A DNA stretch of 64,000 nucleotides, from assembly GCF_039614715.1 (NCBI RefSeq), contig NZ_CP154857.1, positions 4,154,001 through 4,218,000 on the forward strand. Reading direction: 5' to 3'. Source of the DNA: Microbacterium sp. AZCO (lineage in GTDB: Bacteria > Actinomycetota > Actinomycetes > Actinomycetales > Microbacteriaceae). The notes under the pieces were generated by a model. It worked only from the letters and a program-made list of their open reading frames with translations. It ran no database searches and was not told the origin of the DNA. A program made the translations under genes and the position numbers. This document shows positions 1-64,000 of the stretch, piece after piece. The first letter of the stretch is position 1. Each line of letters opens with the position of its first letter.

Positions 1-359
1 AGCTCTACGCCCAGGTGCGCGCGGCCGGCGTCGACCTGCGCGTCGATGTCGACCCCGCACCTCCCGGAGAGCCGCCCGCCGCCGTGCAGCTCGCGATCTA
101 CCGCGTCCTGCAGGAGGCGCTCACGAACGCCCTGCGCCACGGCGACGGCGGAGTCGTGAGTGTGCGGCTCTCGTGGCTGCCCGACCGTGTCGACCTCGCG
201 GTGCGCAACGGGACGGGGATGGATGCCGCGCCCGGCGCCGGGCACGGGCTCATCGGCATGCGCGAGCGGGCCCAGCTCGCGGGTGGCACGCTCTTGGCGG
301 AGGCGGTCGACGGAGCCTTCCTCGTCCGCGCGACGATCCCGGTCGGGAGCCCCGCATGA
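1..359 (+). CDS. Sensor histidine kinase, C-terminal part (cut by window start)
   Basis: Reading frame open from the left edge to TGA at 357-359; only about 118 codons are visible. The piece is the HATPase domain of a NarL/DesK-type two-component kinase: an N box (EALTNALRH), then a G box (GHGLIGMRERA), ending in the short strand typical of this family. The dimerisation/His-acceptor and sensor parts lie outside the window, so the stimulus cannot be inferred. Its stop overlaps the start of the response regulator (ATGA), so the two are translationally coupled and almost certainly form one signalling pair. Confidence 0.9.
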   Translation, partial: LYAQVRAAGVDLRVDVDPAPPGEPPAAVQLAIYRVLQEALTNALRHGDGGVVSVRLSWLPDRVDLAVRNGTGMDAAPGAGHGLIGMRERAQLAGGTLLAEAVDGAFLVRATIPVGSPA

Positions 360-994
360 TCCGCGTCGTGCTGGTCGACGACCAGGCGCTCTTCCGCGCC
401 GGCATCTGGATGCTCGTCGGCTCGCAGCCGGACCTCGAGGTCGTGGGCGAGGCGTCGGACGGTAAGGAGGCGATCGAGGTCGTTCGCGCGACGAAGCCGG
501 ACGTCGTGCTGATGGACATCCGCATGCCCGTCCTCGACGGCCTCGCCGCAACGGCGGAGCTGCTGCACGACGCCGATCCGCCGCGGATCGTCATGCTCAC
601 GACCTTCGACCTCGATGAAGCCGCAGCCCGCGCGATCCGTCAGGGGGCGAGCGGCTTCCTCCTCAAGGACGCCGATCCCGAGTTCCTGCTCGCCGCCATC
701 CGCACCGTGCACTCCGGTTCGGCCGTCATCGCGGCATCCGCCACTCGCGACCTGTTCGAGCGGTTCACGGATGCCGCTCCCCGGCCCGTGCCGCCGGCGT
801 ACCGGGGGCTGACGGAGCGCGAGCGCGAGATCTTCGCGCTCGCCGCACGGGGTCTGTCGAACGCCGAGATCGCGGCGCGCGAGTTCCTCTCCGAGGCGAC
901 GGTGAAGACGCACATCAGCCGCATCCTGACGAAGCTCGGGCTGCGCGACCGCGTGCAGCTCGTGGTCTTCGCCTTCGAGCACGGGCTGGCCTGA
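356..994 (+). CDS. NarL/FixJ-family response regulator
   Basis: 212 aa. The start ATG at 356 overlaps the kinase stop. The N-terminal receiver domain has the acidic pair D8-D9, phospho-acceptor D54 in VVLMDIRMP, a switch Thr in MLTTFD and the conserved Lys in FLLKDA. The C-terminal LuxR-type helix-turn-helix (about residues 145-205) carries LTEREREI and the recognition stretch SEATVKTHISRIL. It should be phosphorylated by the upstream kinase and bind DNA as a dimer. In such pairs the targets are often adjacent transporter genes; the ABC exporter at 1837-4118 is a plausible but unproven target, because an opposite-strand gene lies between. Confidence 0.95.
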   Translation: MIRVVLVDDQALFRAGIWMLVGSQPDLEVVGEASDGKEAIEVVRATKPDVVLMDIRMPVLDGLAATAELLHDADPPRIVMLTTFDLDEAAARAIRQGASGFLLKDADPEFLLAAIRTVHSGSAVIAASATRDLFERFTDAAPRPVPPAYRGLTEREREIFALAARGLSNAEIAAREFLSEATVKTHISRILTKLGLRDRVQLVVFAFEHGLA

Positions 995-1005
995 GCGGCG
1001 CCGGG

Positions 1006-1692
1006 TCAGCGCCCCTCGAGAGCCGCGCGGTGCTTCTCGTACTTCGGCTTGCCGACCCACCGCCAGACGAGTCGCACGGGGCCGGGGAGGCTCTTGCGCA
1101 TCCAGGCGTCGCCGCCGTCGGGCTGCGCCTCGAGGATGAGGCCGAGCGAGTTCCAGGTCTGCCCCTTCGGAGTCGCCTTGCGGCCGTGCTCCGAGAACCA
1201 CTCGACCTCCTTCTGCGTGATGACGGTCTCCATGACGGGGACGATGTTCGCCTCCTCGTCGGGCAGGTGCACGTCGAGCGCGGCGTTGACACCGTCGAGG
1301 GCCGCGAGGACGGGCTCGGCATCCACCGCCTTCGCCGACCGCCGCCACGCGGGGAGCGCCGCGTCGAGCGCCGTCAGCTGCACGAGCATCGCCGCATGCT
1401 GCTGCTTCATGCGCTCGACGTGGACCGCGCACGCGGGCGCCCGCTCCTCGAGCGGCGCCCACAGCCGCGCGTCCTCTCCCTCGTGGTGGGCGTGCAGTGC
1501 GACCGACAGCAGGTCGAGCTGCTGCGCGACGACCTCGGCGTGCGCGGAGTCGCGCTCGGCGACGCCGCGGACGAGCGCGGGCCCCTCCCCGAAGCCCGCC
1601 TTGTACATGCGATGGATGTCGGCCATTCCGCTCGCGTCGCACGTCTTGGCCGTCGGGACGTCGCCGCTCGGCGGCAGAGGGGTGGCGGGCAT
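1006..1692 (-). CDS. Hemerythrin HHE domain-containing protein
   Basis: 228 aa on the minus strand, converging on the response regulator. The central part has the hemerythrin ligand pattern: H in ALHAHHEGED, H in VHVERMKQQH, and H followed by EE in VHLPDEEANI, consistent with a non-haem di-iron four-helix bundle. The C-terminal ~60 residues are basic and rich in Trp and Pro (WRWVGKPKYEKH), a common tail in actinobacterial members. Start: AAGGAG lies about 6 nt before ATG at 1692, with a TAGCGT -10-like box about 30 nt upstream. The role is probably O2/NO or redox sensing or protection; this is inferred from the family only. Confidence 0.85.
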   Translation of the reverse strand: MPATPLPPSGDVPTAKTCDASGMADIHRMYKAGFGEGPALVRGVAERDSAHAEVVAQQLDLLSVALHAHHEGEDARLWAPLEERAPACAVHVERMKQQHAAMLVQLTALDAALPAWRRSAKAVDAEPVLAALDGVNAALDVHLPDEEANIVPVMETVITQKEVEWFSEHGRKATPKGQTWNSLGLILEAQPDGGDAWMRKSLPGPVRLVWRWVGKPKYEKHRAALEGR

Positions 1693-1824
1693 CGTCGCTC
1701 CTTCATCGGCTCCCGCCCGACGCTAGCCCCGACCGCCGACAGGCGGAAGAGCCGCCGCCCGGATCATCCTCGAGATGTACGCGGATGCCTCTCCCGGCCG
1801 ACGCGCGGACGCCTCCGGGATTCC

Positions 1825-1830
1825 TACCGT
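1825..1830 (+). promoter_or_regulatory. -10 box of a leaderless promoter (TACCGT, 6 nt, ATG)
   Basis: TACCGT ends exactly 6 nt before ATG 1837 and there is no Shine-Dalgarno sequence. With initiation about 7 nt downstream of the -10 box, the mRNA would begin at or next to the AUG. No good -35 box is visible. The same geometry recurs at several other genes in the window. Confidence 0.55.
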
Positions 1831-1836
1831 CGAAGC

Positions 1837-2658
1837 ATGCACATCTCCTCCACCGACCTCGGGCTCGCGGCCCGGGTGCAGCAGCTGACCAAGTCCTACG
1901 GCTCGGGCGAAGGCGCGGTCACCGCGCTCGACGGCGTGAGCGTCGGCATCCGCCGCGGCGAGTTCACGGCGATCATGGGACCGTCGGGCTCGGGCAAGTC
2001 CACCCTCATGCACATCATGGCGGGCCTCGACGCCCCCACCGGCGGCCGCGCCTGGATCGGCGACACCGAGATCACGGGCCTCAGCGACCTCGAGCTCACG
2101 ATCCTGCGACGCCGGCGCGTCGGCTTCGTCTTCCAGGCCTTCAACCTCGTGCCGACGCTCGACGCGATGGCGAACATCCTGCTGCCGTTCGACCTCGACG
2201 GTCGCCGCCCGACCGCGCTCGAGCGCGCCCGCATCGACGGTCTCGTCGCGTCGCTCGGACTCGGCTCGCGGCTCCGCCACCGCCCGCATGAGCTCTCCGG
2301 GGGTCAGCAGCAGCGGGTCGCGATCGCCCGCGCACTCGCGACGGCGCCCGACCTCGTCTTCGCCGACGAGCCCACCGGCAACCTCGACTCGCGCTCCGGC
2401 CGCGAGGTGCTCGCGCTGCTGCAGACCGCGAGCCGCGAGCACGGCCAGTCCATCGCGATGGTGACGCACGACCCCGTCGCGGCGAGCCACGCCGACCGCG
2501 TCCTGTTCCTGGGCGACGGGCGGATCACGGCCGACAAGCCCCGCCAGAGCGCCGAGGAGATCTCGGCGTACATGCTCGCGGCCGAGCTCGGGAGCACCGC
2601 TCCCGTCGCGGGCGCCACCACGACGATCGAGACCACGTCGGCTCCGGTGACAGCATGA
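1837..2658 (+). CDS. ABC transporter ATP-binding protein (MacB/LolD-like)
   Basis: 273 aa. All ATPase motifs are present: Walker A GPSGSGKST (residues 48-56), Q-loop VFQAFNLVP, signature LSGGQQQR, Walker B LVFADEPTGNLD and switch His in VTHD. This subfamily energises MacB/FtsX-type permeases that move lipids, peptides or antibiotics across or off the membrane. An upstream in-frame ATG at 1030 would put the start inside the antisense hemerythrin gene, so ATG 1837, six nt after a TACCGT box, is preferred. It overlaps the permease gene by 4 nt (ATGA). The C-terminal ~40 residues are a low-complexity Ala/Thr tail. Confidence 0.93.
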   Translation: MHISSTDLGLAARVQQLTKSYGSGEGAVTALDGVSVGIRRGEFTAIMGPSGSGKSTLMHIMAGLDAPTGGRAWIGDTEITGLSDLELTILRRRRVGFVFQAFNLVPTLDAMANILLPFDLDGRRPTALERARIDGLVASLGLGSRLRHRPHELSGGQQQRVAIARALATAPDLVFADEPTGNLDSRSGREVLALLQTASREHGQSIAMVTHDPVAASHADRVLFLGDGRITADKPRQSAEEISAYMLAAELGSTAPVAGATTTIETTSAPVTA

Positions 2659-4118
2659 CCGCGGCGACCGTCGACACAGGGATGCCGCGGGGCGCGGCAT
2701 CCCTCTCCCTCGGCTCTCTGCGCGAACGGGGGATGGGCGCGAGTGTGCTCGTCGCGGCGCTGTCGAGCGCCTTCGGCGTCGTGCTCATCTCCGCGACCGG
2801 CTTCATCGGCGCGATGCTGCGTGCCGACCCCTACGTCGGCGACAGCGGGACGCTCGCGTTCGTGCTGAGCTTCCTCACGACGCTGCTCGTCGGCGTCGCG
2901 GTCTACGTCGCGGCGATCGTCACGGCCAACACGTTCTCGACCGTCGTCGCGGGCCGCACGCGCCGGATCGCGCTGCTGCGCCTCATCGGAGCCTCCGCGC
3001 GCTCGCAGCGGCGCGAGGTCGCGCAGCAGGGTCTCGTGGTCGGAGTCATCGGGGCGTTCGTCGGACTCGTCGCGGGGACGCTGCTCTCGGCCGCGGGCGT
3101 CGCGATCCTGACCGCGGTCCTCGGACTCGACGGCGTCTCGTACTCGGTGGTGCAGGCATCCCTCCTGCTGCCCGCCGTCATCGTCGCCCTCACGACGTGG
3201 ACCGCCGCGTGGGCGGGCTCGCGGCGCGTGCTCGCGGTCACTCCGCTGCAGGCCCTGGGCGGATCGGTCGAGGCGTCGCGCGAGACCGTGGCGCGGCGCA
3301 GCGGGCGGAACATCACGGCCCTCGTGCTCTTCATCGTCGGCGGCGCCCTGCTCGCGCTCGGCATCCTCGCCGGACTCGTCACGCCGCTCGGCGTCATGAT
3401 CGCGTTCGTCGGCGGCATCCTGTCGTTCACCGGGCTCGCGCTCGGTGCGACGCTCGTCATGCCGCCCGTGCTCCGCCTCGTCGGCCGCTGGTTCGGCTCG
3501 TCGGCGACCGCGCGGCTCGCCGCCGAGAACGCCCTGCGCTACCCGGAGCGCTCGAGTCGCATGGCGATCGGCGTCGTGATGGGCGTGACGCTCGTGACGA
3601 TGTTCGCCGTCGCGCTCGAGACCGTGAAGGCCGTGCTCACTGTCTCGGCGGGCGGTGAGCTCCCCGACGAGATCGGCACGGTCATCGACTCCTTCGCCGC
3701 CATCATGATGGGACTCGTCGGCGTCTCGGCCGTCATCGCCGCTGTCGGGCTCGTCAACCTCCTCACCCTCGGCGTCGTGCAGCGCCGCCGCGAGCTGGGA
3801 CTGCTCCGCGCGCTCGGCCTCTCGAACGCCCAGGTGCGACGGGTCGTGCTGCTCGAGGCGGCGCACCTCACGATCGCAGCCCTCATCACGGGGCTCGTGC
3901 TCGGCGTCGTCTACGGCTGGGCCGGCGCGCAGTCGCTCCTCGGCTCGGTGCCGATCGACCCCGAGGCGCCGCGCGTCATGAACTTCGTGGCCCCGGCCGT
4001 GCCGTTCTGGCCCGTCGTCGTGATCATCGCCGCGACGGCGCTCCTCACCCTCGTCGCGACGGTCGTGCCGACCCGTCTCGCGACACGCGTCGCACCCGTC
4101 GAGGCGCTCGCGGAGTAG
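2655..4118 (+). CDS. ABC transporter permease, FtsX family
   Basis: 487 aa membrane protein coupled to the preceding ATPase by an ATGA overlap. It has two FtsX-like permease modules, each with about four hydrophobic helices (roughly residues 25-190 and 220-480), and the characteristic RRRELGLLRALGLSNAQVRR segment before the last helices. Unlike classic MacB there is no large periplasmic domain, which fits bacitracin/lantibiotic-type or lipid-handling exporters of Gram-positives. The substrate is unknown. The two-component pair just upstream might control it. A strong bidirectional hairpin follows the stop codon. Confidence 0.9.
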   Translation: MTAATVDTGMPRGAASLSLGSLRERGMGASVLVAALSSAFGVVLISATGFIGAMLRADPYVGDSGTLAFVLSFLTTLLVGVAVYVAAIVTANTFSTVVAGRTRRIALLRLIGASARSQRREVAQQGLVVGVIGAFVGLVAGTLLSAAGVAILTAVLGLDGVSYSVVQASLLLPAVIVALTTWTAAWAGSRRVLAVTPLQALGGSVEASRETVARRSGRNITALVLFIVGGALLALGILAGLVTPLGVMIAFVGGILSFTGLALGATLVMPPVLRLVGRWFGSSATARLAAENALRYPERSSRMAIGVVMGVTLVTMFAVALETVKAVLTVSAGGELPDEIGTVIDSFAAIMMGLVGVSAVIAAVGLVNLLTLGVVQRRRELGLLRALGLSNAQVRRVVLLEAAHLTIAALITGLVLGVVYGWAGAQSLLGSVPIDPEAPRVMNFVAPAVPFWPVVVIIAATALLTLVATVVPTRLATRVAPVEALAE

Positions 4119-4147
4119 ACCCGTCGCCGTTCGGGGCGGCGACGGCT

Positions 4148-4183
4148 CGGGATGCCGCGGCAGGGCTTCGCCGCGGCATCCCG
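4148..4183. terminator. Bidirectional intrinsic terminator
   Basis: Perfect 13-bp stem (4148-4160 with 4171-4183) around a 10-nt loop, between the convergent permease and SRPBCC genes. A T-rich stretch follows on the plus strand. The stem contains a GGATGCC/GGCATCC inverted pair. Confidence 0.8.
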
Positions 4184-4193
4184 TTCTTCCGTG

Positions 4194-4823
4194 TCATTCC
4201 TCGGGCGCGGTCTTCGGCTCGGGCGCGGACGCGGCCTCGGGCGCGGGCTCCGGCTCGGGCTCCTGCTCGGGTGCGGGTGCGGGTGCGGGCTCCGGCTCGG
4301 GTGCGGGTGCGGGCTCCGACTCGGGTGCGGGCTCGGGGTCGTGGGCCCAGGTCGGTGCGAGGGCCCGGATGCGCGCCCCTCGCCACTGCCACACGGTCCA
4401 CAGCAGGGGCCACAGCGGGGCGGCCGTCGGGCCGCCGATGACGAGGCGATCGCGCCACAGCGTGCGCGACGGATCGCCGGGCGCCGGCGACACGGCCATC
4501 TGGTGATCCCACACGTCGAGGCTCGACAGCGGACCCGTGAGAGGAATGCCGCTGTCGCGGAAGATCCGGACGGGTCCGTGCGGGCCGTCGACGAACCGCT
4601 CGCTCATGTGGATGAGCTGGCGCCCCATCGGCACGACGCCGAGGGCGCTCAGCTGCACCGGCACGTCGTCGCCGGGCGACCACGAGGTCGGGAGGCCGTG
4701 CGGGACGAGCGGGTCGAGGTCGAGCAGGGGGCCGTACAGCTCGGCGACCGCGCGGGGCGAGTGCACCGCCCGCCAGGCGGCATCCGCATCGCAGTCGATC
4801 ACGAGCTTGAGCAGAACACGCAT
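4194..4823 (-). CDS. SRPBCC-like protein with Pro-Ala-Glu repeat tail
   Basis: 209 aa from ATG 4823; MRDWSM at 4838 is a possible five-residue-longer start. The first ~150 residues look like a START/SRPBCC ligand-binding fold: it opens with LLKLVIDCDADAAWRAVHSP and has alternating strands up to a final amphipathic helix (LWPLLWTVWQWRGARIRAL). The last ~45 residues are a low-complexity tail of repeated (P-E/A) units, encoded by GGC/TCG-rich tandem DNA at about 4198-4332. The ligand is unknown. It is divergent from the ComB-like gene with only 39 bp between the starts, so the promoters overlap. Confidence 0.7.
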   Translation of the reverse strand: MRVLLKLVIDCDADAAWRAVHSPRAVAELYGPLLDLDPLVPHGLPTSWSPGDDVPVQLSALGVVPMGRQLIHMSERFVDGPHGPVRIFRDSGIPLTGPLSSLDVWDHQMAVSPAPGDPSRTLWRDRLVIGGPTAAPLWPLLWTVWQWRGARIRALAPTWAHDPEPAPESEPAPAPEPEPAPAPAPEQEPEPEPAPEAASAPEPKTAPEE

Positions 4824-4850
4824 GCTCCAGTCTCGCATCGGGTCGCCGCT

Positions 4851-4856
4851 TAGGCT
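4851..4856 (+). promoter_or_regulatory. -10 box of a leaderless promoter (TAGGCT, 6 nt, ATG)
   Basis: TAGGCT is followed by 6 nt and then ATG 4863, with no ribosome-binding site. It lies within the 39-bp gap between divergent genes. Confidence 0.5.
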
Positions 4857-4862
4857 CGAGGG

Positions 4863-5492
4863 ATGCCCGAACCGCAGCATCCCTTCGACCAGTCGACGTA
4901 CCAGGTCCGATTCGACTGGGGCGCTGAGGGGCTCGCCCGGCTCGCGCCGGCCGACGTCGTCGTGCTCGTGGACGTGCTCGACGCCTCGACCGACGTCATC
5001 GCCTCGACGGACCTCATCGCGGCGGGGGGCCGGCACGCGTCGGCAGATGGCCCAGGGGCCGGGGATCGGGATGCCTCGGCCGACGCCCTCGCCGCGGTGG
5101 CGCCCGCGGAGGGTCTCGTGCTCGTCGGGGCCCTCACGAACGCGTCGGCCGTCGCCGACGCCGTGCTCGCCGAGCAGCGTCGCCGCAGCGCGCGCACGAG
5201 CGTCGCCGTCATCGCCGTGGGCGACGGCCCGCGGTTCGCGATGGAGGACCTGCTCGGCGCCGGTGCCGTCATCGCCGCGCTCGCCGACCGCGGCATCGAC
5301 CACTCGTCGCCCGAGGCGGCGGTCGCGTGCGAGGCCTTCCGCGCGCTGCGCGGTGCCGCCCGGCACCTCCTGACGGCGAGCGGCTCCGGCCGCGAGCGCG
5401 CCGACCGCGCCGACGACGTGCGGGCGGCCGCCGCCGTCGACGCGTCCACCGTCGTGCCGGTGCTGCGCCGTGGAGCGTTCGTCGCGCTCTGA
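4863..5492 (+). CDS. ComB-family 2-phosphosulfolactate phosphatase-like protein
   Basis: 209 aa, close to the usual ~230 aa of the ComB family. N-terminal features match: Q-x-x-F-DWG (residues ~14-20), the acidic core VVVLVDVLDASTDV, a central LVGALTNASAV strand-turn, and AVGDGPRFAMEDLLGAGAVIAAL, the family's second metal/phosphate-site region. In methanogens ComB makes sulfolactate for coenzyme M; actinobacteria lack that pathway, so the real substrate here is unknown. The gene is monocistronic with a leaderless-type start. Confidence 0.7.
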   Translation: MPEPQHPFDQSTYQVRFDWGAEGLARLAPADVVVLVDVLDASTDVIASTDLIAAGGRHASADGPGAGDRDASADALAAVAPAEGLVLVGALTNASAVADAVLAEQRRRSARTSVAVIAVGDGPRFAMEDLLGAGAVIAALADRGIDHSSPEAAVACEAFRALRGAARHLLTASGSGRERADRADDVRAAAAVDASTVVPVLRRGAFVAL

Positions 5493-5625
5493 GTGCTCGC
5501 CCCGGCACGCCGCTCCGAAGCCCCGGCGACGACATCTGACCCGACGCGTATCAGCGCGCCGATTCCTCCCTCTGCACTCCTGAGGAGGCCGTGCGGCCTC
5601 CCGTCAGCGAGAGAAGGAGAAGGCC

Positions 5626-7359
5626 ATGGCTTCGCTTCCGGTGTTCCACACCACATCGGCGCGGCAGGACGACATCCAGGTCGAGAAGCTCGCCAGGGAC
5701 GTGCTGGGCGGACACGATCTGAGGATCGACTCGCGCGGCGCGACGACCGCGGTGCGAGGACTCGACGTCACCGTCGACGCCGACCGTGCCCGCGGCGGCG
5801 TCTGGGCGGGGGATCTCAGCCGGCTGTGGGGCGATCCCCGCATCGACGTACCGAAGGACGACCAGGTCGCCGAGATCGCCCGCACCGTGCTCGACGAGCT
5901 GCGGCTGACGCCGGAGCTCACCGAACCGTTCCGGTACACGGAGCCCGGGGTGCGCCGCTCGAAGACCGTGACCGACGACGACAACGGTCGCAGCGTCGAC
6001 GAGGGCGAGGCGACCTATGCGCGCGACGTCGTCGTGGACGTCTCGGGTCGCCCCGACATCCCGGGAGACGCGCTTCCGGTCTTCGGCGGAGGCGGACGCT
6101 TCCGCGCGACCGTCGGCGACGGCGGCCAGATCGTCGGCGTGCACGGGGTGTGGCGCGATGCGTTCCAAGCCGATGAGCTGCCCGTTCGCAGCGTCGAGGA
6201 GGCGATCGAGGCGGCGGGCCTCAGCCGCGACGGCAAGAACGTGCGCGTCACCGGCGCGCAGCTCGGCTACTACAGCGCCCCGTCGTTCGCGGCGCAGGAC
6301 CTCCTGTTCCCCGTGTACGCCGTCACCGCTGATGTCCGAAACGGCGACGAGTGGATCCCCTCGCGGGTCACGCTCGTGCCGGCCACCGAGCTCGGCGAGG
6401 TCACCCGGCGGGAGGCGCCCGTGCCCGACCGCACGGAGGGCATCACGCTCTCGCCCGCGGTCCTGCGCGACGTCATCACGCCCGGCCGTGCGGTCCCGAG
6501 CGACCTCACCGTGAGCTCGGCGGCGCTGCGCCGCCGCGGCATCCAGCCCGAGAACGTCCTCACGCGGGGGCCGTCCGGCTCGATCTTCATCAAGCCGGGC
6601 CTCACGGGCATCGACCTCTCGGCGCTCCTCGAGGCGATCCGCCCGCGCTCCTTCGGCGCCTCGTGGATCGGCAGCTTCGGAGGGCTCGGCGGCAGCCAGG
6701 GCAACGCGCAGGGCTTCGTCGACGAGATGAGCGCCGAGGGGTGGCAGCGCCGGTTCAACTGGGGCAACCAGGCCGCGTGGAAGTCGGACTGGATCAGCAA
6801 CGACGATCAGTACGTCGACGACGTCGACTTCGTGTTCTACACCGGTCACGCCGGTCCCGACGGATGGATGCTGGCCACCGGCGGCGCGGCGGACTGGCTG
6901 AACTACACCGAGATCGGCGCGCAGCCGAACAACCCGTCCGATCACTGGGGACGCAACAACCTGGAGTGGGCGGTGATCGCGGCCTGCGGTCCGCTCGAGG
7001 ACGACATCATCAACGGCGGCGGCAACGTGCACGATCGGTGGCGCGGGGTCTTCGACGGCCTCCACCTGCTGCTCGGCTACGCCGCGGTCACCTTCGACAA
7101 CGAGGAGGAGGGGCGCCGCATCGCGAGCTACGCGCGATCGGGCATGACGCTGCGCCAGGCGTGGTTCCGCGCGGCGCAGGAGATCCAGCCGTCGACCAAC
7201 ACGTACGGCGACCCGTACGGGCCCGACATCTACGCCGCGGCGTACTACATCGGCAACTCCACCGCGAACACGGCCGACGACCACCTGTGGGGACGCGGAA
7301 CGGTCGGCCCCGACATCCGCAATTCGACCTACCGGGCGTGCACGTACTCGCCCTGCTGA
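5626..7359 (+). CDS. DUF6345-like protein, candidate caspase-fold (clan CD) domain
   Basis: 577 aa, GAGAAGGAG ribosome site before ATG 5626. No obvious signal peptide or membrane helix. Residues ~1-330 form a mixed alpha/beta region with no recognised enzyme motif. Residues ~345-577 resemble DUF6345: it opens SWIGSFGGLGG, then has a hydrophobic strand ending in YTGHAGPDGW (His408) and another ending in VIAACGPLED (Cys454). A strand-His-Gly and strand-Cys pair with this spacing is the hallmark of caspase/gingipain-like peptidases, so a protease is possible but not shown. A GC-rich hairpin lies in the leader at 5584-5601. The family name is from memory. Confidence 0.6.
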   Translation: MASLPVFHTTSARQDDIQVEKLARDVLGGHDLRIDSRGATTAVRGLDVTVDADRARGGVWAGDLSRLWGDPRIDVPKDDQVAEIARTVLDELRLTPELTEPFRYTEPGVRRSKTVTDDDNGRSVDEGEATYARDVVVDVSGRPDIPGDALPVFGGGGRFRATVGDGGQIVGVHGVWRDAFQADELPVRSVEEAIEAAGLSRDGKNVRVTGAQLGYYSAPSFAAQDLLFPVYAVTADVRNGDEWIPSRVTLVPATELGEVTRREAPVPDRTEGITLSPAVLRDVITPGRAVPSDLTVSSAALRRRGIQPENVLTRGPSGSIFIKPGLTGIDLSALLEAIRPRSFGASWIGSFGGLGGSQGNAQGFVDEMSAEGWQRRFNWGNQAAWKSDWISNDDQYVDDVDFVFYTGHAGPDGWMLATGGAADWLNYTEIGAQPNNPSDHWGRNNLEWAVIAACGPLEDDIINGGGNVHDRWRGVFDGLHLLLGYAAVTFDNEEEGRRIASYARSGMTLRQAWFRAAQEIQPSTNTYGDPYGPDIYAAAYYIGNSTANTADDHLWGRGTVGPDIRNSTYRACTYSPC

Positions 7360-7374
7360 GATCGAGCGGATGCC

Positions 7375-7563
7375 GACAGCGCGGCGCTCCGGGGGCGGGG
7401 CGCCGCGCTGGTGCGCGTCGGCGGGGAGCCGGCGCGCCGAGTCGGGGGAGGGCCGGCGCGCCGAGTCGGCGGAGGGCCGGCGCGGCGCTGCTGCACGTCG
7501 GCGTGTGGCCGGCGCGGCGCTGCTGCGCGTCAGCGCGGGACCCGCGCTGGTGCGCGTCGGCGC
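7375..7563. repeat. Degenerate GC-rich intergenic repeats
   Basis: The 205-bp gap between convergent genes is built of imperfect repeats. GGCCGGCGCG cores recur, and the phrases GCGCCGAGTCGG, GCGCGGCGCTGCTGC and GCTGGTGCGCGTCGGCG each occur about twice. The short open frames across it are repeat artefacts. No terminator with a T-tract is visible. Confidence 0.6.
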
Positions 7564-7564
7564 G

Positions 7565-8053
7565 TCAGCGGGGCGTCATGGCGGCGAGCCGCGTGGCGGG
7601 GGTGATCTCGCGCCGGGTCCAGGTGAAGAGGAACCGGGCGTCGAAGTGCGGTGCGCACTTGACGCACGACGTCGCCCGTGACGGGCGTCGGTGCCGGTAC
7701 GCGGTGTGCCCCGCGGGACACACGCCCACCCACGGCGCCAGGTCGGTCGCCGTCTCGCCGTGATGGGTCACGCCGCCGACGTAGCCGAGGTCGCGGGCCA
7801 TGGCCTTCCAGCGCGGGCCGTGCGCGGCATCCGCTCCCGCCAGGGCATGCGCGACCTCGTGCAGCAGCGTCTGGTGATTCGTGTCGTCGTCGTAGCGCGC
7901 CGCGAGGTAGCGCGACACCGTGATGCGCTTGCGCGTGTAGTCGCACTGCCCCGCGCGGCGCTTGGCGTTGTCGAACGCGAAGGTCCACGAGTCGTCGAGG
8001 TGGGACGCGATGAGGGCCTCCGCCCACAGGCGCACGCGATGCAGTTCCGACAT
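7565..8053 (-). CDS. SprT-like zinc metallopeptidase domain protein
   Basis: 162 aa. Catalytic zinc motif HEVAHALAG (HExxH) with a third ligand in HGPRWKAM, followed by a C-terminal zinc ribbon: CPAGH, then CVKC. This is the SprT/Spartan-like layout (~160 aa), found in bacteria as small putative DNA-protein crosslink or housekeeping peptidases. Cytoplasmic; no signal peptide. Start ATG 8053 is preceded, seven nt upstream on the coding strand, by TAGTCT, suggesting a leaderless message. It ends next to the repeat-filled gap. Confidence 0.85.
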   Translation of the reverse strand: MSELHRVRLWAEALIASHLDDSWTFAFDNAKRRAGQCDYTRKRITVSRYLAARYDDDTNHQTLLHEVAHALAGADAAHGPRWKAMARDLGYVGGVTHHGETATDLAPWVGVCPAGHTAYRHRRPSRATSCVKCAPHFDARFLFTWTRREITPATRLAAMTPR

Positions 8054-8083
8054 GCCGGAGAGACTAGAACGAACCTGCGACAG

Positions 8084-8608
8084 TCAGCTGGCCACGGCCC
8101 GGGCGCGTCGGCGGTCGGCGGCGTCGACCGCGAGCAGCGTCGACTCGAGCTGCGCGTCGGTCGCTCCCGATTCCTGTCGCAGGAAGAGCGCGCGCTTGAA
8201 GTCCTCGCGCGCCGTCTCGTACTCCTCGGCGTCGTAGCGCACCTTGCCCCGGTGCTGGAGTGCGAAGGCGGCGATGGCGTTCCAGCCCTGCCCCTCGGCC
8301 TCCTCGGCGCACGTCGTCAGCTCCTGCTCGGCCGCCGCGTACGCGCCGCGCTGCTGCATGACCGAGGCGTGCAGGATGCGCGCTCGCAGCAGGTCCTTGC
8401 GCGTCCCCGCCATGCGCGCGAGGCGCACCGACTGCTCGGACAGCACGAGGGAGTCGTCGAGGCGGTCGAGCACCTTGAGCAGCCAGACGCGCTCGAGCAG
8501 GGCCGCGAGGCTGCGCTGCTCGCCGATCTCGTCGAGGCGCTCCTGGCACTGGCGCGGGTCGATGCGCTCGCGAAGGGTATCGGGGTCGTATCCGTGGATG
8601 TAGCTCAC
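8084..8608 (-). CDS. Small TPR-repeat protein of unknown role
   Basis: 174 aa using GTG 8608, which has GAGAGGAG about six nt upstream; a longer ATG frame to 8683 lacks such a site. The protein is all-helical, with about three TPR-like pairs (for example AAAEQELTTCAEEAEGQGW, then LQHRGKVRYDAEEYETAREDF). It probably works as a protein-interaction module. It ends 30 nt upstream of the SprT-like gene and follows the spermidine-synthase-like gene on the same strand. The three may be co-transcribed, although the SprT-like gene seems to have its own start signal. Confidence 0.75.
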   Translation of the reverse strand: MSYIHGYDPDTLRERIDPRQCQERLDEIGEQRSLAALLERVWLLKVLDRLDDSLVLSEQSVRLARMAGTRKDLLRARILHASVMQQRGAYAAAEQELTTCAEEAEGQGWNAIAAFALQHRGKVRYDAEEYETAREDFKRALFLRQESGATDAQLESTLLAVDAADRRRARAVAS

Positions 8609-8689
8609 CGTCGACTCCTCTCCGCTGTCACCGGTTCGCCGTCCCAGTCTGCCCCGCGGTCCGCCGGGGAGGCGTCCCGGCACGCCGGG

Positions 8690-9556
8690 TCATCTCTCGA
8701 AGATGGATGCCGAGGGCTTCGGCGACGGCGTCGCGTCGGCGTCCGTCGCGGGTCGGGCTCCCCGCACGAACTCGTCGAACTCGTCGCCCTGGGCGACCTT
8801 CGCGGGGTGCGGGCCGGCGGCCATGAGGCGCGGCAGCCACTCGGTCGGCAGGGGAGCGGGGGATGCGGCGACCACGAGGTTGCCGAACCGCCGGCCCTTC
8901 AGGGTCTGCACCTCGGCGAGCACGACGACGTGCGGCAGCACGGCGCGCACTGTCGCGACCTGACGCCGCGCGAACGCGAGTCCCGCGCCGTCGGCGACGT
9001 TGACGAGCAGCACGCCGTCGGGGGCGAGCAGCCGCGCGGCCGCGGTGTAGAACTCGATCGTCGTGAGGTGGGCCGGCGTCTGGGCGCCCGAGTAGACGTC
9101 GGAGACGAGCAGGTCCACCGCCCCGACGAGCCCCGCCGGAAGCCGGCCGAGCCCCTCGCGCGCGTCGCCGATGCGCACGCGGATCGCGGCGCCCTTCGGC
9201 AGCGGGAGACTCTCGCGCACGAGGTCGACGAGCGCCGGCTCGAGCTCGATGACCTGCTGACGCGATCCCGGCCGGGTGGCCTCGACGTACCGCGGGATCG
9301 TCAGGGCCCCCGCGCCCAGGTGCACGGCGGTCAGCGGCTGGCCCGGCATCCGGAGCCTGTCGATCACGGCGCCCATCCGCGCGACGTATTCGAAGTGCAG
9401 GTGCGTCGGATCGTCGAGGTCGACGTGCGATTGCGGGGTTCCGTCGACGACGAGCTCGGACCCGCTCGTGAAGCCCGAGGGGACGATGCGCGCGATGGTG
9501 CCGTCGGAGAGCCGGGCCTGCGGGTCGTCACTCGGTTCCCGTCTCGCCCTCGCCAT
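8690..9556 (-). CDS. Spermidine synthase-like methyltransferase-fold protein
   Basis: 288 aa with a class-I Rossmann fold like polyamine synthases: AVHLGAGALTIPRY (nucleotide loop), QVIELEPALVDLVRE (acidic end of strand 2), RIGDAREGL, then DLLVSDVYSGAQTP at the catalytic loop and FYTAAARLLAPDGVLLVN. Many actinobacterial proteins annotated as fused MFS/spermidine synthase share this domain without the transporter half. Whether it makes a polyamine is uncertain. Start ATG 9556 sits 6 nt after a TAGCGT box on its strand. It is divergent from pxpA across an intergenic region containing a 15-bp inverted repeat. Confidence 0.75.
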   Translation of the reverse strand: MARARREPSDDPQARLSDGTIARIVPSGFTSGSELVVDGTPQSHVDLDDPTHLHFEYVARMGAVIDRLRMPGQPLTAVHLGAGALTIPRYVEATRPGSRQQVIELEPALVDLVRESLPLPKGAAIRVRIGDAREGLGRLPAGLVGAVDLLVSDVYSGAQTPAHLTTIEFYTAAARLLAPDGVLLVNVADGAGLAFARRQVATVRAVLPHVVVLAEVQTLKGRRFGNLVVAASPAPLPTEWLPRLMAAGPHPAKVAQGDEFDEFVRGARPATDADATPSPKPSASIFER

Positions 9557-9562
9557 GGCTCA

Positions 9563-9568
9563 ACGCTA
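9563..9568 (-). promoter_or_regulatory. -10 box of a leaderless promoter (TAGCGT, 6 nt, ATG)
   Basis: On the minus strand TAGCGT is followed by TGAGCC and ATG 9556. There is no ribosome site. Confidence 0.55.
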
Positions 9569-9589
9569 TCCGGGCACCGGCGCGGCCCG

Positions 9590-9674
9590 GCACGAACTCC
9601 TCAAAGAACCGCCCGCGGCGCCCGGCAGCGCGGCGTGTCGCGCCCGTGCGACGACGGAATTGAGGAGTTCGTGC
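9590..9674. repeat. 15-bp perfect inverted repeat in a divergent promoter region
   Basis: The arm GCACGAACTCCTCAA (9590-9604) and its exact complement TTGAGGAGTTCGTGC (9660-9674) are separated by 55 nt. Each arm lies about 21-26 nt upstream of one of the two divergent -10 boxes, where a -35 element or operator would be. Likely a two-site operator for both promoters. The centres are ~70 bp apart. Confidence 0.7.
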
Positions 9675-9700
9675 ACGGTTCGCACGCGAATGCGCCGGGC

Positions 9701-9706
9701 TACCGT
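9701..9706 (+). promoter_or_regulatory. -10 box of a leaderless promoter for pxpA (TACCGT, 6 nt, ATG)
   Basis: TACCGT at 9701-9706, six nt, then ATG 9713, with no Shine-Dalgarno sequence. Same box and spacing as at 1825. Confidence 0.55.
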
Positions 9707-9712
9707 GGGGGC

Positions 9713-10468
9713 ATGCCCGCGATCGACCTCAATGCCGACCTCGGCGAGACCGTCGACGGGGTCCCGACGGCCGACGACGAGGCGATGTTCGCCGTCATCT
9801 CGAGCGCGAATGTCGCGTGCGGCGGGCATGCGGGAGATGCCGCGTCGATGCGCGCCGCCGTCGACCGCGCGCGGCGATTCGGTGTCGCGGTCGGCGCGCA
9901 CCCGTCGTACCCGGACCAGGCCGGGTTCGGGCGCACCCGGATCGACATCGAGCCCGCCGCCCTCCGGGCGAGCGTCGCCGATCAGCTCGACGCTCTGCTC
10001 GCGGCCGGCGCCGACCTCCGGTACGTCAAGCCGCACGGCGCCCTGTACCACGCGGTGACGCGGGACGCGGGAGAGGCGGATGCCGTCGTCGCCGCCGTCG
10101 CCGACCTCTCCGCCCGCCTCGGCCGGGCGCTCTCGATCCTCGGACTCGACGGAGCCATCGCGGGCGCCGCCGCTCGTGCGGGGATTCCCTTCGTCCGCGA
10201 GGCGTTCCTCGACCGCGGCTACCGCGCCGACGGCTCGCTCGTGCCGCGCGGCGAGCCGGGCGATCTCCTCGACGATCCCGCGCTCGTAGCGGCGCGGGCC
10301 GTGCGCCTCGCGCGCGCCGGCCTGGTCGATGCCGTCGACGGATCCGACATCGCGGCGGACGCGGCGTCCCTCTGCCTCCACGGCGATTCGCCCGCCGCGG
10401 TCGCGATGGCGCGCGCCGTGCGAGCCGCTCTCGACGTGGAGGGCATCGAGGTGCGGGCGCCGTGGTGA
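9713..10468 (+). CDS. pxpA: 5-oxoprolinase subunit PxpA (LamB/YcsF family)
   Basis: 251 aa, the normal length. Diagnostic motifs: IDLNADLGE at the N-terminus, SSANVACGGHAGD, GVAVGAHPSYPD, and YVKPHGALYH. PxpA works with PxpB and PxpC in ATP-dependent cleavage of 5-oxoproline (pyroglutamate) to glutamate; the partner subunits are encoded immediately downstream as one fused gene. The TGA overlaps the GTG start of that gene (GTGA), so production is coupled. Control may involve the inverted repeat upstream. Confidence 0.95.
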   Translation: MPAIDLNADLGETVDGVPTADDEAMFAVISSANVACGGHAGDAASMRAAVDRARRFGVAVGAHPSYPDQAGFGRTRIDIEPAALRASVADQLDALLAAGADLRYVKPHGALYHAVTRDAGEADAVVAAVADLSARLGRALSILGLDGAIAGAAARAGIPFVREAFLDRGYRADGSLVPRGEPGDLLDDPALVAARAVRLARAGLVDAVDGSDIAADAASLCLHGDSPAAVAMARAVRAALDVEGIEVRAPW

Positions 10469-12132
10469 GCCCGCGCCTGCTGCCGATGGGCGATCGCGCC
10501 GTCATCGCCGAGGTCGCCGCGCTCGATGAGGTGCTCGCCCTGCATGAGGCGCTCGCCGCGTCGCGCCCCCGAGGCGTCGTCGACCTCGTGCCCGCGGCGC
10601 GCACGGTCCTGGTGCAGGTCGACCCTCGCCGGCTGACGCTCGCGGCCGCGCGGTCGTGGATCCAGCGCACCGCGGAGGGGATGGATGCCGCGCCCCCGGT
10701 TCGCGCCGACGCGACGGTCGTCGAACTCGACGCGGTCTACGACGGGCCCGACCTCGCCGAGACGGCGGAGCTGCTGGGGCTGAGCCGCGACGAGCTCGTC
10801 GCCCGCCACTCCGGCGCCGAGTGGACCGTCGCCTTCACGGGCTTCGCTCCCGGGTTCGGGTACCTCGTGAGCGAGGACTGGCGCTTCGACGTGCCGCGCC
10901 TCGCGAGCCCCCGGACGCGCGTTCCGGCCGGTGCGATCGGCCTCGCCGGCGGCTTCTCGGGCGCCTATCCGCGCGAGACGCCGGGCGGCTGGCGCCTCAT
11001 CGCGACCACGTCGGCCCTGCTTTTCGACCCGGATGCCGCGACGCCCGCGCTCCTCGCGCCGGGGACGCGCGTGCGGTTCCGGCCGACCGCGGCGTCCGAC
11101 GCTTCGACAGGCTCAGCGACCGGCTCGGCCACCCCCCGGTCCCCGAGCCCGTCGACGGATCGCGCCGTCGAGGCGGAACCGGCCACCCCCCGGTCCCCGA
11201 GCTTGTCGAGGGGTCGACCCACAGCCTCCGGCGCCCCACCCCGGTCCCCGAACCCGTCGCCACGCCGCGCCTTCCGCGTCGTCGAGCCCGGGCTCCTCGC
11301 AACGCTCCAGGACCTCGGCCGCCCCGGTGCCGCATCGCTCGGCGTCGCACCGTCGGGCGCGCTCGACCGGGGGGCGCTGCGCACGGCCAACCGCCTCGTC
11401 GGCAACGACGAGGCCGAGGCGGGTGTCGAGGTGACGATGGGCGGCTTCCGCGCCGTCGCGGAGGCCGACCTCTGGTTCGCCGTTGCGGGCGCGTGGGGCG
11501 CGATCCGACTCGACGGCCACGAGCTCGACCCGTACGAGGCGCACCCCTGGCCGGCCGGCGCCGAGCTGCACCTCGACTGGTTCGCCCACGGCGCGCGGGC
11601 GTACCTCGCGGTGCGGGGCGGCCTCGCCGGCCATGAGGTCCTCGGGTCGCGCGCGACCGACCTCCTGGCCGCACTCGGCCCCGACCCGCTGCGTGCCGGC
11701 ACTCTCGTCGCGCTCGCGGGCGCGGCATCCCTTCCCATCCCCGCCGCGGAGATCGCGCCGTGGGGCGCGCCGCACGACGCAGAGCTCGAGGTCGAGCTCG
11801 CCCCCGGTGCGCGGGCGGACTGGTTCGCGGCATCCGCGCTTCGCGACCTCTTCGAATCGGTGTGGACCGTGACGAATGACGCGGATCGGGTGGGCGTGCG
11901 CCTCGACGGACGGGCTCTCACCCGCGTGCGCGACGGCGAGCTGACGAGCGAGGGCATGGTGCCGGGGTCGCTGCAGGTGTCTCCGACCGGGCGCCCCACG
12001 ATCCTCCTCGCCGACGGTCCCGTGACCGGGGGCTACCCCGTCATCGCGGTGGCGACGGATGCCTCGCTCGACGCGATCGCGCAGGCCAGGCCCGGCAGCC
12101 GCATCCGGTTCCGTCACGCCCGCGCGAATTGA
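10465..12132 (+). CDS. Fused 5-oxoprolinase subunits PxpB-PxpC with repeat-derived linker
   Basis: 555 aa from GTG 10465, overlapping pxpA. Residues ~1-210 are PxpB (KipI-like): LPMGDRAVIAE, then FTGFAPGFGYL and the SPRTRVPAGAIGLAG loop. Residues ~270-555 are PxpC (KipA-like): VVEPGLLATLQDLGRPGA, SGALDRGALRTANRLVGN, TNDADRVGVRLDG. Fusions of these two are known in actinobacteria. Unusual is the ~57-residue linker (about 212-268), rich in Pro, Ser, Arg and Thr and encoded by REP-like palindromic repeats kept in frame. Function: activation and phosphorylation steps of oxoproline hydrolysis with PxpA. Confidence 0.92.
   Translation: MSPRLLPMGDRAVIAEVAALDEVLALHEALAASRPRGVVDLVPAARTVLVQVDPRRLTLAAARSWIQRTAEGMDAAPPVRADATVVELDAVYDGPDLAETAELLGLSRDELVARHSGAEWTVAFTGFAPGFGYLVSEDWRFDVPRLASPRTRVPAGAIGLAGGFSGAYPRETPGGWRLIATTSALLFDPDAATPALLAPGTRVRFRPTAASDASTGSATGSATPRSPSPSTDRAVEAEPATPRSPSLSRGRPTASGAPPRSPNPSPRRAFRVVEPGLLATLQDLGRPGAASLGVAPSGALDRGALRTANRLVGNDEAEAGVEVTMGGFRAVAEADLWFAVAGAWGAIRLDGHELDPYEAHPWPAGAELHLDWFAHGARAYLAVRGGLAGHEVLGSRATDLLAALGPDPLRAGTLVALAGAASLPIPAAEIAPWGAPHDAELEVELAPGARADWFAASALRDLFESVWTVTNDADRVGVRLDGRALTRVRDGELTSEGMVPGSLQVSPTGRPTILLADGPVTGGYPVIAVATDASLDAIAQARPGSRIRFRHARAN
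11102..11261. repeat. REP-like palindromic repeat cluster inside pxpBC
   Basis: Four related elements: CTTCGACAGGCTCAGCGACC (11102-11121), then in the opposite orientation 11138-11156, 11192-11216 (GGTCCCCGAGCTTGTCGAGG and flank) and 11243-11261. A 54-bp direct repeat offset (18 codons) separates two copies of GGCCACCCCCCGGTCCCCGAGC-like text. The words match the GGTCnCTGAGCnTGTCGAAG-type palindromes usually found between genes in high-GC actinobacteria. Confidence 0.75.
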
Positions 12133-12200
12133 GTAACGACTGCCTACTCGGGGACGGCGCCCGCTGGATAGCGTGAGCGCAGACCTGAGAAGGAGAACCC

Positions 12201-12554
12201 ATGGCTGTGTATGACGAGATCGGCGGCGCCGCGTCGGTGAAGGCGGCGGTGTCGGTGTTCTACGACCGCGTGCTCGCCGATCCGTCGGTGTCGCCGTGGT
12301 TCGACGGAATCGACATCATGCGGCTGAAGTCGCATCAGCGGGCGTTCCTCGCGGCAGCGCTCGGCGGGCCGGAGCTGTTCTCCGGCCGCGACCTCGCCTC
12401 GGCCCACGCCGGTCGCGACATCACCGACGAGGGGTTCGACACGATCGTCGAGCACCTCACGACGAGCCTCCACGACCTCGGGGTCGCCGACGACGTCGTC
12501 ACTGCTGTGCGCGAGCGCGTCGAGCCGCTCCGCGAGGACGTCGTCACGGCGTAG
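12201..12554 (+). CDS. glbN: Group I truncated haemoglobin
   Basis: 117 aa, the standard size of a 2-on-2 globin. N-terminal YDEIGGAASVKAAVSVFYDRVLADPSVSPWF matches the A-B-C helices; HQRAFLAAALGGPE is the E-helix with the distal region, and SAHAGRDIT supplies the proximal haem-ligand His. It probably binds O2/NO and detoxifies nitric oxide or buffers oxygen. Start ATG 12201 has GAGAAGGAG upstream and a TAGCGT -10-like box near 12168. It is a stand-alone gene, convergent with the hydrolase gene. Confidence 0.93.
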   Translation: MAVYDEIGGAASVKAAVSVFYDRVLADPSVSPWFDGIDIMRLKSHQRAFLAAALGGPELFSGRDLASAHAGRDITDEGFDTIVEHLTTSLHDLGVADDVVTAVRERVEPLREDVVTA

Positions 12555-12643
12555 CGCGGCTCGTTCACCTCCGCCGAGTCGCCACAGGATCGCGCGACTC
12601 GACGTCGAGGTTCGGCGACGTTCTGGCACACCGGCGGGAGCGA

Positions 12644-12678
12644 GACCCGAGAGCCCCCGAGGGCGAGACTCCCGGGTC
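12644..12678. terminator. Hairpin between convergent genes
   Basis: A 10-bp stem with one mismatch (12644-12653 with 12669-12678) encloses a smaller CCC/GGG hairpin, just before the stop codon of the minus-strand hydrolase. It may serve both genes; no T-tract is seen. Confidence 0.4.
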
Positions 12679-12689
12679 ACGCTGCGGGC

Positions 12690-13511
12690 TCAGTCGGCGA
12701 TGAACGCGAGGATGTCGGCGATCAGCGCCTTCTGGTACTCGCCGGAGATGCCGTGCGGGGCCCCCTCGTAGACCTTGAGGGTGCCGTCGGACACGAGATC
12801 GATCGACTTCTCGGCGGCCGCGGCGATCGGCACGATCTGGTCGTCCGAGCCGTGCGCGAGGAAGATCGGCACATCCAGTGCCTTCAGGTCCTCGGTGAAG
12901 TCGGTCTCGGAGAAGACCTTGACGCACTCGTAGGCGGCGACGAGGCCCGCGAGCATCCCCTGACGCTGGAAGTCGTCGATGAGACCCTGCGAGACGACGG
13001 CGCCGTCGCGGTTGAAGCCGTAGAACGGCACCGCGAGGTCCTTGTAGAACTGCGAGCGGTCGGCGAGCACGCCGGCTCGGATCCCGTCGAAGGCCTCGAT
13101 GGGCGTCCCCTCGGGGTTCGTCTCGGACTGCACCATGACGGGCGGGACGGCACCGGCGGTGACGACCTTGCGGACGCGGCCCTTGCCGTGCTGCGCCGCA
13201 TACCGGACGACCTCGCCGCCGCCCGTCGAGTGGCCGATCACGACGAGGTCGGTGAGGTCGAGGTGCTCGATGAGCTCGGCGAGGTCGCGCGCGTAGGTGT
13301 CCATGTCATGGCCGCGGTCGGTGTTCGTCGAGCGGCCGTGTCCACGGCGGTCGTGGGCGATGGCACGGTAGCCCGCGTCGGCGAGCAGCTTGGACTCGAC
13401 GGCCCAGGCGTCGGAGCTGAGCGGCCAGCCGTGGCTCAGCACGACGGGCGCGCCGGTGCCCCAGTCGGTGTAATAGATCTCGGTGCCGTCGGAGGTGGTG
13501 AACGTCGGCAT
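12690..13511 (-). CDS. Alpha/beta hydrolase, non-haem chloroperoxidase type
   Basis: 273 aa. Typical of cofactor-free haloperoxidase/esterase sequences: oxyanion segment [11 protein letters not shown], the DRRGHGRS strand, nucleophile elbow GHSTGGGE (Ser), acid in HGSDDQIV and catalytic His in APHGI. The Thr after the nucleophile Ser is common in this subgroup. Cytoplasmic, no signal peptide. Start ATG 13511 has AAGGAG at a proper distance. It is divergent from the GlxA-type regulator with 215 bp between, so the regulator may control it. The natural reaction is probably ester or peracid hydrolysis. Confidence 0.9.
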
Positions 13512-13726
13512 GCGGACTCCTTGCGATCAGTGGGCCGGCCCGTCGCCCCACTCGCCGGAGCCGTCACGGGCGACGGCGCCACCTCGAGCCTGTACGATCG
13601 GCGCCCGGCGGCGCCCCGCGGGAACGGCCGTGCATCCCACGAATCCGGACCACTTCCGGGTCGCCGGGATCGACGGAACCGAACCGCCGAATTGGACCGG
13701 CGGGAGGCATCCAGAAGGATGAGGGT

Positions 13727-14740
13727 ATGCCCTCGTCCCTCGCCCGACGGCGAATCGCGTTCCTCCTGTTCGACGGTGTGAAGAGCCTCGACTACGTCGG
13801 CCCGGCAGAGGTGTTCGTCGAAGCGAACCAGGCCGTGCAGGGCTACGAGGTCGTGCTGCTCTCACCCGACGGTCGCGATGTGATGACCTCGCTCGGAAGC
13901 ACGGTCTCGGTGCACGGATCGGCCGACGACACGGGCGAGGTCGACACCGTCATCGTGCCGGGCAGCGAGCTGCCGCCTCGCGACTTCGCGCGGGCGCCGG
14001 TGACGGATGCCGCGGCCGCCCTCGCTGCGCGGGCCGGTCGTGTCGTCTCGATCTGCAGCGGCGCTTTCGTGCTCGCCGAGATCGGCGCGCTGGACGGCAG
14101 GCGCGCCACGACGCACTGGAAGTTCGCGGCCGACCTGCAGCGCCGTTATCCGCGTGTGCGCGTCGAGCCGGACGCGATCTTCGTCCGCGACGGCGACGCG
14201 TCGACGTCGGCGGGCGTCGCGGCGGGGATCGACCTGGCGCTCGCGCTCGTCGAGGACGACCACGGCGCCGACGTGGCGCGGCAGGTCGCGCAGCTCCTCC
14301 TCGTCTACCTGCAGCGCTCCGGCGGCCAGTCGCAGTACTCCGTGCCCCTGCGCGCCCGCGCGCAGCCGGCGTCGATCGTGCGGCGGGCGACCGACCTCGT
14401 CGACGCGGACCCCGCGCGCGCGTGGACCGTGCCCCACCTCGCCGCGCTCGTCGCCGTGAGCCCGCGTCACCTGACGCGCCGATTCCGGGAGGAGCTCGGC
14501 CAGTCGCCCGCCGAGTACGTCAACGCCGTGCGCTTCGACCTGGCCCGGCTGCATCTCGAGTCGGGCGCGAGCGTCACGGCGACGGCCGCACAGGCGGGGT
14601 ACAACAGCGCCGAGGTGCTGCGCCGCGCCTTCATCGCGCGGCTCGGGATCTCGCCGTCGCAGTATCAGCGGGCCTTCCGGTCCGCGATGCCCGCCGGGCC
14701 CCGAGCATCCAGCGGGCGACTGCTCGACCTCGCGTCCTGA
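13727..14740 (+). CDS. GlxA-family transcriptional regulator (DJ-1/PfpI plus AraC HTH)
   Basis: 337 aa. The N-terminal half (~10-190) is a DJ-1/PfpI-type domain with AFLLFDGVKSLDYVGPAEVF and the nucleophile-elbow Cys in VVSICSGAFVLAEIG. The C-terminal half (~225-325) has two AraC-type helix-turn-helix units, including VSPRHLTRRFREELGQSPAEYV and AAQAGYNSAEVLRRAF. Members sense amines, amides or carnitine-like compounds, or have lost catalysis. Its divergence from the hydrolase at 12690-13511 suggests that gene as a target. It ends 12 bp from the convergent LuxR-type regulator. Confidence 0.92.
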   Translation: MPSSLARRRIAFLLFDGVKSLDYVGPAEVFVEANQAVQGYEVVLLSPDGRDVMTSLGSTVSVHGSADDTGEVDTVIVPGSELPPRDFARAPVTDAAAALAARAGRVVSICSGAFVLAEIGALDGRRATTHWKFAADLQRRYPRVRVEPDAIFVRDGDASTSAGVAAGIDLALALVEDDHGADVARQVAQLLLVYLQRSGGQSQYSVPLRARAQPASIVRRATDLVDADPARAWTVPHLAALVAVSPRHLTRRFREELGQSPAEYVNAVRFDLARLHLESGASVTATAAQAGYNSAEVLRRAFIARLGISPSQYQRAFRSAMPAGPRASSGRLLDLAS

Positions 14741-14752
14741 CGGCGCGCGGCG

Positions 14753-17380
14753 CTACAGACGGGCCAGCTCGTGCCGCCCGCTGATGCCGAGCTTGCCGTA
14801 GACCGACTGCAGATGGTTGTCGACCGTGCGGGTCGAGAGGAACAGCTTCGCAGCGATCTCCTTCGAGCTCGCCCCGCTGGCGGCGAGCGCCGCGATCTCG
14901 CGCTCGCGGCGGGTCAGCGGGGTGCGCTCCTCGCTGAAGCGGAGCAGCGGCGTCGTGGCGCCTTCGCACTGCGCGGCCTCCTCGTCGCTGCGCGCCTGCA
15001 GCGCGACAGCCGCGCGGGAGTCGCCCTCGGCACGCGCGGCGCGCGAGGCGGACGCGAACGCCTCCGCGGCGAGCAGGTGCGCGCCCTGCGCCGACCAGTT
15101 CTCGCCGACGGTCGCGAGGCGAGCGCGGTCGCGGGATGCCTCCGCCTGGGCGTGCGACGCCTGCAGCGCCAGCAGGCCGCCCGGGCTCTCCGCCTCGAGC
15201 GCCGTGAGGTCGGCCGCCGCGGCCCCGGGGTCGCCGAGCCGCGCGAGCGTGAAGAGGTAGGTTCCGGCGAGGAAGTTGTGGCCCGTCGCATGCGTGTCGA
15301 CGGCGCCCGCGCGCAGCGCGGTGCGCGCCGAGTCGAGGTCGCCGTCGAGGGCGTTGAGCCAGGCGTGCGCGAGGATCCCGCCGGGCCCCGCGTCGACCCC
15401 GGCCGGAAGCGACTCCAGCTCGCGTCGCGCGGCGTCGACGTCGCCGTGCTGTGCGAGGGTGATCGCGAGGCTCGCGAGCGCCGGCACGTACAGGCTCACG
15501 GGGCCGACCGTGAGGGCGCCGCTCATCGTGTCGCGATACCAGCGCGCGGCCGTCTCCATCTGCCCCGCGTCCGCCGCGATGCGGCCGAGCAGGAACTCGA
15601 TCGACCGCGTGACGATCTCGTCGTCGGCGCCGATGGCCTCGACGAGCGCCTGCTTCGCCGTCGCCCGTGCGTCGTTCACGAGTCCCGCGTGAAGCTGCAC
15701 GATCCCGAGGGTGTGCAGCGCGTCGGCGACCGTGTGCCCGGGCACCGGATTGTCGCTCGTCGCGCGGGCGAACGCGAGCGCGGTGTGCGCCGCGGCGAGG
15801 GCTTCGTCGTCGTGCCCGATCGCCGCGAGGGGCTGCGCGTGCGCGGCCGCGACGATCGCCCGCTCGGGCATCGAGTCGCCGAGGAGGTCGGACACTCCGC
15901 GCACGACGCGGTCGGCGTCGAAGACGCGGTTGTCCCACAGCTCGATCTGGGCACGCGTGAGCTCGAGTCCCGGATCGGCGTAGCCGAGGTCGGCCTCAGC
16001 GCCGGACAGCACGGCGAGCGCGTCCCGGATGCCCTCGTGGACCATGGCGTGGGCCATCGCGGTCGTCGCCGCGATCGAGCTCGCGAGCTGCCCCTCCGGT
16101 GCGAGCTCGCGCGCCGCCCGCAGGTCGGCGAGCGCTTCGTCGTTACGGCCCATCCGCAGGTGTGCGGCGCCGCGGATGAGCAGCACATCGGGGCGTCGGG
16201 CTCCCGCGGCGATCGCGGCCGTGCACAGGCGCTCGACGGTGGGGAAGTCGCCGGCCTGCTGCGCGAGCAGCGCCGTGCTGATGAGCAGCTCGGGGTCGGA
16301 GCTGACCCCCGCCTCGAGCCGCCAGACGACGGCGCGGAGGTCGTCGGCCGTCCCCCGGCCGTGCTGCGTGAGGATGTCGGCCTGCTCCAGCAGGAGGTCG
16401 GCGGCGCGGAGGCGCGAGAGCGACGAGCGCACGATCGCGCCGTACTGGGGGTGCCCGAGAGTCACCTCGAGCTGCGGACCGATCGCGACGATGCCGGCCG
16501 CCTCGAGGCGCGCGAGTGGCGCCCGCGAGTCGGGGAGATGGGATGCCGCCAGCTCGCCGCACACGGCCAGCCGCTCGACGAGGTCGCGCTCGTCCGCGTC
16601 GAGCTGGGCGATGCGCGCGAGGATGAGGTCGCGCAGCGCGGGTGACCCGACGGCCTCGCCCGTGAGCTGCCAGACGCCCGCCTGGGGCACGAGCCGCCCC
16701 GCGTCGAGGGCGCCGAGCACGAGCTCCCGCAGGAACAGCGGGTTGCCGCCGGTGGCGCGGTGCAGCTCCGTGACGCTGCGGTGCGCGACGGGGGAGCCCA
16801 GCACGCGCGCGAGGAGCGCTGCGATCGCGTCCGGGTCGAGGGGCGCGAGGTCGAGCCGCGCCGAGCGGTCGGCGTTCCACGTCGCGATGACGGCGTCGGG
16901 AAGCGGGTCGCCCGAGCGGATCGTCGCGACGAGCCGCAGCACGTCCGACGCGACGAGCTGGGCGATGAGGGTCGTGGACAGCGGATCGAGCAGCCCGAGG
17001 TCGTCGAGCACGAGCACGCGCGGAGCGGGTCCGCGAGCCTCGACGGCGTCGATCGCCCGCGCGAGCAGCGTCGCCGGATCCGCCGCGGACGCGGCGAGCT
17101 GCGCCCGGTCCCCGGGGAACTGCGTCAGAAGCGCGCCGAGCGGCACGCCCGACATGATCGACGTCGCTCCGGCCGAGAGCACCGTCCAGCCTCGAGCGGC
17201 CAGCACCTCGCCGACCGTCGCCGCGACGCGGCTCTTGCCGACGCCCGACTCGCCCGAGACGACGAGCGTGCGGACGAGGCCCTCCAGCCCCGCGACGGCA
17301 CGATCGACCACCTCGTCGCGACCCGCGAGCGGCCAGGGCGCCAGGGCATGCTCCATCGCAGCCCCCTGCTGTGAGCTCAT
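14753..17380 (-). CDS. Large LuxR-family regulator with AAA ATPase and TPR-like region
   Basis: 875 aa. The N-terminal STAND/AAA module (about 15-330) has Walker A GESGVGKSR and Walker B VLVLDDLGLLD. The middle (~340-790) is helical with TPR-like repeats. The C-terminal LuxR HTH (~815-870) carries LTRREREIAALAASGASSKEIAAKL and TVDNHLQSVYGKLGI. This is the LAL/MalT architecture: ligand and ATP binding drive oligomerisation and gene activation. Ribosome site GGAAGG precedes ATG 17380. The adjacent, divergent LAxTG surface-protein gene, 244 bp away, is a possible target. Inducer unknown. Confidence 0.9.
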   Translation of the reverse strand: MSSQQGAAMEHALAPWPLAGRDEVVDRAVAGLEGLVRTLVVSGESGVGKSRVAATVGEVLAARGWTVLSAGATSIMSGVPLGALLTQFPGDRAQLAASAADPATLLARAIDAVEARGPAPRVLVLDDLGLLDPLSTTLIAQLVASDVLRLVATIRSGDPLPDAVIATWNADRSARLDLAPLDPDAIAALLARVLGSPVAHRSVTELHRATGGNPLFLRELVLGALDAGRLVPQAGVWQLTGEAVGSPALRDLILARIAQLDADERDLVERLAVCGELAASHLPDSRAPLARLEAAGIVAIGPQLEVTLGHPQYGAIVRSSLSRLRAADLLLEQADILTQHGRGTADDLRAVVWRLEAGVSSDPELLISTALLAQQAGDFPTVERLCTAAIAAGARRPDVLLIRGAAHLRMGRNDEALADLRAARELAPEGQLASSIAATTAMAHAMVHEGIRDALAVLSGAEADLGYADPGLELTRAQIELWDNRVFDADRVVRGVSDLLGDSMPERAIVAAAHAQPLAAIGHDDEALAAAHTALAFARATSDNPVPGHTVADALHTLGIVQLHAGLVNDARATAKQALVEAIGADDEIVTRSIEFLLGRIAADAGQMETAARWYRDTMSGALTVGPVSLYVPALASLAITLAQHGDVDAARRELESLPAGVDAGPGGILAHAWLNALDGDLDSARTALRAGAVDTHATGHNFLAGTYLFTLARLGDPGAAAADLTALEAESPGGLLALQASHAQAEASRDRARLATVGENWSAQGAHLLAAEAFASASRAARAEGDSRAAVALQARSDEEAAQCEGATTPLLRFSEERTPLTRREREIAALAASGASSKEIAAKLFLSTRTVDNHLQSVYGKLGISGRHELARL

Positions 17381-17624
17381 CCCGGTCCTTCCCCAGAGCC
17401 GTCCGAACTGAGCGCGATTCTAGGGGTGAGCGGCGCGCGGGCGCACCTGGGGGTGAGGGATGCCGTCATCCGCCGCATCCGCAGCTCTCTGAGTATCCGA
17501 GTTCGGGGTGAGTAATCGGCGCTCGCGGAGATGAGCACCGCCCACCCATCCGGGCGCGTGGGGCGCGCCGCCATCGTGATGGTGTGCGGATCCGCACGAC
17601 CACCTCGCCAGAAGGAACCCCACC

Positions 17625-20387
17625 ATGGACCTCGCCCCGAACCCGGCCGGCGCACCCAGGCGCCGCCCCGTCCCCGCCGTCGTGCGACTCGTCGGCATCC
17701 TCATCGTGACCGTCATCGCCGTCGGATTCGCACTCGTCTCCGGCCTTCCCGCCCGCGCCGAGGAAGCGTCCGCGGCGACGGCGCTCGCCGAGTCGACGGA
17801 TGCGACAGCAGACACGGCGCCCGCTCCCGACGCCACGGTCGGGGCGGGGGAGCCGGTTCGGACCGGGACGATGGATGCCGCCGACCCGGCGCCCGCGCCT
17901 GCGCCTGCCGCTGACGCGCCCGCAGAGGACACGCCTGCGGGCGAGACGCCTGCCGGCGAGACGCCTGCCGGCGAGACGCCTGCCGGCGAGACGGCTGCGG
18001 GAGAAGCGCCTGCCGGCGACACGTCTGCCGCCGGTGCTCCGGCAGACGCGACCGAGACGCCGGCCGCGACGGCGGGTGAGGCATCCATCGGCGCTCCCCG
18101 CGCCGAGGCGTTCGCGCCGCTCGTGTCGTTCGCCCCGCCTGTGCAGTCCGCGGGCCCCGACACCAACACCGCCCCGGTCGCGGTCGACGACCACTGGCAG
18201 ATCGAAGAGGGGACCTCGCTGCTCGTGGGCAAGCCCGGTCTGATGTGGAACGACCACGACCCCGACGGCGACTGGTTCCAGATCAACGACATGACGCCGC
18301 CCTCGTCGGGCGTGCTGCAGTGGATCGACTCGCCCGGCTTCCGCTGGACGCCCGAGCCGGGGTTCGTCGGCACGGCGACCTTCCAGTACGTGCTCCGCGA
18401 CGACCACGGCGATCTCGACCTCGAGAGCGAGTGGGCCACCGTCACGATCGACGTGCTCCCCGCGGGCAGCGACCTCCAGCTGCCGCCCGTGCCGCACATC
18501 GACTCGTACCTCTACGCCCGGGGCACGCCGCTCTACATCCCGGCACCCGGTGTGCTCGCCAACGACGAGCTCGACGGCCAGCTGGTCTCGTGGAAGGTGG
18601 ACACCCCCTCCCTCGGAGCCGGCACGGTGCAGGGCTTCGGGACGGGCGGCTTCCTCTTCACGCCGGCGAGCCCGTACATCGAGGAGACCGACTCGTTCAC
18701 CTACTCGGTGTGCACGACCATCGGCTGCGCGAGCGGCCTGGTCTGGCTCTACCCCGCCGCGGACGGCATCCCCGCCGACGGCCCCGCCATCGTGCCCGAG
18801 GCTCCCGTGGCGGCGGCCGACTACTACGGCGTCGTCAAGGACACAGCCCTGACGACGGCCGCGGCGGCCGGCCTCCTCTCGAACGACACCGACGTGGAAC
18901 CCGGCGACGTGCTCGAGGCGGTCATCGACGACGGCGACCTCCTCGGAAGCATCGCGGTCACAGCCGACGGCGCCTTCACCTACACGCCACCGGCCGGCTT
19001 CACGGGCACCGACTCCTTCCGGTACTGGGCCGTCGACGCGCACGGGCTCAAGAGCGCCTTCACCAAGGTCGAGTTCCAGGTCGGGGACGGCAGCGTCAAC
19101 CATCCGCCGCTCACGGTCGCCGACCACTTCGTGGTGGAGGCGGGACAGCCGCTCCTGTTCCCGAAGTCGCTCCTGCTCGCGAACGACAGCGACCCCGACG
19201 GCGATCCGGTGTCCTTCGGGGGCTTCACCCCGCCCCTCCACGGCACCTTCTCCTCGGCCGGTGCCGACGCCGTCCGCTACACGCCGGCCCCCGGCTTCAC
19301 GGGCGTCGACACCGCCGCCTACAACGCGCACGACGACTCGAACGCCTACAGCGCCGAGGCCGCGATCACCTTCGAGGTGGTCCCGGGCGACGGTGTGAAC
19401 GCCGCGCCGCAGGCGCACGCCGACGCGTATCCGGTCGAGGCCGGCACGACGGTGCACCTCGACGCCCCGGCCCTGCTCGGCAACGACGTCGACGCCGACG
19501 GCGACGCGCTCCTCGTGCTCGACGCCGACCCGGCGCAGCACGGCTCCCTCACGGTCGCGGCCGACGGCTCGCTCACGTACACACCGCAGGCCGGCTTCAC
19601 GGGCACCGACATCGTGTACTACCAGGTGACCGATGGCGCGGAGACATCGGCCTCGACGGTGACGTTCGCCGTCCACGCCGCGGGCGACGAGCCCTTCGTC
19701 GCCATCGAGGACACCTACACCACGGGCAAGGGGCAGCAGCTGACGGTCGGCGCCCCCGGGCTCATGGGGAATGACCTGGTGCCTGCGGGTGCGGACCCGT
19801 GGGTGCACGAGGCCCTGTGGAACATGCCCCAGCACGGGACGGTGGTGACGCACGAGGACGGCTCGTTCACGTACGTCCCCGACGCGGGCTTCGTCGGCCT
19901 CGACCAGTTCGCCTACCGCCTCATGATCGGCGAGGACGTCAGCCACGGCAATGTGCGCGTCTACGTCACGGAGGCCGCGGTCACGCCGGCCGACCCTTCG
20001 GACCCGACCGACCCCGCCGGCCCGGCGGACCCTTCGGACCCGGCCGACCCTTCGGACCCGGCCGACCCTTCGGACCCGACCGACCCTGCGGACCCGACCG
20101 ACCCTGCGGACCCGACCGACCCCGCTGACCCGAGCGACCCGACCGACTCTGGCACGCCGACGGACCCGGTCGACGACCCGGCCGAGGGCGGCCAGCCCCC
20201 TCTTCCCGCACTCCCTGCCGAGACGGAGGTCGCGCCGGTCGTGGCCGATCCCGCCGCTCAGCGGGCCGAGTCGCTCGCGGTCACCGGTGCGAGCGTCGCG
20301 GCGCCCGTCATCCCGGGCCTTCTCGTCCTCGTCGGTGCGGGGCTCGTCGCGATCGCGCGGCTCCGGCGAGGCGCCGCACGCCGCTAG
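17625..20387 (+). CDS. Cell-wall-anchored surface protein with cadherin/Ig-like repeats and LAxTG signal
   Basis: 920 aa; AGAAGGAA precedes ATG 17625. N-terminal signal (helix ~20-42, cleavage after ARA). Residues ~50-160 are an Ala/Pro/Glu/Thr-rich region with PAGET repeats. Then come about seven ~90-residue modules ending in patterns like [25 protein letters not shown] with NDVDADGD calcium-type loops (Big_9/cadherin-like). Next is a (D-P-S/A/T) repeat stalk (~785-850). The end is SLAVTGA, a hydrophobic helix and RLRRGAARR. LAxTG is the class E sortase motif of high-GC Gram-positives. No sortase gene lies in the window. Likely adhesion or a surface layer role. Confidence 0.9.
17926..18015 (+). 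repeat. 15-bp tandem repeats coding PAGET units
   Basis: Three exact copies of GCGAGACGCCTGCCG (17941-17985) are flanked by degenerate copies. They encode the PAGET stalk of the surface protein. Likely prone to copy-number change by slippage. Confidence 0.8.
19993..20155 (+). repeat. Tandem repeats coding an Asp-Pro stalk
   Basis: Nine-bp-based units GACCC(T/G)(T/G)CG and GACCCGACC repeat across ~160 bp. They encode a [11 protein letters not shown]-type stalk just before the sorting signal. Copy number probably varies between strains. Confidence 0.8.
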
Positions 20388-20403
20388 GCGAGGTGCGTGC
20401 GGT

Positions 20404-20431
20404 GGGCGGAGGACCTGGGGGTCCTCCGCCC
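20404..20431 (+). terminator. Intrinsic terminator of the LAxTG protein gene
   Basis: Perfect 12-bp stem GGGCGGAGGACC / GGTCCTCCGCCC around a 4-nt loop, 17 nt after the stop codon. It is followed by CTTCCC, with only a weak T-tract. Confidence 0.8.
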
Positions 20432-20492
20432 TTCCCGCGTCTCCCCAGCCGGCTCGCGCGCCGCCCGAGCGCCTCCGGTCGCCACCTCAGCA

Positions 20493-20689
20493 TCCATAGC
20501 CCGTGCTGTCACCGAAAGCCCCCGTCGTGCACCGTGCGGAGCGGGTGCTCTCGGCGAGAGCACGGGCTATGGACAGCCCAGCTGCGCACAGCGCGACGCG
20601 AGCGGCGAGAGCACGGGCTATGGACAAGCGACCAGCACGAGGCGCGGCGCGGCACAGCACCGCGCAGCGTGCCGGAGCGGCGAGAGCAC
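20493..20689. repeat. Intergenic direct and inverted repeats (AGCACGGGCTATGGA family)
   Basis: A 24-bp direct repeat occurs at 20552-20575 and 20603-20626. A 15-bp inverted copy lies at 20493-20507, and a third, partial direct copy (GAGCGGCGAGAGCAC) at 20675-20689. These fill most of the 309-bp gap between the surface-protein gene and the STAND gene, which converge. No gene is seen here. Confidence 0.8.
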
Positions 20690-20696
20690 CGCGGCG

Positions 20697-23363
20697 TCAC
20701 CAGTGGCGGAGGGCGTCCTCCAGGCGGCCGCGCTCGAGGTCGGGGAGGGCGAGGGTGATCGCCTCGGCGGGGGAGAGGTCGGCGCCCGCGCGCTCGCCGG
20801 CGGCCACCCCCTCGGGATCGGTCTCTCGCAGCGCGGCGAGGTGCGACGCGTGCACCGTGAACGCCTCGACGTCGAAGACGCCGATGCGGTGCCGGATCGT
20901 CTCGGCCGCCTTCGCGAGCGCCCCCGCGCGCCAGGCATCGCCGTGCGCGGCCGCGACGGCGCACAGCCCCTCCAGGCCGTAAGCGACACCCTCGTCGTAG
21001 TGCAGCTGGATCGACAGGTGCAGCGTCTCGACGAACTCCGCCTCGGCGGCGTCGACGTCGCCGCGCATGAAGTTGAGCCGCGCGCGGAGGTTTCCGCCGA
21101 GCGACGTCGTGAAGAGGTCTCCGCTCGCGCGCGAGACGGCGAGGGCCTCGCCGAAGTGCGCGAGCGCCTCGTCGATCTCGCCCTGCACCCACGAGAGCCG
21201 GCCGAGCGAGACACGCGTGATCGCCTCGGCCCAGTTGTTGCCGTGATCGTGCAGCCGGGCGACGGCCTCGGTCAGCTCGGCCTCGGCCTTCTCGACGTCG
21301 AGGCCCGAATACTGCACGCGCGCCGTCGCGCGCGCGGCGAGCGCCATGGCCGAGGCATCCTGATCCCCGCTCTCGGCGAAGAGCCGGACGCACTCGCCGA
21401 GGCCTGCGACGACCTGCTCACTGGGCCGCTGCCACATCTCGCCCCACAGGGCGAAGAACCACGCGACGGCGCGCGTGTGCTGCGTGACGGGCGTCTGCTT
21501 GTCGAGGAGCTCCAGCATCCACACCCGCACCTCGCCGAAGAAGCCGGCGATCCACCAGTAGATGAGGAGGCGCCACGCGAAGTCGCCGGCGTCGTCGAGG
21601 CGATCGATGTAGATGAGGTGCCGTACCGCTGCGCGGAGGTTCGTCAGCTCGAGGCCGAGCTCGGCGACGGCCTCGGACTGCCGCCGGCCGCCGAGGTCGG
21701 GTGCGAGCCGCGTGACGAGCGAGCCGTAGTAGTCGGCGTGAGCCGCGCGCATGCGGTCGGCATCCCCGCGCTCCTTGAGACGGCCGAGGGCGTACTCGCG
21801 CACCGTCGCGAGCAGCGAGTAGACCGTCCGCCCCTCGACGTCGGTCGCCTTCACGAGCGAGGCGTCGACGAGCGCCGTGAGCCCGTCGAGGCCCAGCCCG
21901 TCCCACGACCGGCCGGCGCCGATCGCCTCGACCGCCTCGAGTGTGAAGCGCCGGGCGAAGACGCCGAGGTCTTCCAGGAGGTCGCGCTGTTCCTCGGGCA
22001 GGAGGCTCACGCTCCAGTCGATCGTCGCCCGCATCGTGCGGTGCCGCTCGGGCAGGTCGCGCACGGCCGCGCTGAGGAGCGGGAGGCTCTGCTGCAGCCG
22101 CTCGGCGATCGCCTGCGGCGTGAGGAGGCGCACCTTGGCGGCGGCGAGCTCGATCGCGAGCGGGAGGCCCTCGAGCGTCCGGCAGATCTGTGCGATCGCC
22201 TGGGCGTTCTCCTCGGTGAGGGCGAATCCCGGCTTCGCCGCCTCCGCGCGGTCGACGAACAGCGTGCACGCCGTCGACCGGCCTGCGCGCTCGAGTGAGG
22301 TGGGCAGCGACTCGTCGGGGGTGTCCAGGGCGCCGACGTCGTAGACCTGCTCGCCCCGGATGCGCAGCACGATGCGGCTCGTCACGAGGAAGGTCGTGAG
22401 CGGTGCGAGGTCGTAGAGGCGCACGAGCACGGGCGCGGCATCCACGATCTGCTCGAAGTTGTCGAGCACGACGAGCACCCGGCGATCGGCGAGGGCATGC
22501 GCGATGCGCTCCTCGAGCGCCGCCTCGCCGTTGTCGCGGATGTTGAGGAAGTACGCGATCGTCGGCAGCAGCAGCCCCTGCTCGAACACGCCCTCGAGCG
22601 GCACGAAGTAGACGCCGTCGGGGAAGAGGTCCGAGCTTCCGAGCGCTGTCTCGATCGAGAGGCGGCTCTTGCCGATGCCGCCCGGGCCGATGAGGCTCAC
22701 GACGCGGTGCTTCGCGGCGAGGAGGGTCCGCAGGGCGGCGATGTCGCGCTCGCGGCCGATCGTCGTCGTGTACGGCACGGGGATGCGCCCGGCGAGGGGC
22801 TCCGACGACTCGGGCGCCTCCGGGGGCTCGGATGCCTCGTCCCGCGACGCGTCGAAGCGTTCGGCGAGGAGGGTGGCGAGGTCGTCGGCGATGCGGTCGT
22901 GGAGTTCGTCGGCGGTGGTGAAGGGGAGGTAGGCGGCGTAGTCGTCTTTCTGGATGCGGGCGATGAGGTCTTTCAGGCGGGGTTCGCGGTTCTTGGATGC
23001 CTTGATGTAGATGAGTTTGGGCATCGTGGGCGGGGCGAGGTTGTATTCGTCTTCGAGGCCGGAGATCTGCTCGTCGGGGGCGACCCAGCCGTAGGACTCC
23101 CAGTAGATCCCGACGAACACGTCGGACTGCTCGAGGTAGGAGCGGTACAGCTCGCGGGGCGGGTGGGGGCGGGCGCCGAGTTCGAACATGACCGGCGCGA
23201 GGCGCATGCGTTCGATCGCCGCGCGGGCGGCGCGGCGTTCGTCGGCGAGCTCGCGCAGGGTGGAGCTCACGAAGACCCGGATCCGCTGGTCGGGCGTGCG
23301 GATCACCGGGCGATGGGGCCCAGTCATGTGCACATCATGGCCCGACAACCCGCCACCTGTCAT
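20697..23363 (-). CDS. DUF4062-STAND NTPase-TPR protein (second copy in operon)
   Basis: 888 aa. Residues ~25-170 are a DUF4062 domain (RVFVSSTLRELADERRAA, then DVFVGIYWESYGW and the acidic DEYNLA). An NB-ARC-like STAND ATPase follows with Walker A GPGGIGKS (226-233), Walker B VLVVLDNFEQI, sensor TSRIVLRI, and a winged-helix-like part (RTMRATIDWSVSLLP). Residues ~580-888 are TPR-like helices. No DNA-binding domain. It lies 33 bp behind the paralogue at 23397-26060 and shares its first 514 bp almost exactly. By architecture it is an NLR-like switch; the trigger and the DUF4062 output are unknown. The start could also be the Met 12 codons later. Confidence 0.85.
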   Translation of the reverse strand: MTGGGLSGHDVHMTGPHRPVIRTPDQRIRVFVSSTLRELADERRAARAAIERMRLAPVMFELGARPHPPRELYRSYLEQSDVFVGIYWESYGWVAPDEQISGLEDEYNLAPPTMPKLIYIKASKNREPRLKDLIARIQKDDYAAYLPFTTADELHDRIADDLATLLAERFDASRDEASEPPEAPESSEPLAGRIPVPYTTTIGRERDIAALRTLLAAKHRVVSLIGPGGIGKSRLSIETALGSSDLFPDGVYFVPLEGVFEQGLLLPTIAYFLNIRDNGEAALEERIAHALADRRVLVVLDNFEQIVDAAPVLVRLYDLAPLTTFLVTSRIVLRIRGEQVYDVGALDTPDESLPTSLERAGRSTACTLFVDRAEAAKPGFALTEENAQAIAQICRTLEGLPLAIELAAAKVRLLTPQAIAERLQQSLPLLSAAVRDLPERHRTMRATIDWSVSLLPEEQRDLLEDLGVFARRFTLEAVEAIGAGRSWDGLGLDGLTALVDASLVKATDVEGRTVYSLLATVREYALGRLKERGDADRMRAAHADYYGSLVTRLAPDLGGRRQSEAVAELGLELTNLRAAVRHLIYIDRLDDAGDFAWRLLIYWWIAGFFGEVRVWMLELLDKQTPVTQHTRAVAWFFALWGEMWQRPSEQVVAGLGECVRLFAESGDQDASAMALAARATARVQYSGLDVEKAEAELTEAVARLHDHGNNWAEAITRVSLGRLSWVQGEIDEALAHFGEALAVSRASGDLFTTSLGGNLRARLNFMRGDVDAAEAEFVETLHLSIQLHYDEGVAYGLEGLCAVAAAHGDAWRAGALAKAAETIRHRIGVFDVEAFTVHASHLAALRETDPEGVAAGERAGADLSPAEAITLALPDLERGRLEDALRHW
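22849..23362. repeat. 514-bp near-identical block, copy A
   Basis: Aligns without gaps to 25543-26056 with three mismatches that I can see. It covers the DUF4062-coding part from just before the start codon region to about codon 171. The identity stops abruptly at both ends. Confidence 0.95.
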
Positions 23364-23396
23364 GCACCCGCGTGCGGCTCGGCGGGTTTCGGCCGC

Positions 23397-26060
23397 TCAC
23401 CACTGGGCGATGGCGTGCCGCACCGACGCGTCGGCGTCGGGGAGGGCGAGCGCGTACGCCTCGGCGATGCTCATGTCGCCGCCCGCCTGCTCGCCCGCGG
23501 CGACGGCCTCGGGCTGCTTCGCGCGCAGCTGCTCGAGCGCCTCACGGTGCGCGGCGAAGCCCTCGACGTCGTACTGTCCGACCCGCTGGCGGATCGCGAC
23601 GGCCACCGCAGAAAGCGCACCGGCGCGCCACGCCTCGCCCCTGAGGGCCGAGATCGCGCTCATGCCCTCGAGCGCGTACTGAGCGCCCTCGTCGTAGTGC
23701 AGCAGCGCCGCGAGCTCCAGGGTCGCCCGGTACTCGGTCTCCGCCGCGGCGACGTCGCCGCCGAGCAGACGCACGCGGGCGACGTTGTTGCCCGCGACGA
23801 CCCGTGTGAAGGCGTCCTGCTCGCGGACGCCGATCGCGGTCGCCCGCTCGAAGTGGTCGAGCGACTCGGGGAACTCGCCGCGCGCCATCGCGAGGAGCCC
23901 GAGCGCGACGTCCGTCAGGGCCTCGAGCCACCAGTTGCCGAGGCGGTGGAACACCTCGCGGGCCTGCTCCACCTCGGCCTGCGCGGCGGGCATGTCGAGG
24001 TCGGGGAATCGCATGCGCGTCGACCCGCGCGCCGCGAGCGCCATGGCCGCGGCATCCTGATCCCCGCTCTCCTCGAAGAGGCGCGCCGACTCGCCGAGCC
24101 GTTCGATGACCTCCTCGGACGGCCGGCGCCACATCTCGCCCCACACGGTGAAGAAGACGGCGACGGCACGCGTGCGGGTGGAGATGGGATGCCGCTTCGC
24201 GAGCAGCTCCAGCATCCACAGGCGCACTTCGCTGAAGAAGCCCGAGATCCACCAGTAGACGAAGAGATCCCACGCGAAGTCGCCGGCGTCGTCGAGCCGG
24301 TCGCTGGCGACGAGGTGCCGGACGGCGGCGCGGAGATTGGAGAGCTCGAGGCTCAAGAGCCGCACGGTGTCGACCTGGGCGGCCCCGCGGAGCTGCGGCG
24401 ACGCCCGGCGCACGAGCTCGGCGTAGTAGTCGGCGTGCGCGCGTCGCATCGCGTCCGCCTCGCCGCGCTGTTCGAGGCGGGCGAGGGCGTACTCGCGCAC
24501 GATGCCCAGGAGCGCGAAGGTCGAGCGCCCGCCCACGTCGACCTGCTTCACGAGGGATGCGTCGACGACGGCGCCGAGCGCGTCGATCACCTCGCCCTGC
24601 CACGAGCGGCCCTCGCTCACGGCCTCGACGGCGTCGAGCGTGAAGCGCATCGCGAAGACGCCGAGGTCTTCGAGGAGGTCCCGCTGCACGGCGGGGAGCA
24701 GGCTCACGCTCCAGTCGATCGCGGCCCGCATCGTGCGGTGGCGCTCGGGCAGGTCGCGGGAGGTGGCCGCGAGGAGCGGCAGGCTCTGCTCGAGCCGCTG
24801 GTCGATCGTGGAAGGGCTGAGCGCCCGCACCTTCGCGGCGGCGAGCTCGATCGCGAGCGGGAGGCCCTCCAGGCGGCGGCAGATGTCGACGACGTCGGCG
24901 ACGTTGTCCTCGCCCAGCTCGAAGTCGGGCCGGACGGCTCGCGCGCGATCGACGAAGAGGGCGACCGCCGACGAACGCAGCGCGCGGGGCAGGGTCGCCG
25001 GCTCCGCGGCCGCGGGGGAGGCGAGCGCCTCCACCTCGTAGACCTGCTCGCCCCTGATGCGCAGCACGACGCGGCTCGTCACGAGGAACGTCGCCAGGGG
25101 CGCGGCGGTGTAGAGGCGCACGAGCACGGGGGCGGCATCCACGATCTGCTCGAAGTTGTCGAGCACGATGAGCACCCGGCGCCCCTCGAGGGCGCGGGCG
25201 ATGCGGTCCTCGAGGTCGACCGCGCCGCTGTCGCGCACGCCCAGCGAGTAGGCGATGGTCGAGAGGAGGAGGCCGGGCTCGAGGACGCCCTCGAGGAGGA
25301 CGAAGTAGACGCCGTCGCGGAACAGGTCGGAGCTCGCCCGCGCGACCTCGATCGCGAGCCGGCTCTTGCCGATGCCCCCCGGCCCGACGAGGCTCACCAC
25401 GCGGTCGGTGCCGCGCGCGAGCACCTCTCGCACGCGGCGCAGATCCTCCTCGCGCCCGATCGTGGAGGTATAGGGCACGGGGATCTTGCCGACGGGCAGG
25501 CCCTGCAGGGAGGCATCCGGTCCCCGCTCCTCGCGGGCCGCGGCGTCGAAGCGTTCGGCGAGGAGGGTGGCGAGGTCGTCGGCGATGCGGTCGTGGAGTT
25601 CGTCGGCGGTGGTGAAGGGGAGGTAGGCGGCGTAGTCGTCTTTCTGGATGCGGGCGATGAGGTCTTTCAGGCGGGGTTCGCGGTTCTGGGATGCCTTGAT
25701 GTAGATGAGTTTGGGCATCGTGGGCGGGGCGAGGTTGTATTCGTCTTCGAGGCCGGAGATCTGCTCGTCGGGGGCGACCCAGCCGTAGGACTCCCAGTAG
25801 ATCCCGACGAACACGTCGGACTGCTCGAGGTAGGAGCGGTACAGCTCGCGGGGCGGGTGGGGGCGGGCGCCGAGTTCGAACATGACCGGGGCGAGGCGCA
25901 TGCGTTCGATCGCCGCGCGGGCGGCGCGGCGTTCGTCGGCGAGCTCGCGAAGGGTGGAGCTCACGAAGACCCGGATCCGCTGGTCGGGCGTGCGGATCAC
26001 CGGGCGATGGGGCCCAGTCATGTGCACATCATGGCCCGACAACCCGCCACCTGTCAGCAT
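23397..26060 (-). CDS. DUF4062-STAND NTPase-TPR protein (first copy in operon)
   Basis: 887 aa. Same order as its downstream paralogue: DUF4062 (1-172), a variable linker, STAND ATPase (GPGGIGKSRLAIE, VLIVLDNFEQI, TSRVVLRI), a helix segment with RTMRAAIDWSVSLLP, and C-terminal TPR-like repeats. After residue ~175 the paralogues are clearly similar but diverged throughout, with the linker unrelated. ATG 26060 lies 8 nt after TATAAC, so the message is probably leaderless. It is the first gene of a two-gene operon driven by a strong promoter and divergent from rpoBC. Possible role: stress or phage sensing. AfsR-like ancestry without the DNA-binding part is an alternative view. Confidence 0.85.
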   Translation of the reverse strand: MLTGGGLSGHDVHMTGPHRPVIRTPDQRIRVFVSSTLRELADERRAARAAIERMRLAPVMFELGARPHPPRELYRSYLEQSDVFVGIYWESYGWVAPDEQISGLEDEYNLAPPTMPKLIYIKASQNREPRLKDLIARIQKDDYAAYLPFTTADELHDRIADDLATLLAERFDAAAREERGPDASLQGLPVGKIPVPYTSTIGREEDLRRVREVLARGTDRVVSLVGPGGIGKSRLAIEVARASSDLFRDGVYFVLLEGVLEPGLLLSTIAYSLGVRDSGAVDLEDRIARALEGRRVLIVLDNFEQIVDAAPVLVRLYTAAPLATFLVTSRVVLRIRGEQVYEVEALASPAAAEPATLPRALRSSAVALFVDRARAVRPDFELGEDNVADVVDICRRLEGLPLAIELAAAKVRALSPSTIDQRLEQSLPLLAATSRDLPERHRTMRAAIDWSVSLLPAVQRDLLEDLGVFAMRFTLDAVEAVSEGRSWQGEVIDALGAVVDASLVKQVDVGGRSTFALLGIVREYALARLEQRGEADAMRRAHADYYAELVRRASPQLRGAAQVDTVRLLSLELSNLRAAVRHLVASDRLDDAGDFAWDLFVYWWISGFFSEVRLWMLELLAKRHPISTRTRAVAVFFTVWGEMWRRPSEEVIERLGESARLFEESGDQDAAAMALAARGSTRMRFPDLDMPAAQAEVEQAREVFHRLGNWWLEALTDVALGLLAMARGEFPESLDHFERATAIGVREQDAFTRVVAGNNVARVRLLGGDVAAAETEYRATLELAALLHYDEGAQYALEGMSAISALRGEAWRAGALSAVAVAIRQRVGQYDVEGFAAHREALEQLRAKQPEAVAAGEQAGGDMSIAEAYALALPDADASVRHAIAQW
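25543..26056. repeat. 514-bp near-identical block, copy B
   Basis: Partner of 22849-23362. The three differences include one amino-acid change (Lys to Gln in the KASxNREP segment). Confidence 0.95.
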
Positions 26061-26068
26061 CGAGCGCG

Positions 26069-26097
26069 GTTATACCGCAGCATCCACCCCTCGTCAA
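26069..26097 (-). promoter_or_regulatory. Sigma-70-type promoter of the STAND operon
   Basis: On the minus strand: -35 TTGACG (26097-26092), 17-bp spacer, -10 TATAAC (26074-26069), then 8 nt to ATG 26060. This is one of the best consensus promoters in the window and implies substantial basal expression. Confidence 0.8.
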
Positions 26098-26106
26098 GAA
26101 TGCGGC

Positions 26107-26135
26107 TGGACATGGCGCGTCGGAACGCGTATAGT
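26107..26135 (+). promoter_or_regulatory. Promoter of rpoBC
   Basis: -35 TGGACA (26107-26112), 17-bp spacer, -10 TATAGT (26130-26135). It leaves a leader of about 155 nt before the rpoB start. It is back to back with the STAND operon promoter, the two -35 boxes being 9 bp apart. Confidence 0.75.
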
Positions 26136-26298
26136 TGGTAGTTGCGCTCTTGGATTCCCCCTGCCCTCATATGGTGGTCGGCTGTGTTTGCGTGCCCCCG
26201 TTTCATCGCGGTGTGCGGCGTGCAGACTTCGGGGACGATCGAGCACTCCACCCTGACGACAAGGAAACGAGCCCTCACGGGCTCACGGAGGAATTCCC

Positions 26299-29793
<3,495 letters not shown>

Positions 29794-29839
29794 TCCGGCC
29801 GACAGCGATTACGCGATTTACAGAGACACAGGAGAACTA

Positions 29840-33712
<3,873 letters not shown>

Positions 33713-33717
33713 GAGGT

Positions 33718-33751
33718 GAGTGGATGCCTCGCCGCGGCGGGGCATCCACTC
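33718..33751 (+). terminator. First terminator after rpoC
   Basis: Stem GAGTGGATGCC / GGCATCCACTC enclosing a further GC-rich CGCCGCGGCG stem, 5 nt after the rpoC stop. The arms carry an inverted GGATGCC/GGCATCC pair, and CCCTTT follows. Confidence 0.8.
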
Positions 33752-33761
33752 AGACCCTTTC

Positions 33762-33791
33762 CGAAGGCCCCGGCTCGCGCCGGGGCCTTCG
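33762..33791 (+). terminator. Second terminator after rpoC
   Basis: Stem CGAAGGCCCCGG / CCGGGGCCTTCG with a short loop, 10 nt after the first hairpin. Tandem arrangement typical of highly expressed operons. Confidence 0.7.
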
Positions 33792-33860
33792 TCGTACCCG
33801 CCGGCCGCGCGCCGCGCGGGCGGTGTCGCCGGTGCCGCTTACCGTGGAGGGGGAGGGCGG

Positions 33861-34475
33861 ATGGCGCGGATCGGGGGTCGCAACCTGTGGCTCGCGTGGC
33901 CTGCGGGCCTCGTGTGCGCGGGTGTCGTCGGCGCGCTCGTCTACCTCGCGGCGCCGGCCGTGCCGGGCACGGTGGAGTTCGTCGGAGACACCCTGCGTGC
34001 GGCGACCTCGGCGCCCGTGGCTGCATCCGGCCTGCCGGTCGGAGCGATCGCCCTCGACGGGTCGGACGAGATCGACTGCCGCGACCTGTACCCCGGCCCG
34101 CTGTGGTCGGAGCTCGCGTGGTCGCCGAACGTGCTGCTGACGCAGAACCTGTCGCTGCCGCCGACGTCGGCCGCGGCGCTCATCGACGCGCTCCAGCCCG
34201 CCGTGCGGGTGACATGCCAGTGGAAGGGTCCGCAGGGCACGATCGTCTCGACGCTCGCCCGCGTCGGCGCGGACGCCGCCACCGTCGCCGATGCGTCGCT
34301 GCGCGGCCAGGGCTTCTCGTGCGAGGCGTTCGCGAGCGGAACGCTCTGCCGCCGTACGTCCGGCGGCGTTCTGGAGGAGCACGCGGTGCGCGACGGCCTG
34401 TGGCTCTCGAGCATCGAGACGGGGTGGATGCCGGAGGCGTTCACGGCACGCCTCGCCGCGTTCGTGTGGGGCTGA
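33861..34475 (+). CDS. Membrane-anchored protein of unknown function
   Basis: 204 aa from ATG 33861, preceded by GGAGGGGGAGG. One N-terminal hydrophobic helix (about residues 8-33, ending LVYLAAPAVPG), then an exported domain of ~165 residues with four Cys (DCRDLYPG, VTCQWKG, FSCEAF, TLCRR) that could form two disulfides. No known enzyme motif. It converges on the DUF3558-like lipoprotein gene with one base between the stop codons. Both are small exported proteins with paired Cys, so a joint envelope role is conceivable. A TACCGT box lies 15 nt upstream of the start. Confidence 0.75.
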   Translation: MARIGGRNLWLAWPAGLVCAGVVGALVYLAAPAVPGTVEFVGDTLRAATSAPVAASGLPVGAIALDGSDEIDCRDLYPGPLWSELAWSPNVLLTQNLSLPPTSAAALIDALQPAVRVTCQWKGPQGTIVSTLARVGADAATVADASLRGQGFSCEAFASGTLCRRTSGGVLEEHAVRDGLWLSSIETGWMPEAFTARLAAFVWG

Positions 34476-34476
34476 G

Positions 34477-35091
34477 CTACGCCGGCCAGATGTGGTCGAC
34501 GATCGCCGACGTGTAGCCGGTGGGCGCGAGGTTGGAGTACTTCGTGTCGATGAGGATGTCGTCGCGCCAGAACAGGGTGCGCCCGTCGGTGACCGGATAC
34601 GTCCCGTTCGGCCACGTCTTCTCGCACCGCGTCCCGCCGTCGGGCGTGTAGCAGGTGAAGCCGACCGTGGCGGCGAGGTCGTTGAGCATGTCGAGCGCCG
34701 GACCGCGCGCGACGTAGGTGATCGACGTGTTGAGGCCGGTCGTGTCGGCCGCCGGATCGGCCCAGATGCAGATCAGGCTCCCGTCGGGCTGCGGCCCCGA
34801 CGGCCCGAACGCCGGGTCGTTGAGCGGCACGCCCTCGAGCTGCGCCAGCACGTCGTCGGTGAGCATCTCCCGGCAGTCGGTGGGGATCTTCGCCTTCGGC
34901 GTCGCGGAGGGAGTCGGCGTCGGCGTCGCCGCGCCGCTCTCAGCGGGGGTGGAGTCGGACGTCGACGAGGGCGTCCCGGCCGACGCGCCGTCGGACTCCG
35001 GCGCGCACGCGCACAGGACGGCGAGAAGGGCGAGGGATGCCGCGCCGACGGCGATCGTGCGCCGAGCCCGAGCCGCTGCGAGGTGAGGCAT
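34477..35091 (-). CDS. DUF3558-like lipoprotein
   Basis: 204 aa from ATG 35091; seven nt upstream on the coding strand is TAGGGT, so probably leaderless. Signal peptide with lipobox LLAVLCAC, then a Ser/Thr/Pro-rich linker (~35-65), then a domain with DCREMLTDDVLAQLEG, SLICIWADP, FTCYTPDGGTRCEK. This resembles the DUF3558 lipoprotein family of actinobacteria, whose function is not settled. Exported and lipid-anchored. Confidence 0.75.
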   Translation of the reverse strand: MPHLAAARARRTIAVGAASLALLAVLCACAPESDGASAGTPSSTSDSTPAESGAATPTPTPSATPKAKIPTDCREMLTDDVLAQLEGVPLNDPAFGPSGPQPDGSLICIWADPAADTTGLNTSITYVARGPALDMLNDLAATVGFTCYTPDGGTRCEKTWPNGTYPVTDGRTLFWRDDILIDTKYSNLAPTGYTSAIVDHIWPA

Positions 35092-35221
35092 GGCGCTCAC
35101 CCTAGCCGCGCCGCGCCCGCGAATCCGCGGCGAATCGCCGCGGCATGCCTCCGCGGGCATGCCGGAGCCGCGCGCTACCCTCGCTGTGCGGGGACCGGTC
35201 CCGTGTGAGGAAGTGCATCCG

Positions 35222-36298
35222 ATGAGTGAGCCCCAGTCGTCCTACGGCGAGCCCGTGGCCGAGCCGAAGCCGGTCGACGATGTCGTCGGCAGTGCCAACG
35301 AGGGACTCGTGGATGCCGAGGCCGCCGGTCGCGACGCCGTGACCGACGCCGATCGGCCCGCCGAGGAGCCCGCCGCCGCCGAACCCGCGGCCGAAGCGCC
35401 CGCCGTCCACGAACAGGCCGCCCACGAGCCCGCCGCGCCCGAGCCCGCCGTCGCACCGGTGCCCGAGGCCGCCGCGCCCGAGACGACCGACGACGAGATC
35501 ACGGACGCCGCCGCCTACACTGCCGCCTACAACGCGGCCTCCGCCGGCGACGACGAGCCGGCCGCGCAGAGCAGCGTCGCGCAGGCCGCCTACGATCCCG
35601 CCGCCCCGACCGTCGTGGCGCCCGCCGTCGCGCCGAGCGAGCCCGTCGCCACCGAGGCGGCTGTCGCTCCGGCCGCCGTCGCCCCGGCCGCCGTCGCGCC
35701 GCAGCCGATCTTCGTGCAGGCGCCCGAGGCGCCGCGTCCCCGTGGCAACCGTGCCGCGGCCGGGGCGATCGGCCTGCTCGCCGCGCTGTCCTTCGCGGTG
35801 CTGTACCTCGCCGCGTGGCTGTTCTGCGTCTTCTTCCTCGGCACCGAGCTCGGGGGGACCCGCCCGCAGGGCGGCCTGACGGCCGAGAACGCCGTCACGG
35901 CCATCACCGCCGCGCTGACGTCGTGGATCTTCTGGACGCCCGTCGTCGTCTTCTTCTTCTCGTTCTGGCTGCTCGGGGCGATCATCAACCGCGGCCGGTG
36001 GGGCCACTGGGTCATCTTCGGCCTCTTCGTGGGCGTCCTGAGCTGGTTCGGGTTCATCCTCGGCGAGTACTTCCAGGCCCCCTTCTGGCGCCTCACGCCG
36101 ACGGAGGGTCTCCAGCTGCTGAAGGACAACCTCTTCGCCCCGCTCGCGGTGATCGCGTTCATCATCGGCCGCGAGCTGACGATCTGGTTCGGCGCCTGGG
36201 CCGCCGCGCGGGGCAAGCGCGTCACGGAGCTCAACACCGAGGCGATGCGGGAGTACGAGCGGACGCTCGAGGCGGGGCCGCAGCTCTACCGTCAGTGA
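35222..36298 (+). CDS. Integral membrane protein with acidic Ala/Pro-rich N-terminus
   Basis: 358 aa from ATG 35222, with TGAGGAAG upstream and a TACCCT box near 35,176. Residues 1-~170 are low complexity, rich in Ala, Pro, Glu and Val, presumably cytoplasmic and disordered. Residues ~180-330 have about four membrane helices (LLAALSFAVLYLAAWLFCVF, SWIFWTPVVVFFFSFWLLG, WVIFGLFVGVLSWFGFIL and LAVIAFIIGRELTIWFG). The gene ends in a short basic tail. No transporter family is recognised. Confidence 0.75.
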   Translation: MSEPQSSYGEPVAEPKPVDDVVGSANEGLVDAEAAGRDAVTDADRPAEEPAAAEPAAEAPAVHEQAAHEPAAPEPAVAPVPEAAAPETTDDEITDAAAYTAAYNAASAGDDEPAAQSSVAQAAYDPAAPTVVAPAVAPSEPVATEAAVAPAAVAPAAVAPQPIFVQAPEAPRPRGNRAAAGAIGLLAALSFAVLYLAAWLFCVFFLGTELGGTRPQGGLTAENAVTAITAALTSWIFWTPVVVFFFSFWLLGAIINRGRWGHWVIFGLFVGVLSWFGFILGEYFQAPFWRLTPTEGLQLLKDNLFAPLAVIAFIIGRELTIWFGAWAAARGKRVTELNTEAMREYERTLEAGPQLYRQ

Positions 36299-36349
36299 GA
36301 GCGGCCTGACGAAGCGCTGAGCGTCCGGTCGCGCGGTCGCGCGCGGACG

Positions 36350-36355
36350 TATCGT
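36350..36355 (+). promoter_or_regulatory. -10 box of a leaderless promoter (TATCGT, 6 nt, GTG)
   Basis: TATCGT, then CGAAAG, then GTG 36362. This supports the GTG as the true start of the next gene. Confidence 0.55.
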
Positions 36356-36361
36356 CGAAAG

Positions 36362-36847
36362 GTGACGGCTGATCGTCCTCCCCAGCACGGGCACGTGCGC
36401 CCGGCGGTCGCCCTCGGATTGACGACCGCGGCGTTCGTCGCGCTCCTGATCTTCGGACTCGGGATGACGAGCCTCGTCCTGGACGAGGACGTGCTGTCGG
36501 TGCCGGGACTCGGGCAGGCGCCCGGCATCATGGGCACGATCTTCGCGACGGGCGGGTTCGCACTGTGCGTCGACGTGGGGACGCGGCATCCACACCCCTC
36601 CTACTGGCTCGCGGCGGTCACGACGCTCGTCGTCATGCTCGCGTATCCGCTCGGAGTCTGGTTCGGCGCCGTGGTGTCGGGCGCCGATGTGGCTGCCGCG
36701 ACCGGTGCGGCGGGCGGCTTCCTCACCTCGTGGTTCGGGGTCGTGGTGGCGGCATCCGCCCTCATCTGCTCGTGGAGCGCGGTGGCGCTCGTGCGCACCT
36801 CGGCGCGCCGGCCGCGGTGGCCGTGGGAGAACCCCGACGACGAGTAG
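36362..36847 (+). CDS. Small four-helix membrane protein
   Basis: 161 aa from GTG 36362. Four hydrophobic segments at about 15-38, 55-72, 80-104 and 113-142, ending in a basic/Trp-Pro tail (RRPRWPWENPDDE). No recognised motifs; similar small proteins of unknown function are common in Microbacteriaceae. It has its own leaderless-type start and lies between two other uncharacterised genes on the same strand. Confidence 0.7.
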   Translation: MTADRPPQHGHVRPAVALGLTTAAFVALLIFGLGMTSLVLDEDVLSVPGLGQAPGIMGTIFATGGFALCVDVGTRHPHPSYWLAAVTTLVVMLAYPLGVWFGAVVSGADVAAATGAAGGFLTSWFGVVVAASALICSWSAVALVRTSARRPRWPWENPDDE

Positions 36848-36881
36848 TCCGGAAAACCCGGCGGATCAGGCCTGTACCGGA

Positions 36882-36887
36882 TACCGT
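36882..36887 (+). promoter_or_regulatory. -10 box of a leaderless promoter (TACCGT, 7 nt, GTG)
   Basis: TACCGT, then TGACACC, then GTG 36895; no ribosome site. Confidence 0.5.
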
Positions 36888-36894
36888 TGACACC

Positions 36895-37551
36895 GTGGAG
36901 CGGTCGCTCGAGACCCAGGTCAGCCAGGCGGTGGACGCCTGGCTGAAATGGCTTCCCCGCTGGGAGCCCTCGACGCACCGGGGCCGGGTCGCTCCGTGCC
37001 GTCGCTGCTTCGGATCGCCCGTCCTGTCCGCGGCGGGTCTCGGCTCCGATGTGCCGCACGGCGTGCAGCACGGACTCTCGACCCGCATCAAGACGATCGT
37101 CGACCACTCGGTCGCGGAGTACACCGCGCGCAACCTGCCCATGCTGCAGGCGGAGCTCGACCAGCAGGCGGCCCGCAACCGCGCCCGCAGCTACCGTCCG
37201 TCCGAGGGGCTCGAGCCCGAGTACGAGGGTCTCCCGCTGGATCCCGAGCCGGTTCCCGGGGCGCCCTTCCTGTTCACGATCTCGGGGCTCGCGGAGGAGG
37301 TGGATGCCGACATCCCGGCCCTTCCGCCCCTGAGCGACGACGCGAAGGCGGCCCTCCGGCAGGAGGTCGGCCTCGCCGACGACTACGCCAACATGGTCGG
37401 CCGCGAGGTGTGCACGATCCTCCTGCACCATCGCCTGCGCATCCAGTCGGCGATCGGCCAGTACGTCGAGCCGCAGATCGAGGCGATGCTGCAGGAGCTC
37501 ACGCGCTCGCTCGACGCGCCGTTCGATCCGAACGATCCGCCGGCCGGCTGA
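36895..37551 (+). CDS. Conserved-looking cytoplasmic protein of unknown function
   Basis: 218 aa if GTG 36895 is the start; an upstream ATG at 36565 would overlap the previous gene in another frame. No membrane helix. Near the N-terminus, CRRCFGSPV could be half of a metal site, but no second Cys pair follows nearby. The middle is rich in acidic and proline residues (EPEYEGLPLDPEPVPGAPF) and the C-terminus is helical (REVCTILLHHRLRIQSAIGQ). It directly precedes the kinase locus on the same strand, 121 bp away. Confidence 0.65.
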   Translation: MERSLETQVSQAVDAWLKWLPRWEPSTHRGRVAPCRRCFGSPVLSAAGLGSDVPHGVQHGLSTRIKTIVDHSVAEYTARNLPMLQAELDQQAARNRARSYRPSEGLEPEYEGLPLDPEPVPGAPFLFTISGLAEEVDADIPALPPLSDDAKAALRQEVGLADDYANMVGREVCTILLHHRLRIQSAIGQYVEPQIEAMLQELTRSLDAPFDPNDPPAG

Positions 37552-37672
37552 CTCCGTCCACAGGGGTGGATGCTCCCGGGGGCGTTTCAGGCGCGTTTGT
37601 TAGCATGACGAAGTTTGCAGAGCGCGCGCTCGCCCGCCGCCGTCGGCGGTCCTGGATGCTGGGGAGGTCAGG

Positions 37673-38806
37673 ATGGCCACACGCCTTCCTTCGGCACCCC
37701 CGATCCTTCCGGGGCTGACCTACATCCGGCCGCTCGGCTCGGGCGGCTTCGCCGACGTGTTCCTCTACGAACAGGACATGCCGCGCCGCGATGTCGCGGT
37801 CAAGGTGCTGCCGAGCGACGTGCGCGACCCCGAGCTGCGGCGCATGTTCAACGCCGAGGCCGACGTGCTCGCGCACCTCTCGGCGCATCCCTCCATCGTC
37901 ACCGTCTACCAGGCCGGCATCTCGGCCGACGGCCGCCCGTACATCGTGATGGAGTACTGCCCCGGCTCGCTCGCGCAGCGCTACCGCATCGAGCGCCTGC
38001 CCGTGCCCGAGGTGCTCGAGATCGGCGTGCGCATGGCGAGCGCCCTCGAGTCGGCGCACCGCGCCGGCCTCGTGCACCGCGACGTGAAGCCCAGCAACAT
38101 CCTCGTGACGACGTTCGGGGCGCCGGTGCTCGCCGACTTCGGCATCTCGTCGTCGCTCTCGCGCGCGACCGCCGACGAGGTGCTGGCGATGTCGATCCCG
38201 TGGAGCGCGCCCGAGGTCGTCGCCGAGCAGACCGCCGGCACTGTCGCGAGCGAGATCTGGAGCCTCGGCGCGACCGTCTACTCCCTGCTCGCGGGGCACA
38301 GCCCGTTCGAGCGGCGCGAGCGCGGTCAGAACACCAAGGAGCAGCTCCGCCGCCGCATCGCGCGGGCGAGCTACACACCCATCGCCCGCACCGACGTGCC
38401 GCAGGCGCTGCAGGACGTGCTCGCGCAGGCCATGAGCCGCGATCCGGCCCGGCGCTACGCCTCGGCCCGGGAGTTCGCGGAGGCCCTCCGCGGCGTGCAG
38501 TCCGAGCTCGGCTTCCTGCCGACGGCGCTCGAAGTGCCCGTGGACGAGTGGGCGGCGGCATCCACTCCCGTCGACTTCGCCGACTCGACGATGCGCGGAG
38601 CGACGCGAAGCCACGTCGAGCACGCGGAGCGCCGCAAGACGAAGCCCGGCACGGGGGTCGCGTCGCTCGCGCGCGACGAGGACACCGAGATCTCGGCATC
38701 CCCTGTCGCACGTCGTCGTGTGCTGCCCTGGATCGTCGCGGGTGTGGCCGTCGTGGTCGCGCTCGGAGCCGTCGTCGTCGCCCTCGCCGTCACGGGGGTG
38801 CTCTGA
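37673..38806 (+). CDS. Membrane Ser/Thr protein kinase (PknB-like)
   Basis: 377 aa. Kinase domain ~17-275 with glycine loop LGSGGFADVFLY, catalytic Lys in VAVKVL, HRDVKPSN, DFGIS and APEVV. The activation segment has several Ser/Thr (SSSLSRATADEVLAMS). Juxtamembrane region ~285-345, then one helix near the C-terminus (WIVAGVAVVVALGAVVVALAV) with essentially no extracellular sensor, unlike PknB with PASTA domains. It starts a run of seven tightly spaced genes that ends with an FHA protein and a Thr-motif array, the expected reader and substrates. GAGGTCAGG lies before ATG 37673. Confidence 0.93.
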   Translation: MATRLPSAPPILPGLTYIRPLGSGGFADVFLYEQDMPRRDVAVKVLPSDVRDPELRRMFNAEADVLAHLSAHPSIVTVYQAGISADGRPYIVMEYCPGSLAQRYRIERLPVPEVLEIGVRMASALESAHRAGLVHRDVKPSNILVTTFGAPVLADFGISSSLSRATADEVLAMSIPWSAPEVVAEQTAGTVASEIWSLGATVYSLLAGHSPFERRERGQNTKEQLRRRIARASYTPIARTDVPQALQDVLAQAMSRDPARRYASAREFAEALRGVQSELGFLPTALEVPVDEWAAASTPVDFADSTMRGATRSHVEHAERRKTKPGTGVASLARDEDTEISASPVARRRVLPWIVAGVAVVVALGAVVVALAVTGVL

Positions 38807-38807
38807 C

Positions 38808-41800
38808 ATGCGGCGCCGAACGATGGCCGGCATCGCTGCGGCGGTGGCGGCAGGCGCCCTCGTCGTCGTCGCGAGCGTCGTCTGGCCCGGCCTGGACGCG
38901 CAGGAGACGCCCGACGTCGACACCTCGGTGTGGGCGCTGCAGACGGCCGACGGACGCCGCTACGCCCGCGTGAACACGAGCGTCGGCGAGCTCGACACCG
39001 TGCGGAGCATCAGCAACCCGAGCGAGGTGGCCGAGACCTCGGAGGGCGCGTTCCTCTTCTCGGACAGCTACAGCAAGCTGACGAAGATCGACGCGTCGAT
39101 GCCGGTCGATCTCGACGAGGAGTCGCTGCGCGCCTCGCCCTCGACGCCCGCGGGAACGACCGACGTCGCCACGGCGGGCGACTTCGTGGCGTACCGCACG
39201 GACTCGGGCGCCGTGTTCGTGGGGCGCCTGTCGTCGGGGGAGTCGACACAGCTCGACCCGTTCCCCTCCGACGCGGAGGACGCCCCGCAGTACACGGCCG
39301 ACGCGATCGCGGTCGACGCGCGCGGCATGCTCTTCAGCTACTCCCGCGCCGACGCATCCGTTCTCCGCTACGACATCCCCTCGTCGAAGGTGAGCGGGCG
39401 GGACCCGCTGGCGGTGGACGGGCTCGCGACTCCCGCCATCACGGCCGCGGGCGACGCGTGGGCTGTCGTCGACGCCGACGACGGCGACGTCTGGCTGCGC
39501 GGTGGCGACAGCGCGGTGAAGGCCGGGACGACGGGCTCGGTCGTGGTGAGCGAGCCCGATCCGTCGGGCAGGTCCGTGTACCTCGCCGACGAGACGGGGC
39601 TCGTGAGCATCGCGGTCGACGGCTCGCGGGTGAAGACCGAGCTCGGCAACGGCACCGACTCCCTCGGCACACCGGCGCGCCCCATCGGGCACGACGGCGA
39701 GGAGTTCGCCGCGTGGCTTCCCCAGGGCACGGGCGACGGCGTGCTGTGGAGCTCGCGGTCGGGCCAGAAGCAGCTCGACTACGCCGCCGGCACGCTGAGC
39801 GACGACCGCCGGCCGCAGTTCGTCGCGACGGATGCCGCCGTCATCCTCAACGAGACCCGAAGCGGCTGGGTCTGGACGGTCCCCGACGGCGCCCTCGTCG
39901 CCTCGAGTCAGGACTGGTCGCTCGACGATCGCACCAACCCCGAGGCGCAGCCGAGCGACGAGCAGCTGACGATCATGATCGATCCCAAGCCGCCCGTCGC
40001 CGAGCCCGACAGCTTCGGCGTCCGCGCGGGAAGCCTCGTGACCCTCCCCGTGCTCATGAACGACCACGACCCGAACGAGGACGTGCTGTCGATCGACCCC
40101 ACGTCCGTCACGGGGCTCGACCCCGGCTTCGGGACTGTCTTCATCACCGACGACGGGCAGCGCCTCGCCGTCAGGGTCGCTCCGGGCGCGACCGGAGCGG
40201 CGACCTTCACGTATGCCGTGACCGACGGCACGAGCGAGGGCGGCCTCGTCTCCGAACCGACGACCGTGACGGTCGAGGTCGCCGGCGAGAGCGTCGAGTC
40301 GGCCCCCGCCTGGTGCGGAGTCGAGGGATGCCTCGTCCCGTGGCCAGAGCCCGAGGTCGCCCGGGGCGGCACGGTCACCGTGCCCGTGCTTCCTGGCTGG
40401 GTCGACCCCGAAGGCGACCCGCTGCTGCTCCTCTCGGTCGAGAACCGCTCCGGCGTCGGCAGCGTCGCCGCGACGCCCGCCGGTGACGTCGTCTACCAGC
40501 ACGCCGACGACGGCAGCGGCGGGGAGCAGCTCGTGGAGCTCGCCGTCACGGTCTCCGACACGCGCGGTCAGACGACGACGAAGTCGCTCATCGTGCGCGT
40601 CTCGCCCGAGCCGAAACTGGCCGTGCAGTCCTTCGCCGTCGTCGACACCATCGACGCGGGCCTGACCGTCGACGTCGCGCCGCATGTGACGGGCACGGCG
40701 GGTGCGCTGTCGCTCGCGTCCGTCCGCGTCCTCGACGGAGCCACGGCGACCGCGACCGTCGTGGGCGGCACGACGGGATTCGACTTCACCGCTCGCAGCC
40801 CCGGCACGTTCCGGGTCGGCTTCACCGTGAGCGACGGGATCAGCGACGCCGACGGCACCGCCCGCATCACGATCCTCCCCGCCGACGCGCCCCCCGAGCT
40901 CGCGACGGCCCCCGTCATCGCCTTCGTGCATCCGCAGGAGGATGCCACCCTCGACGTCTTCGCGGCGGTCTCCAATCCGACGCGGCGCGTGCTGCTGCTG
41001 AGCGATGTCGTGGCGCACGCCGACGACGGCTCGTCCCTGTCGGTCGACGCCGTCGGCCAGAACTATCTGCGCGTGTCGGGGACGACCGCCTCGGGCGCGG
41101 CGGGGCGCCTCGGCACCGTCGGCTACACGATCAGCGACGGCACCCAGGACCGCGGGGCGAGCGTGCAGGGCGAGGCGACGGTCTACCTCCTCCCGCCCGC
41201 ACCCGAGCTCGCTCCCATCGCCGTGGACGACACGGTCGTCGTGCGCGCGGGGGAGCAGGTCGACATCCCGGTGCTCGACAACGACATCGCCCCGGCCGGC
41301 GGGCGTCCCACGCTCAACCCGGCATCCATCGTCTCGTCGACCGACTCGGCGCTCGCCTTCGCCTCCGGCGACACGCTGCGCTACCTCGCGCCGACCGAGC
41401 CGGGGGAGTACGGGGTCGAGTACTCCGTCTACACGACCGGCTCGCCCACCCTCGCCGACACCGCCGATGTGCGCATCCAGGTGCTGCCCGACGACGCCAA
41501 CCGGGCGCCCCTGCCCGAGACACTCGAGGGACGCGTGCTGAGCGGCCAGTCCACCGTCATCGAGTTCGACGGCTTCGGCATGGATCCCGACGGCGACGTC
41601 GTGACCCTCGACCGCATCGTGAGCCAGCCGAACAGCGGTGCCGCCACGATCTCTGCCGACGGCACGTCGATCCAGTACTCGAGCGTTCCGGGATACCGCG
41701 GGCAGGTGTCGTTCCGCTACCGCGTCGTCGACGCCTTCGGCGCCACCGGGGAGGGCACCGTGCGCATCGGCGTCCTCGACGGGCAGTCCAACCCGAGCCC

Positions 41801-44783
41801 CATCACCTTCACCGACTACGTGCAGGTGCAGGCGGGTGCCGACAGCACGATCCGGGTCAGCCCGCTCTCCAACGACATCGACCCGACGATGGGGGGCCTG
41901 ACGCTCACCGGCGTCCGGCCGGACGTCACGGCGACCCTCGGCGACGGGTCGCCCAACCCCGAGTATCAGCGCCTCGACGGGCTCATCCAGTCGCAGTCCG
42001 ACGCGACAGTGCTCATCCGCGCCGGCACGGATCCCGCGACGATGTCCTTCCTCTACGACGTGGTCTCCAGCTCGGGCAACACCGGTCGAGGGCTCATCGT
42101 CGTGAAGGTCGTGCGTGAGAGCGTGCCCGACTTCCCCGTCGTCGCCGACACGGTGCTGACCGTCGAGAACCGCGACGACTTCGAGCGCGGCGTCGACGTG
42201 CTCGCGGGCAAGGCGACGTGGGCCGGCGGCGATGTGGCCGACCTCACCCTGAGCCTGTGGGGCGACCCCGACGGCGTCACGGTCAAGGGACGCAAGCTCA
42301 GCGGAGACCTGCCCGCGACGACCCGGATCATCCCCTTCGCCGTCACGGGTGAGGGCGCCTCGGGACCGGTCACGACCTACGCCTTCCTCCGCGTCCCCGG
42401 CGACGACGACCTGTCGCTCGCGCTCCGCAGCGGCGCGCAGACCCCCGAGGTCGACGAGCTGCAGTCCGTCACGTTCGACATGGCGTCGCTCGTCGCCCGG
42501 CCGCCGGGAAGCCGGCTCGAGGTGGGCGACGACGTGCGCGCCTCGGGCGCGCGCAGCGCGGCATCCTGTTCCCTCGAATCCGGCACCTCGGTGCGCTACG
42601 ACGCCGGCGAGGGGGCTCCGTGGGCGGATGCCTGCCAGGTGCCGGTTCGCATCGCCGGTCAGGACGACTGGACCTACCTGTCGGTGCCGATCGTCGTCCA
42701 CGCGCTCGAGCCGCAGCCCGAGCTGCATCCCGCGTCGCTCACCGTCGGCCCCGGCGAGACCGCCACGTTCGATCTCGAGCAGATGACGACGTGGCAGCTC
42801 CGCGAGGACTGGGAGGGGATCCAATACGCCGTCGACTATCCGGGCTCCGCCTTCGCCGTGTCGCTGTCCGGGCACACGCTCACGATCACTGGGGCCGACC
42901 GGGCGGTGCCCGGTGCGGAGGAGGCGGCGGTCGTGTCAGTCACGAGCCACAGCGCGGTCGCACCCGCCCGACTCATCCTGCGCGTCGGCGCGGCACCCTC
43001 GACCCTCCCGCAGGGCGGCTCGGCGGTGCAGCAGTGCTCCGAGGCATCCGGGTTCTCGTGCACGATCACCGTCGTCGGGGCACCGGGCGAGGTCAACCCG
43101 CTGCCGCACACGCCCCTCGAGGTGGTCGACGTGCGGCCGACCGGTGCCTGCGTCGGCGTGAGCTTCCAGGTCGCCTCGGCTTCCTCGGTCGTCGCGTCGT
43201 GGACGCAGGATGCCCCGGGCGCGACGTGCAGCGCGAGCTTCTCAGTGCAGGACGCCCAGGGCCGGCGTACCAACGCCGAACGCGACGGCCGGCTGCTCCT
43301 CGACCTGCAGGGCTTCCCCAAGACTCCGGCGAGCATCGCGCAGACGGCGTACGCGAACGGCACGGTGACGCTGCGCGTCGATCCCGGCGAGTCGCGCCTG
43401 GCCTACCCCGCCCTGACCGGCTTCGTCGTGCGGTCGGAGGGGCAGGAGGTCTCGCGCTGCGCGGCCGACGGCTCGTGCCAGCCCATCGCAGCGCCCAACG
43501 GCGAGCAGCGCACGTACGAGGCTGTCGCCGTCAATGCCGTGGGCGAGTCGCGCGGCAGCGTGAAGACCGTGGCATGGGCGTACAACCCGCCCGCCGCGCC
43601 GAGCACGATCACCGTGCGGCCGGTCGTGACGCAGGGCGACGGCGGCGTGGTCTCGCTCAGCATCGCGGGCGTCGACACGTCCCAGACGGGCGGCATCGAG
43701 ATCGCGAGCCCCAACGGCGAGACCTCGCGGGTGCCGGTGCGGCCCGGCCAGGACCGCCTCGACATCTCCTCGTACCGCGTCGGCACGAACTCGTCGTCGC
43801 CCATCACCGTCACGCCGTACTCGCGGTTCGAGCTGCCCCCCGGACTCACCGGCACGCAGTCGGGCTCCGCCGTCACGGTGTGGTCGAACGGCATCGGCGC
43901 TCCGCTCGACCCCGTGCTGACCCTCAGCTCCGACTCCAACGGCGACGGCACCTCGACGGTGACGGCGCGCGGCTCGGCGGCGCTCAACGGCGACGGGTCG
44001 AGCCTCCGCTACGGCATCGTGCGCGACGGCGAGCGCTGCGACACGACGGCCGACGGCGCGACGGCGGTCTTCACGGGCCTTCCCGACGGCGAGGAGTACC
44101 GCTTCACGCTGTGCGTCGACTCCTGGTACGACGGGAAGTCGTTCGGGCGCGTGACGGCGTCGCAGAGCGTCCGCGCCGTGCAGAGCGGGAAGGCGCCCAA
44201 GGGCTGGACGTTCCAGGTCGACGGCAGCCCGAACGTCGCCGGCAACCGCGCCGAGTGGGTCATCCGTTCTCAGCCGAGCTCGACCGAGAATCCACCCAAC
44301 CGCAACCACGCGGAGCTCACGGGATGGCCGACCACGGTCTTCGACCGCGACCCGGCCATCCAGGTGCGGTACGTGCACGACTGGTGGGGCACCGCGACGC
44401 CGTGGGCGACCGTCGTCCCCGCCGCCGGGAGCGCGCCCTTCCAGCTGCAGTCGACGTGGTGGGTGCCGTCGTGCGACGGCGGCGGCAAGCTCGTCGCGCG
44501 CGGCGACTCGTCGAACACCGCGAAGGGCAAGCCGACCGTCTCGTTCGGCAACGGAAACCTGACCTACTACGACAAGAACGGCAAGGTGCTGCCGTACACC
44601 GCCGACACGTGGGACGTGCCGCGCGGCGCCGTGCGCGTCGAGGGCATCCGCGTCACCGTGAGCTGGAGCGCCCAGGGCTGGAGCCTCGCCGACGCCACGA
44701 GCACGTTCGGCGCCGACTGCACGCCGAACAGTCCGCCGGACCCGACGCCGGAGCCCACCCCCACTCCGACGCCCACCCCCTGA
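38808..44783 (+). CDS. Giant exported Ig-like/fibronectin-like repeat protein
   Basis: 1991 aa from ATG 38808, one base after the kinase stop. A short basic N-terminus (MRRRTM) and one membrane helix (~8-26) act as an uncleaved anchor or signal. Residues ~30-390 look like a beta-propeller. Residues ~393-1490 hold repeated Ig/cadherin-like modules (PPVAEPDSFGVRAGS, VLMNDHDPNED, VAVDDTVVVRAGEQVDIPV). From ~1500, fibronectin III-like modules (SIAQTAYANGTVTLRVDP) follow. The end is a PEPTPTPTPTP tail with no sortase signal or C-terminal helix. It probably reaches through the cell wall and may be the machine's outer sensor or scaffold. Confidence 0.88.
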   Translation: MRRRTMAGIAAAVAAGALVVVASVVWPGLDAQETPDVDTSVWALQTADGRRYARVNTSVGELDTVRSISNPSEVAETSEGAFLFSDSYSKLTKIDASMPVDLDEESLRASPSTPAGTTDVATAGDFVAYRTDSGAVFVGRLSSGESTQLDPFPSDAEDAPQYTADAIAVDARGMLFSYSRADASVLRYDIPSSKVSGRDPLAVDGLATPAITAAGDAWAVVDADDGDVWLRGGDSAVKAGTTGSVVVSEPDPSGRSVYLADETGLVSIAVDGSRVKTELGNGTDSLGTPARPIGHDGEEFAAWLPQGTGDGVLWSSRSGQKQLDYAAGTLSDDRRPQFVATDAAVILNETRSGWVWTVPDGALVASSQDWSLDDRTNPEAQPSDEQLTIMIDPKPPVAEPDSFGVRAGSLVTLPVLMNDHDPNEDVLSIDPTSVTGLDPGFGTVFITDDGQRLAVRVAPGATGAATFTYAVTDGTSEGGLVSEPTTVTVEVAGESVESAPAWCGVEGCLVPWPEPEVARGGTVTVPVLPGWVDPEGDPLLLLSVENRSGVGSVAATPAGDVVYQHADDGSGGEQLVELAVTVSDTRGQTTTKSLIVRVSPEPKLAVQSFAVVDTIDAGLTVDVAPHVTGTAGALSLASVRVLDGATATATVVGGTTGFDFTARSPGTFRVGFTVSDGISDADGTARITILPADAPPELATAPVIAFVHPQEDATLDVFAAVSNPTRRVLLLSDVVAHADDGSSLSVDAVGQNYLRVSGTTASGAAGRLGTVGYTISDGTQDRGASVQGEATVYLLPPAPELAPIAVDDTVVVRAGEQVDIPVLDNDIAPAGGRPTLNPASIVSSTDSALAFASGDTLRYLAPTEPGEYGVEYSVYTTGSPTLADTADVRIQVLPDDANRAPLPETLEGRVLSGQSTVIEFDGFGMDPDGDVVTLDRIVSQPNSGAATISADGTSIQYSSVPGYRGQVSFRYRVVDAFGATGEGTVRIGVLDGQSNPSPITFTDYVQVQAGADSTIRVSPLSNDIDPTMGGLTLTGVRPDVTATLGDGSPNPEYQRLDGLIQSQSDATVLIRAGTDPATMSFLYDVVSSSGNTGRGLIVVKVVRESVPDFPVVADTVLTVENRDDFERGVDVLAGKATWAGGDVADLTLSLWGDPDGVTVKGRKLSGDLPATTRIIPFAVTGEGASGPVTTYAFLRVPGDDDLSLALRSGAQTPEVDELQSVTFDMASLVARPPGSRLEVGDDVRASGARSAASCSLESGTSVRYDAGEGAPWADACQVPVRIAGQDDWTYLSVPIVVHALEPQPELHPASLTVGPGETATFDLEQMTTWQLREDWEGIQYAVDYPGSAFAVSLSGHTLTITGADRAVPGAEEAAVVSVTSHSAVAPARLILRVGAAPSTLPQGGSAVQQCSEASGFSCTITVVGAPGEVNPLPHTPLEVVDVRPTGACVGVSFQVASASSVVASWTQDAPGATCSASFSVQDAQGRRTNAERDGRLLLDLQGFPKTPASIAQTAYANGTVTLRVDPGESRLAYPALTGFVVRSEGQEVSRCAADGSCQPIAAPNGEQRTYEAVAVNAVGESRGSVKTVAWAYNPPAAPSTITVRPVVTQGDGGVVSLSIAGVDTSQTGGIEIASPNGETSRVPVRPGQDRLDISSYRVGTNSSSPITVTPYSRFELPPGLTGTQSGSAVTVWSNGIGAPLDPVLTLSSDSNGDGTSTVTARGSAALNGDGSSLRYGIVRDGERCDTTADGATAVFTGLPDGEEYRFTLCVDSWYDGKSFGRVTASQSVRAVQSGKAPKGWTFQVDGSPNVAGNRAEWVIRSQPSSTENPPNRNHAELTGWPTTVFDRDPAIQVRYVHDWWGTATPWATVVPAAGSAPFQLQSTWWVPSCDGGGKLVARGDSSNTAKGKPTVSFGNGNLTYYDKNGKVLPYTADTWDVPRGAVRVEGIRVTVSWSAQGWSLADATSTFGADCTPNSPPDPTPEPTPTPTPTP

Positions 44784-44814
44784 CTCTCCCCCCGACCCCC
44801 GAAGGACATCCCCC

Positions 44815-45780
44815 ATGACCCTGACGCAGGAGCAGGCGACCTGGTTCGCGCAGACGTTCGCCCAGATCTCCGACAACGTCGAGCGCGCCATCCTGGGCAA
44901 GCGCCACGTCGTCGAGCTGGTGCTGACGGCGATGCTCAGCGACGGGCACGTGCTGCTCGAGGACGTCCCCGGGACTGGGAAGACGTCGCTCGCGCGCGCG
45001 ATGGCGCAGTCCGTGCAGGGGACGAACACGCGCATCCAGTTCACGCCCGACCTGCTGCCGGGAGACATCACCGGCATCACGGTCTACGACCAGAAGGCCG
45101 GGCAGTTCGAGTTCCACGCGGGACCCGTCTTCGCCAACATCGTGCTGGCCGACGAGATCAACCGCGCGAGCCCCAAGACGCAGTCGGCGCTCCTCGAGGT
45201 CATGGAGGAGGGGCACGTCACGATCGACGGCGTCTCGCGCGACGTGGGTGTGCCGTTCCTCGTACTCGCGACGCAGAACCCCGTCGAGCAGGCCGGCACC
45301 TACCGTCTGCCCGAGGCGCAGCTCGACCGCTTCATGATGCGGACGTCGCTCGGCTACCCCGACCACGCGTCCACCGTGCGCATCCTCGACGGCGCCGCCG
45401 TCGCGACGGAGGAGCTCGCGCCGATCATCACCCCGCAGGCGCTCGTGGGCATGGCCGATCTCGCGCAGGAGGTGTACGTCGACGCGCTCGTGCTCGACTA
45501 CATCGCGCGGCTCGTGGATGCCACCCGCTCCGCGGACGAGGTGCGACTGGGGGTCAGCATCCGGGGCGCCCTCTCGCTCACGCACGCGACCCGCACCCGC
45601 GCCGCCTCCCAGGGGCGCACCTACGCGACGCCCGACGACGTCAAGGCGCTCGCCGTGCCCGTGCTCTCGCACCGCCTCATACTCCACCCCGAGGCGGAGT
45701 TCGACGGCGTGACGCAGGAGGCCGTCATCGGCCAGGTGCTGCTCGACATCGCTCCGCCCACCCGCCGCGAGGCCGTATGA
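44815..45780 (+). CDS. MoxR-family AAA+ ATPase
   Basis: 321 aa. Walker A EDVPGTGKTSL, Walker B NIVLADEINRASPKTQSALLEVMEE, sensor 1 LATQNPVEQAGTYRLPEAQLDRF, and the lid domain after ~230. MoxR ATPases act as chaperones or remodelers for partners containing VWA or DUF58 domains; the DUF58 gene is next and overlaps by 4 nt (ATGA). Ribosome site CGAAGGA before ATG 44815. Cytoplasmic hexamer expected. Confidence 0.95.
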   Translation: MTLTQEQATWFAQTFAQISDNVERAILGKRHVVELVLTAMLSDGHVLLEDVPGTGKTSLARAMAQSVQGTNTRIQFTPDLLPGDITGITVYDQKAGQFEFHAGPVFANIVLADEINRASPKTQSALLEVMEEGHVTIDGVSRDVGVPFLVLATQNPVEQAGTYRLPEAQLDRFMMRTSLGYPDHASTVRILDGAAVATEELAPIITPQALVGMADLAQEVYVDALVLDYIARLVDATRSADEVRLGVSIRGALSLTHATRTRAASQGRTYATPDDVKALAVPVLSHRLILHPEAEFDGVTQEAVIGQVLLDIAPPTRREAV

Positions 45781-47144
45781 GTCTGACCGAGTCCCGCCTC
45801 ACCCGCACCTCGACCTCGACGGGGTCGGGGACGGGCGCGACGACGCGCACCGTGGCGCCGCTCCGGCGGGGCCGCGCGCTCGTGCGCGCCGTCGTGTGGA
45901 CCACGCAGGCCTCCCGGGCCTTCGGCGCCGGGGTCGCGGCGGCTGCGACGTGGGCGTCGCGGACCGTGCGGCCCGCGGGCGTGCTGGTCGCGGCGGCCGC
46001 GACGGGGGGACTCGTGCTGGCGCTCGCCTTCGGCTGGGTGGAGTGGATGGTCGCGGGTGCGATCTCGGTGCTCCTCCTCGCGATGGCCGTGCCGTTCCTC
46101 TTCGGCGCCCGCTCGTACGACGTCGACCTGAGCCTCGCGCACGAGCGCGTCGTCGCGGGCCAGGGCGTCGTCGGCGAGATCGTCGTGCGCAACGACAGCA
46201 CCCGCACGGCCCTGCCGGGACGCATCGACATCCCCGTCGGCGAGGGGCTCGTCGAGTTCGGCGTCCCGCTGCTGCGTCCCGGTCACACGATCGGGCAGCC
46301 CCTCGACATCCCCGACCTGCGTCGCGGGATCGTGACGGTCGGCCCCGCCACGACGGTGCGGAGCGACCCCATCGGTCTGCTCCGGCGCGAGCACGCCTTC
46401 GAAGACGTCCACGAGCTCTACGTGCACCCCCGCACGATCGGGGTCCCCTCGACGAGCGCGGGCCTCATCCGCGACCTGGAGGGCGCGCCGACGCGGCGCC
46501 TCGTCGACGCCGACATGTCGTTCCACGCCATCCGCGAGTACGCGCCCGGCGACTCGTGGCGGCAGGTGCACTGGAAGTCGACCGCCAAGACGGGCCAGCT
46601 CATGGTGCGCCAGTACGAGGAGTCGCGCCGCTCGCGCATGGCCATCGTGCTCGCGATCGCCGAGGCGGAGTACCTGGATGCCGACGAGTTCGAGCTCGCG
46701 GTCAGCTCGGCGGCATCCCTCGGGCTCCGCGCCGTGCGCGACGCGCGCGATGTCGACATCGTCGTCGGGTCGGAGGTGCCGCGCGTCGTGCGCGGGCGCC
46801 TCCGCGCCGTGCAGCACCTGCCCGCGGCATCCCCCCGCACTCTCCTCGACGGGTTCAGCGGCATCGACCTGCTCGAGAACACGATGCCGATCGAGGATGT
46901 GTGCCGCCTCGCGGCCGAGGCCAACGAGCGCCTCTCCGTCGCCGTCATCGTCACGGGCTCCCGCGTGTCGCTCACCCGCCTGCAGCAGGCGGCGCTCGGC
47001 TTCCCCGCCGACACGGCCGTCATCGCCGTGATCTGCGACGAGCGGGCCCACCCGCGCATGCGGTCGCTGGCGGGCCTCAGCGTGCTCACCGTGGGGACGC
47101 TCGACGACCTGTCGGGACTCCTCCTGCGAGGGGCCGCCTCGTGA
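45777..47144 (+). CDS. DUF58 membrane protein
   Basis: 455 aa. Two membrane helices at ~65-105 (VLVAAAATGGLVLALAFGW and MVAGAISVLLLAMAVPFLF), then a beta domain, then the DUF58 signature AIREYAPGDSWRQVHWKSTAKTGQLMVRQYE (residues ~245-275, wrapped in a VWA-like fold). Partner of the MoxR ATPase by gene overlap and by family precedent. It overlaps the following gene by 4 nt (GTGA). Inferred role: assembly or quality control of the exported complex. Confidence 0.92.
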   Translation: MSLTESRLTRTSTSTGSGTGATTRTVAPLRRGRALVRAVVWTTQASRAFGAGVAAAATWASRTVRPAGVLVAAAATGGLVLALAFGWVEWMVAGAISVLLLAMAVPFLFGARSYDVDLSLAHERVVAGQGVVGEIVVRNDSTRTALPGRIDIPVGEGLVEFGVPLLRPGHTIGQPLDIPDLRRGIVTVGPATTVRSDPIGLLRREHAFEDVHELYVHPRTIGVPSTSAGLIRDLEGAPTRRLVDADMSFHAIREYAPGDSWRQVHWKSTAKTGQLMVRQYEESRRSRMAIVLAIAEAEYLDADEFELAVSSAASLGLRAVRDARDVDIVVGSEVPRVVRGRLRAVQHLPAASPRTLLDGFSGIDLLENTMPIEDVCRLAAEANERLSVAVIVTGSRVSLTRLQQAALGFPADTAVIAVICDERAHPRMRSLAGLSVLTVGTLDDLSGLLLRGAAS

Positions 47145-49654
47145 CCGCGACAGTCCTCACGAGTCCGCGCCGCACGTCGTCGGAGGCCGTCCCGCGGCTC
47201 GTCGCGGGCTCGATCTACACCGCCGCGATGGTCGCGATCGCGGCGCTCGCCGCCTGGCCCGTCTACCGGTCGGGCTGGTTCCTGCTCCTCGTGGGCGCCT
47301 CCGTCGTGCTGGCGACGGGCATCGCCGTCGTCTCGCGTCTTCGCCGCTGGGACGGATGGATGACGACGGCCGCCGTCACCGCCGCGTTCCTCATCTTCGG
47401 GGTCCCGCTCGCGGTCCCCTCGCGCCTCGGCGCCCCGCTCGAGCTGCTCCGCGGACTCGGCGACCTCCTCGCGGGCACGGTCTTCGCGTGGAAGGACCTC
47501 GTCACCGTGGACCTCCCGGTCGGGACGTACCGCAACCTCCTCGTGCCCGCGCTCATCGTCTTCCTCGTCGGCACGTGCGCGACGCTCGCCCTCTCGTGGC
47601 GCGACGACCGCGCCGCGTACGCCGCGGCGCCCGTTGGCATCGCCATGACGTCGTTCGGCCTCTTCTTCGGCCGTCCGGTCACGAGCTCGCCGATCGAGCT
47701 CGGGCCGCTCACGGTGTACGCGCCGGTCGAGACGGCGATCGGCATCTCCGCGCTCGTCGCGAGCGTGCTCTGGCTCGCGTGGCGCAACCGCGACGAGCGT
47801 GTGCGTGCGCTGCAGCGCGCCGCCGTCTCGAGCGGCGTGCGCATCTCGCGGCGCCCGAGCCGTGCCGACCGTCGCCGGACGGCGCTCGGCGCCGGCATGC
47901 TCGCCCTGGCCGTCGTCGCGGGGGCGGCGGTCGTGCCGTGGGCCGCGCGCGGCGCGGAGCGCGACGTCCTGCGCTCCGCCGTGGGCCCCGAGGTCGACCT
48001 CGCGGCCGAGGTCAGCCCGCTCACGACCTACCGCACCCGCTTCGAGGGCGCCGGCGCCGACGACGTGCTCTTCCGCGTCGCCGCGCTCGAGGGCTCGCCC
48101 TCCCGCATCCGCCTCGCGACCCTCGACAGCTACGACGGCGAGGTCTTCCGCTCGGGCGGTGGCGACGCGACCGGCGAAGCGCGCTTCGTGCGCGTGCCCT
48201 CGACGCTCGACGCCGGCGCCGGAGACCCCGTGCGGCTCACCGTCTCGATCGAAGACCTGCGGGGGATCTGGATGCCGACCTCCGGCCGCCTCTCGTCCGT
48301 CACCTTCGACGGCGACCGGTCCTCGAGCCTCGCCGACAGCTTCTACTACAGCCAGTCCGCCGCGGCGGGCGTCGAGACGACGGGCGATAACGGCCTCGCC
48401 GCCGGGGACTCCTACGAGCTGCAGGCCGTCGACCCGCGCCTTCCCGCCCTCGGCTCGCTCCAGGCGCCGGGCGGCGTCGACGACTCCGTCTCGGCGCCCG
48501 ACAGCCTCACGACGTGGGTGGATCGCCACACGACCGGCTCCGGGGGAGCGGCGCTCGAGGAGCTCGTACGCCTCCTGCGCGAGCGCGGGTACCTGAGCCA
48601 CGCCCTCTCCGTCGGCCAGGACACGCCCTCGTGGATGGCGGACCTCGCCGGCTACACCTTCCAGCCGAGCGCCTCGGGCCACTCGCTGGCCCGCATCGAC
48701 ACGCTGTTCACCCGGCTGCTCGAGCGCGAGACCGATCCGCGGGCCGAGGCTTCCGGGAACTACGTCGCCGCGGTGGGCGACGACGAGCAGTTCGCCGTCG
48801 CCGTCGCGCTCATCGCCCGCGAGCTCGGCTTCCCCTCCCGGGTCGTCGTGGGTGCCAGACTCACGTCGTCGGACGCCGACCTCCCCGCCTGCGACGCGGG
48901 AGTGTGCCGCGCCCGTGACCTCTCGGCGTGGACGGAGGTCCAGGATGCCTCCGGCCTGTGGGTGCCCGTCGACGTCACGCCGCAGCACGAGGCGTCGCCG
49001 AGCCTCGACGTCACCGAGCAGCGGGACCCCGAGAACGTCACGGAGGTGCGCCCCGACTCCGTCGAGGAGGTCGTGCCGCCGGACCCCGTTCAGGAGGACT
49101 CCGGCAACGACGACTCCACGCCGAAGGACACCGGCCCCGACCTCGCGTGGCTGTGGCCGACGCTCCGCGTCGCGGGCATCGTCACCGCGATCCTCGTCCT
49201 CGCCCTCGGCCCCTTCATCGCCGTCGTCGCGGCGAAGGGCTTCCGCCGCCGGGGCCGTCGCACGCAAGGCCCGGCCGTCGCGCGCATCGCCGGCGGCTGG
49301 GACGAGTACGTCGACGCGGCGATCGACGCCGGGCGCGGTGCTCCCAAGGCCTCGACGCGGGCCGAGCTCGCGGCCGGCTTCGGCACAGCATCCGGTGCCG
49401 CGCTCGCGGAAGGCGCCGACCGCGCCGTCTTCTCGGGCGGTGTCGCAACGATCTCCGAGGCGGAGGAGTTCTGGCGGATCGTCGACACGGAGCGCCGCGG
49501 GCTGTCCGCCGAAGCCGGGTTCTGGCGTCGCCTCCGCGCGGCCGTATCGTTGAGATCGTTCATGCGCCACCTGGCTCCGACGGCGGGGCTGAGGGAGCGC
49601 ACCGCCGAAAGGGGGAAGCGCCGCGCCGCACGGCGTGAGCGCACATCGCCATGA
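47141..49654 (+). CDS. TgpA-like membrane protein with degenerate transglutaminase domain
   Basis: 837 aa from GTG 47141, overlapping the DUF58 gene. About six N-terminal helices (~20-255), an extracytoplasmic domain, one helix (~675-700) and a basic cytoplasmic tail. The transglutaminase core reads GDDEQFAVAVALIARELGFPSRVVVGA and LSAWTEV...VPVDVTP. The catalytic Cys of the usual GDCEQFA is Asp548 and the His of HAWTEV is Ser595; only Asp611 remains. It is therefore probably a non-catalytic binding domain. The tail (~700-837) is cytoplasmic and could meet the MoxR or FHA partners. Confidence 0.88.
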   Translation: MTATVLTSPRRTSSEAVPRLVAGSIYTAAMVAIAALAAWPVYRSGWFLLLVGASVVLATGIAVVSRLRRWDGWMTTAAVTAAFLIFGVPLAVPSRLGAPLELLRGLGDLLAGTVFAWKDLVTVDLPVGTYRNLLVPALIVFLVGTCATLALSWRDDRAAYAAAPVGIAMTSFGLFFGRPVTSSPIELGPLTVYAPVETAIGISALVASVLWLAWRNRDERVRALQRAAVSSGVRISRRPSRADRRRTALGAGMLALAVVAGAAVVPWAARGAERDVLRSAVGPEVDLAAEVSPLTTYRTRFEGAGADDVLFRVAALEGSPSRIRLATLDSYDGEVFRSGGGDATGEARFVRVPSTLDAGAGDPVRLTVSIEDLRGIWMPTSGRLSSVTFDGDRSSSLADSFYYSQSAAAGVETTGDNGLAAGDSYELQAVDPRLPALGSLQAPGGVDDSVSAPDSLTTWVDRHTTGSGGAALEELVRLLRERGYLSHALSVGQDTPSWMADLAGYTFQPSASGHSLARIDTLFTRLLERETDPRAEASGNYVAAVGDDEQFAVAVALIARELGFPSRVVVGARLTSSDADLPACDAGVCRARDLSAWTEVQDASGLWVPVDVTPQHEASPSLDVTEQRDPENVTEVRPDSVEEVVPPDPVQEDSGNDDSTPKDTGPDLAWLWPTLRVAGIVTAILVLALGPFIAVVAAKGFRRRGRRTQGPAVARIAGGWDEYVDAAIDAGRGAPKASTRAELAAGFGTASGAALAEGADRAVFSGGVATISEAEEFWRIVDTERRGLSAEAGFWRRLRAAVSLRSFMRHLAPTAGLRERTAERGKRRAARRERTSP

Positions 49655-51405
49655 CCAACCTCGAAATGTGGAACACCGTCACGCTCGGCACGCTGTCGCT
49701 CGTGACGTTCGTGCTCTTCTACGCGTGGACGGCGATCGCCCTCGGTGCGGTCTTCCGCAAGAGCGGCGAGTCGGCGTGGAAGGCGTGGGTCCCCGTCCTC
49801 AACATCGTCGTCTTCCTGAGGGTCGCGGGGCTCTCGGGGTGGCTCGTCCTGCTCTTCCTCCTCCCGTTCGCAGGCTTCGTCGTGACCGTCATCGCGTCGT
49901 ACCGCATCAACGTCGCCTTCGGGCACGGCGCCGGGATGACCGTGCTCGCAGCGCTCCTCTTCCCGATCTGGGCGACCGTGCTCGGCTTCGGCCCGGATCG
50001 CTGGCTCGGTCGCGAAGAGGCCGCGCGCGGCCCCGTCCGCGCGACCTACGCCGACGTCGCGCCGCCGCCCCCGCTGCCCGATGCGGTGGCTGCGCCTTCC
50101 CCGTCGGCTGGGCCGTTCACGCCCCCGCCCGCCTACGGGCGCCCGGCTCCTGCCACGGCAGGCTGGACACCTCCTCCGCCGATCCCGCCCACGCGGGCGG
50201 AGTCCGGCGCGCCCGTGGCGGCCGGGTCGGCCTGGCCGGCGCCGGCGTCGTCCGTGCCCGACGCGCCGTCGGCCCCGCCGAGGCAGGCTTCGGCAGCGTC
50301 CGACGCGCCGTCGGCCCCGCCTGCGCCTGCGCCGGTGATGTCCGTCCCGCCCTCGGTTCGGCCCGCGCCGGCGACGCCCTCGGACTGGCCGGCGCCCGCC
50401 CCCAGCCCCGCCGTCCGCGCGGCGCCGATCGTCGCCGCGCCGGCCGCGCCGACGGCCGAGCGGGCGTCCACCGGTCGGGGCCCGCTCTCGGCCGTCCCGT
50501 CCTCTCCCGTGCCGCCTCCCGCTTCCATGACCGAACCCATCGCGGTCTCCGCCGCGCCGCTGGCGCCCGACGCCGACGAGGAGGACGCCGACGAGGCATC
50601 CTTCCCGCCCATCGCCCGTCGCTCGGCGCCGGCCGACGCGCCCTCGTGGGACGTCCCCGAGTCCGATGAGCCGTCCTGGGACTTCGACTTCGGCCCCGCG
50701 TCCGCGACGAGCGAGGTGACGGATGCCGTGAGCGGCGCGCCCGCCCCCGTCTCCGCCGCCTCCCGCAGCGCCCGCCCGGTCGACGGCCCTGTGCTGCCCG
50801 AGGACGATTCCCTCGTGCGTCCGCCCGTCACGCGCGTGCCCGCCGCGCCGGCTCCAGCCGCCTCGCGTGAGCCGTGGGCGCCCGCCGCATCCCCCGTGCC
50901 CGGCGAGGGGGAGGCGTTCCCCGAGAGCTCGGGCCCCGTCTCGGCCATCGCGGGCGCGCCCGACGCCGGGATGCCCCGCTCCGCGCTCTCGTCGGTGTCG
51001 GCCCTGCACACGCAGCCGCACATCCCCGAGGAGGAGGAGCTCGAGGCGACCATCGTCGCGCGCCGCAAGCGCACGGCATGGACCCTCACGAGCCCCTCGG
51101 GCGCGCGCGTGCCGCTGACCGCCGAGACGGTCATCCTGGGACGTCGCCCGTCCATCGATCCGGAGTTCCCCGGTGCGCAGCTCGTGTCGCTCGACGACGA
51201 CACCCGCACCGTCTCGAAGACGCACGCGCGTCTCGAGCTGCGCGACGACCGCTGGTACATCACGGACCTCGCCTCCACCAACGGCGTGCTCTTCACGACG
51301 CTCATGGGCACCGAGGTCGCCGCGACGCCCGGAGAGGCGACGGAGGCCGGCGAGCGGTTCCTGCTCGGCGACGCGGAGGTGTCGCTCAGCCGGAGCGACG
51401 GGTGA
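49651..51405 (+). CDS. Membrane FHA-domain protein
   Basis: 584 aa, overlapping the preceding gene (ATGA). The first ~120 residues have three to four helices (LSLVTFVLFYAWTAIALGAVF, VLLFLLPFAGFVVTVIA) like DUF5684. A long Pro/Ala-rich linker follows (~125-455). Then a Thr motif, ELEATIVARR (Thr467), and a C-terminal FHA domain (~475-580) with GRRP, SKTHARLEL and STNGV, the phosphothreonine-binding residues. The Thr motif just before an FHA domain recalls GarA, where phosphorylation leads to self-binding. Likely reader of phosphorylation by the kinase at 37673. Confidence 0.9.
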   Translation: MTNLEMWNTVTLGTLSLVTFVLFYAWTAIALGAVFRKSGESAWKAWVPVLNIVVFLRVAGLSGWLVLLFLLPFAGFVVTVIASYRINVAFGHGAGMTVLAALLFPIWATVLGFGPDRWLGREEAARGPVRATYADVAPPPPLPDAVAAPSPSAGPFTPPPAYGRPAPATAGWTPPPPIPPTRAESGAPVAAGSAWPAPASSVPDAPSAPPRQASAASDAPSAPPAPAPVMSVPPSVRPAPATPSDWPAPAPSPAVRAAPIVAAPAAPTAERASTGRGPLSAVPSSPVPPPASMTEPIAVSAAPLAPDADEEDADEASFPPIARRSAPADAPSWDVPESDEPSWDFDFGPASATSEVTDAVSGAPAPVSAASRSARPVDGPVLPEDDSLVRPPVTRVPAAPAPAASREPWAPAASPVPGEGEAFPESSGPVSAIAGAPDAGMPRSALSSVSALHTQPHIPEEEELEATIVARRKRTAWTLTSPSGARVPLTAETVILGRRPSIDPEFPGAQLVSLDDDTRTVSKTHARLELRDDRWYITDLASTNGVLFTTLMGTEVAATPGEATEAGERFLLGDAEVSLSRSDG

Positions 51406-52160
51406 CCGGCGGCGACGACGCGGAGCCCGACGACAGCACCATCCGCGTTCCGCGGGGTGACCACGACGGCGGCATGATCGGCGAACCGCAGGGCGAGGTC
51501 GACGCGGCGACGGTGCGGGTTCCGCGGCGCGAGCCCGACGACAGCACGATCCGCGTTCCGCGGGGCGGGGTCGACGAGAACACCGTCCGCACGCCCGCAG
51601 AGGGCGAGGTCGACGAGGAGACGGTCCGCGCTTTGCGCGGCGAGGTCGACGAGGCGACGCGCGTCTCCCGTCGGTCCGGCGGGGGAGTGGATGCCGCAGA
51701 CCCCGGGCCGACGGAGCCGAGCGCCGTCACGGCGCCGCCCGGTCCCCGGCGGACCCCGTCCACCGGCGAGCCCGAGCCCGGAGAAGCCGAGCCCGAGGAC
51801 GGGTCGACCGTCGTCGCCCGCCGGGAGTCGCGGCGCCGCGCCGCGCGTCACGACGAGGGCGCGGCATCCCCGGACCGTCCGGCCGCCGCAACGGCACCCG
51901 GCCTCCCCGCGATCGGCCGCGTCGCGCAGGCGCCTGAGGCGGAGCGCCCTGCCTACTCACCCCGTCCTCCGCAGCCCGTGACGGCGAGCCGGTGCCCGCC
52001 CGCGGTCCGCGACCCGCAGCTTCCCGCCGACACCGCTGCCGGCGAGTCGCTCGCCCGGCGGCGCGCGCGCCGGCGCACGACGATCGCCGTGGTCGCGGCA
52101 TCCATCGTCCTCATCGCCGCCGTCGCCGTGCTCGTCGCCCTGCTCACGACGGCGGGTTAG
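51402..52160 (+). CDS. Tail-anchored protein with tandem Thr phospho-acceptor-like motifs
   Basis: 252 aa from GTG 51402, overlapping the FHA gene. Residues 5-91 are tandem units of about 12 residues with the core (D/E)xxT(I/V)R: DDSTIRVPRG (Thr13, Thr49), DAATVRVPRR (Thr37), DENTVRTP (Thr61), DEETVRAL (Thr74), a degenerate DEATRVS (Thr86), and a later DGSTVVARR (Thr136). The rest is Pro/Ala-rich and disordered. A single helix lies at the C-terminus (~228-250), so the array faces the cytoplasm. Acidic residues before Thr and hydrophobic residues after match PknB-type sites and FHA ligands. I know no family name. Confidence 0.8.
   Translation: MTGGDDAEPDDSTIRVPRGDHDGGMIGEPQGEVDAATVRVPRREPDDSTIRVPRGGVDENTVRTPAEGEVDEETVRALRGEVDEATRVSRRSGGGVDAADPGPTEPSAVTAPPGPRRTPSTGEPEPGEAEPEDGSTVVARRESRRRAARHDEGAASPDRPAAATAPGLPAIGRVAQAPEAERPAYSPRPPQPVTASRCPPAVRDPQLPADTAAGESLARRRARRRTTIAVVAASIVLIAAVAVLVALLTTAG
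51420..51670 (+). repeat. Tandem repeats coding the Thr-motif array
   Basis: Units of about 36 bp; the phrase GACGACAGCAC(C/G)ATCCGCGTT followed by CCGCGGGG occurs twice, 108 bp apart, with diverged copies between and after. The expansion looks internal to this gene. Confidence 0.75.
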
Positions 52161-52188
52161 GCGGAGCTCGGCGGAGGCCTCCGCTGGT

Positions 52189-52218
52189 TTGACCACCCCC
52201 CGGCATCCCGCGTATCAT
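52189..52218 (+). promoter_or_regulatory. Promoter and leader of the str operon
   Basis: -35 TTGACC (52189-52194), 18-bp spacer, -10 TATCAT (52213-52218). The ~240-nt leader up to rpsL has GC-rich inverted segments (for example GCGCTCTCGCGCGC) but no clear attenuator. The 305-bp gap 52161-52465 otherwise holds nothing recognisable. Confidence 0.7.
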
Positions 52219-52465
52219 AGGAGGGTGTGCGCTCTCGCGCGCCGTCCGCCGCGCCTCGGCCCGGAAGATGGCCGCAGGACGCCGCATCTCAGGGAACGGC
52301 CTGCGAACAGGCCACCCCCACGGCATATCCACCACACAACAGCCCGGCACCATCATGCCGCGCCGGTGGATCCACGTGAGCCTCACGCGAAACAGATCGA
52401 AAGATCCGCCGAGCGCGAGGGGAGACCACGTCGCTGTCACCGTGCAGCACAAATAAGGAGAGAAC

Positions 52466-52834
52466 GTGCCAACCATTCAGCAGTTGGTTCGCAAGGGTCG
52501 CTCGCCCAAGGTCTCGAAGACCAAGGCGCCGGCGCTCAAGGCGAACCCGCAGCAGGCGGGTGTCTGCACCCGCGTGTACACGACCACGCCCAAGAAGCCG
52601 AACTCGGCCATGCGCAAGGTCGCCCGTGTCAAGCTCCGCAACGGCACCGAGGTCACGGCCTACATCCCCGGTGAGGGCCACAACCTCCAGGAGCACTCGC
52701 TCGTGCTCGTCCGCGGCGGTCGTGTGAAGGACCTCCCCGGTGTCCGCTACAAGATCGTCCGCGGTGCGCTCGACACCCAGGCAGTGAAGAACCGTAAGCA
52801 GGCTCGCAGCCGCTACGGCGCGAAGAAGGGCTAA
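52466..52834 (+). CDS. rpsL: 30S ribosomal protein S12
   Basis: 122 aa from GTG 52466, with AAGGAG upstream. Begins [23 protein letters not shown] and [13 protein letters not shown] keep the Lys residues whose change gives streptomycin resistance, so the wild-type state is expected. First gene of the str operon, 5 bp before rpsG. Decoding-centre protein. Confidence 0.99.
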
Positions 52835-52839
52835 GGAAC

Positions 52840-53310
52840 ATGCCTCGTAAGGGACCCGCCCCGAAGCGCCCCGTCGTCAACGACCCGGTCTACGGCGCTC
52901 CGATCGTCAGCCAGCTGGTGAACAAGATCCTCGTCGACGGCAAGAAGTCGCTCGCCGAGTCGATCGTCTACACCGCCCTCCGCGGCGTCGAGGCGAAGAA
53001 CGGCCAGGACGCCGTCGCCACGCTCAAGAAGGCCCTCGACAACGTGCGCCCGACCCTCGAGGTCAAGTCGCGCCGCGTCGGCGGCTCGACCTACCAGGTG
53101 CCGGTCGAGGTCAAGCCTCACCGCGCCAACACGCTCGCCCTCCGCTGGCTCGTCAGCTACGCCAAGGGCCGTCGTGAGAAGACCATGACCGAGCGCCTCC
53201 AGAACGAGATCCTGGATGCCTCGAACGGCCTGGGTGCCGCGGTGAAGCGCCGCGAGGACACCCACAAGATGGCCGAGTCGAACCGCGCCTTCGCGCACTA
53301 CCGCTGGTAA
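52840..53310 (+). CDS. rpsG: 30S ribosomal protein S7
   Basis: 156 aa, usual length. Starts [18 protein letters not shown]; contains [14 protein letters not shown] and ends with AFAHYRW. It organises the 16S rRNA head and in many bacteria represses its own operon. TAAGGA lies just before ATG 52840. The 102-bp spacer to fusA carries a GGCATCC word but no obvious promoter. Confidence 0.99.
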
Positions 53311-53412
53311 CCAGCGCGGCGGTCGTGCCGTGGCATCCCCTCGGCGCGACCGCCCCACCCGCCTGATCGTCACGAACGGTCACCCGGCTTCCGACAAGTA
53401 AGGAAACACCCC

Positions 53413-55527
53413 GTGGCACAAGAAGTGCTCACCGACCTCAACAAGGTCCGCAACATCGGCATCATGGCGCACATCGATGCCGGCAAGACGACGACGACCG
53501 AGCGCATCCTCTTCTACACGGGCGTCAACCACAAGATCGGCGAGACGCACGACGGCGCTGCCACCACCGACTGGATGGAGCAGGAGCAGGAGCGCGGCAT
53601 CACGATCACGTCGGCCGCCGTCACCTGCTTCTGGGACAAGCACCAGATCAACATCATCGACACGCCCGGCCACGTCGACTTCACGGTCGAGGTCGAGCGC
53701 TCGCTCCGCGTCCTCGACGGCGCGGTCGCCGTCTTCGACGGCAAGGAGGGCGTCGAGCCCCAGTCCGAGACCGTCTGGCGTCAGGCCGACAAGTACGACG
53801 TTCCCCGCATCTGCTTCGTCAACAAGATGGACAAGCTGGGCGCCGACTTCTACTTCACGGTCGACACGATCGTCAACCGCCTGAAGGCCAAGCCGCTCGT
53901 GCTGCAGCTGCCCATCGGTGTCGAGAACGACTTCGTCGGCGTCGTCGACCTGGTCGAGATGCGCGCCCTGGTGTGGCCCGGCGACGCCAAGGGTGATGTC
54001 ACCATGGGCGCCAAGTACGAGATCCAGGAGATTCCGGCCGACATGGCCGACAGGGTCGCCGAGTACCGCGAGCAGTTGCTCGAGACGGTCGCCGAGACCG
54101 ACGAGCACCTCCTCGAGAAGCACTTCAGCGGCGAGGGCCTCACGGTCGCCGAGATCAAGGGCGCGATCCGCAAGCTCACGATCAACTCCGAGATCTACCC
54201 CGTCCTGTGCGGCTCGGCGTTCAAGAACCGCGGCGTGCAGCCCATGCTCGACGCGGTCGTCGACTACCTCCCGTCGCCCCTCGACGTGCCCGCCATCGAG
54301 GCGCACGACCCGAAGGACGAGGAGATCGTCATCGAGCGTCACGCCGACGCGAGCGAGCCCTTCGCGGCCCTGGCGTTCAAGATCGTGTCGCACCCGTTCT
54401 TCGGTCGCCTCACGTACATCCGCGTGTACTCGGGTCACCTCGACTCCGGCGCCCAGGTCGTCAACGCGACCAAGGGCAAGAAGGAGCGCATCGGGAAGAT
54501 CTTCCAGATGCACGCCAACAAGGAGAACCCCGTCGACTCGGTGACCGCCGGTCACATCTACGCGGTCATCGGCCTCAAGGACACCACGACCGGCGACACG
54601 CTGTCGGACTCGGCCAACCAGGTCGTGCTCGAGTCGATGACGTTCCCGGAGCCCGTCATCGAGGTCGCCATCGAGCCCAAGACGAAGGCCGACCAGGAGA
54701 AGCTGGGTGTCGCCATCCAGAAGCTCGCCGAGGAGGACCCGACGTTCCGCGTGGAGCAGAACGCCGAGACCGGCCAGACCGTCATCAAGGGCATGGGCGA
54801 GCTGCACCTCGACATCCTGGTGGACCGCATGAAGCGCGAGTTCAAGGTCGAGGCCAACGTCGGAAAGCCCCAGGTCGCGTACCGCGAGACGATCCGCAAG
54901 GCCGTCGAGCGCCACGACTACACGCACAAGAAGCAGACCGGTGGTTCGGGTCAGTTCGCGAAGATCCAGTTCGCGCTCGAGCCCATCGAGGTCACGGCCG
55001 ACAAGATCTACGAGTTCGAGAACAAGGTCACCGGTGGCCGCATCCCGCGCGAGTACATCGAGCCGACCAACCAGGGCTTCCAGGACGCGATGGCCGTCGG
55101 CATCCTCGCCGGCTACCCCATGGTCGGTGTGAAGGCGACCCTCAACGACGGCGCGTCGCACGACGTCGACTCGTCGGAGATGGCGTTCAAGATCGCCGGT
55201 TCGATGGGCTTCAAGGAGGCCGCCCGCAAGGCGAACCCCGTGCTGCTCGAGCCGGTCATGGCCGTCGAGGTCCGCACGCCCGAGGAGTACATGGGCGACG
55301 TCATCGGCGACCTCAACAGCCGCCGTGGCCAGATCCAGTCGATGGAGGACGCGGCGGGCGTCAAGGTCGTCCGCGCCCTCGTCCCACTCTCGGAGATGTT
55401 CGGCTACATCGGCGACCTGCGCTCGAAGACCTCGGGCCGCGCCGTGTACTCGATGGAGTTCGACAGCTACGCCGAGGTTCCTCGCAACGTGGCCGACGAG
55501 ATCATCCAGAAGAACAAGGGCGAGTGA
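53413..55527 (+). CDS. fusA: Elongation factor G
   Basis: 704 aa from GTG 53413, with TAAGGA upstream. GTPase motifs [15 protein letters not shown], the switch containing [17 protein letters not shown] and NKMDKLGAD. Domains II-V follow in the normal order, including [22 protein letters not shown]. Catalyses translocation and, with RRF, ribosome recycling. Ends in a hairpin terminator at 55534-55563, after which tuf seems to have its own leader. Confidence 0.99.
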
Positions 55528-55533
55528 TCGCCT

Positions 55534-55563
55534 CCGGGATGCCTCGGTGACGAGGCATCCCGG
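55534..55563 (+). terminator. Terminator after fusA
   Basis: Perfect 13-bp stem CCGGGATGCCTCG / CGAGGCATCCCGG with a GTGA loop, seven nt after the stop. Again formed by an inverted GGATGCC/GGCATCC pair; no T-tract, so read-through into tuf is possible. Confidence 0.75.
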
Positions 55564-55602
55564 GCTTCCACAACTTCACAGAATCAAACAGAACCCCTCT
55601 AC

Positions 55603-55608
55603 TAAGCT
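55603..55608 (+). promoter_or_regulatory. Possible tuf promoter -10 box (TAAGCT)
   Basis: The AT-richer stretch 55,565-55,620 between fusA and tuf contains TAAGCT about 75 nt before the tuf start. The best -35-like text (TTCACA, 55575) is too far away for a standard spacer. A separate tuf promoter is usual in actinobacteria. Confidence 0.35.
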
Positions 55609-55682
55609 AGAGAAATCCCCGTAGAGACCCGGTCGCAAACCAGTGCCCGGAACCTCTACACGACCGTCCTGAGGAGGACCAA

Positions 55683-56876
55683 GTGGCTAAGGCCAAGTTC
55701 GAGCGGACCAAGCCGCACGTGAACATCGGAACGATCGGTCACGTCGACCACGGCAAGACCACGCTCACCGCCGCGATCTCGAAGGTGCTCGCCGACAAGT
55801 ACCCGTCGGCCACCAACGTGCAGCGCGACTTCGCGTCGATCGACTCCGCTCCCGAGGAGCGCCAGCGCGGCATCACGATCAACATCTCGCACGTCGAGTA
55901 CGAGACCCCGAAGCGCCACTACGCGCACGTCGACGCCCCGGGTCACGCCGACTACATCAAGAACATGATCACCGGTGCTGCCCAGATGGACGGCGCGATC
56001 CTCGTGGTCGCCGCGACCGACGGCCCGATGGCCCAGACGCGCGAGCACGTGCTGCTCGCCAAGCAGGTCGGCGTTCCCTACCTGCTCGTGGCCCTCAACA
56101 AGAGCGACATGGTCGACGACGAGGAGATCCTGGAGCTCGTCGAGCTCGAGGTCCGCGAGCTGCTCTCCAGCCAGGACTTCGACGGTGACAACGCTCCGGT
56201 CGTGCGTGTTTCGGGCCTCAAGGCGCTCGAGGGCGACGCCGAGTGGACCGAGAAGATCGTCGAGCTCATGGACGCCGTCGACGAGTCCATCCCGGACCCG
56301 GTGCGCGACAAGGACAAGCCGTTCCTGATGCCGATCGAGGACGTCTTCACCATCACCGGCCGCGGCACGGTCGTGACGGGTCGCGCCGAGCGCGGCACGC
56401 TCGCGATCAACTCCGAGGTCGAGATCGTGGGTCTGCGCCCGACGCAGAAGACGATCGTCACCGGTATCGAGATGTTCCACAAGCAGCTCGACGAGGCGTG
56501 GGCCGGCGAGAACTGTGGTCTGCTCCTCCGCGGCACCAAGCGTGACGACGTCGAGCGCGGCCAGGTCGTCGTGAAGCCCGGTTCGGTCACCCCGCACACC
56601 AACTTCGAGGGCACGGCGTACATCCTGTCCAAGGAGGAGGGCGGCCGTCACAACCCGTTCTTCACCAACTACCGTCCGCAGTTCTACTTCCGCACCACCG
56701 ACGTCACCGGCGTCATCACGCTGCCCGAGGGCACCGAGATGGTCATGCCCGGCGACACCACCGACATGACGGTCGAGCTCATCCAGCCGATCGCCATGGA
56801 GGAGGGCCTCGGCTTCGCGATCCGCGAGGGTGGCCGCACCGTCGGCGCCGGTACGGTGACGAAGATCATCAAGTAA
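55683..56876 (+). CDS. tuf: Elongation factor Tu
   Basis: 397 aa from GTG 55683, with GAGGAGG upstream. [48 protein letters not shown] and the domain II-III sequences are complete. Delivers aminoacyl-tRNA to the ribosome. The last gene of the str cluster, closed by a strong terminator. Confidence 0.99.
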
Positions 56877-56909
56877 GTCTTACGACGCGCTCTCGCGTCA
56901 GCGGCTCGC

Positions 56910-56940
56910 AAAAGCCCCCGGGATGTTCCCGGGGGCTTTT
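56910..56940 (+). terminator. Intrinsic terminator of tuf
   Basis: AAAAGCCCCCGGGA / TCCCGGGGGCTTTT-type hairpin with a run of four T. The clearest rho-independent terminator in the window. Confidence 0.9.
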
Positions 56941-57026
56941 GCCGTCCCAGCGGGCTTTACGCGGGCTCTCAGGCCGGTCAGACTGAACGAGCGGCGCAGC
57001 GTCGTGTGCGAGCGAGAGGGAGTCTC

Positions 57027-57242
57027 ATGGGCTTCGACGACATCGTCAACCAGGGCAAGAAGCTCTACGGCGACAACAAGGACCAGGTCGACGGATTCCT
57101 GAAGTCCGAGCAGGCCGAGCAGGTGAGCGACCAGGTGTTCGACAGCGCGGCCGACCTCGCCAAGAAGATCTCTCCCGACCAGTTCGATGACAACATCGAC
57201 GACCTGCGCGACAAGGCGGACGGCGCCGTCGGCACCGAGTAG
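57027..57242 (+). CDS. Small acidic protein, MT0933/Rv0909-like antitoxin family
   Basis: 71 aa from ATG 57027, with GAGAGGGAG upstream (a longer start at 57006 lacks a site). Sequence MGFDDIVNQGKKLYGDNKDQVDGF resembles the short, charged, helical proteins called MT0933-like antitoxins; about a third of residues are Asp, Glu or Lys. No toxin partner of the Rv0910 type is adjacent, so the antitoxin label is doubtful here. It could be a stress or general coiled helical protein. Stand-alone gene between tuf and the giant adhesin. Confidence 0.65.
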   Translation: MGFDDIVNQGKKLYGDNKDQVDGFLKSEQAEQVSDQVFDSAADLAKKISPDQFDDNIDDLRDKADGAVGTE

Positions 57243-57317
57243 TCGGGCCATCCAAGAGTCTCGGGCGAAGAGTGCCCGAGGCCTGCGTCGCGCCTCGACG
57301 TGGCATCCCGTGTCAGA

Positions 57318-57342
57318 GGATCCGGCACGCCGTTTCGGATCC
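57318..57342. promoter_or_regulatory. Inverted repeat upstream of the adhesin promoter
   Basis: GGATCCG (57318-57324) and CGGATCC (57336-57342) are separated by 11 nt and end five nt before the -35 box. A plausible activator or repressor site. Confidence 0.45.
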
Positions 57343-57347
57343 GTTAC

Positions 57348-57376
57348 TTGACGGGAAACTCTCAGCCACCTAGGTT
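57348..57376 (+). promoter_or_regulatory. Promoter of the giant vWA adhesin gene
   Basis: -35 TTGACG (57348-57353), 17-bp spacer, -10 TAGGTT (57371-57376). It gives a leader of about 147 nt. Confidence 0.75.
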
Positions 57377-57383
57377 CGCATCG

Positions 57384-57450
57384 GGGAAAGGTGATTCCGC
57401 GCCGCGGCCTGGGGGCTACGTAAAACGGCGCGGTGATTGCGTTTCCCTTT
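57384..57450 (+). promoter_or_regulatory. Structured leader RNA, possible attenuator
   Basis: Outer stem GGGAAA (57384-57389) with TTTCCC (57442-57447), inner perfect 8-bp stem CCGCGCCG (57397-57404) with CGGCGCGG (57426-57433). A run of seven T begins right after the outer stem. This begins at the expected transcript start and looks like a terminator inside the leader. I do not recognise a known riboswitch core. Confidence 0.5.
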
Positions 57451-57484
57451 TTTTGGGTCTCTAGTTCCGAGAGGCTCAAGGGCT

Positions 57485-57508
57485 GGACTCCTGTGTTCCC
57501 AGGAGTCC
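57485..57508 (+). promoter_or_regulatory. Second leader hairpin before the adhesin start
   Basis: Perfect 9-bp stem GGACTCCTG / CAGGAGTCC around TGTTCC, ending 21 nt before ATG 57530. The AGGAG in the right arm could be hidden from ribosomes by the stem. Otherwise only GACAGGG serves as a weak ribosome site. Confidence 0.5.
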
Positions 57509-57529
57509 GAAGCGACAGGGTAATTCAAT

Positions 57530-60500
57530 ATGTCTGGTGTTCTGGGCGGGCAAAATTCGGGGCGCAGGGGGCTGCGCCGCAAGATGCGGGAGGAAAGGGA
57601 GCGTCAGCGCAAACTGACGCTGCGCCACCGGTGGTATGCCGGTGGCATCGCGACGGTCCTTTCCGGCGCGCTGATCTTCGCAGGAGTCGGTCCGGCGACC
57701 GCCGCGGAGGTGACCCCGCCGCCCGCCGACTCGAGCACCACCGACACTCCCGCGCCCACCCCGCCCGCCGACGCGACCACTCCGCCGGCGGATGCCTCGA
57801 CACCGCCGGCAGACAGCACCACCCCGCCCGCGGCGACGACGCCGCCGTCCGACGCGACGACGCCGCCGGCAGACACCCCCGCGGCAACCCCGACTCCGTC
57901 GACGACGCCGACGCCCACGCCGTCGCCCTCCGCGTCGGCTCCGCTGACGGCGAAGTCGCTCGCGGCCGACACCACGGTCTCGCCGCAGTCGCTCGTCGAC
58001 CCGACACCTGTCGCAGCGGGCAAGACGACCCTGCAGATCAAGAAGCTGGGCGCGCGTCTGGCCAACGGCAGCGTCTCGAGCGTCGCCGGCGCGGTGTTCT
58101 ACGCCGTCGACGGCACGCGCGGCGGCGCGCGGCCGACCCCCGGTACGACGACGTCGCTCCTCACCTGTACGACGGACGCCAACGGCCTCTGCCAGATCGT
58201 CGTCGACGCGCGCACGGGTGGCAACGGCGGCAACACCCAGGGCTACTGGGTGTTCGAGGGCGTGGCGCCGAGCGGCTGGAACCGCCTCGGCCAGCTGGGC
58301 CTCGGCGACTACGACAGCACCAAGACCCCGACGCCGTACATCGACTTCACGAACAACGTCTCGGGGAGCAGCACGATCTGGGAGGTCCCCGGCGACGCGA
58401 CCGCGTACTTCGGAACAGGGACGTCCGCGACGACCAAGACCGACGAGAAGGGCTTCGCGAACGTGCGGAGCAACCCCACCTTCCCGAACAGCTGCGGACT
58501 CAGCATCGCGATGGTGTTCGACACCTCCGGGTCGATCAACTCGACCGAGATGACGCAGATGAAGAACGCGGCGAAGAGCTTCGTCGCGCCGGGCGCCCTG
58601 GGCGGCACCCCGTCGTCGGTCGCGCTGTACCGCTTCAGCACGACGGCCAGCAAGTTCCTCAACCTGACGTCGATCGCCGCCAGCCAGACGACGGTCAACA
58701 ACGCCATCGATGGACTCCCCGCATCGGGCAACGACTCCACGAACTGGGATGACGCCTTCCGCAAGGTCGCGTTCAACGGCAGCGAGAACTACGACGTCGT
58801 CATCCTCCTCACCGACGGCGACCCGACGGTCATGGGCACCAACGGCGCCAACGGCGAGACCAACGTCGGCTTCCGCAACATCGAGGAGGGCGTCTTCTCG
58901 GCGAACGCCGTCAAGAGCATGACGGGCCCTGCCGGCTCGCGCACGAAGATCGTCGCGGTCGGCATCGGCCTCGCGGGCAACTCGTACCTCAACCTCGCGG
59001 CCGTCTCCGGCCCGACGGTCAACGAGGACTACTACACGACCGACTTCGCGAACCTCGCGACGAAGCTCAACCAGATCGCGCAGGCGAACTGCGCCGGCAC
59101 CCTCACGGTCGTGAAGAAGACCGTCGACGGCAACGGCAACACGATCGACGCGACCGCCGGCGGCTGGACGTTCACCGGCTCGACCTCGGGCGCGTGGATC
59201 CAGACCGGCGGCGGCAACGTCTCGTCGCTCGCCCTCACGACGCCGAACTCCGGCGCGAGCAAGGGTGCCGTGAACTTCCCGATCGACCTCGCCGGCACCT
59301 CCTCGCGCACCGTCACGGTGGCCGAGACGGCGCAGGCAGGGTGGACGGCGACGAACGTCACGTGCACCGGGGCATCTCCGACCGGTTCGCCCGGCAGCTT
59401 CTCCGTCCCGGTCGGCGTCAACGCCGTCGTCAGCTGCACGGTCACGAATCAGCAGGATGCGGCATCCCTGACCCTCGTCAAGTCGCTCACGAACAACAAC
59501 GGCGGCACCGCCACGGTGGGGTCCTGGACCCTGACGGCAGCCGGCCCCACCACGATCTCGGGTGCGAGCGGCTCCGCGGCGGTGAAGCTGGCGAAGGTCG
59601 CCCCGGGCACGTACGCGCTGTCGGAGTCCGGCCCCGCCGGATACACGCTGACGAGCCTCACCTGCGACAGCGGCGTGACGGTCAGCGCGCAGAAGACGAT
59701 CACTCTCGCGAAGAACCAGAACGTCACCTGCACGTTCGTCAACGACGACAACCCCGCCAAGCTCACGATCGTGAAGCAGGACATGTCCGGGAACGGGCTC
59801 GCGGGCGCGGTCTTCCAGCTCTGGAAGGAGACCGGCGCCGCCGCGGGTCTGCAGACCTCGGGCGGCAACGCCGACACGCTCGTCAACGGCAGCGTCACCG
59901 CCGGCACGGCGAACCTGACCAACCTCTCGTGGGGCACGTACTACGTGAAGGAGATCACGGCGCCGCCCGGCTACGACCTCGCGACGCCCGACACGCAGAC
60001 CGTCGTGCTCGGCGCGGCCGAGACCACCACGGCCGCCGTCGTGACCTTCAAGGATCCGCTCAAGCCCAGCACGCTGACGCTCGTGAAGGTCGTCGACAAC
60101 AAGGGCGTCGGCACGCACGCGGCGACCGAGTGGACGCTGACGGCCGCTGGAACGGGCGGCTTCAGCCAGCCCGGCACCTCGTCCGACGGCGGTGTGACGG
60201 CATCCACCGGCAAGAAGAACGTGCAGCCCAACACGGCCTACACGCTCAGCGAGACCGGCCCGGCGGGCTACGACGCCTCGAGCTGGTCCTGCGACTCGAA
60301 CATCACGGTGAGCGGCGGCAGGATCACGCTCGCCCCCGGCGACGACGTGACCTGCACGATCAAGAACACGGTGCGCACCCACGATGTGAAGCTCGTGAAG
60401 AAGTGGGTCGGCGCGATCGCCGGCGACAAGGCCACGCTCACGGCAGGTGCGAAGAACGCCACGTCGACGGCGACGGCGGCCGCTGAGTTCACCGACAACG

Positions 60501-63500
60501 CCAACGCGATCACGGTGACCGTCGCGGAGGGTGCGGCGATCGTCCTGTCGGAGACTCTTCCGGGCGCCAACGCCGGCACCTACGGCACGGCCTTCGCCTG
60601 CACCGCGGGCAGCGTCACGGGCGGCGACCGCAGCTACACGCTGACGGTCCCGAACGCCGACACGACCTGCACCTTCACCAACACCGCGAACACCGTGACG
60701 GTCTCGCTCACGAAGTCCTGGGCGACCGGCTCCTTCGCCGGCGACAAGGCCGGCCTCGCGATCACGCGCGGCGGCGACACTCTCACCTCCGCCACCTCGA
60801 CGGCGCCGGCCTCCGCGACCATCAGCCAGACGGTGCGCGTCGGTGACGTCGTGAGCCTGGCCGAGACGCTTCCGGGCGCCAACACCGGGTCGTACGCGGC
60901 GACGTGGGTGTGCGACGACGGTCGCTCGGGCAGCGGTCTCGGCACGTCGTTCACCGTGACGAAGGCCGTCAGCTGCACGATCACCAACACGCCCAGGACG
61001 ATCACAGTCCGCGTCGACAAGCAGTGGGTGAACGCCTTCCCGGGTGACGATGCGGTTCTGACGGTCAACGGCCAGAACGGCCCGTCGGTCGCGGACACGT
61101 CGAACGAGACCGATGCGAACGTCGTCGTGGCGACCGTCCGCGTCGGCGACTCCGTCGCCATCTCCGAGTCGCTCACGACCAACACGGGCACGTACGACGC
61201 GAAGTGGAAGTGCGGACCGAACGGCACGTTCGCGGCGGGGAGCAGCATCCCCTCGTTCACGGCATCCGTCGATGTCACCTGCACCCTGCAGAACACGGCG
61301 CGCACGCACACCGTGAAGCTGCAGAAGCAGTGGGTCGACGCGATCAAGAACGACACCGCGAGCCTGGTCATCGGGACCGACCCCGCTGTGACCAGCACCG
61401 CCGGCGGCGAGGCCGGGTCGTGGATCGACCCCGCCGGGTTCGCGACGAAGGTCGTGCGCGTGGGCGACTCGGTCGCCCTGCACGAGACCGTGAACGCGGC
61501 GAGCGGCAGCCAGTACAGCTCGAGCTACAGCTGCACGCCGGGCGCGCTGAACGGCGCCGGGCAGTCCTTCGCGCTGACCGTCCCCGACAGCGATGTCGTC
61601 TGCACGTTCACCAACACGAACCTGCGCGGCAAGATCACGCTTCGCAAGGACGTCGTGAACGACAACGGCGGCACGGCGATCGACACGCAGTGGACGCTCA
61701 CCGCGACCGGTGTCGTCGTCGCGACCGGAGCCGAGGGTGCGCCCGCGGTGACGGGTGCGTTCGTCCCGGCCGGGGTCTACACGCTCGCCGAGTCGGGAGG
61801 TCCCACGGGCTACGCGCAGACCGACCTCGCCTGCACGGGCGGTCAGTTCACCCCCGCGACCGGCGGCACTCCCGCCTCCGTGGCGGTGGCAGCGGGAGCC
61901 GACGTCGTCTGCACCTTCCGCAACGACGACATTGCGCCGACCCTGACGCTCGTCAAGAACGTCGCGAACAACGGCGTCGGCGTGCACGGGGCGACGGAAT
62001 GGACCCTCTCCGCCTCCGGCGAGCTCGGATTCCAGGATGCTCTGACTACGGGGACCGCAACCACGGCCTCGACCGGCGCGAAGACGGTCAAGGCGGGCGT
62101 CGCATACCAGCTGTCGGAGCAGGGCCCGGCCGGCTACAACGCCGGGGCCTGGTCCTGCACGGCGGGTCAGCTCAACGCGGGTGCAGTGACCCTCGCGGTC
62201 GGACAGAACGCGGTCTGCCAGATCACCAACACGGCGGCACCCGCGAGCGGCGACTACACGAAGGAGGTCGTCTCGACCACCCAGATCGCTGACGGGCCGA
62301 ACGCCGGCAAGTGGCAGATCACCTACAAGGTGACGGTCACGAACACGTCGGTCGCCTCGACCTTCGTGTACGACCTCGTCGACTCGCTGGAGTTCCCCGC
62401 GGAGATCGAGCCGCAGAGCGCCGTCGTGACGTCCGCACCCGCCGGCCTGACGCCGACGTTCGACACCACGACGTGGACCTCGCAGCTCGCGACCGACCGC
62501 GCGCTGCCGCAGAACACCGACGGCACGAACGCGACCGACGTCTACACGATCGTCGTGGTCGCCGCGATCCCGGACTTCCCGGGGGCCGACGACGACTGGC
62601 AGAGCTGCGCGGACGGCGGAGGCTTCCTCAACAGGGCCGTCCTGACGCACGACGACCGTTCGTCCGACCCCGAGACCGCCTGCTCGGAGCCGTCGTTCCC
62701 GACGATCCTCAAGACGGGCAAGACCTCGGTTCAGGATGCTGCCACCGGCGCATGGACGCTGTCGTACGACATCGTCGTGACCAACCCCGGTGACGTGGCG
62801 GTGCAGGCCGAGGTGACCGACGCCTTCCCGACCGCGCCCGCCGACTGGACGCTCACGGGCGACGCGTGGGGCGTGACGTCGGCCGACGTGACGCCGACGG
62901 CAGCCTCCTTCACGGCGGGCGGTCCGGCTCAGTCCATCTGGGCGGGCTCGCTCCCGGCGGGCGAGTCGTACACCTTCACGGTGACGGGCATCGTGACCCC
63001 GAGCGGCGACGCGACGGCGATCGGGCCCTGCGACGACGAAGAGGGCGGCCTCCTCAACACCGCCACGGTCTGGTCGGGTGAAGGCAGCGCCTCCGACGTC
63101 GGCTGCGCCGACACGGATGTCGCGACCGTCACGGTGACGAAGGACGCCAAGTCCGTCTCGCAGAACCCCGACGGCTCGTGGCTCGTCACCTACGTGGTGG
63201 CGGTCGAGAACCCGGCCCAGGACGACGCGCAGCTGACGGCGGTCTACGACCTCGTCGACGCGCCGCGCTTCGGCACCGGCATCACGCCGACCGGGCTGCG
63301 CTGGGCTCCCGCGGACTCGACGGGTGCGCCGACCGGTGCCTTCTCGGCATCCACGTCGACCTATCCCGTCGCGATCGCGAACGGCAAGCCGCTCGCAGAC
63401 GGCGCTACCGACTACTACGTGGTCGAGGTGACGGCCGACATCGCGGCTGACGCGTGGGCCGAGGACGGGGGAGTCATCGGTCTCACCTGCCCGACGCCGG

Positions 63501-64000
63501 GCGAGGGCATCCCCGACCCGCAGGGCCTGCTGAACACGGCGACTGCGACGGCCGGCGACGACTCCGAGACAGGCTACGACTGCATCGTCCCGAACCTGCC
63601 GACGGTCACGAAGACGCCGGTGAGCGCGGTCAAGAACCCCGAACAGGATCCGGGCGACCCCGACCTGTGGCGCGTCAGCTACCTGCTGACGGTCACGCCG
63701 CACGGCACCGACACGCACTACGACCTGGCTGACGTCCCCGGCTTCGCCACCGGCGTGAACCTGGTGTCGGGTACGGCGGTTCGGATCGACACCGATCCCG
63801 ACGGCACCCCGGTCAGCGACATCCCGAGCGACGGCACGCCGTTCGTGACGGGCGTCGCGCTGGGCGGATCGGACGAGCCGCACGAGTGGCTCGTGACGTG
63901 GCTCGTGGAGATCCCGAACCAGATCCCGCCCGCTCTGCGGGACTGCACCGAGGGTGGCACCCAGGGCCACGGGTTCTACAACGCGGCGACCCTGACGGTC
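57530..64000 (+). CDS. Giant vWA surface adhesin with SpaA/DUF11-like repeats (3' end missing)
   Basis: Open from ATG 57530 to the window edge (over 2150 codons). A basic 34-residue n-region, hydrophobic helix and ATAA cleavage site form a long signal peptide. A Pro/Thr-rich stalk lies at ~60-140. A von Willebrand A domain is at ~325-510, with the metal-site motif DTSGS (Asp331) and LLTDGDP. From ~520 to ~1570 there are about ten prealbumin-like repeats (LTLVK, WTLTA, YxLSExGPxGY, CxxTN pattern). From ~1575, DUF11-like repeats (YTKEV, ITYKVTVTN). Resembles pilus-tip adhesins; repeats may carry Lys-Asn isopeptide bonds. Any sorting signal lies beyond the window. Confidence 0.88.
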   Translation, partial: MSGVLGGQNSGRRGLRRKMREERERQRKLTLRHRWYAGGIATVLSGALIFAGVGPATAAEVTPPPADSSTTDTPAPTPPADATTPPADASTPPADSTTPPAATTPPSDATTPPADTPAATPTPSTTPTPTPSPSASAPLTAKSLAADTTVSPQSLVDPTPVAAGKTTLQIKKLGARLANGSVSSVAGAVFYAVDGTRGGARPTPGTTTSLLTCTTDANGLCQIVVDARTGGNGGNTQGYWVFEGVAPSGWNRLGQLGLGDYDSTKTPTPYIDFTNNVSGSSTIWEVPGDATAYFGTGTSATTKTDEKGFANVRSNPTFPNSCGLSIAMVFDTSGSINSTEMTQMKNAAKSFVAPGALGGTPSSVALYRFSTTASKFLNLTSIAASQTTVNNAIDGLPASGNDSTNWDDAFRKVAFNGSENYDVVILLTDGDPTVMGTNGANGETNVGFRNIEEGVFSANAVKSMTGPAGSRTKIVAVGIGLAGNSYLNLAAVSGPTVNEDYYTTDFANLATKLNQIAQANCAGTLTVVKKTVDGNGNTIDATAGGWTFTGSTSGAWIQTGGGNVSSLALTTPNSGASKGAVNFPIDLAGTSSRTVTVAETAQAGWTATNVTCTGASPTGSPGSFSVPVGVNAVVSCTVTNQQDAASLTLVKSLTNNNGGTATVGSWTLTAAGPTTISGASGSAAVKLAKVAPGTYALSESGPAGYTLTSLTCDSGVTVSAQKTITLAKNQNVTCTFVNDDNPAKLTIVKQDMSGNGLAGAVFQLWKETGAAAGLQTSGGNADTLVNGSVTAGTANLTNLSWGTYYVKEITAPPGYDLATPDTQTVVLGAAETTTAAVVTFKDPLKPSTLTLVKVVDNKGVGTHAATEWTLTAAGTGGFSQPGTSSDGGVTASTGKKNVQPNTAYTLSETGPAGYDASSWSCDSNITVSGGRITLAPGDDVTCTIKNTVRTHDVKLVKKWVGAIAGDKATLTAGAKNATSTATAAAEFTDNANAITVTVAEGAAIVLSETLPGANAGTYGTAFACTAGSVTGGDRSYTLTVPNADTTCTFTNTANTVTVSLTKSWATGSFAGDKAGLAITRGGDTLTSATSTAPASATISQTVRVGDVVSLAETLPGANTGSYAATWVCDDGRSGSGLGTSFTVTKAVSCTITNTPRTITVRVDKQWVNAFPGDDAVLTVNGQNGPSVADTSNETDANVVVATVRVGDSVAISESLTTNTGTYDAKWKCGPNGTFAAGSSIPSFTASVDVTCTLQNTARTHTVKLQKQWVDAIKNDTASLVIGTDPAVTSTAGGEAGSWIDPAGFATKVVRVGDSVALHETVNAASGSQYSSSYSCTPGALNGAGQSFALTVPDSDVVCTFTNTNLRGKITLRKDVVNDNGGTAIDTQWTLTATGVVVATGAEGAPAVTGAFVPAGVYTLAESGGPTGYAQTDLACTGGQFTPATGGTPASVAVAAGADVVCTFRNDDIAPTLTLVKNVANNGVGVHGATEWTLSASGELGFQDALTTGTATTASTGAKTVKAGVAYQLSEQGPAGYNAGAWSCTAGQLNAGAVTLAVGQNAVCQITNTAAPASGDYTKEVVSTTQIADGPNAGKWQITYKVTVTNTSVASTFVYDLVDSLEFPAEIEPQSAVVTSAPAGLTPTFDTTTWTSQLATDRALPQNTDGTNATDVYTIVVVAAIPDFPGADDDWQSCADGGGFLNRAVLTHDDRSSDPETACSEPSFPTILKTGKTSVQDAATGAWTLSYDIVVTNPGDVAVQAEVTDAFPTAPADWTLTGDAWGVTSADVTPTAASFTAGGPAQSIWAGSLPAGESYTFTVTGIVTPSGDATAIGPCDDEEGGLLNTATVWSGEGSASDVGCADTDVATVTVTKDAKSVSQNPDGSWLVTYVVAVENPAQDDAQLTAVYDLVDAPRFGTGITPTGLRWAPADSTGAPTGAFSASTSTYPVAIANGKPLADGATDYYVVEVTADIAADAWAEDGGVIGLTCPTPGEGIPDPQGLLNTATATAGDDSETGYDCIVPNLPTVTKTPVSAVKNPEQDPGDPDLWRVSYLLTVTPHGTDTHYDLADVPGFATGVNLVSGTAVRIDTDPDGTPVSDIPSDGTPFVTGVALGGSDEPHEWLVTWLVEIPNQIPPALRDCTEGGTQGHGFYNAATLTV

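Follow-up and report, generated by a model that had tools for sequence, protein, structure and literature searches.

A probable PFNA-type envelope operon of Microbacterium and its possible gating by threonine phosphorylation

The window, a 64,000-nucleotide stretch of the genome of Microbacterium sp. AZCO, contains a row of seven genes located between rpoBC and rpsL-rpsG-fusA-tuf (Table 1). A check of its open reading frames and Pfam domains places all seven genes on the plus strand at positions 37673–52160, as an earlier note on this DNA had them, and the close spacing that it described is also present. Neighboring genes share four-nucleotide overlaps at four junctions (MoxR/DUF58, DUF58/TGM, TGM/FHA, and FHA/array), and the remaining gaps are 1 nucleotide from the kinase to the giant Ig protein and 31 nucleotides from the Ig protein to MoxR. 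The most likely start of the giant protein is the ATG at 38808; a longer reading frame from 38718 opens inside the kinase gene. The kinase, giant Ig protein, MoxR, DUF58 protein, and TgpA-like protein (TGM) follow each other in this order on one strand, which is the core of the PFNA cluster. In Bifidobacterium, PFNA comprises pkb2, fn3, aaa-atp, duf58, and tgm, followed by prpC, a hypothetical gene, and fha; its operon structure has been reported, and Pkb2 of B. longum phosphorylates the MoxR protein of the cluster (PMC8430577). Judged from the spacing and gene order, the Microbacterium locus is probably a PFNA-type envelope operon. Among the accessory genes of PFNA, which vary within Bifidobacterium, the window contains that of the FHA protein and lacks that of the PP2C phosphatase, and it has the array gene in addition. 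The earlier note had missed the description of this core in Bifidobacterium.

Table 1 Features of the Microbacterium locus, in positions of the window.
Feature	Position	Strand	Evidence
Ser/Thr kinase, 377 aa, with the kinase domain in the cytosol and a C-terminal TM helix	37673..38806	+	Pkinase 3.9e-43; HRD and DFG motifs
Giant envelope protein, 1991 aa	38808..44783	+	Big_9 4e-33; AlphaFold; L213 alignment
MoxR-type AAA+ ATPase, 321 aa	44815..45780	+	AAA_3 8e-62, AAA_lid_2 6.4e-23
DUF58 protein, 455 aa	45777..47144	+	DUF58 3.7e-10; alignment A2
Pseudo-transglutaminase (TGM, TgpA-like), 837 aa, GTG start	47141..49654	+	Transglut_core 2.8e-9
Membrane FHA protein, 584 aa	49651..51405	+	DUF5684 3.4e-17, FHA 5.1e-7
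Thr467 of FHA protein (ELEATIVARRK), predicted phosphosite	51049..51051	+	Conservation and spacing
Thr-array protein, 252 aa, GTG start, tail anchor	51402..52160	+	Motif regex; C-terminal TM helix

A 2023 paper states that PFNA is "found only in bifidobacteria", and the cluster has been given a role in host immunity (PMC10688814, PMC8430577); research on PFNA builds on both views. The mycobacterial moxR operon has also been likened in print to PFNA. The gene order was counted in loci picked by TGM or DUF58; after the removal of two duplicates there were 174 distinct loci, of which 163 were used and the rest were too short upstream. The order Ig-MoxR-DUF58-TGM is kept in 160 of the 163 loci. 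It is thus conserved far beyond close strains, contrary to the outcome that the earlier note had named as speaking against its reading. The kinase gene is part of the cluster in 158 of these loci, positioned before the Ig core in 151 and after TGM in seven. Eighty loci come from records without Bifidobacterium in their titles, and all 72 of those that are long enough have the full core order. Therefore, restriction to Bifidobacterium is not a defining feature of PFNA. The cluster order is present in Microbacterium, Cryobacterium, Demequina, and Cellulomonas, genera known mainly from soil, water, ice, and plants.

The array protein, for which no Pfam family was found, contains five copies of D[DE]xT[IV]xxxR by regular expression (seven by eye), followed by a C-terminal transmembrane helix. 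The mean in 5000 shuffles is 0.18 copies, with a maximum of three, and no other among the 387 reading frames of the window exceeds three copies; these counts lean towards the pattern, because it was drawn from the window array and its relatives. Related loci were classed as type A or type B, excluding repeated DUF58 rows and loci that lacked both a PP2C gene upstream and an FHA gene downstream; three of the 79 type A loci were set aside as too short. An array of D[DE]xT[VIL]xxxR, scored as significant with at least two copies and p ≤ 0.01 by shuffling, is present in 40 of the 76 testable type A clusters, including that of the window, versus 1 of 41 type B clusters. The shuffles and the contrast between the two types lead to the rejection of the array as chance low-complexity sequence. 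A C-terminal transmembrane helix is found in all 40 array-positive type A loci and in none of the 41 type B loci. A significant array is missing from the other 36 testable type A loci, 19 of which have a membrane-tailed last reading frame with few or no copies of the motif. At a threshold of four copies, no array was found in a set of 20 loci, and none was seen in the seventh gene of the probable Bifidobacteriaceae loci L213–L223. With so many loci lacking a significant array, the core machine does not depend on it.

The FHA protein is composed of an N-terminal DUF5684 domain, a Pro/Ala-rich linker, and a C-terminal FHA domain. AlphaFold predicts an FHA fold with a low-confidence linker, and the structures of OdhI and GarA are among the fold matches. 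Residues G63, R64, S88, H91, and N110 (numbering of the aligned segment) are invariant in 38 sequences, which, like those of the DUF58 alignment, come from loci picked for diversity, and the invariant residues together with the fold match identify the domain as FHA. A threonine in the otherwise poorly conserved linker is retained in at least 90% of the 38 sequences; in the window it is Thr467, 30 residues ahead of the GR motif of the FHA domain, and this spacing is near-constant across loci. Of the 73 type A loci, 47 have the linker motif as captured by the regular expression used and 26 do not, versus 4 of 33 type B loci with the motif. Of the 121 loci that contain an FHA gene, 27 entered a comparison of the linker motif with the array motif. 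The similarity is 11.74 within the same locus and 9.49 between loci, and none of 20,000 permutations reached the observed value. When DUF58 sequences are clustered at 70% identity, nine loci are retained and 68 of 20,000 permutations are as high; at 60%, five loci are left and the number is 798 of 20,000. Part of the likeness between the two motifs could be due to shared ancestry.

The array might instead serve the kinase as a decoy or phosphate buffer, or be a disordered spacer, the repeats of which drift by unequal exchange. The number of copies, which ranges from 3 to 15 among arrays with at least three, and their sequence vary between loci, and the repeats are homogenized within a locus (identity of 0.57 within arrays versus 0.29 between arrays), which speaks for these alternatives. 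However, the array resembles the linker site of its own locus, it is confined to type A loci except for the single type B case, and it carries a tail anchor, which together suggest that it is read out by the FHA domain. A decoy or spacer is therefore considered unlikely.

The transglutaminase-like domain of TGM has lost catalytic residues. In the window, the Cys of the catalytic triad is replaced by Asp and the His by Ser, whereas the Asp is kept (D/S/D), in agreement with the non-catalytic fold proposed in the earlier note. The catalytic Cys is absent from 76 of 76, 81 of 81, and 20 of 20 rows in three overlapping sets, the first of which leaves out locus L112, where no TGM was found. A TgpA-like paralogue from the same genome (L233), used as a control, retains both Cys and His. 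The possibility that TGM is an enzyme was therefore rejected, and by its sequence TGM is a conserved pseudoenzyme. Its match to TgpA_N in Pfam is just under the cut-off, and neither TGM nor the FHA segment has a relative in the PDB by sequence at E ≤ 0.01. These results bear on a rival explanation, in which an active transglutaminase or protease belongs to an ordinary MoxR-DUF58-TgpA module and the kinase and FHA genes are next to it only incidentally. The MoxR, DUF58, and Transglut_core domains are all present, and neighborhoods of mrp, DUF58, and transglutaminase genes have been described (PMC6803598, citing Wong and Houry 2012); however, such a module is improbable given the lack of the catalytic Cys in every row examined and the presence of the kinase in nearly all of the clusters.

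The kinase of the window has no residues after its last hydrophobic stretch and thus no extracytoplasmic domain; the variable extracytoplasmic sensory region of the PFNA kinase is absent from it. The median number of residues following the transmembrane helix is 0 in 73 type A loci versus 87 in 41 type B loci; L066, in which no transmembrane helix was found, and L081, in which the search for a catalytic motif gave none, were set aside. Four type A kinases, those of L101, L104, L106, and L129, are exceptions with 78–105 outside residues. The earlier note saw no PP2C phosphatase, which holds for the 64-kb window; among the related loci, however, 97 of 163 contain one. The genome carries three PP2C_2 matches, all of them away from the locus. 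Simple relocation of the PP2C of the cluster within the genome was rejected: in a tree where bootstrap values are not settled and the two other PP2Cs of the genome form long branches, the PrpC-like gene located at 586 kb clusters with the PP2Cs of type B and not with those of type A. This PrpC-like gene directly follows an ABC transporter gene, and an amino-acid permease gene lies about 3 kb beyond.

The giant protein has an N-terminal transmembrane helix, Big_9/Ig repeats, and a PT-rich tail, in which organization no wall-anchor motif was seen by eye; that it spans the wall, as the earlier note had it, is conjectural. An outward β-propeller is predicted at approximately residues 40–370 (AlphaFold mean pLDDT 84.5); its fold matches in the PDB are propellers in general, with TM-scores of 0.22–0.44 of the query. 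The protein aligns with its counterpart from L213 over 1506 columns with 25% identity (6e-49), and the two are, on this alignment, homologous. L213 is a probable member of the Bifidobacteriaceae: loci L213–L223 (family f57) are assigned to this family partly from their gene set and from WSxPS/WSxDS/WSxES motifs, which are found in 4 of the 11. The alignment bears on the proposal made for Bifidobacterium PFNA, that the cluster is a device for dialogue with the host, in which the kinase and giant FN3 protein sense and bind host cytokines. An FN3 fragment from B. longum binds TNF-alpha, and TNF-alpha induces the cluster (PMC8430577, PMC10688814, PMC12607495), and the alignment with L213 includes the fn3 region, which corresponds to residues of approximately 1540–1600 in the window protein. 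By contrast, the WSKPS of L213, which fits the WSxxS "cytokine receptor" motif of the FN3 domains in PFNA, is ESRGS in the window, and the window protein gives no Pfam match to fn3 at E ≤ 0.5, whereas the proteins of L213 and L217 do. The kinase without an extracytoplasmic sensor and the frequent occurrence of the same gene order in genera known mainly from soil, water, ice, and plants make host dialogue a very improbable explanation of the Microbacterium locus.

A MoxR-based biological-conflict (anti-phage) system deserves the least credence: some predicted conflict systems include MoxR ATPases (PMC7159879; mentioned in PMC12067865) and PADLOC models of kinases match the kinase of the window, but these matches look like generic kinase homology, MoxR has only weak AAA matches, DUF58, TGM, FHA, and the array have none, so that the six of the seven proteins scanned correspond to no known system, and the locus is embedded between rpoBC and rpsL-rpsG-fusA-tuf with a relative of TGM in 70 of the 80 genera of the family.

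The preferred reading, with a probability of about 0.55, is that of a PFNA-type envelope operon, the activity of which is set by Thr phosphorylation, where a scaffold written by the kinase and read by the FHA protein gates an envelope machine. The combination of writer, reader, and multi-site substrate put forward in the earlier note is borne out by the motif comparison, and its other part, phosphorylation of the FHA and array proteins by the kinase, stays a prediction. The kinase would phosphorylate the linker threonine of the FHA protein and the threonines of the array. By analogy to GarA and OdhI, the phosphorylated linker threonine may occupy the FHA domain of its own protein or that of a neighbor. 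The phosphorylated array, anchored in the membrane and with several sites, would compete for FHA domains and gather several FHA proteins, and the FHA membrane protein would cluster beside the MoxR-DUF58-TGM assembly and turn it on or off. The MoxR ATPase would then remodel the complex of DUF58 and TGM responsible for assembling or positioning the giant protein, with TGM serving as a binding fold and not as an enzyme. The switch would be reset by a PP2C, the gene of which is part of the cluster in many related loci and lies at other places in this genome. The kinase itself lacks a sensor, and the propeller of the giant protein, a possible sensor judging from its position and predicted fold, may therefore be where the signal enters.

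Extended to type A PFNA in general, the reading is more tentative, with the odds somewhat against it: a two-part phospho-scaffold could consist of a tail-anchored array co-evolving with the FHA latch site, and its multivalent clusters, formed once a sensorless kinase in the same membrane has phosphorylated the sites, could gate a pseudotransglutaminase-MoxR machine that builds the giant protein, the propeller of which is perhaps the missing sensor of the kinase. Such a scaffold is absent from the literature searched, as are the TGM pseudoenzyme, the type A Thr array, and the likeness of the FHA linker to the array; the search also returned no description of DUF5684. The sites match and a partner is seemingly built to read them; therefore, the cluster could work as a switch of the cell envelope in general rather than as a host-dialogue device. 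If the cluster is common in free-living actinobacteria, a role in host immunity can at most be a late acquisition, and the question shifts to what the cluster did originally, which was probably envelope assembly. The pair of array and FHA linker constitutes a testable phospho-code with the sites, reader, and writer in one operon and with natural variants of motif and copy number.

The locus shares with bifidobacterial PFNA the five core genes and their order, a giant protein of similar length, and an FHA gene. It differs in the absence of the extracytoplasmic region of the kinase and of a PP2C gene in the cluster, in the DUF5684 domain of its FHA protein, and in the addition of the array gene. 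The PFNA literature treats tgm as encoding a transglutaminase-like enzyme; none of the rows analyzed here has the Cys, and the enzyme status of a "tgm" gene should not be assumed. Canonical MoxR-DUF58-TgpA clusters have the same tandem of MoxR, DUF58, and TgpA-like protein, but in the window the latter has lost Cys and His, and the kinase, giant Ig protein, and FHA protein are added. GarA has a regulatory ETTS threonine motif N-terminal to its FHA domain (PMC12321487). The FHA protein of the window resembles GarA and OdhI in having a threonine site, here a predicted phosphosite, N-terminal to the FHA domain. Whereas GarA and OdhI are small soluble proteins that regulate 2-oxoglutarate metabolism, the FHA domain of the window belongs to a membrane protein and is accompanied by a separate array of similar sites. 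In the case of the ABC transporter Rv1747, kinases tune multivalent interactions that cluster the membrane protein (PMC8573418). The likeness to Rv1747 lies in the proposal of phospho-tuned multivalent clustering, which for the window is derived from sequence. Rv1747 combines phosphosites and FHA domains in one protein, whereas in the window the sites are located on a separate tail-anchored protein encoded within a probable envelope operon.

The seven genes that the earlier note had assigned to one strand are present on the + strand at 37673–52160, and the 4-nt overlaps it described occur at four junctions: MoxR/DUF58, DUF58/TGM, TGM/FHA and FHA/array. Pfam matches have been found for the kinase, Ig repeats, MoxR, DUF58, the transglutaminase core, DUF5684 and FHA; the Thr-array protein has no match to any Pfam family. 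The locus is flanked by rpoB-rpoC on one side and by rpsL-rpsG-fusA-tuf on the other. Approximately 4 kb of the window (33716–37551) separate rpoC from the kinase gene, and the ORFs tested there have no Pfam match except for one weak DUF3558 match below the cut-off.

Likely start codons of three genes of the locus
Gene	Likely start	Strand
Giant protein	ATG 38808	+
TGM	GTG 47141	+
Thr array	GTG 51402	+

The core of the locus is an already known cluster, the PFNA gene set of Bifidobacterium. As described in two publications, it consists of pkb2, fn3, aaa-atp, duf58 and tgm, to which some species add prpC, a hypothetical gene and fha (PMC8430577, PMC6803598). The published restriction of PFNA to bifidobacteria is contradicted by relatives of TGM and DUF58, and by the same gene order, in other genera. 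Within the window's family, the TGM search identified relatives in 70 of 80 genomes, the window's own included; across the phylum it did so in 40 of 198, many of these matches being weak, and the 12 genomes listed from the same class outside the order had none. Within the order, 123 of 198 genomes contain DUF58 matches (E ≤ 1e-15), some of them probably to other paralogues. When named records were scanned with a DUF58 alignment, at least 591 stretches matched, and 585 of these were confirmed; the best 80 of the 585 are mostly from Microbacterium, and also from Cryobacterium, Demequina, Leifsonia, Cellulomonas, Leucobacter, Pseudoclavibacter, Scrofimicrobium and others. The nearest named relatives among the matches listed, mostly Microbacterium, are 70–80% identical to the DUF58 protein of the window. 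Gene order was compared in 163 distinct loci whose upstream sequence was long enough: 72 were named, another 72 came from the family and phylum searches, and the order search contributed 19. Because these were selected for the presence of TGM or DUF58, the figures apply to the cluster and not to all genomes. Ig-MoxR-DUF58-TGM lie in this order on one strand in 160 loci, with the kinase ahead of them in 151 and behind TGM in 7; FHA is present in 144 and PP2C in 97. The open-licence papers found give no account of the wider spread of PFNA, of a dead TGM family or of the array/latch pair.

The claim that the transglutaminase fold is non-catalytic has been borne out: the catalytic Cys column holds Asp in the window, and Cys occurs in none of 76 rows (window and 75 loci), 81 rows (window and 80 named loci) or 20 further loci, sets that share species. 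The catalytic His is kept in 5 and the Asp in 69 of the 76 rows, and the His in 2 of the 20 further loci. Residues G, E and Q next to the Cys column are invariant in 25 sequences. By contrast, a TgpA-like paralogue from the same genome, used as a control (L233), retains both Cys and His and has Glu in the Asp column.

Eleven genomes from one family in the order (L213–L223) are probably Bifidobacteriaceae, judging from evidence that includes their gene set and WS motifs. They contain the same core genes as the window, and four of the 11 have WSxPS, WSxDS or WSxES motifs resembling those published for FN3. In their TGM rows Cys is replaced by Ser, His is missing, and Asp is replaced by Tyr (10) or His (1). 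The giant proteins of the window and L213 share 25% identity across 1506 columns (6e-49), and WSKPS of L213 aligns with ESRGS of the window. The PP2C frames of L216, L218 and L213 have array-like sites at their C-terminal ends (DDATVET, GDATVETR and EDATLQT), which suggests that PP2C itself may be a target in these loci. In L214, L216 and L218, PP2C is followed, about 5 kb downstream of where DUF58 starts, by a gene whose product of about 260 residues opens with the shared DPxxLAKVxYENPEFGANVAAHPRAYPGLLRWIA and is not a Thr array.

Relatives were assigned by gene arrangement to two types, which can coexist in one genome (pairs L056/L118, L062/L120 and L067/L123, for example). In type A, to which the window belongs, FHA lies behind TGM and the kinase does not continue past its TM helix (median of 0 residues beyond, n = 73 loci), except in L101, L104, L106 and L129, where 78–105 residues are outside. 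In type B, PP2C is upstream of the kinase, which has about 87 residues outside (median, n = 41). The two types are mostly apart in the PP2C tree, with three type B PP2Cs within the type A group. No PP2C match was found in L133–L162, the loci nearest to the window, some of whose contigs are short. In the window's genome, the TGM search gave a single match, and three PP2C_2 matches lie away from the cluster. One of these three, a PrpC-like PP2C at G000:C1:586109-586732 (L002, L113), groups with type B and is possibly left over from a type B cluster that was lost.

The giant protein has an N-terminal TM helix followed by a predicted beta-propeller, and nearly all blocks of residues 41 to 370 have AlphaFold pLDDT >90. 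Its fold matches are propellers in general (TM-scores 0.22–0.44 of query), including the extracellular domain of the mycobacterial kinase PknD. As the window kinase does not extend outside, this propeller is a candidate for its missing sensor.

The array protein of the window, which has a C-terminal TM helix, matches the regular expression D[DE]xT[IV]xxxR five times, compared with 0.18 times on average after shuffling; seven copies can be made out by eye. Across 201 copies from 37 arrays, D/E occupies −2 in 89% and −3 in 75%, and R is at +5 in 94%, where the pattern permitted +4 or +5; V/L/I at +1 is imposed by the pattern. Repeats are locus-specific, such as DDETVVTGR (L059), DERTVIVDR (L062) and EEATVFVAR (L068), with an identity of 0.57 inside a locus versus 0.29 across loci. 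Significant arrays occur in 40 of 76 testable type A loci, all 40 with a C-terminal TM helix, and in one of 41 type B loci, that one without it; 19 of the remaining 36 type A loci have a TM-bearing last ORF with few or no sites. In the 20 loci L213–L232, at a threshold of four copies, the only matches were giant-protein ORFs and one 1633-residue L230 frame with unlike sites, none counted as arrays. Therefore, the array is mostly a Microbacteriaceae feature in this sample, with isolated cases elsewhere, such as Scrofimicrobium (L200).

An array-like motif, the predicted latch site, is also present in the FHA protein of 61 of 121 loci with FHA, usually 30 or 31 residues ahead of the GR motif of the FHA domain, and 18 in some. 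In an alignment of the window and 37 chosen named loci, its Thr is at least 90% conserved in a mostly variable linker, which AlphaFold models with low confidence next to a confident FHA fold. Compared over 27 loci, FHA motifs resemble the array of their own locus more closely than the arrays of others (11.74 versus 9.49), as do positions +2 to +4 alone, which are free to vary (3.71 versus 1.52), each with 0 of 20000 permutations as high; after thinning by DUF58 identity, the counts are 68/20000 at 9 loci and 798/20000 at 5 loci. This resemblance would be expected if the two types of site shared a single kinase as writer and a single FHA as reader, with shared descent accounting for part of it.

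At the level of sequence, the gene set and order, the TGM pseudoenzyme, the array, the latch site, and the kinase and array topology are established. In the proposed mechanism, the FHA linker and array would be phosphorylated, FHA and array would cluster, and the MoxR-DUF58-TGM module would be gated and would act on the giant protein. In published work, MoxR of B. longum is phosphorylated by the kinase and the genes are co-transcribed (PMC8430577), and Rv1747 is clustered through kinase-tuned multivalent interactions (PMC8573418). Fold matches of the FHA protein include OdhI and GarA. In GarA, as published in PMC12321487, a Thr motif before the FHA domain is under kinase control; the FHA protein of the window has its predicted latch Thr ahead of the FHA domain.
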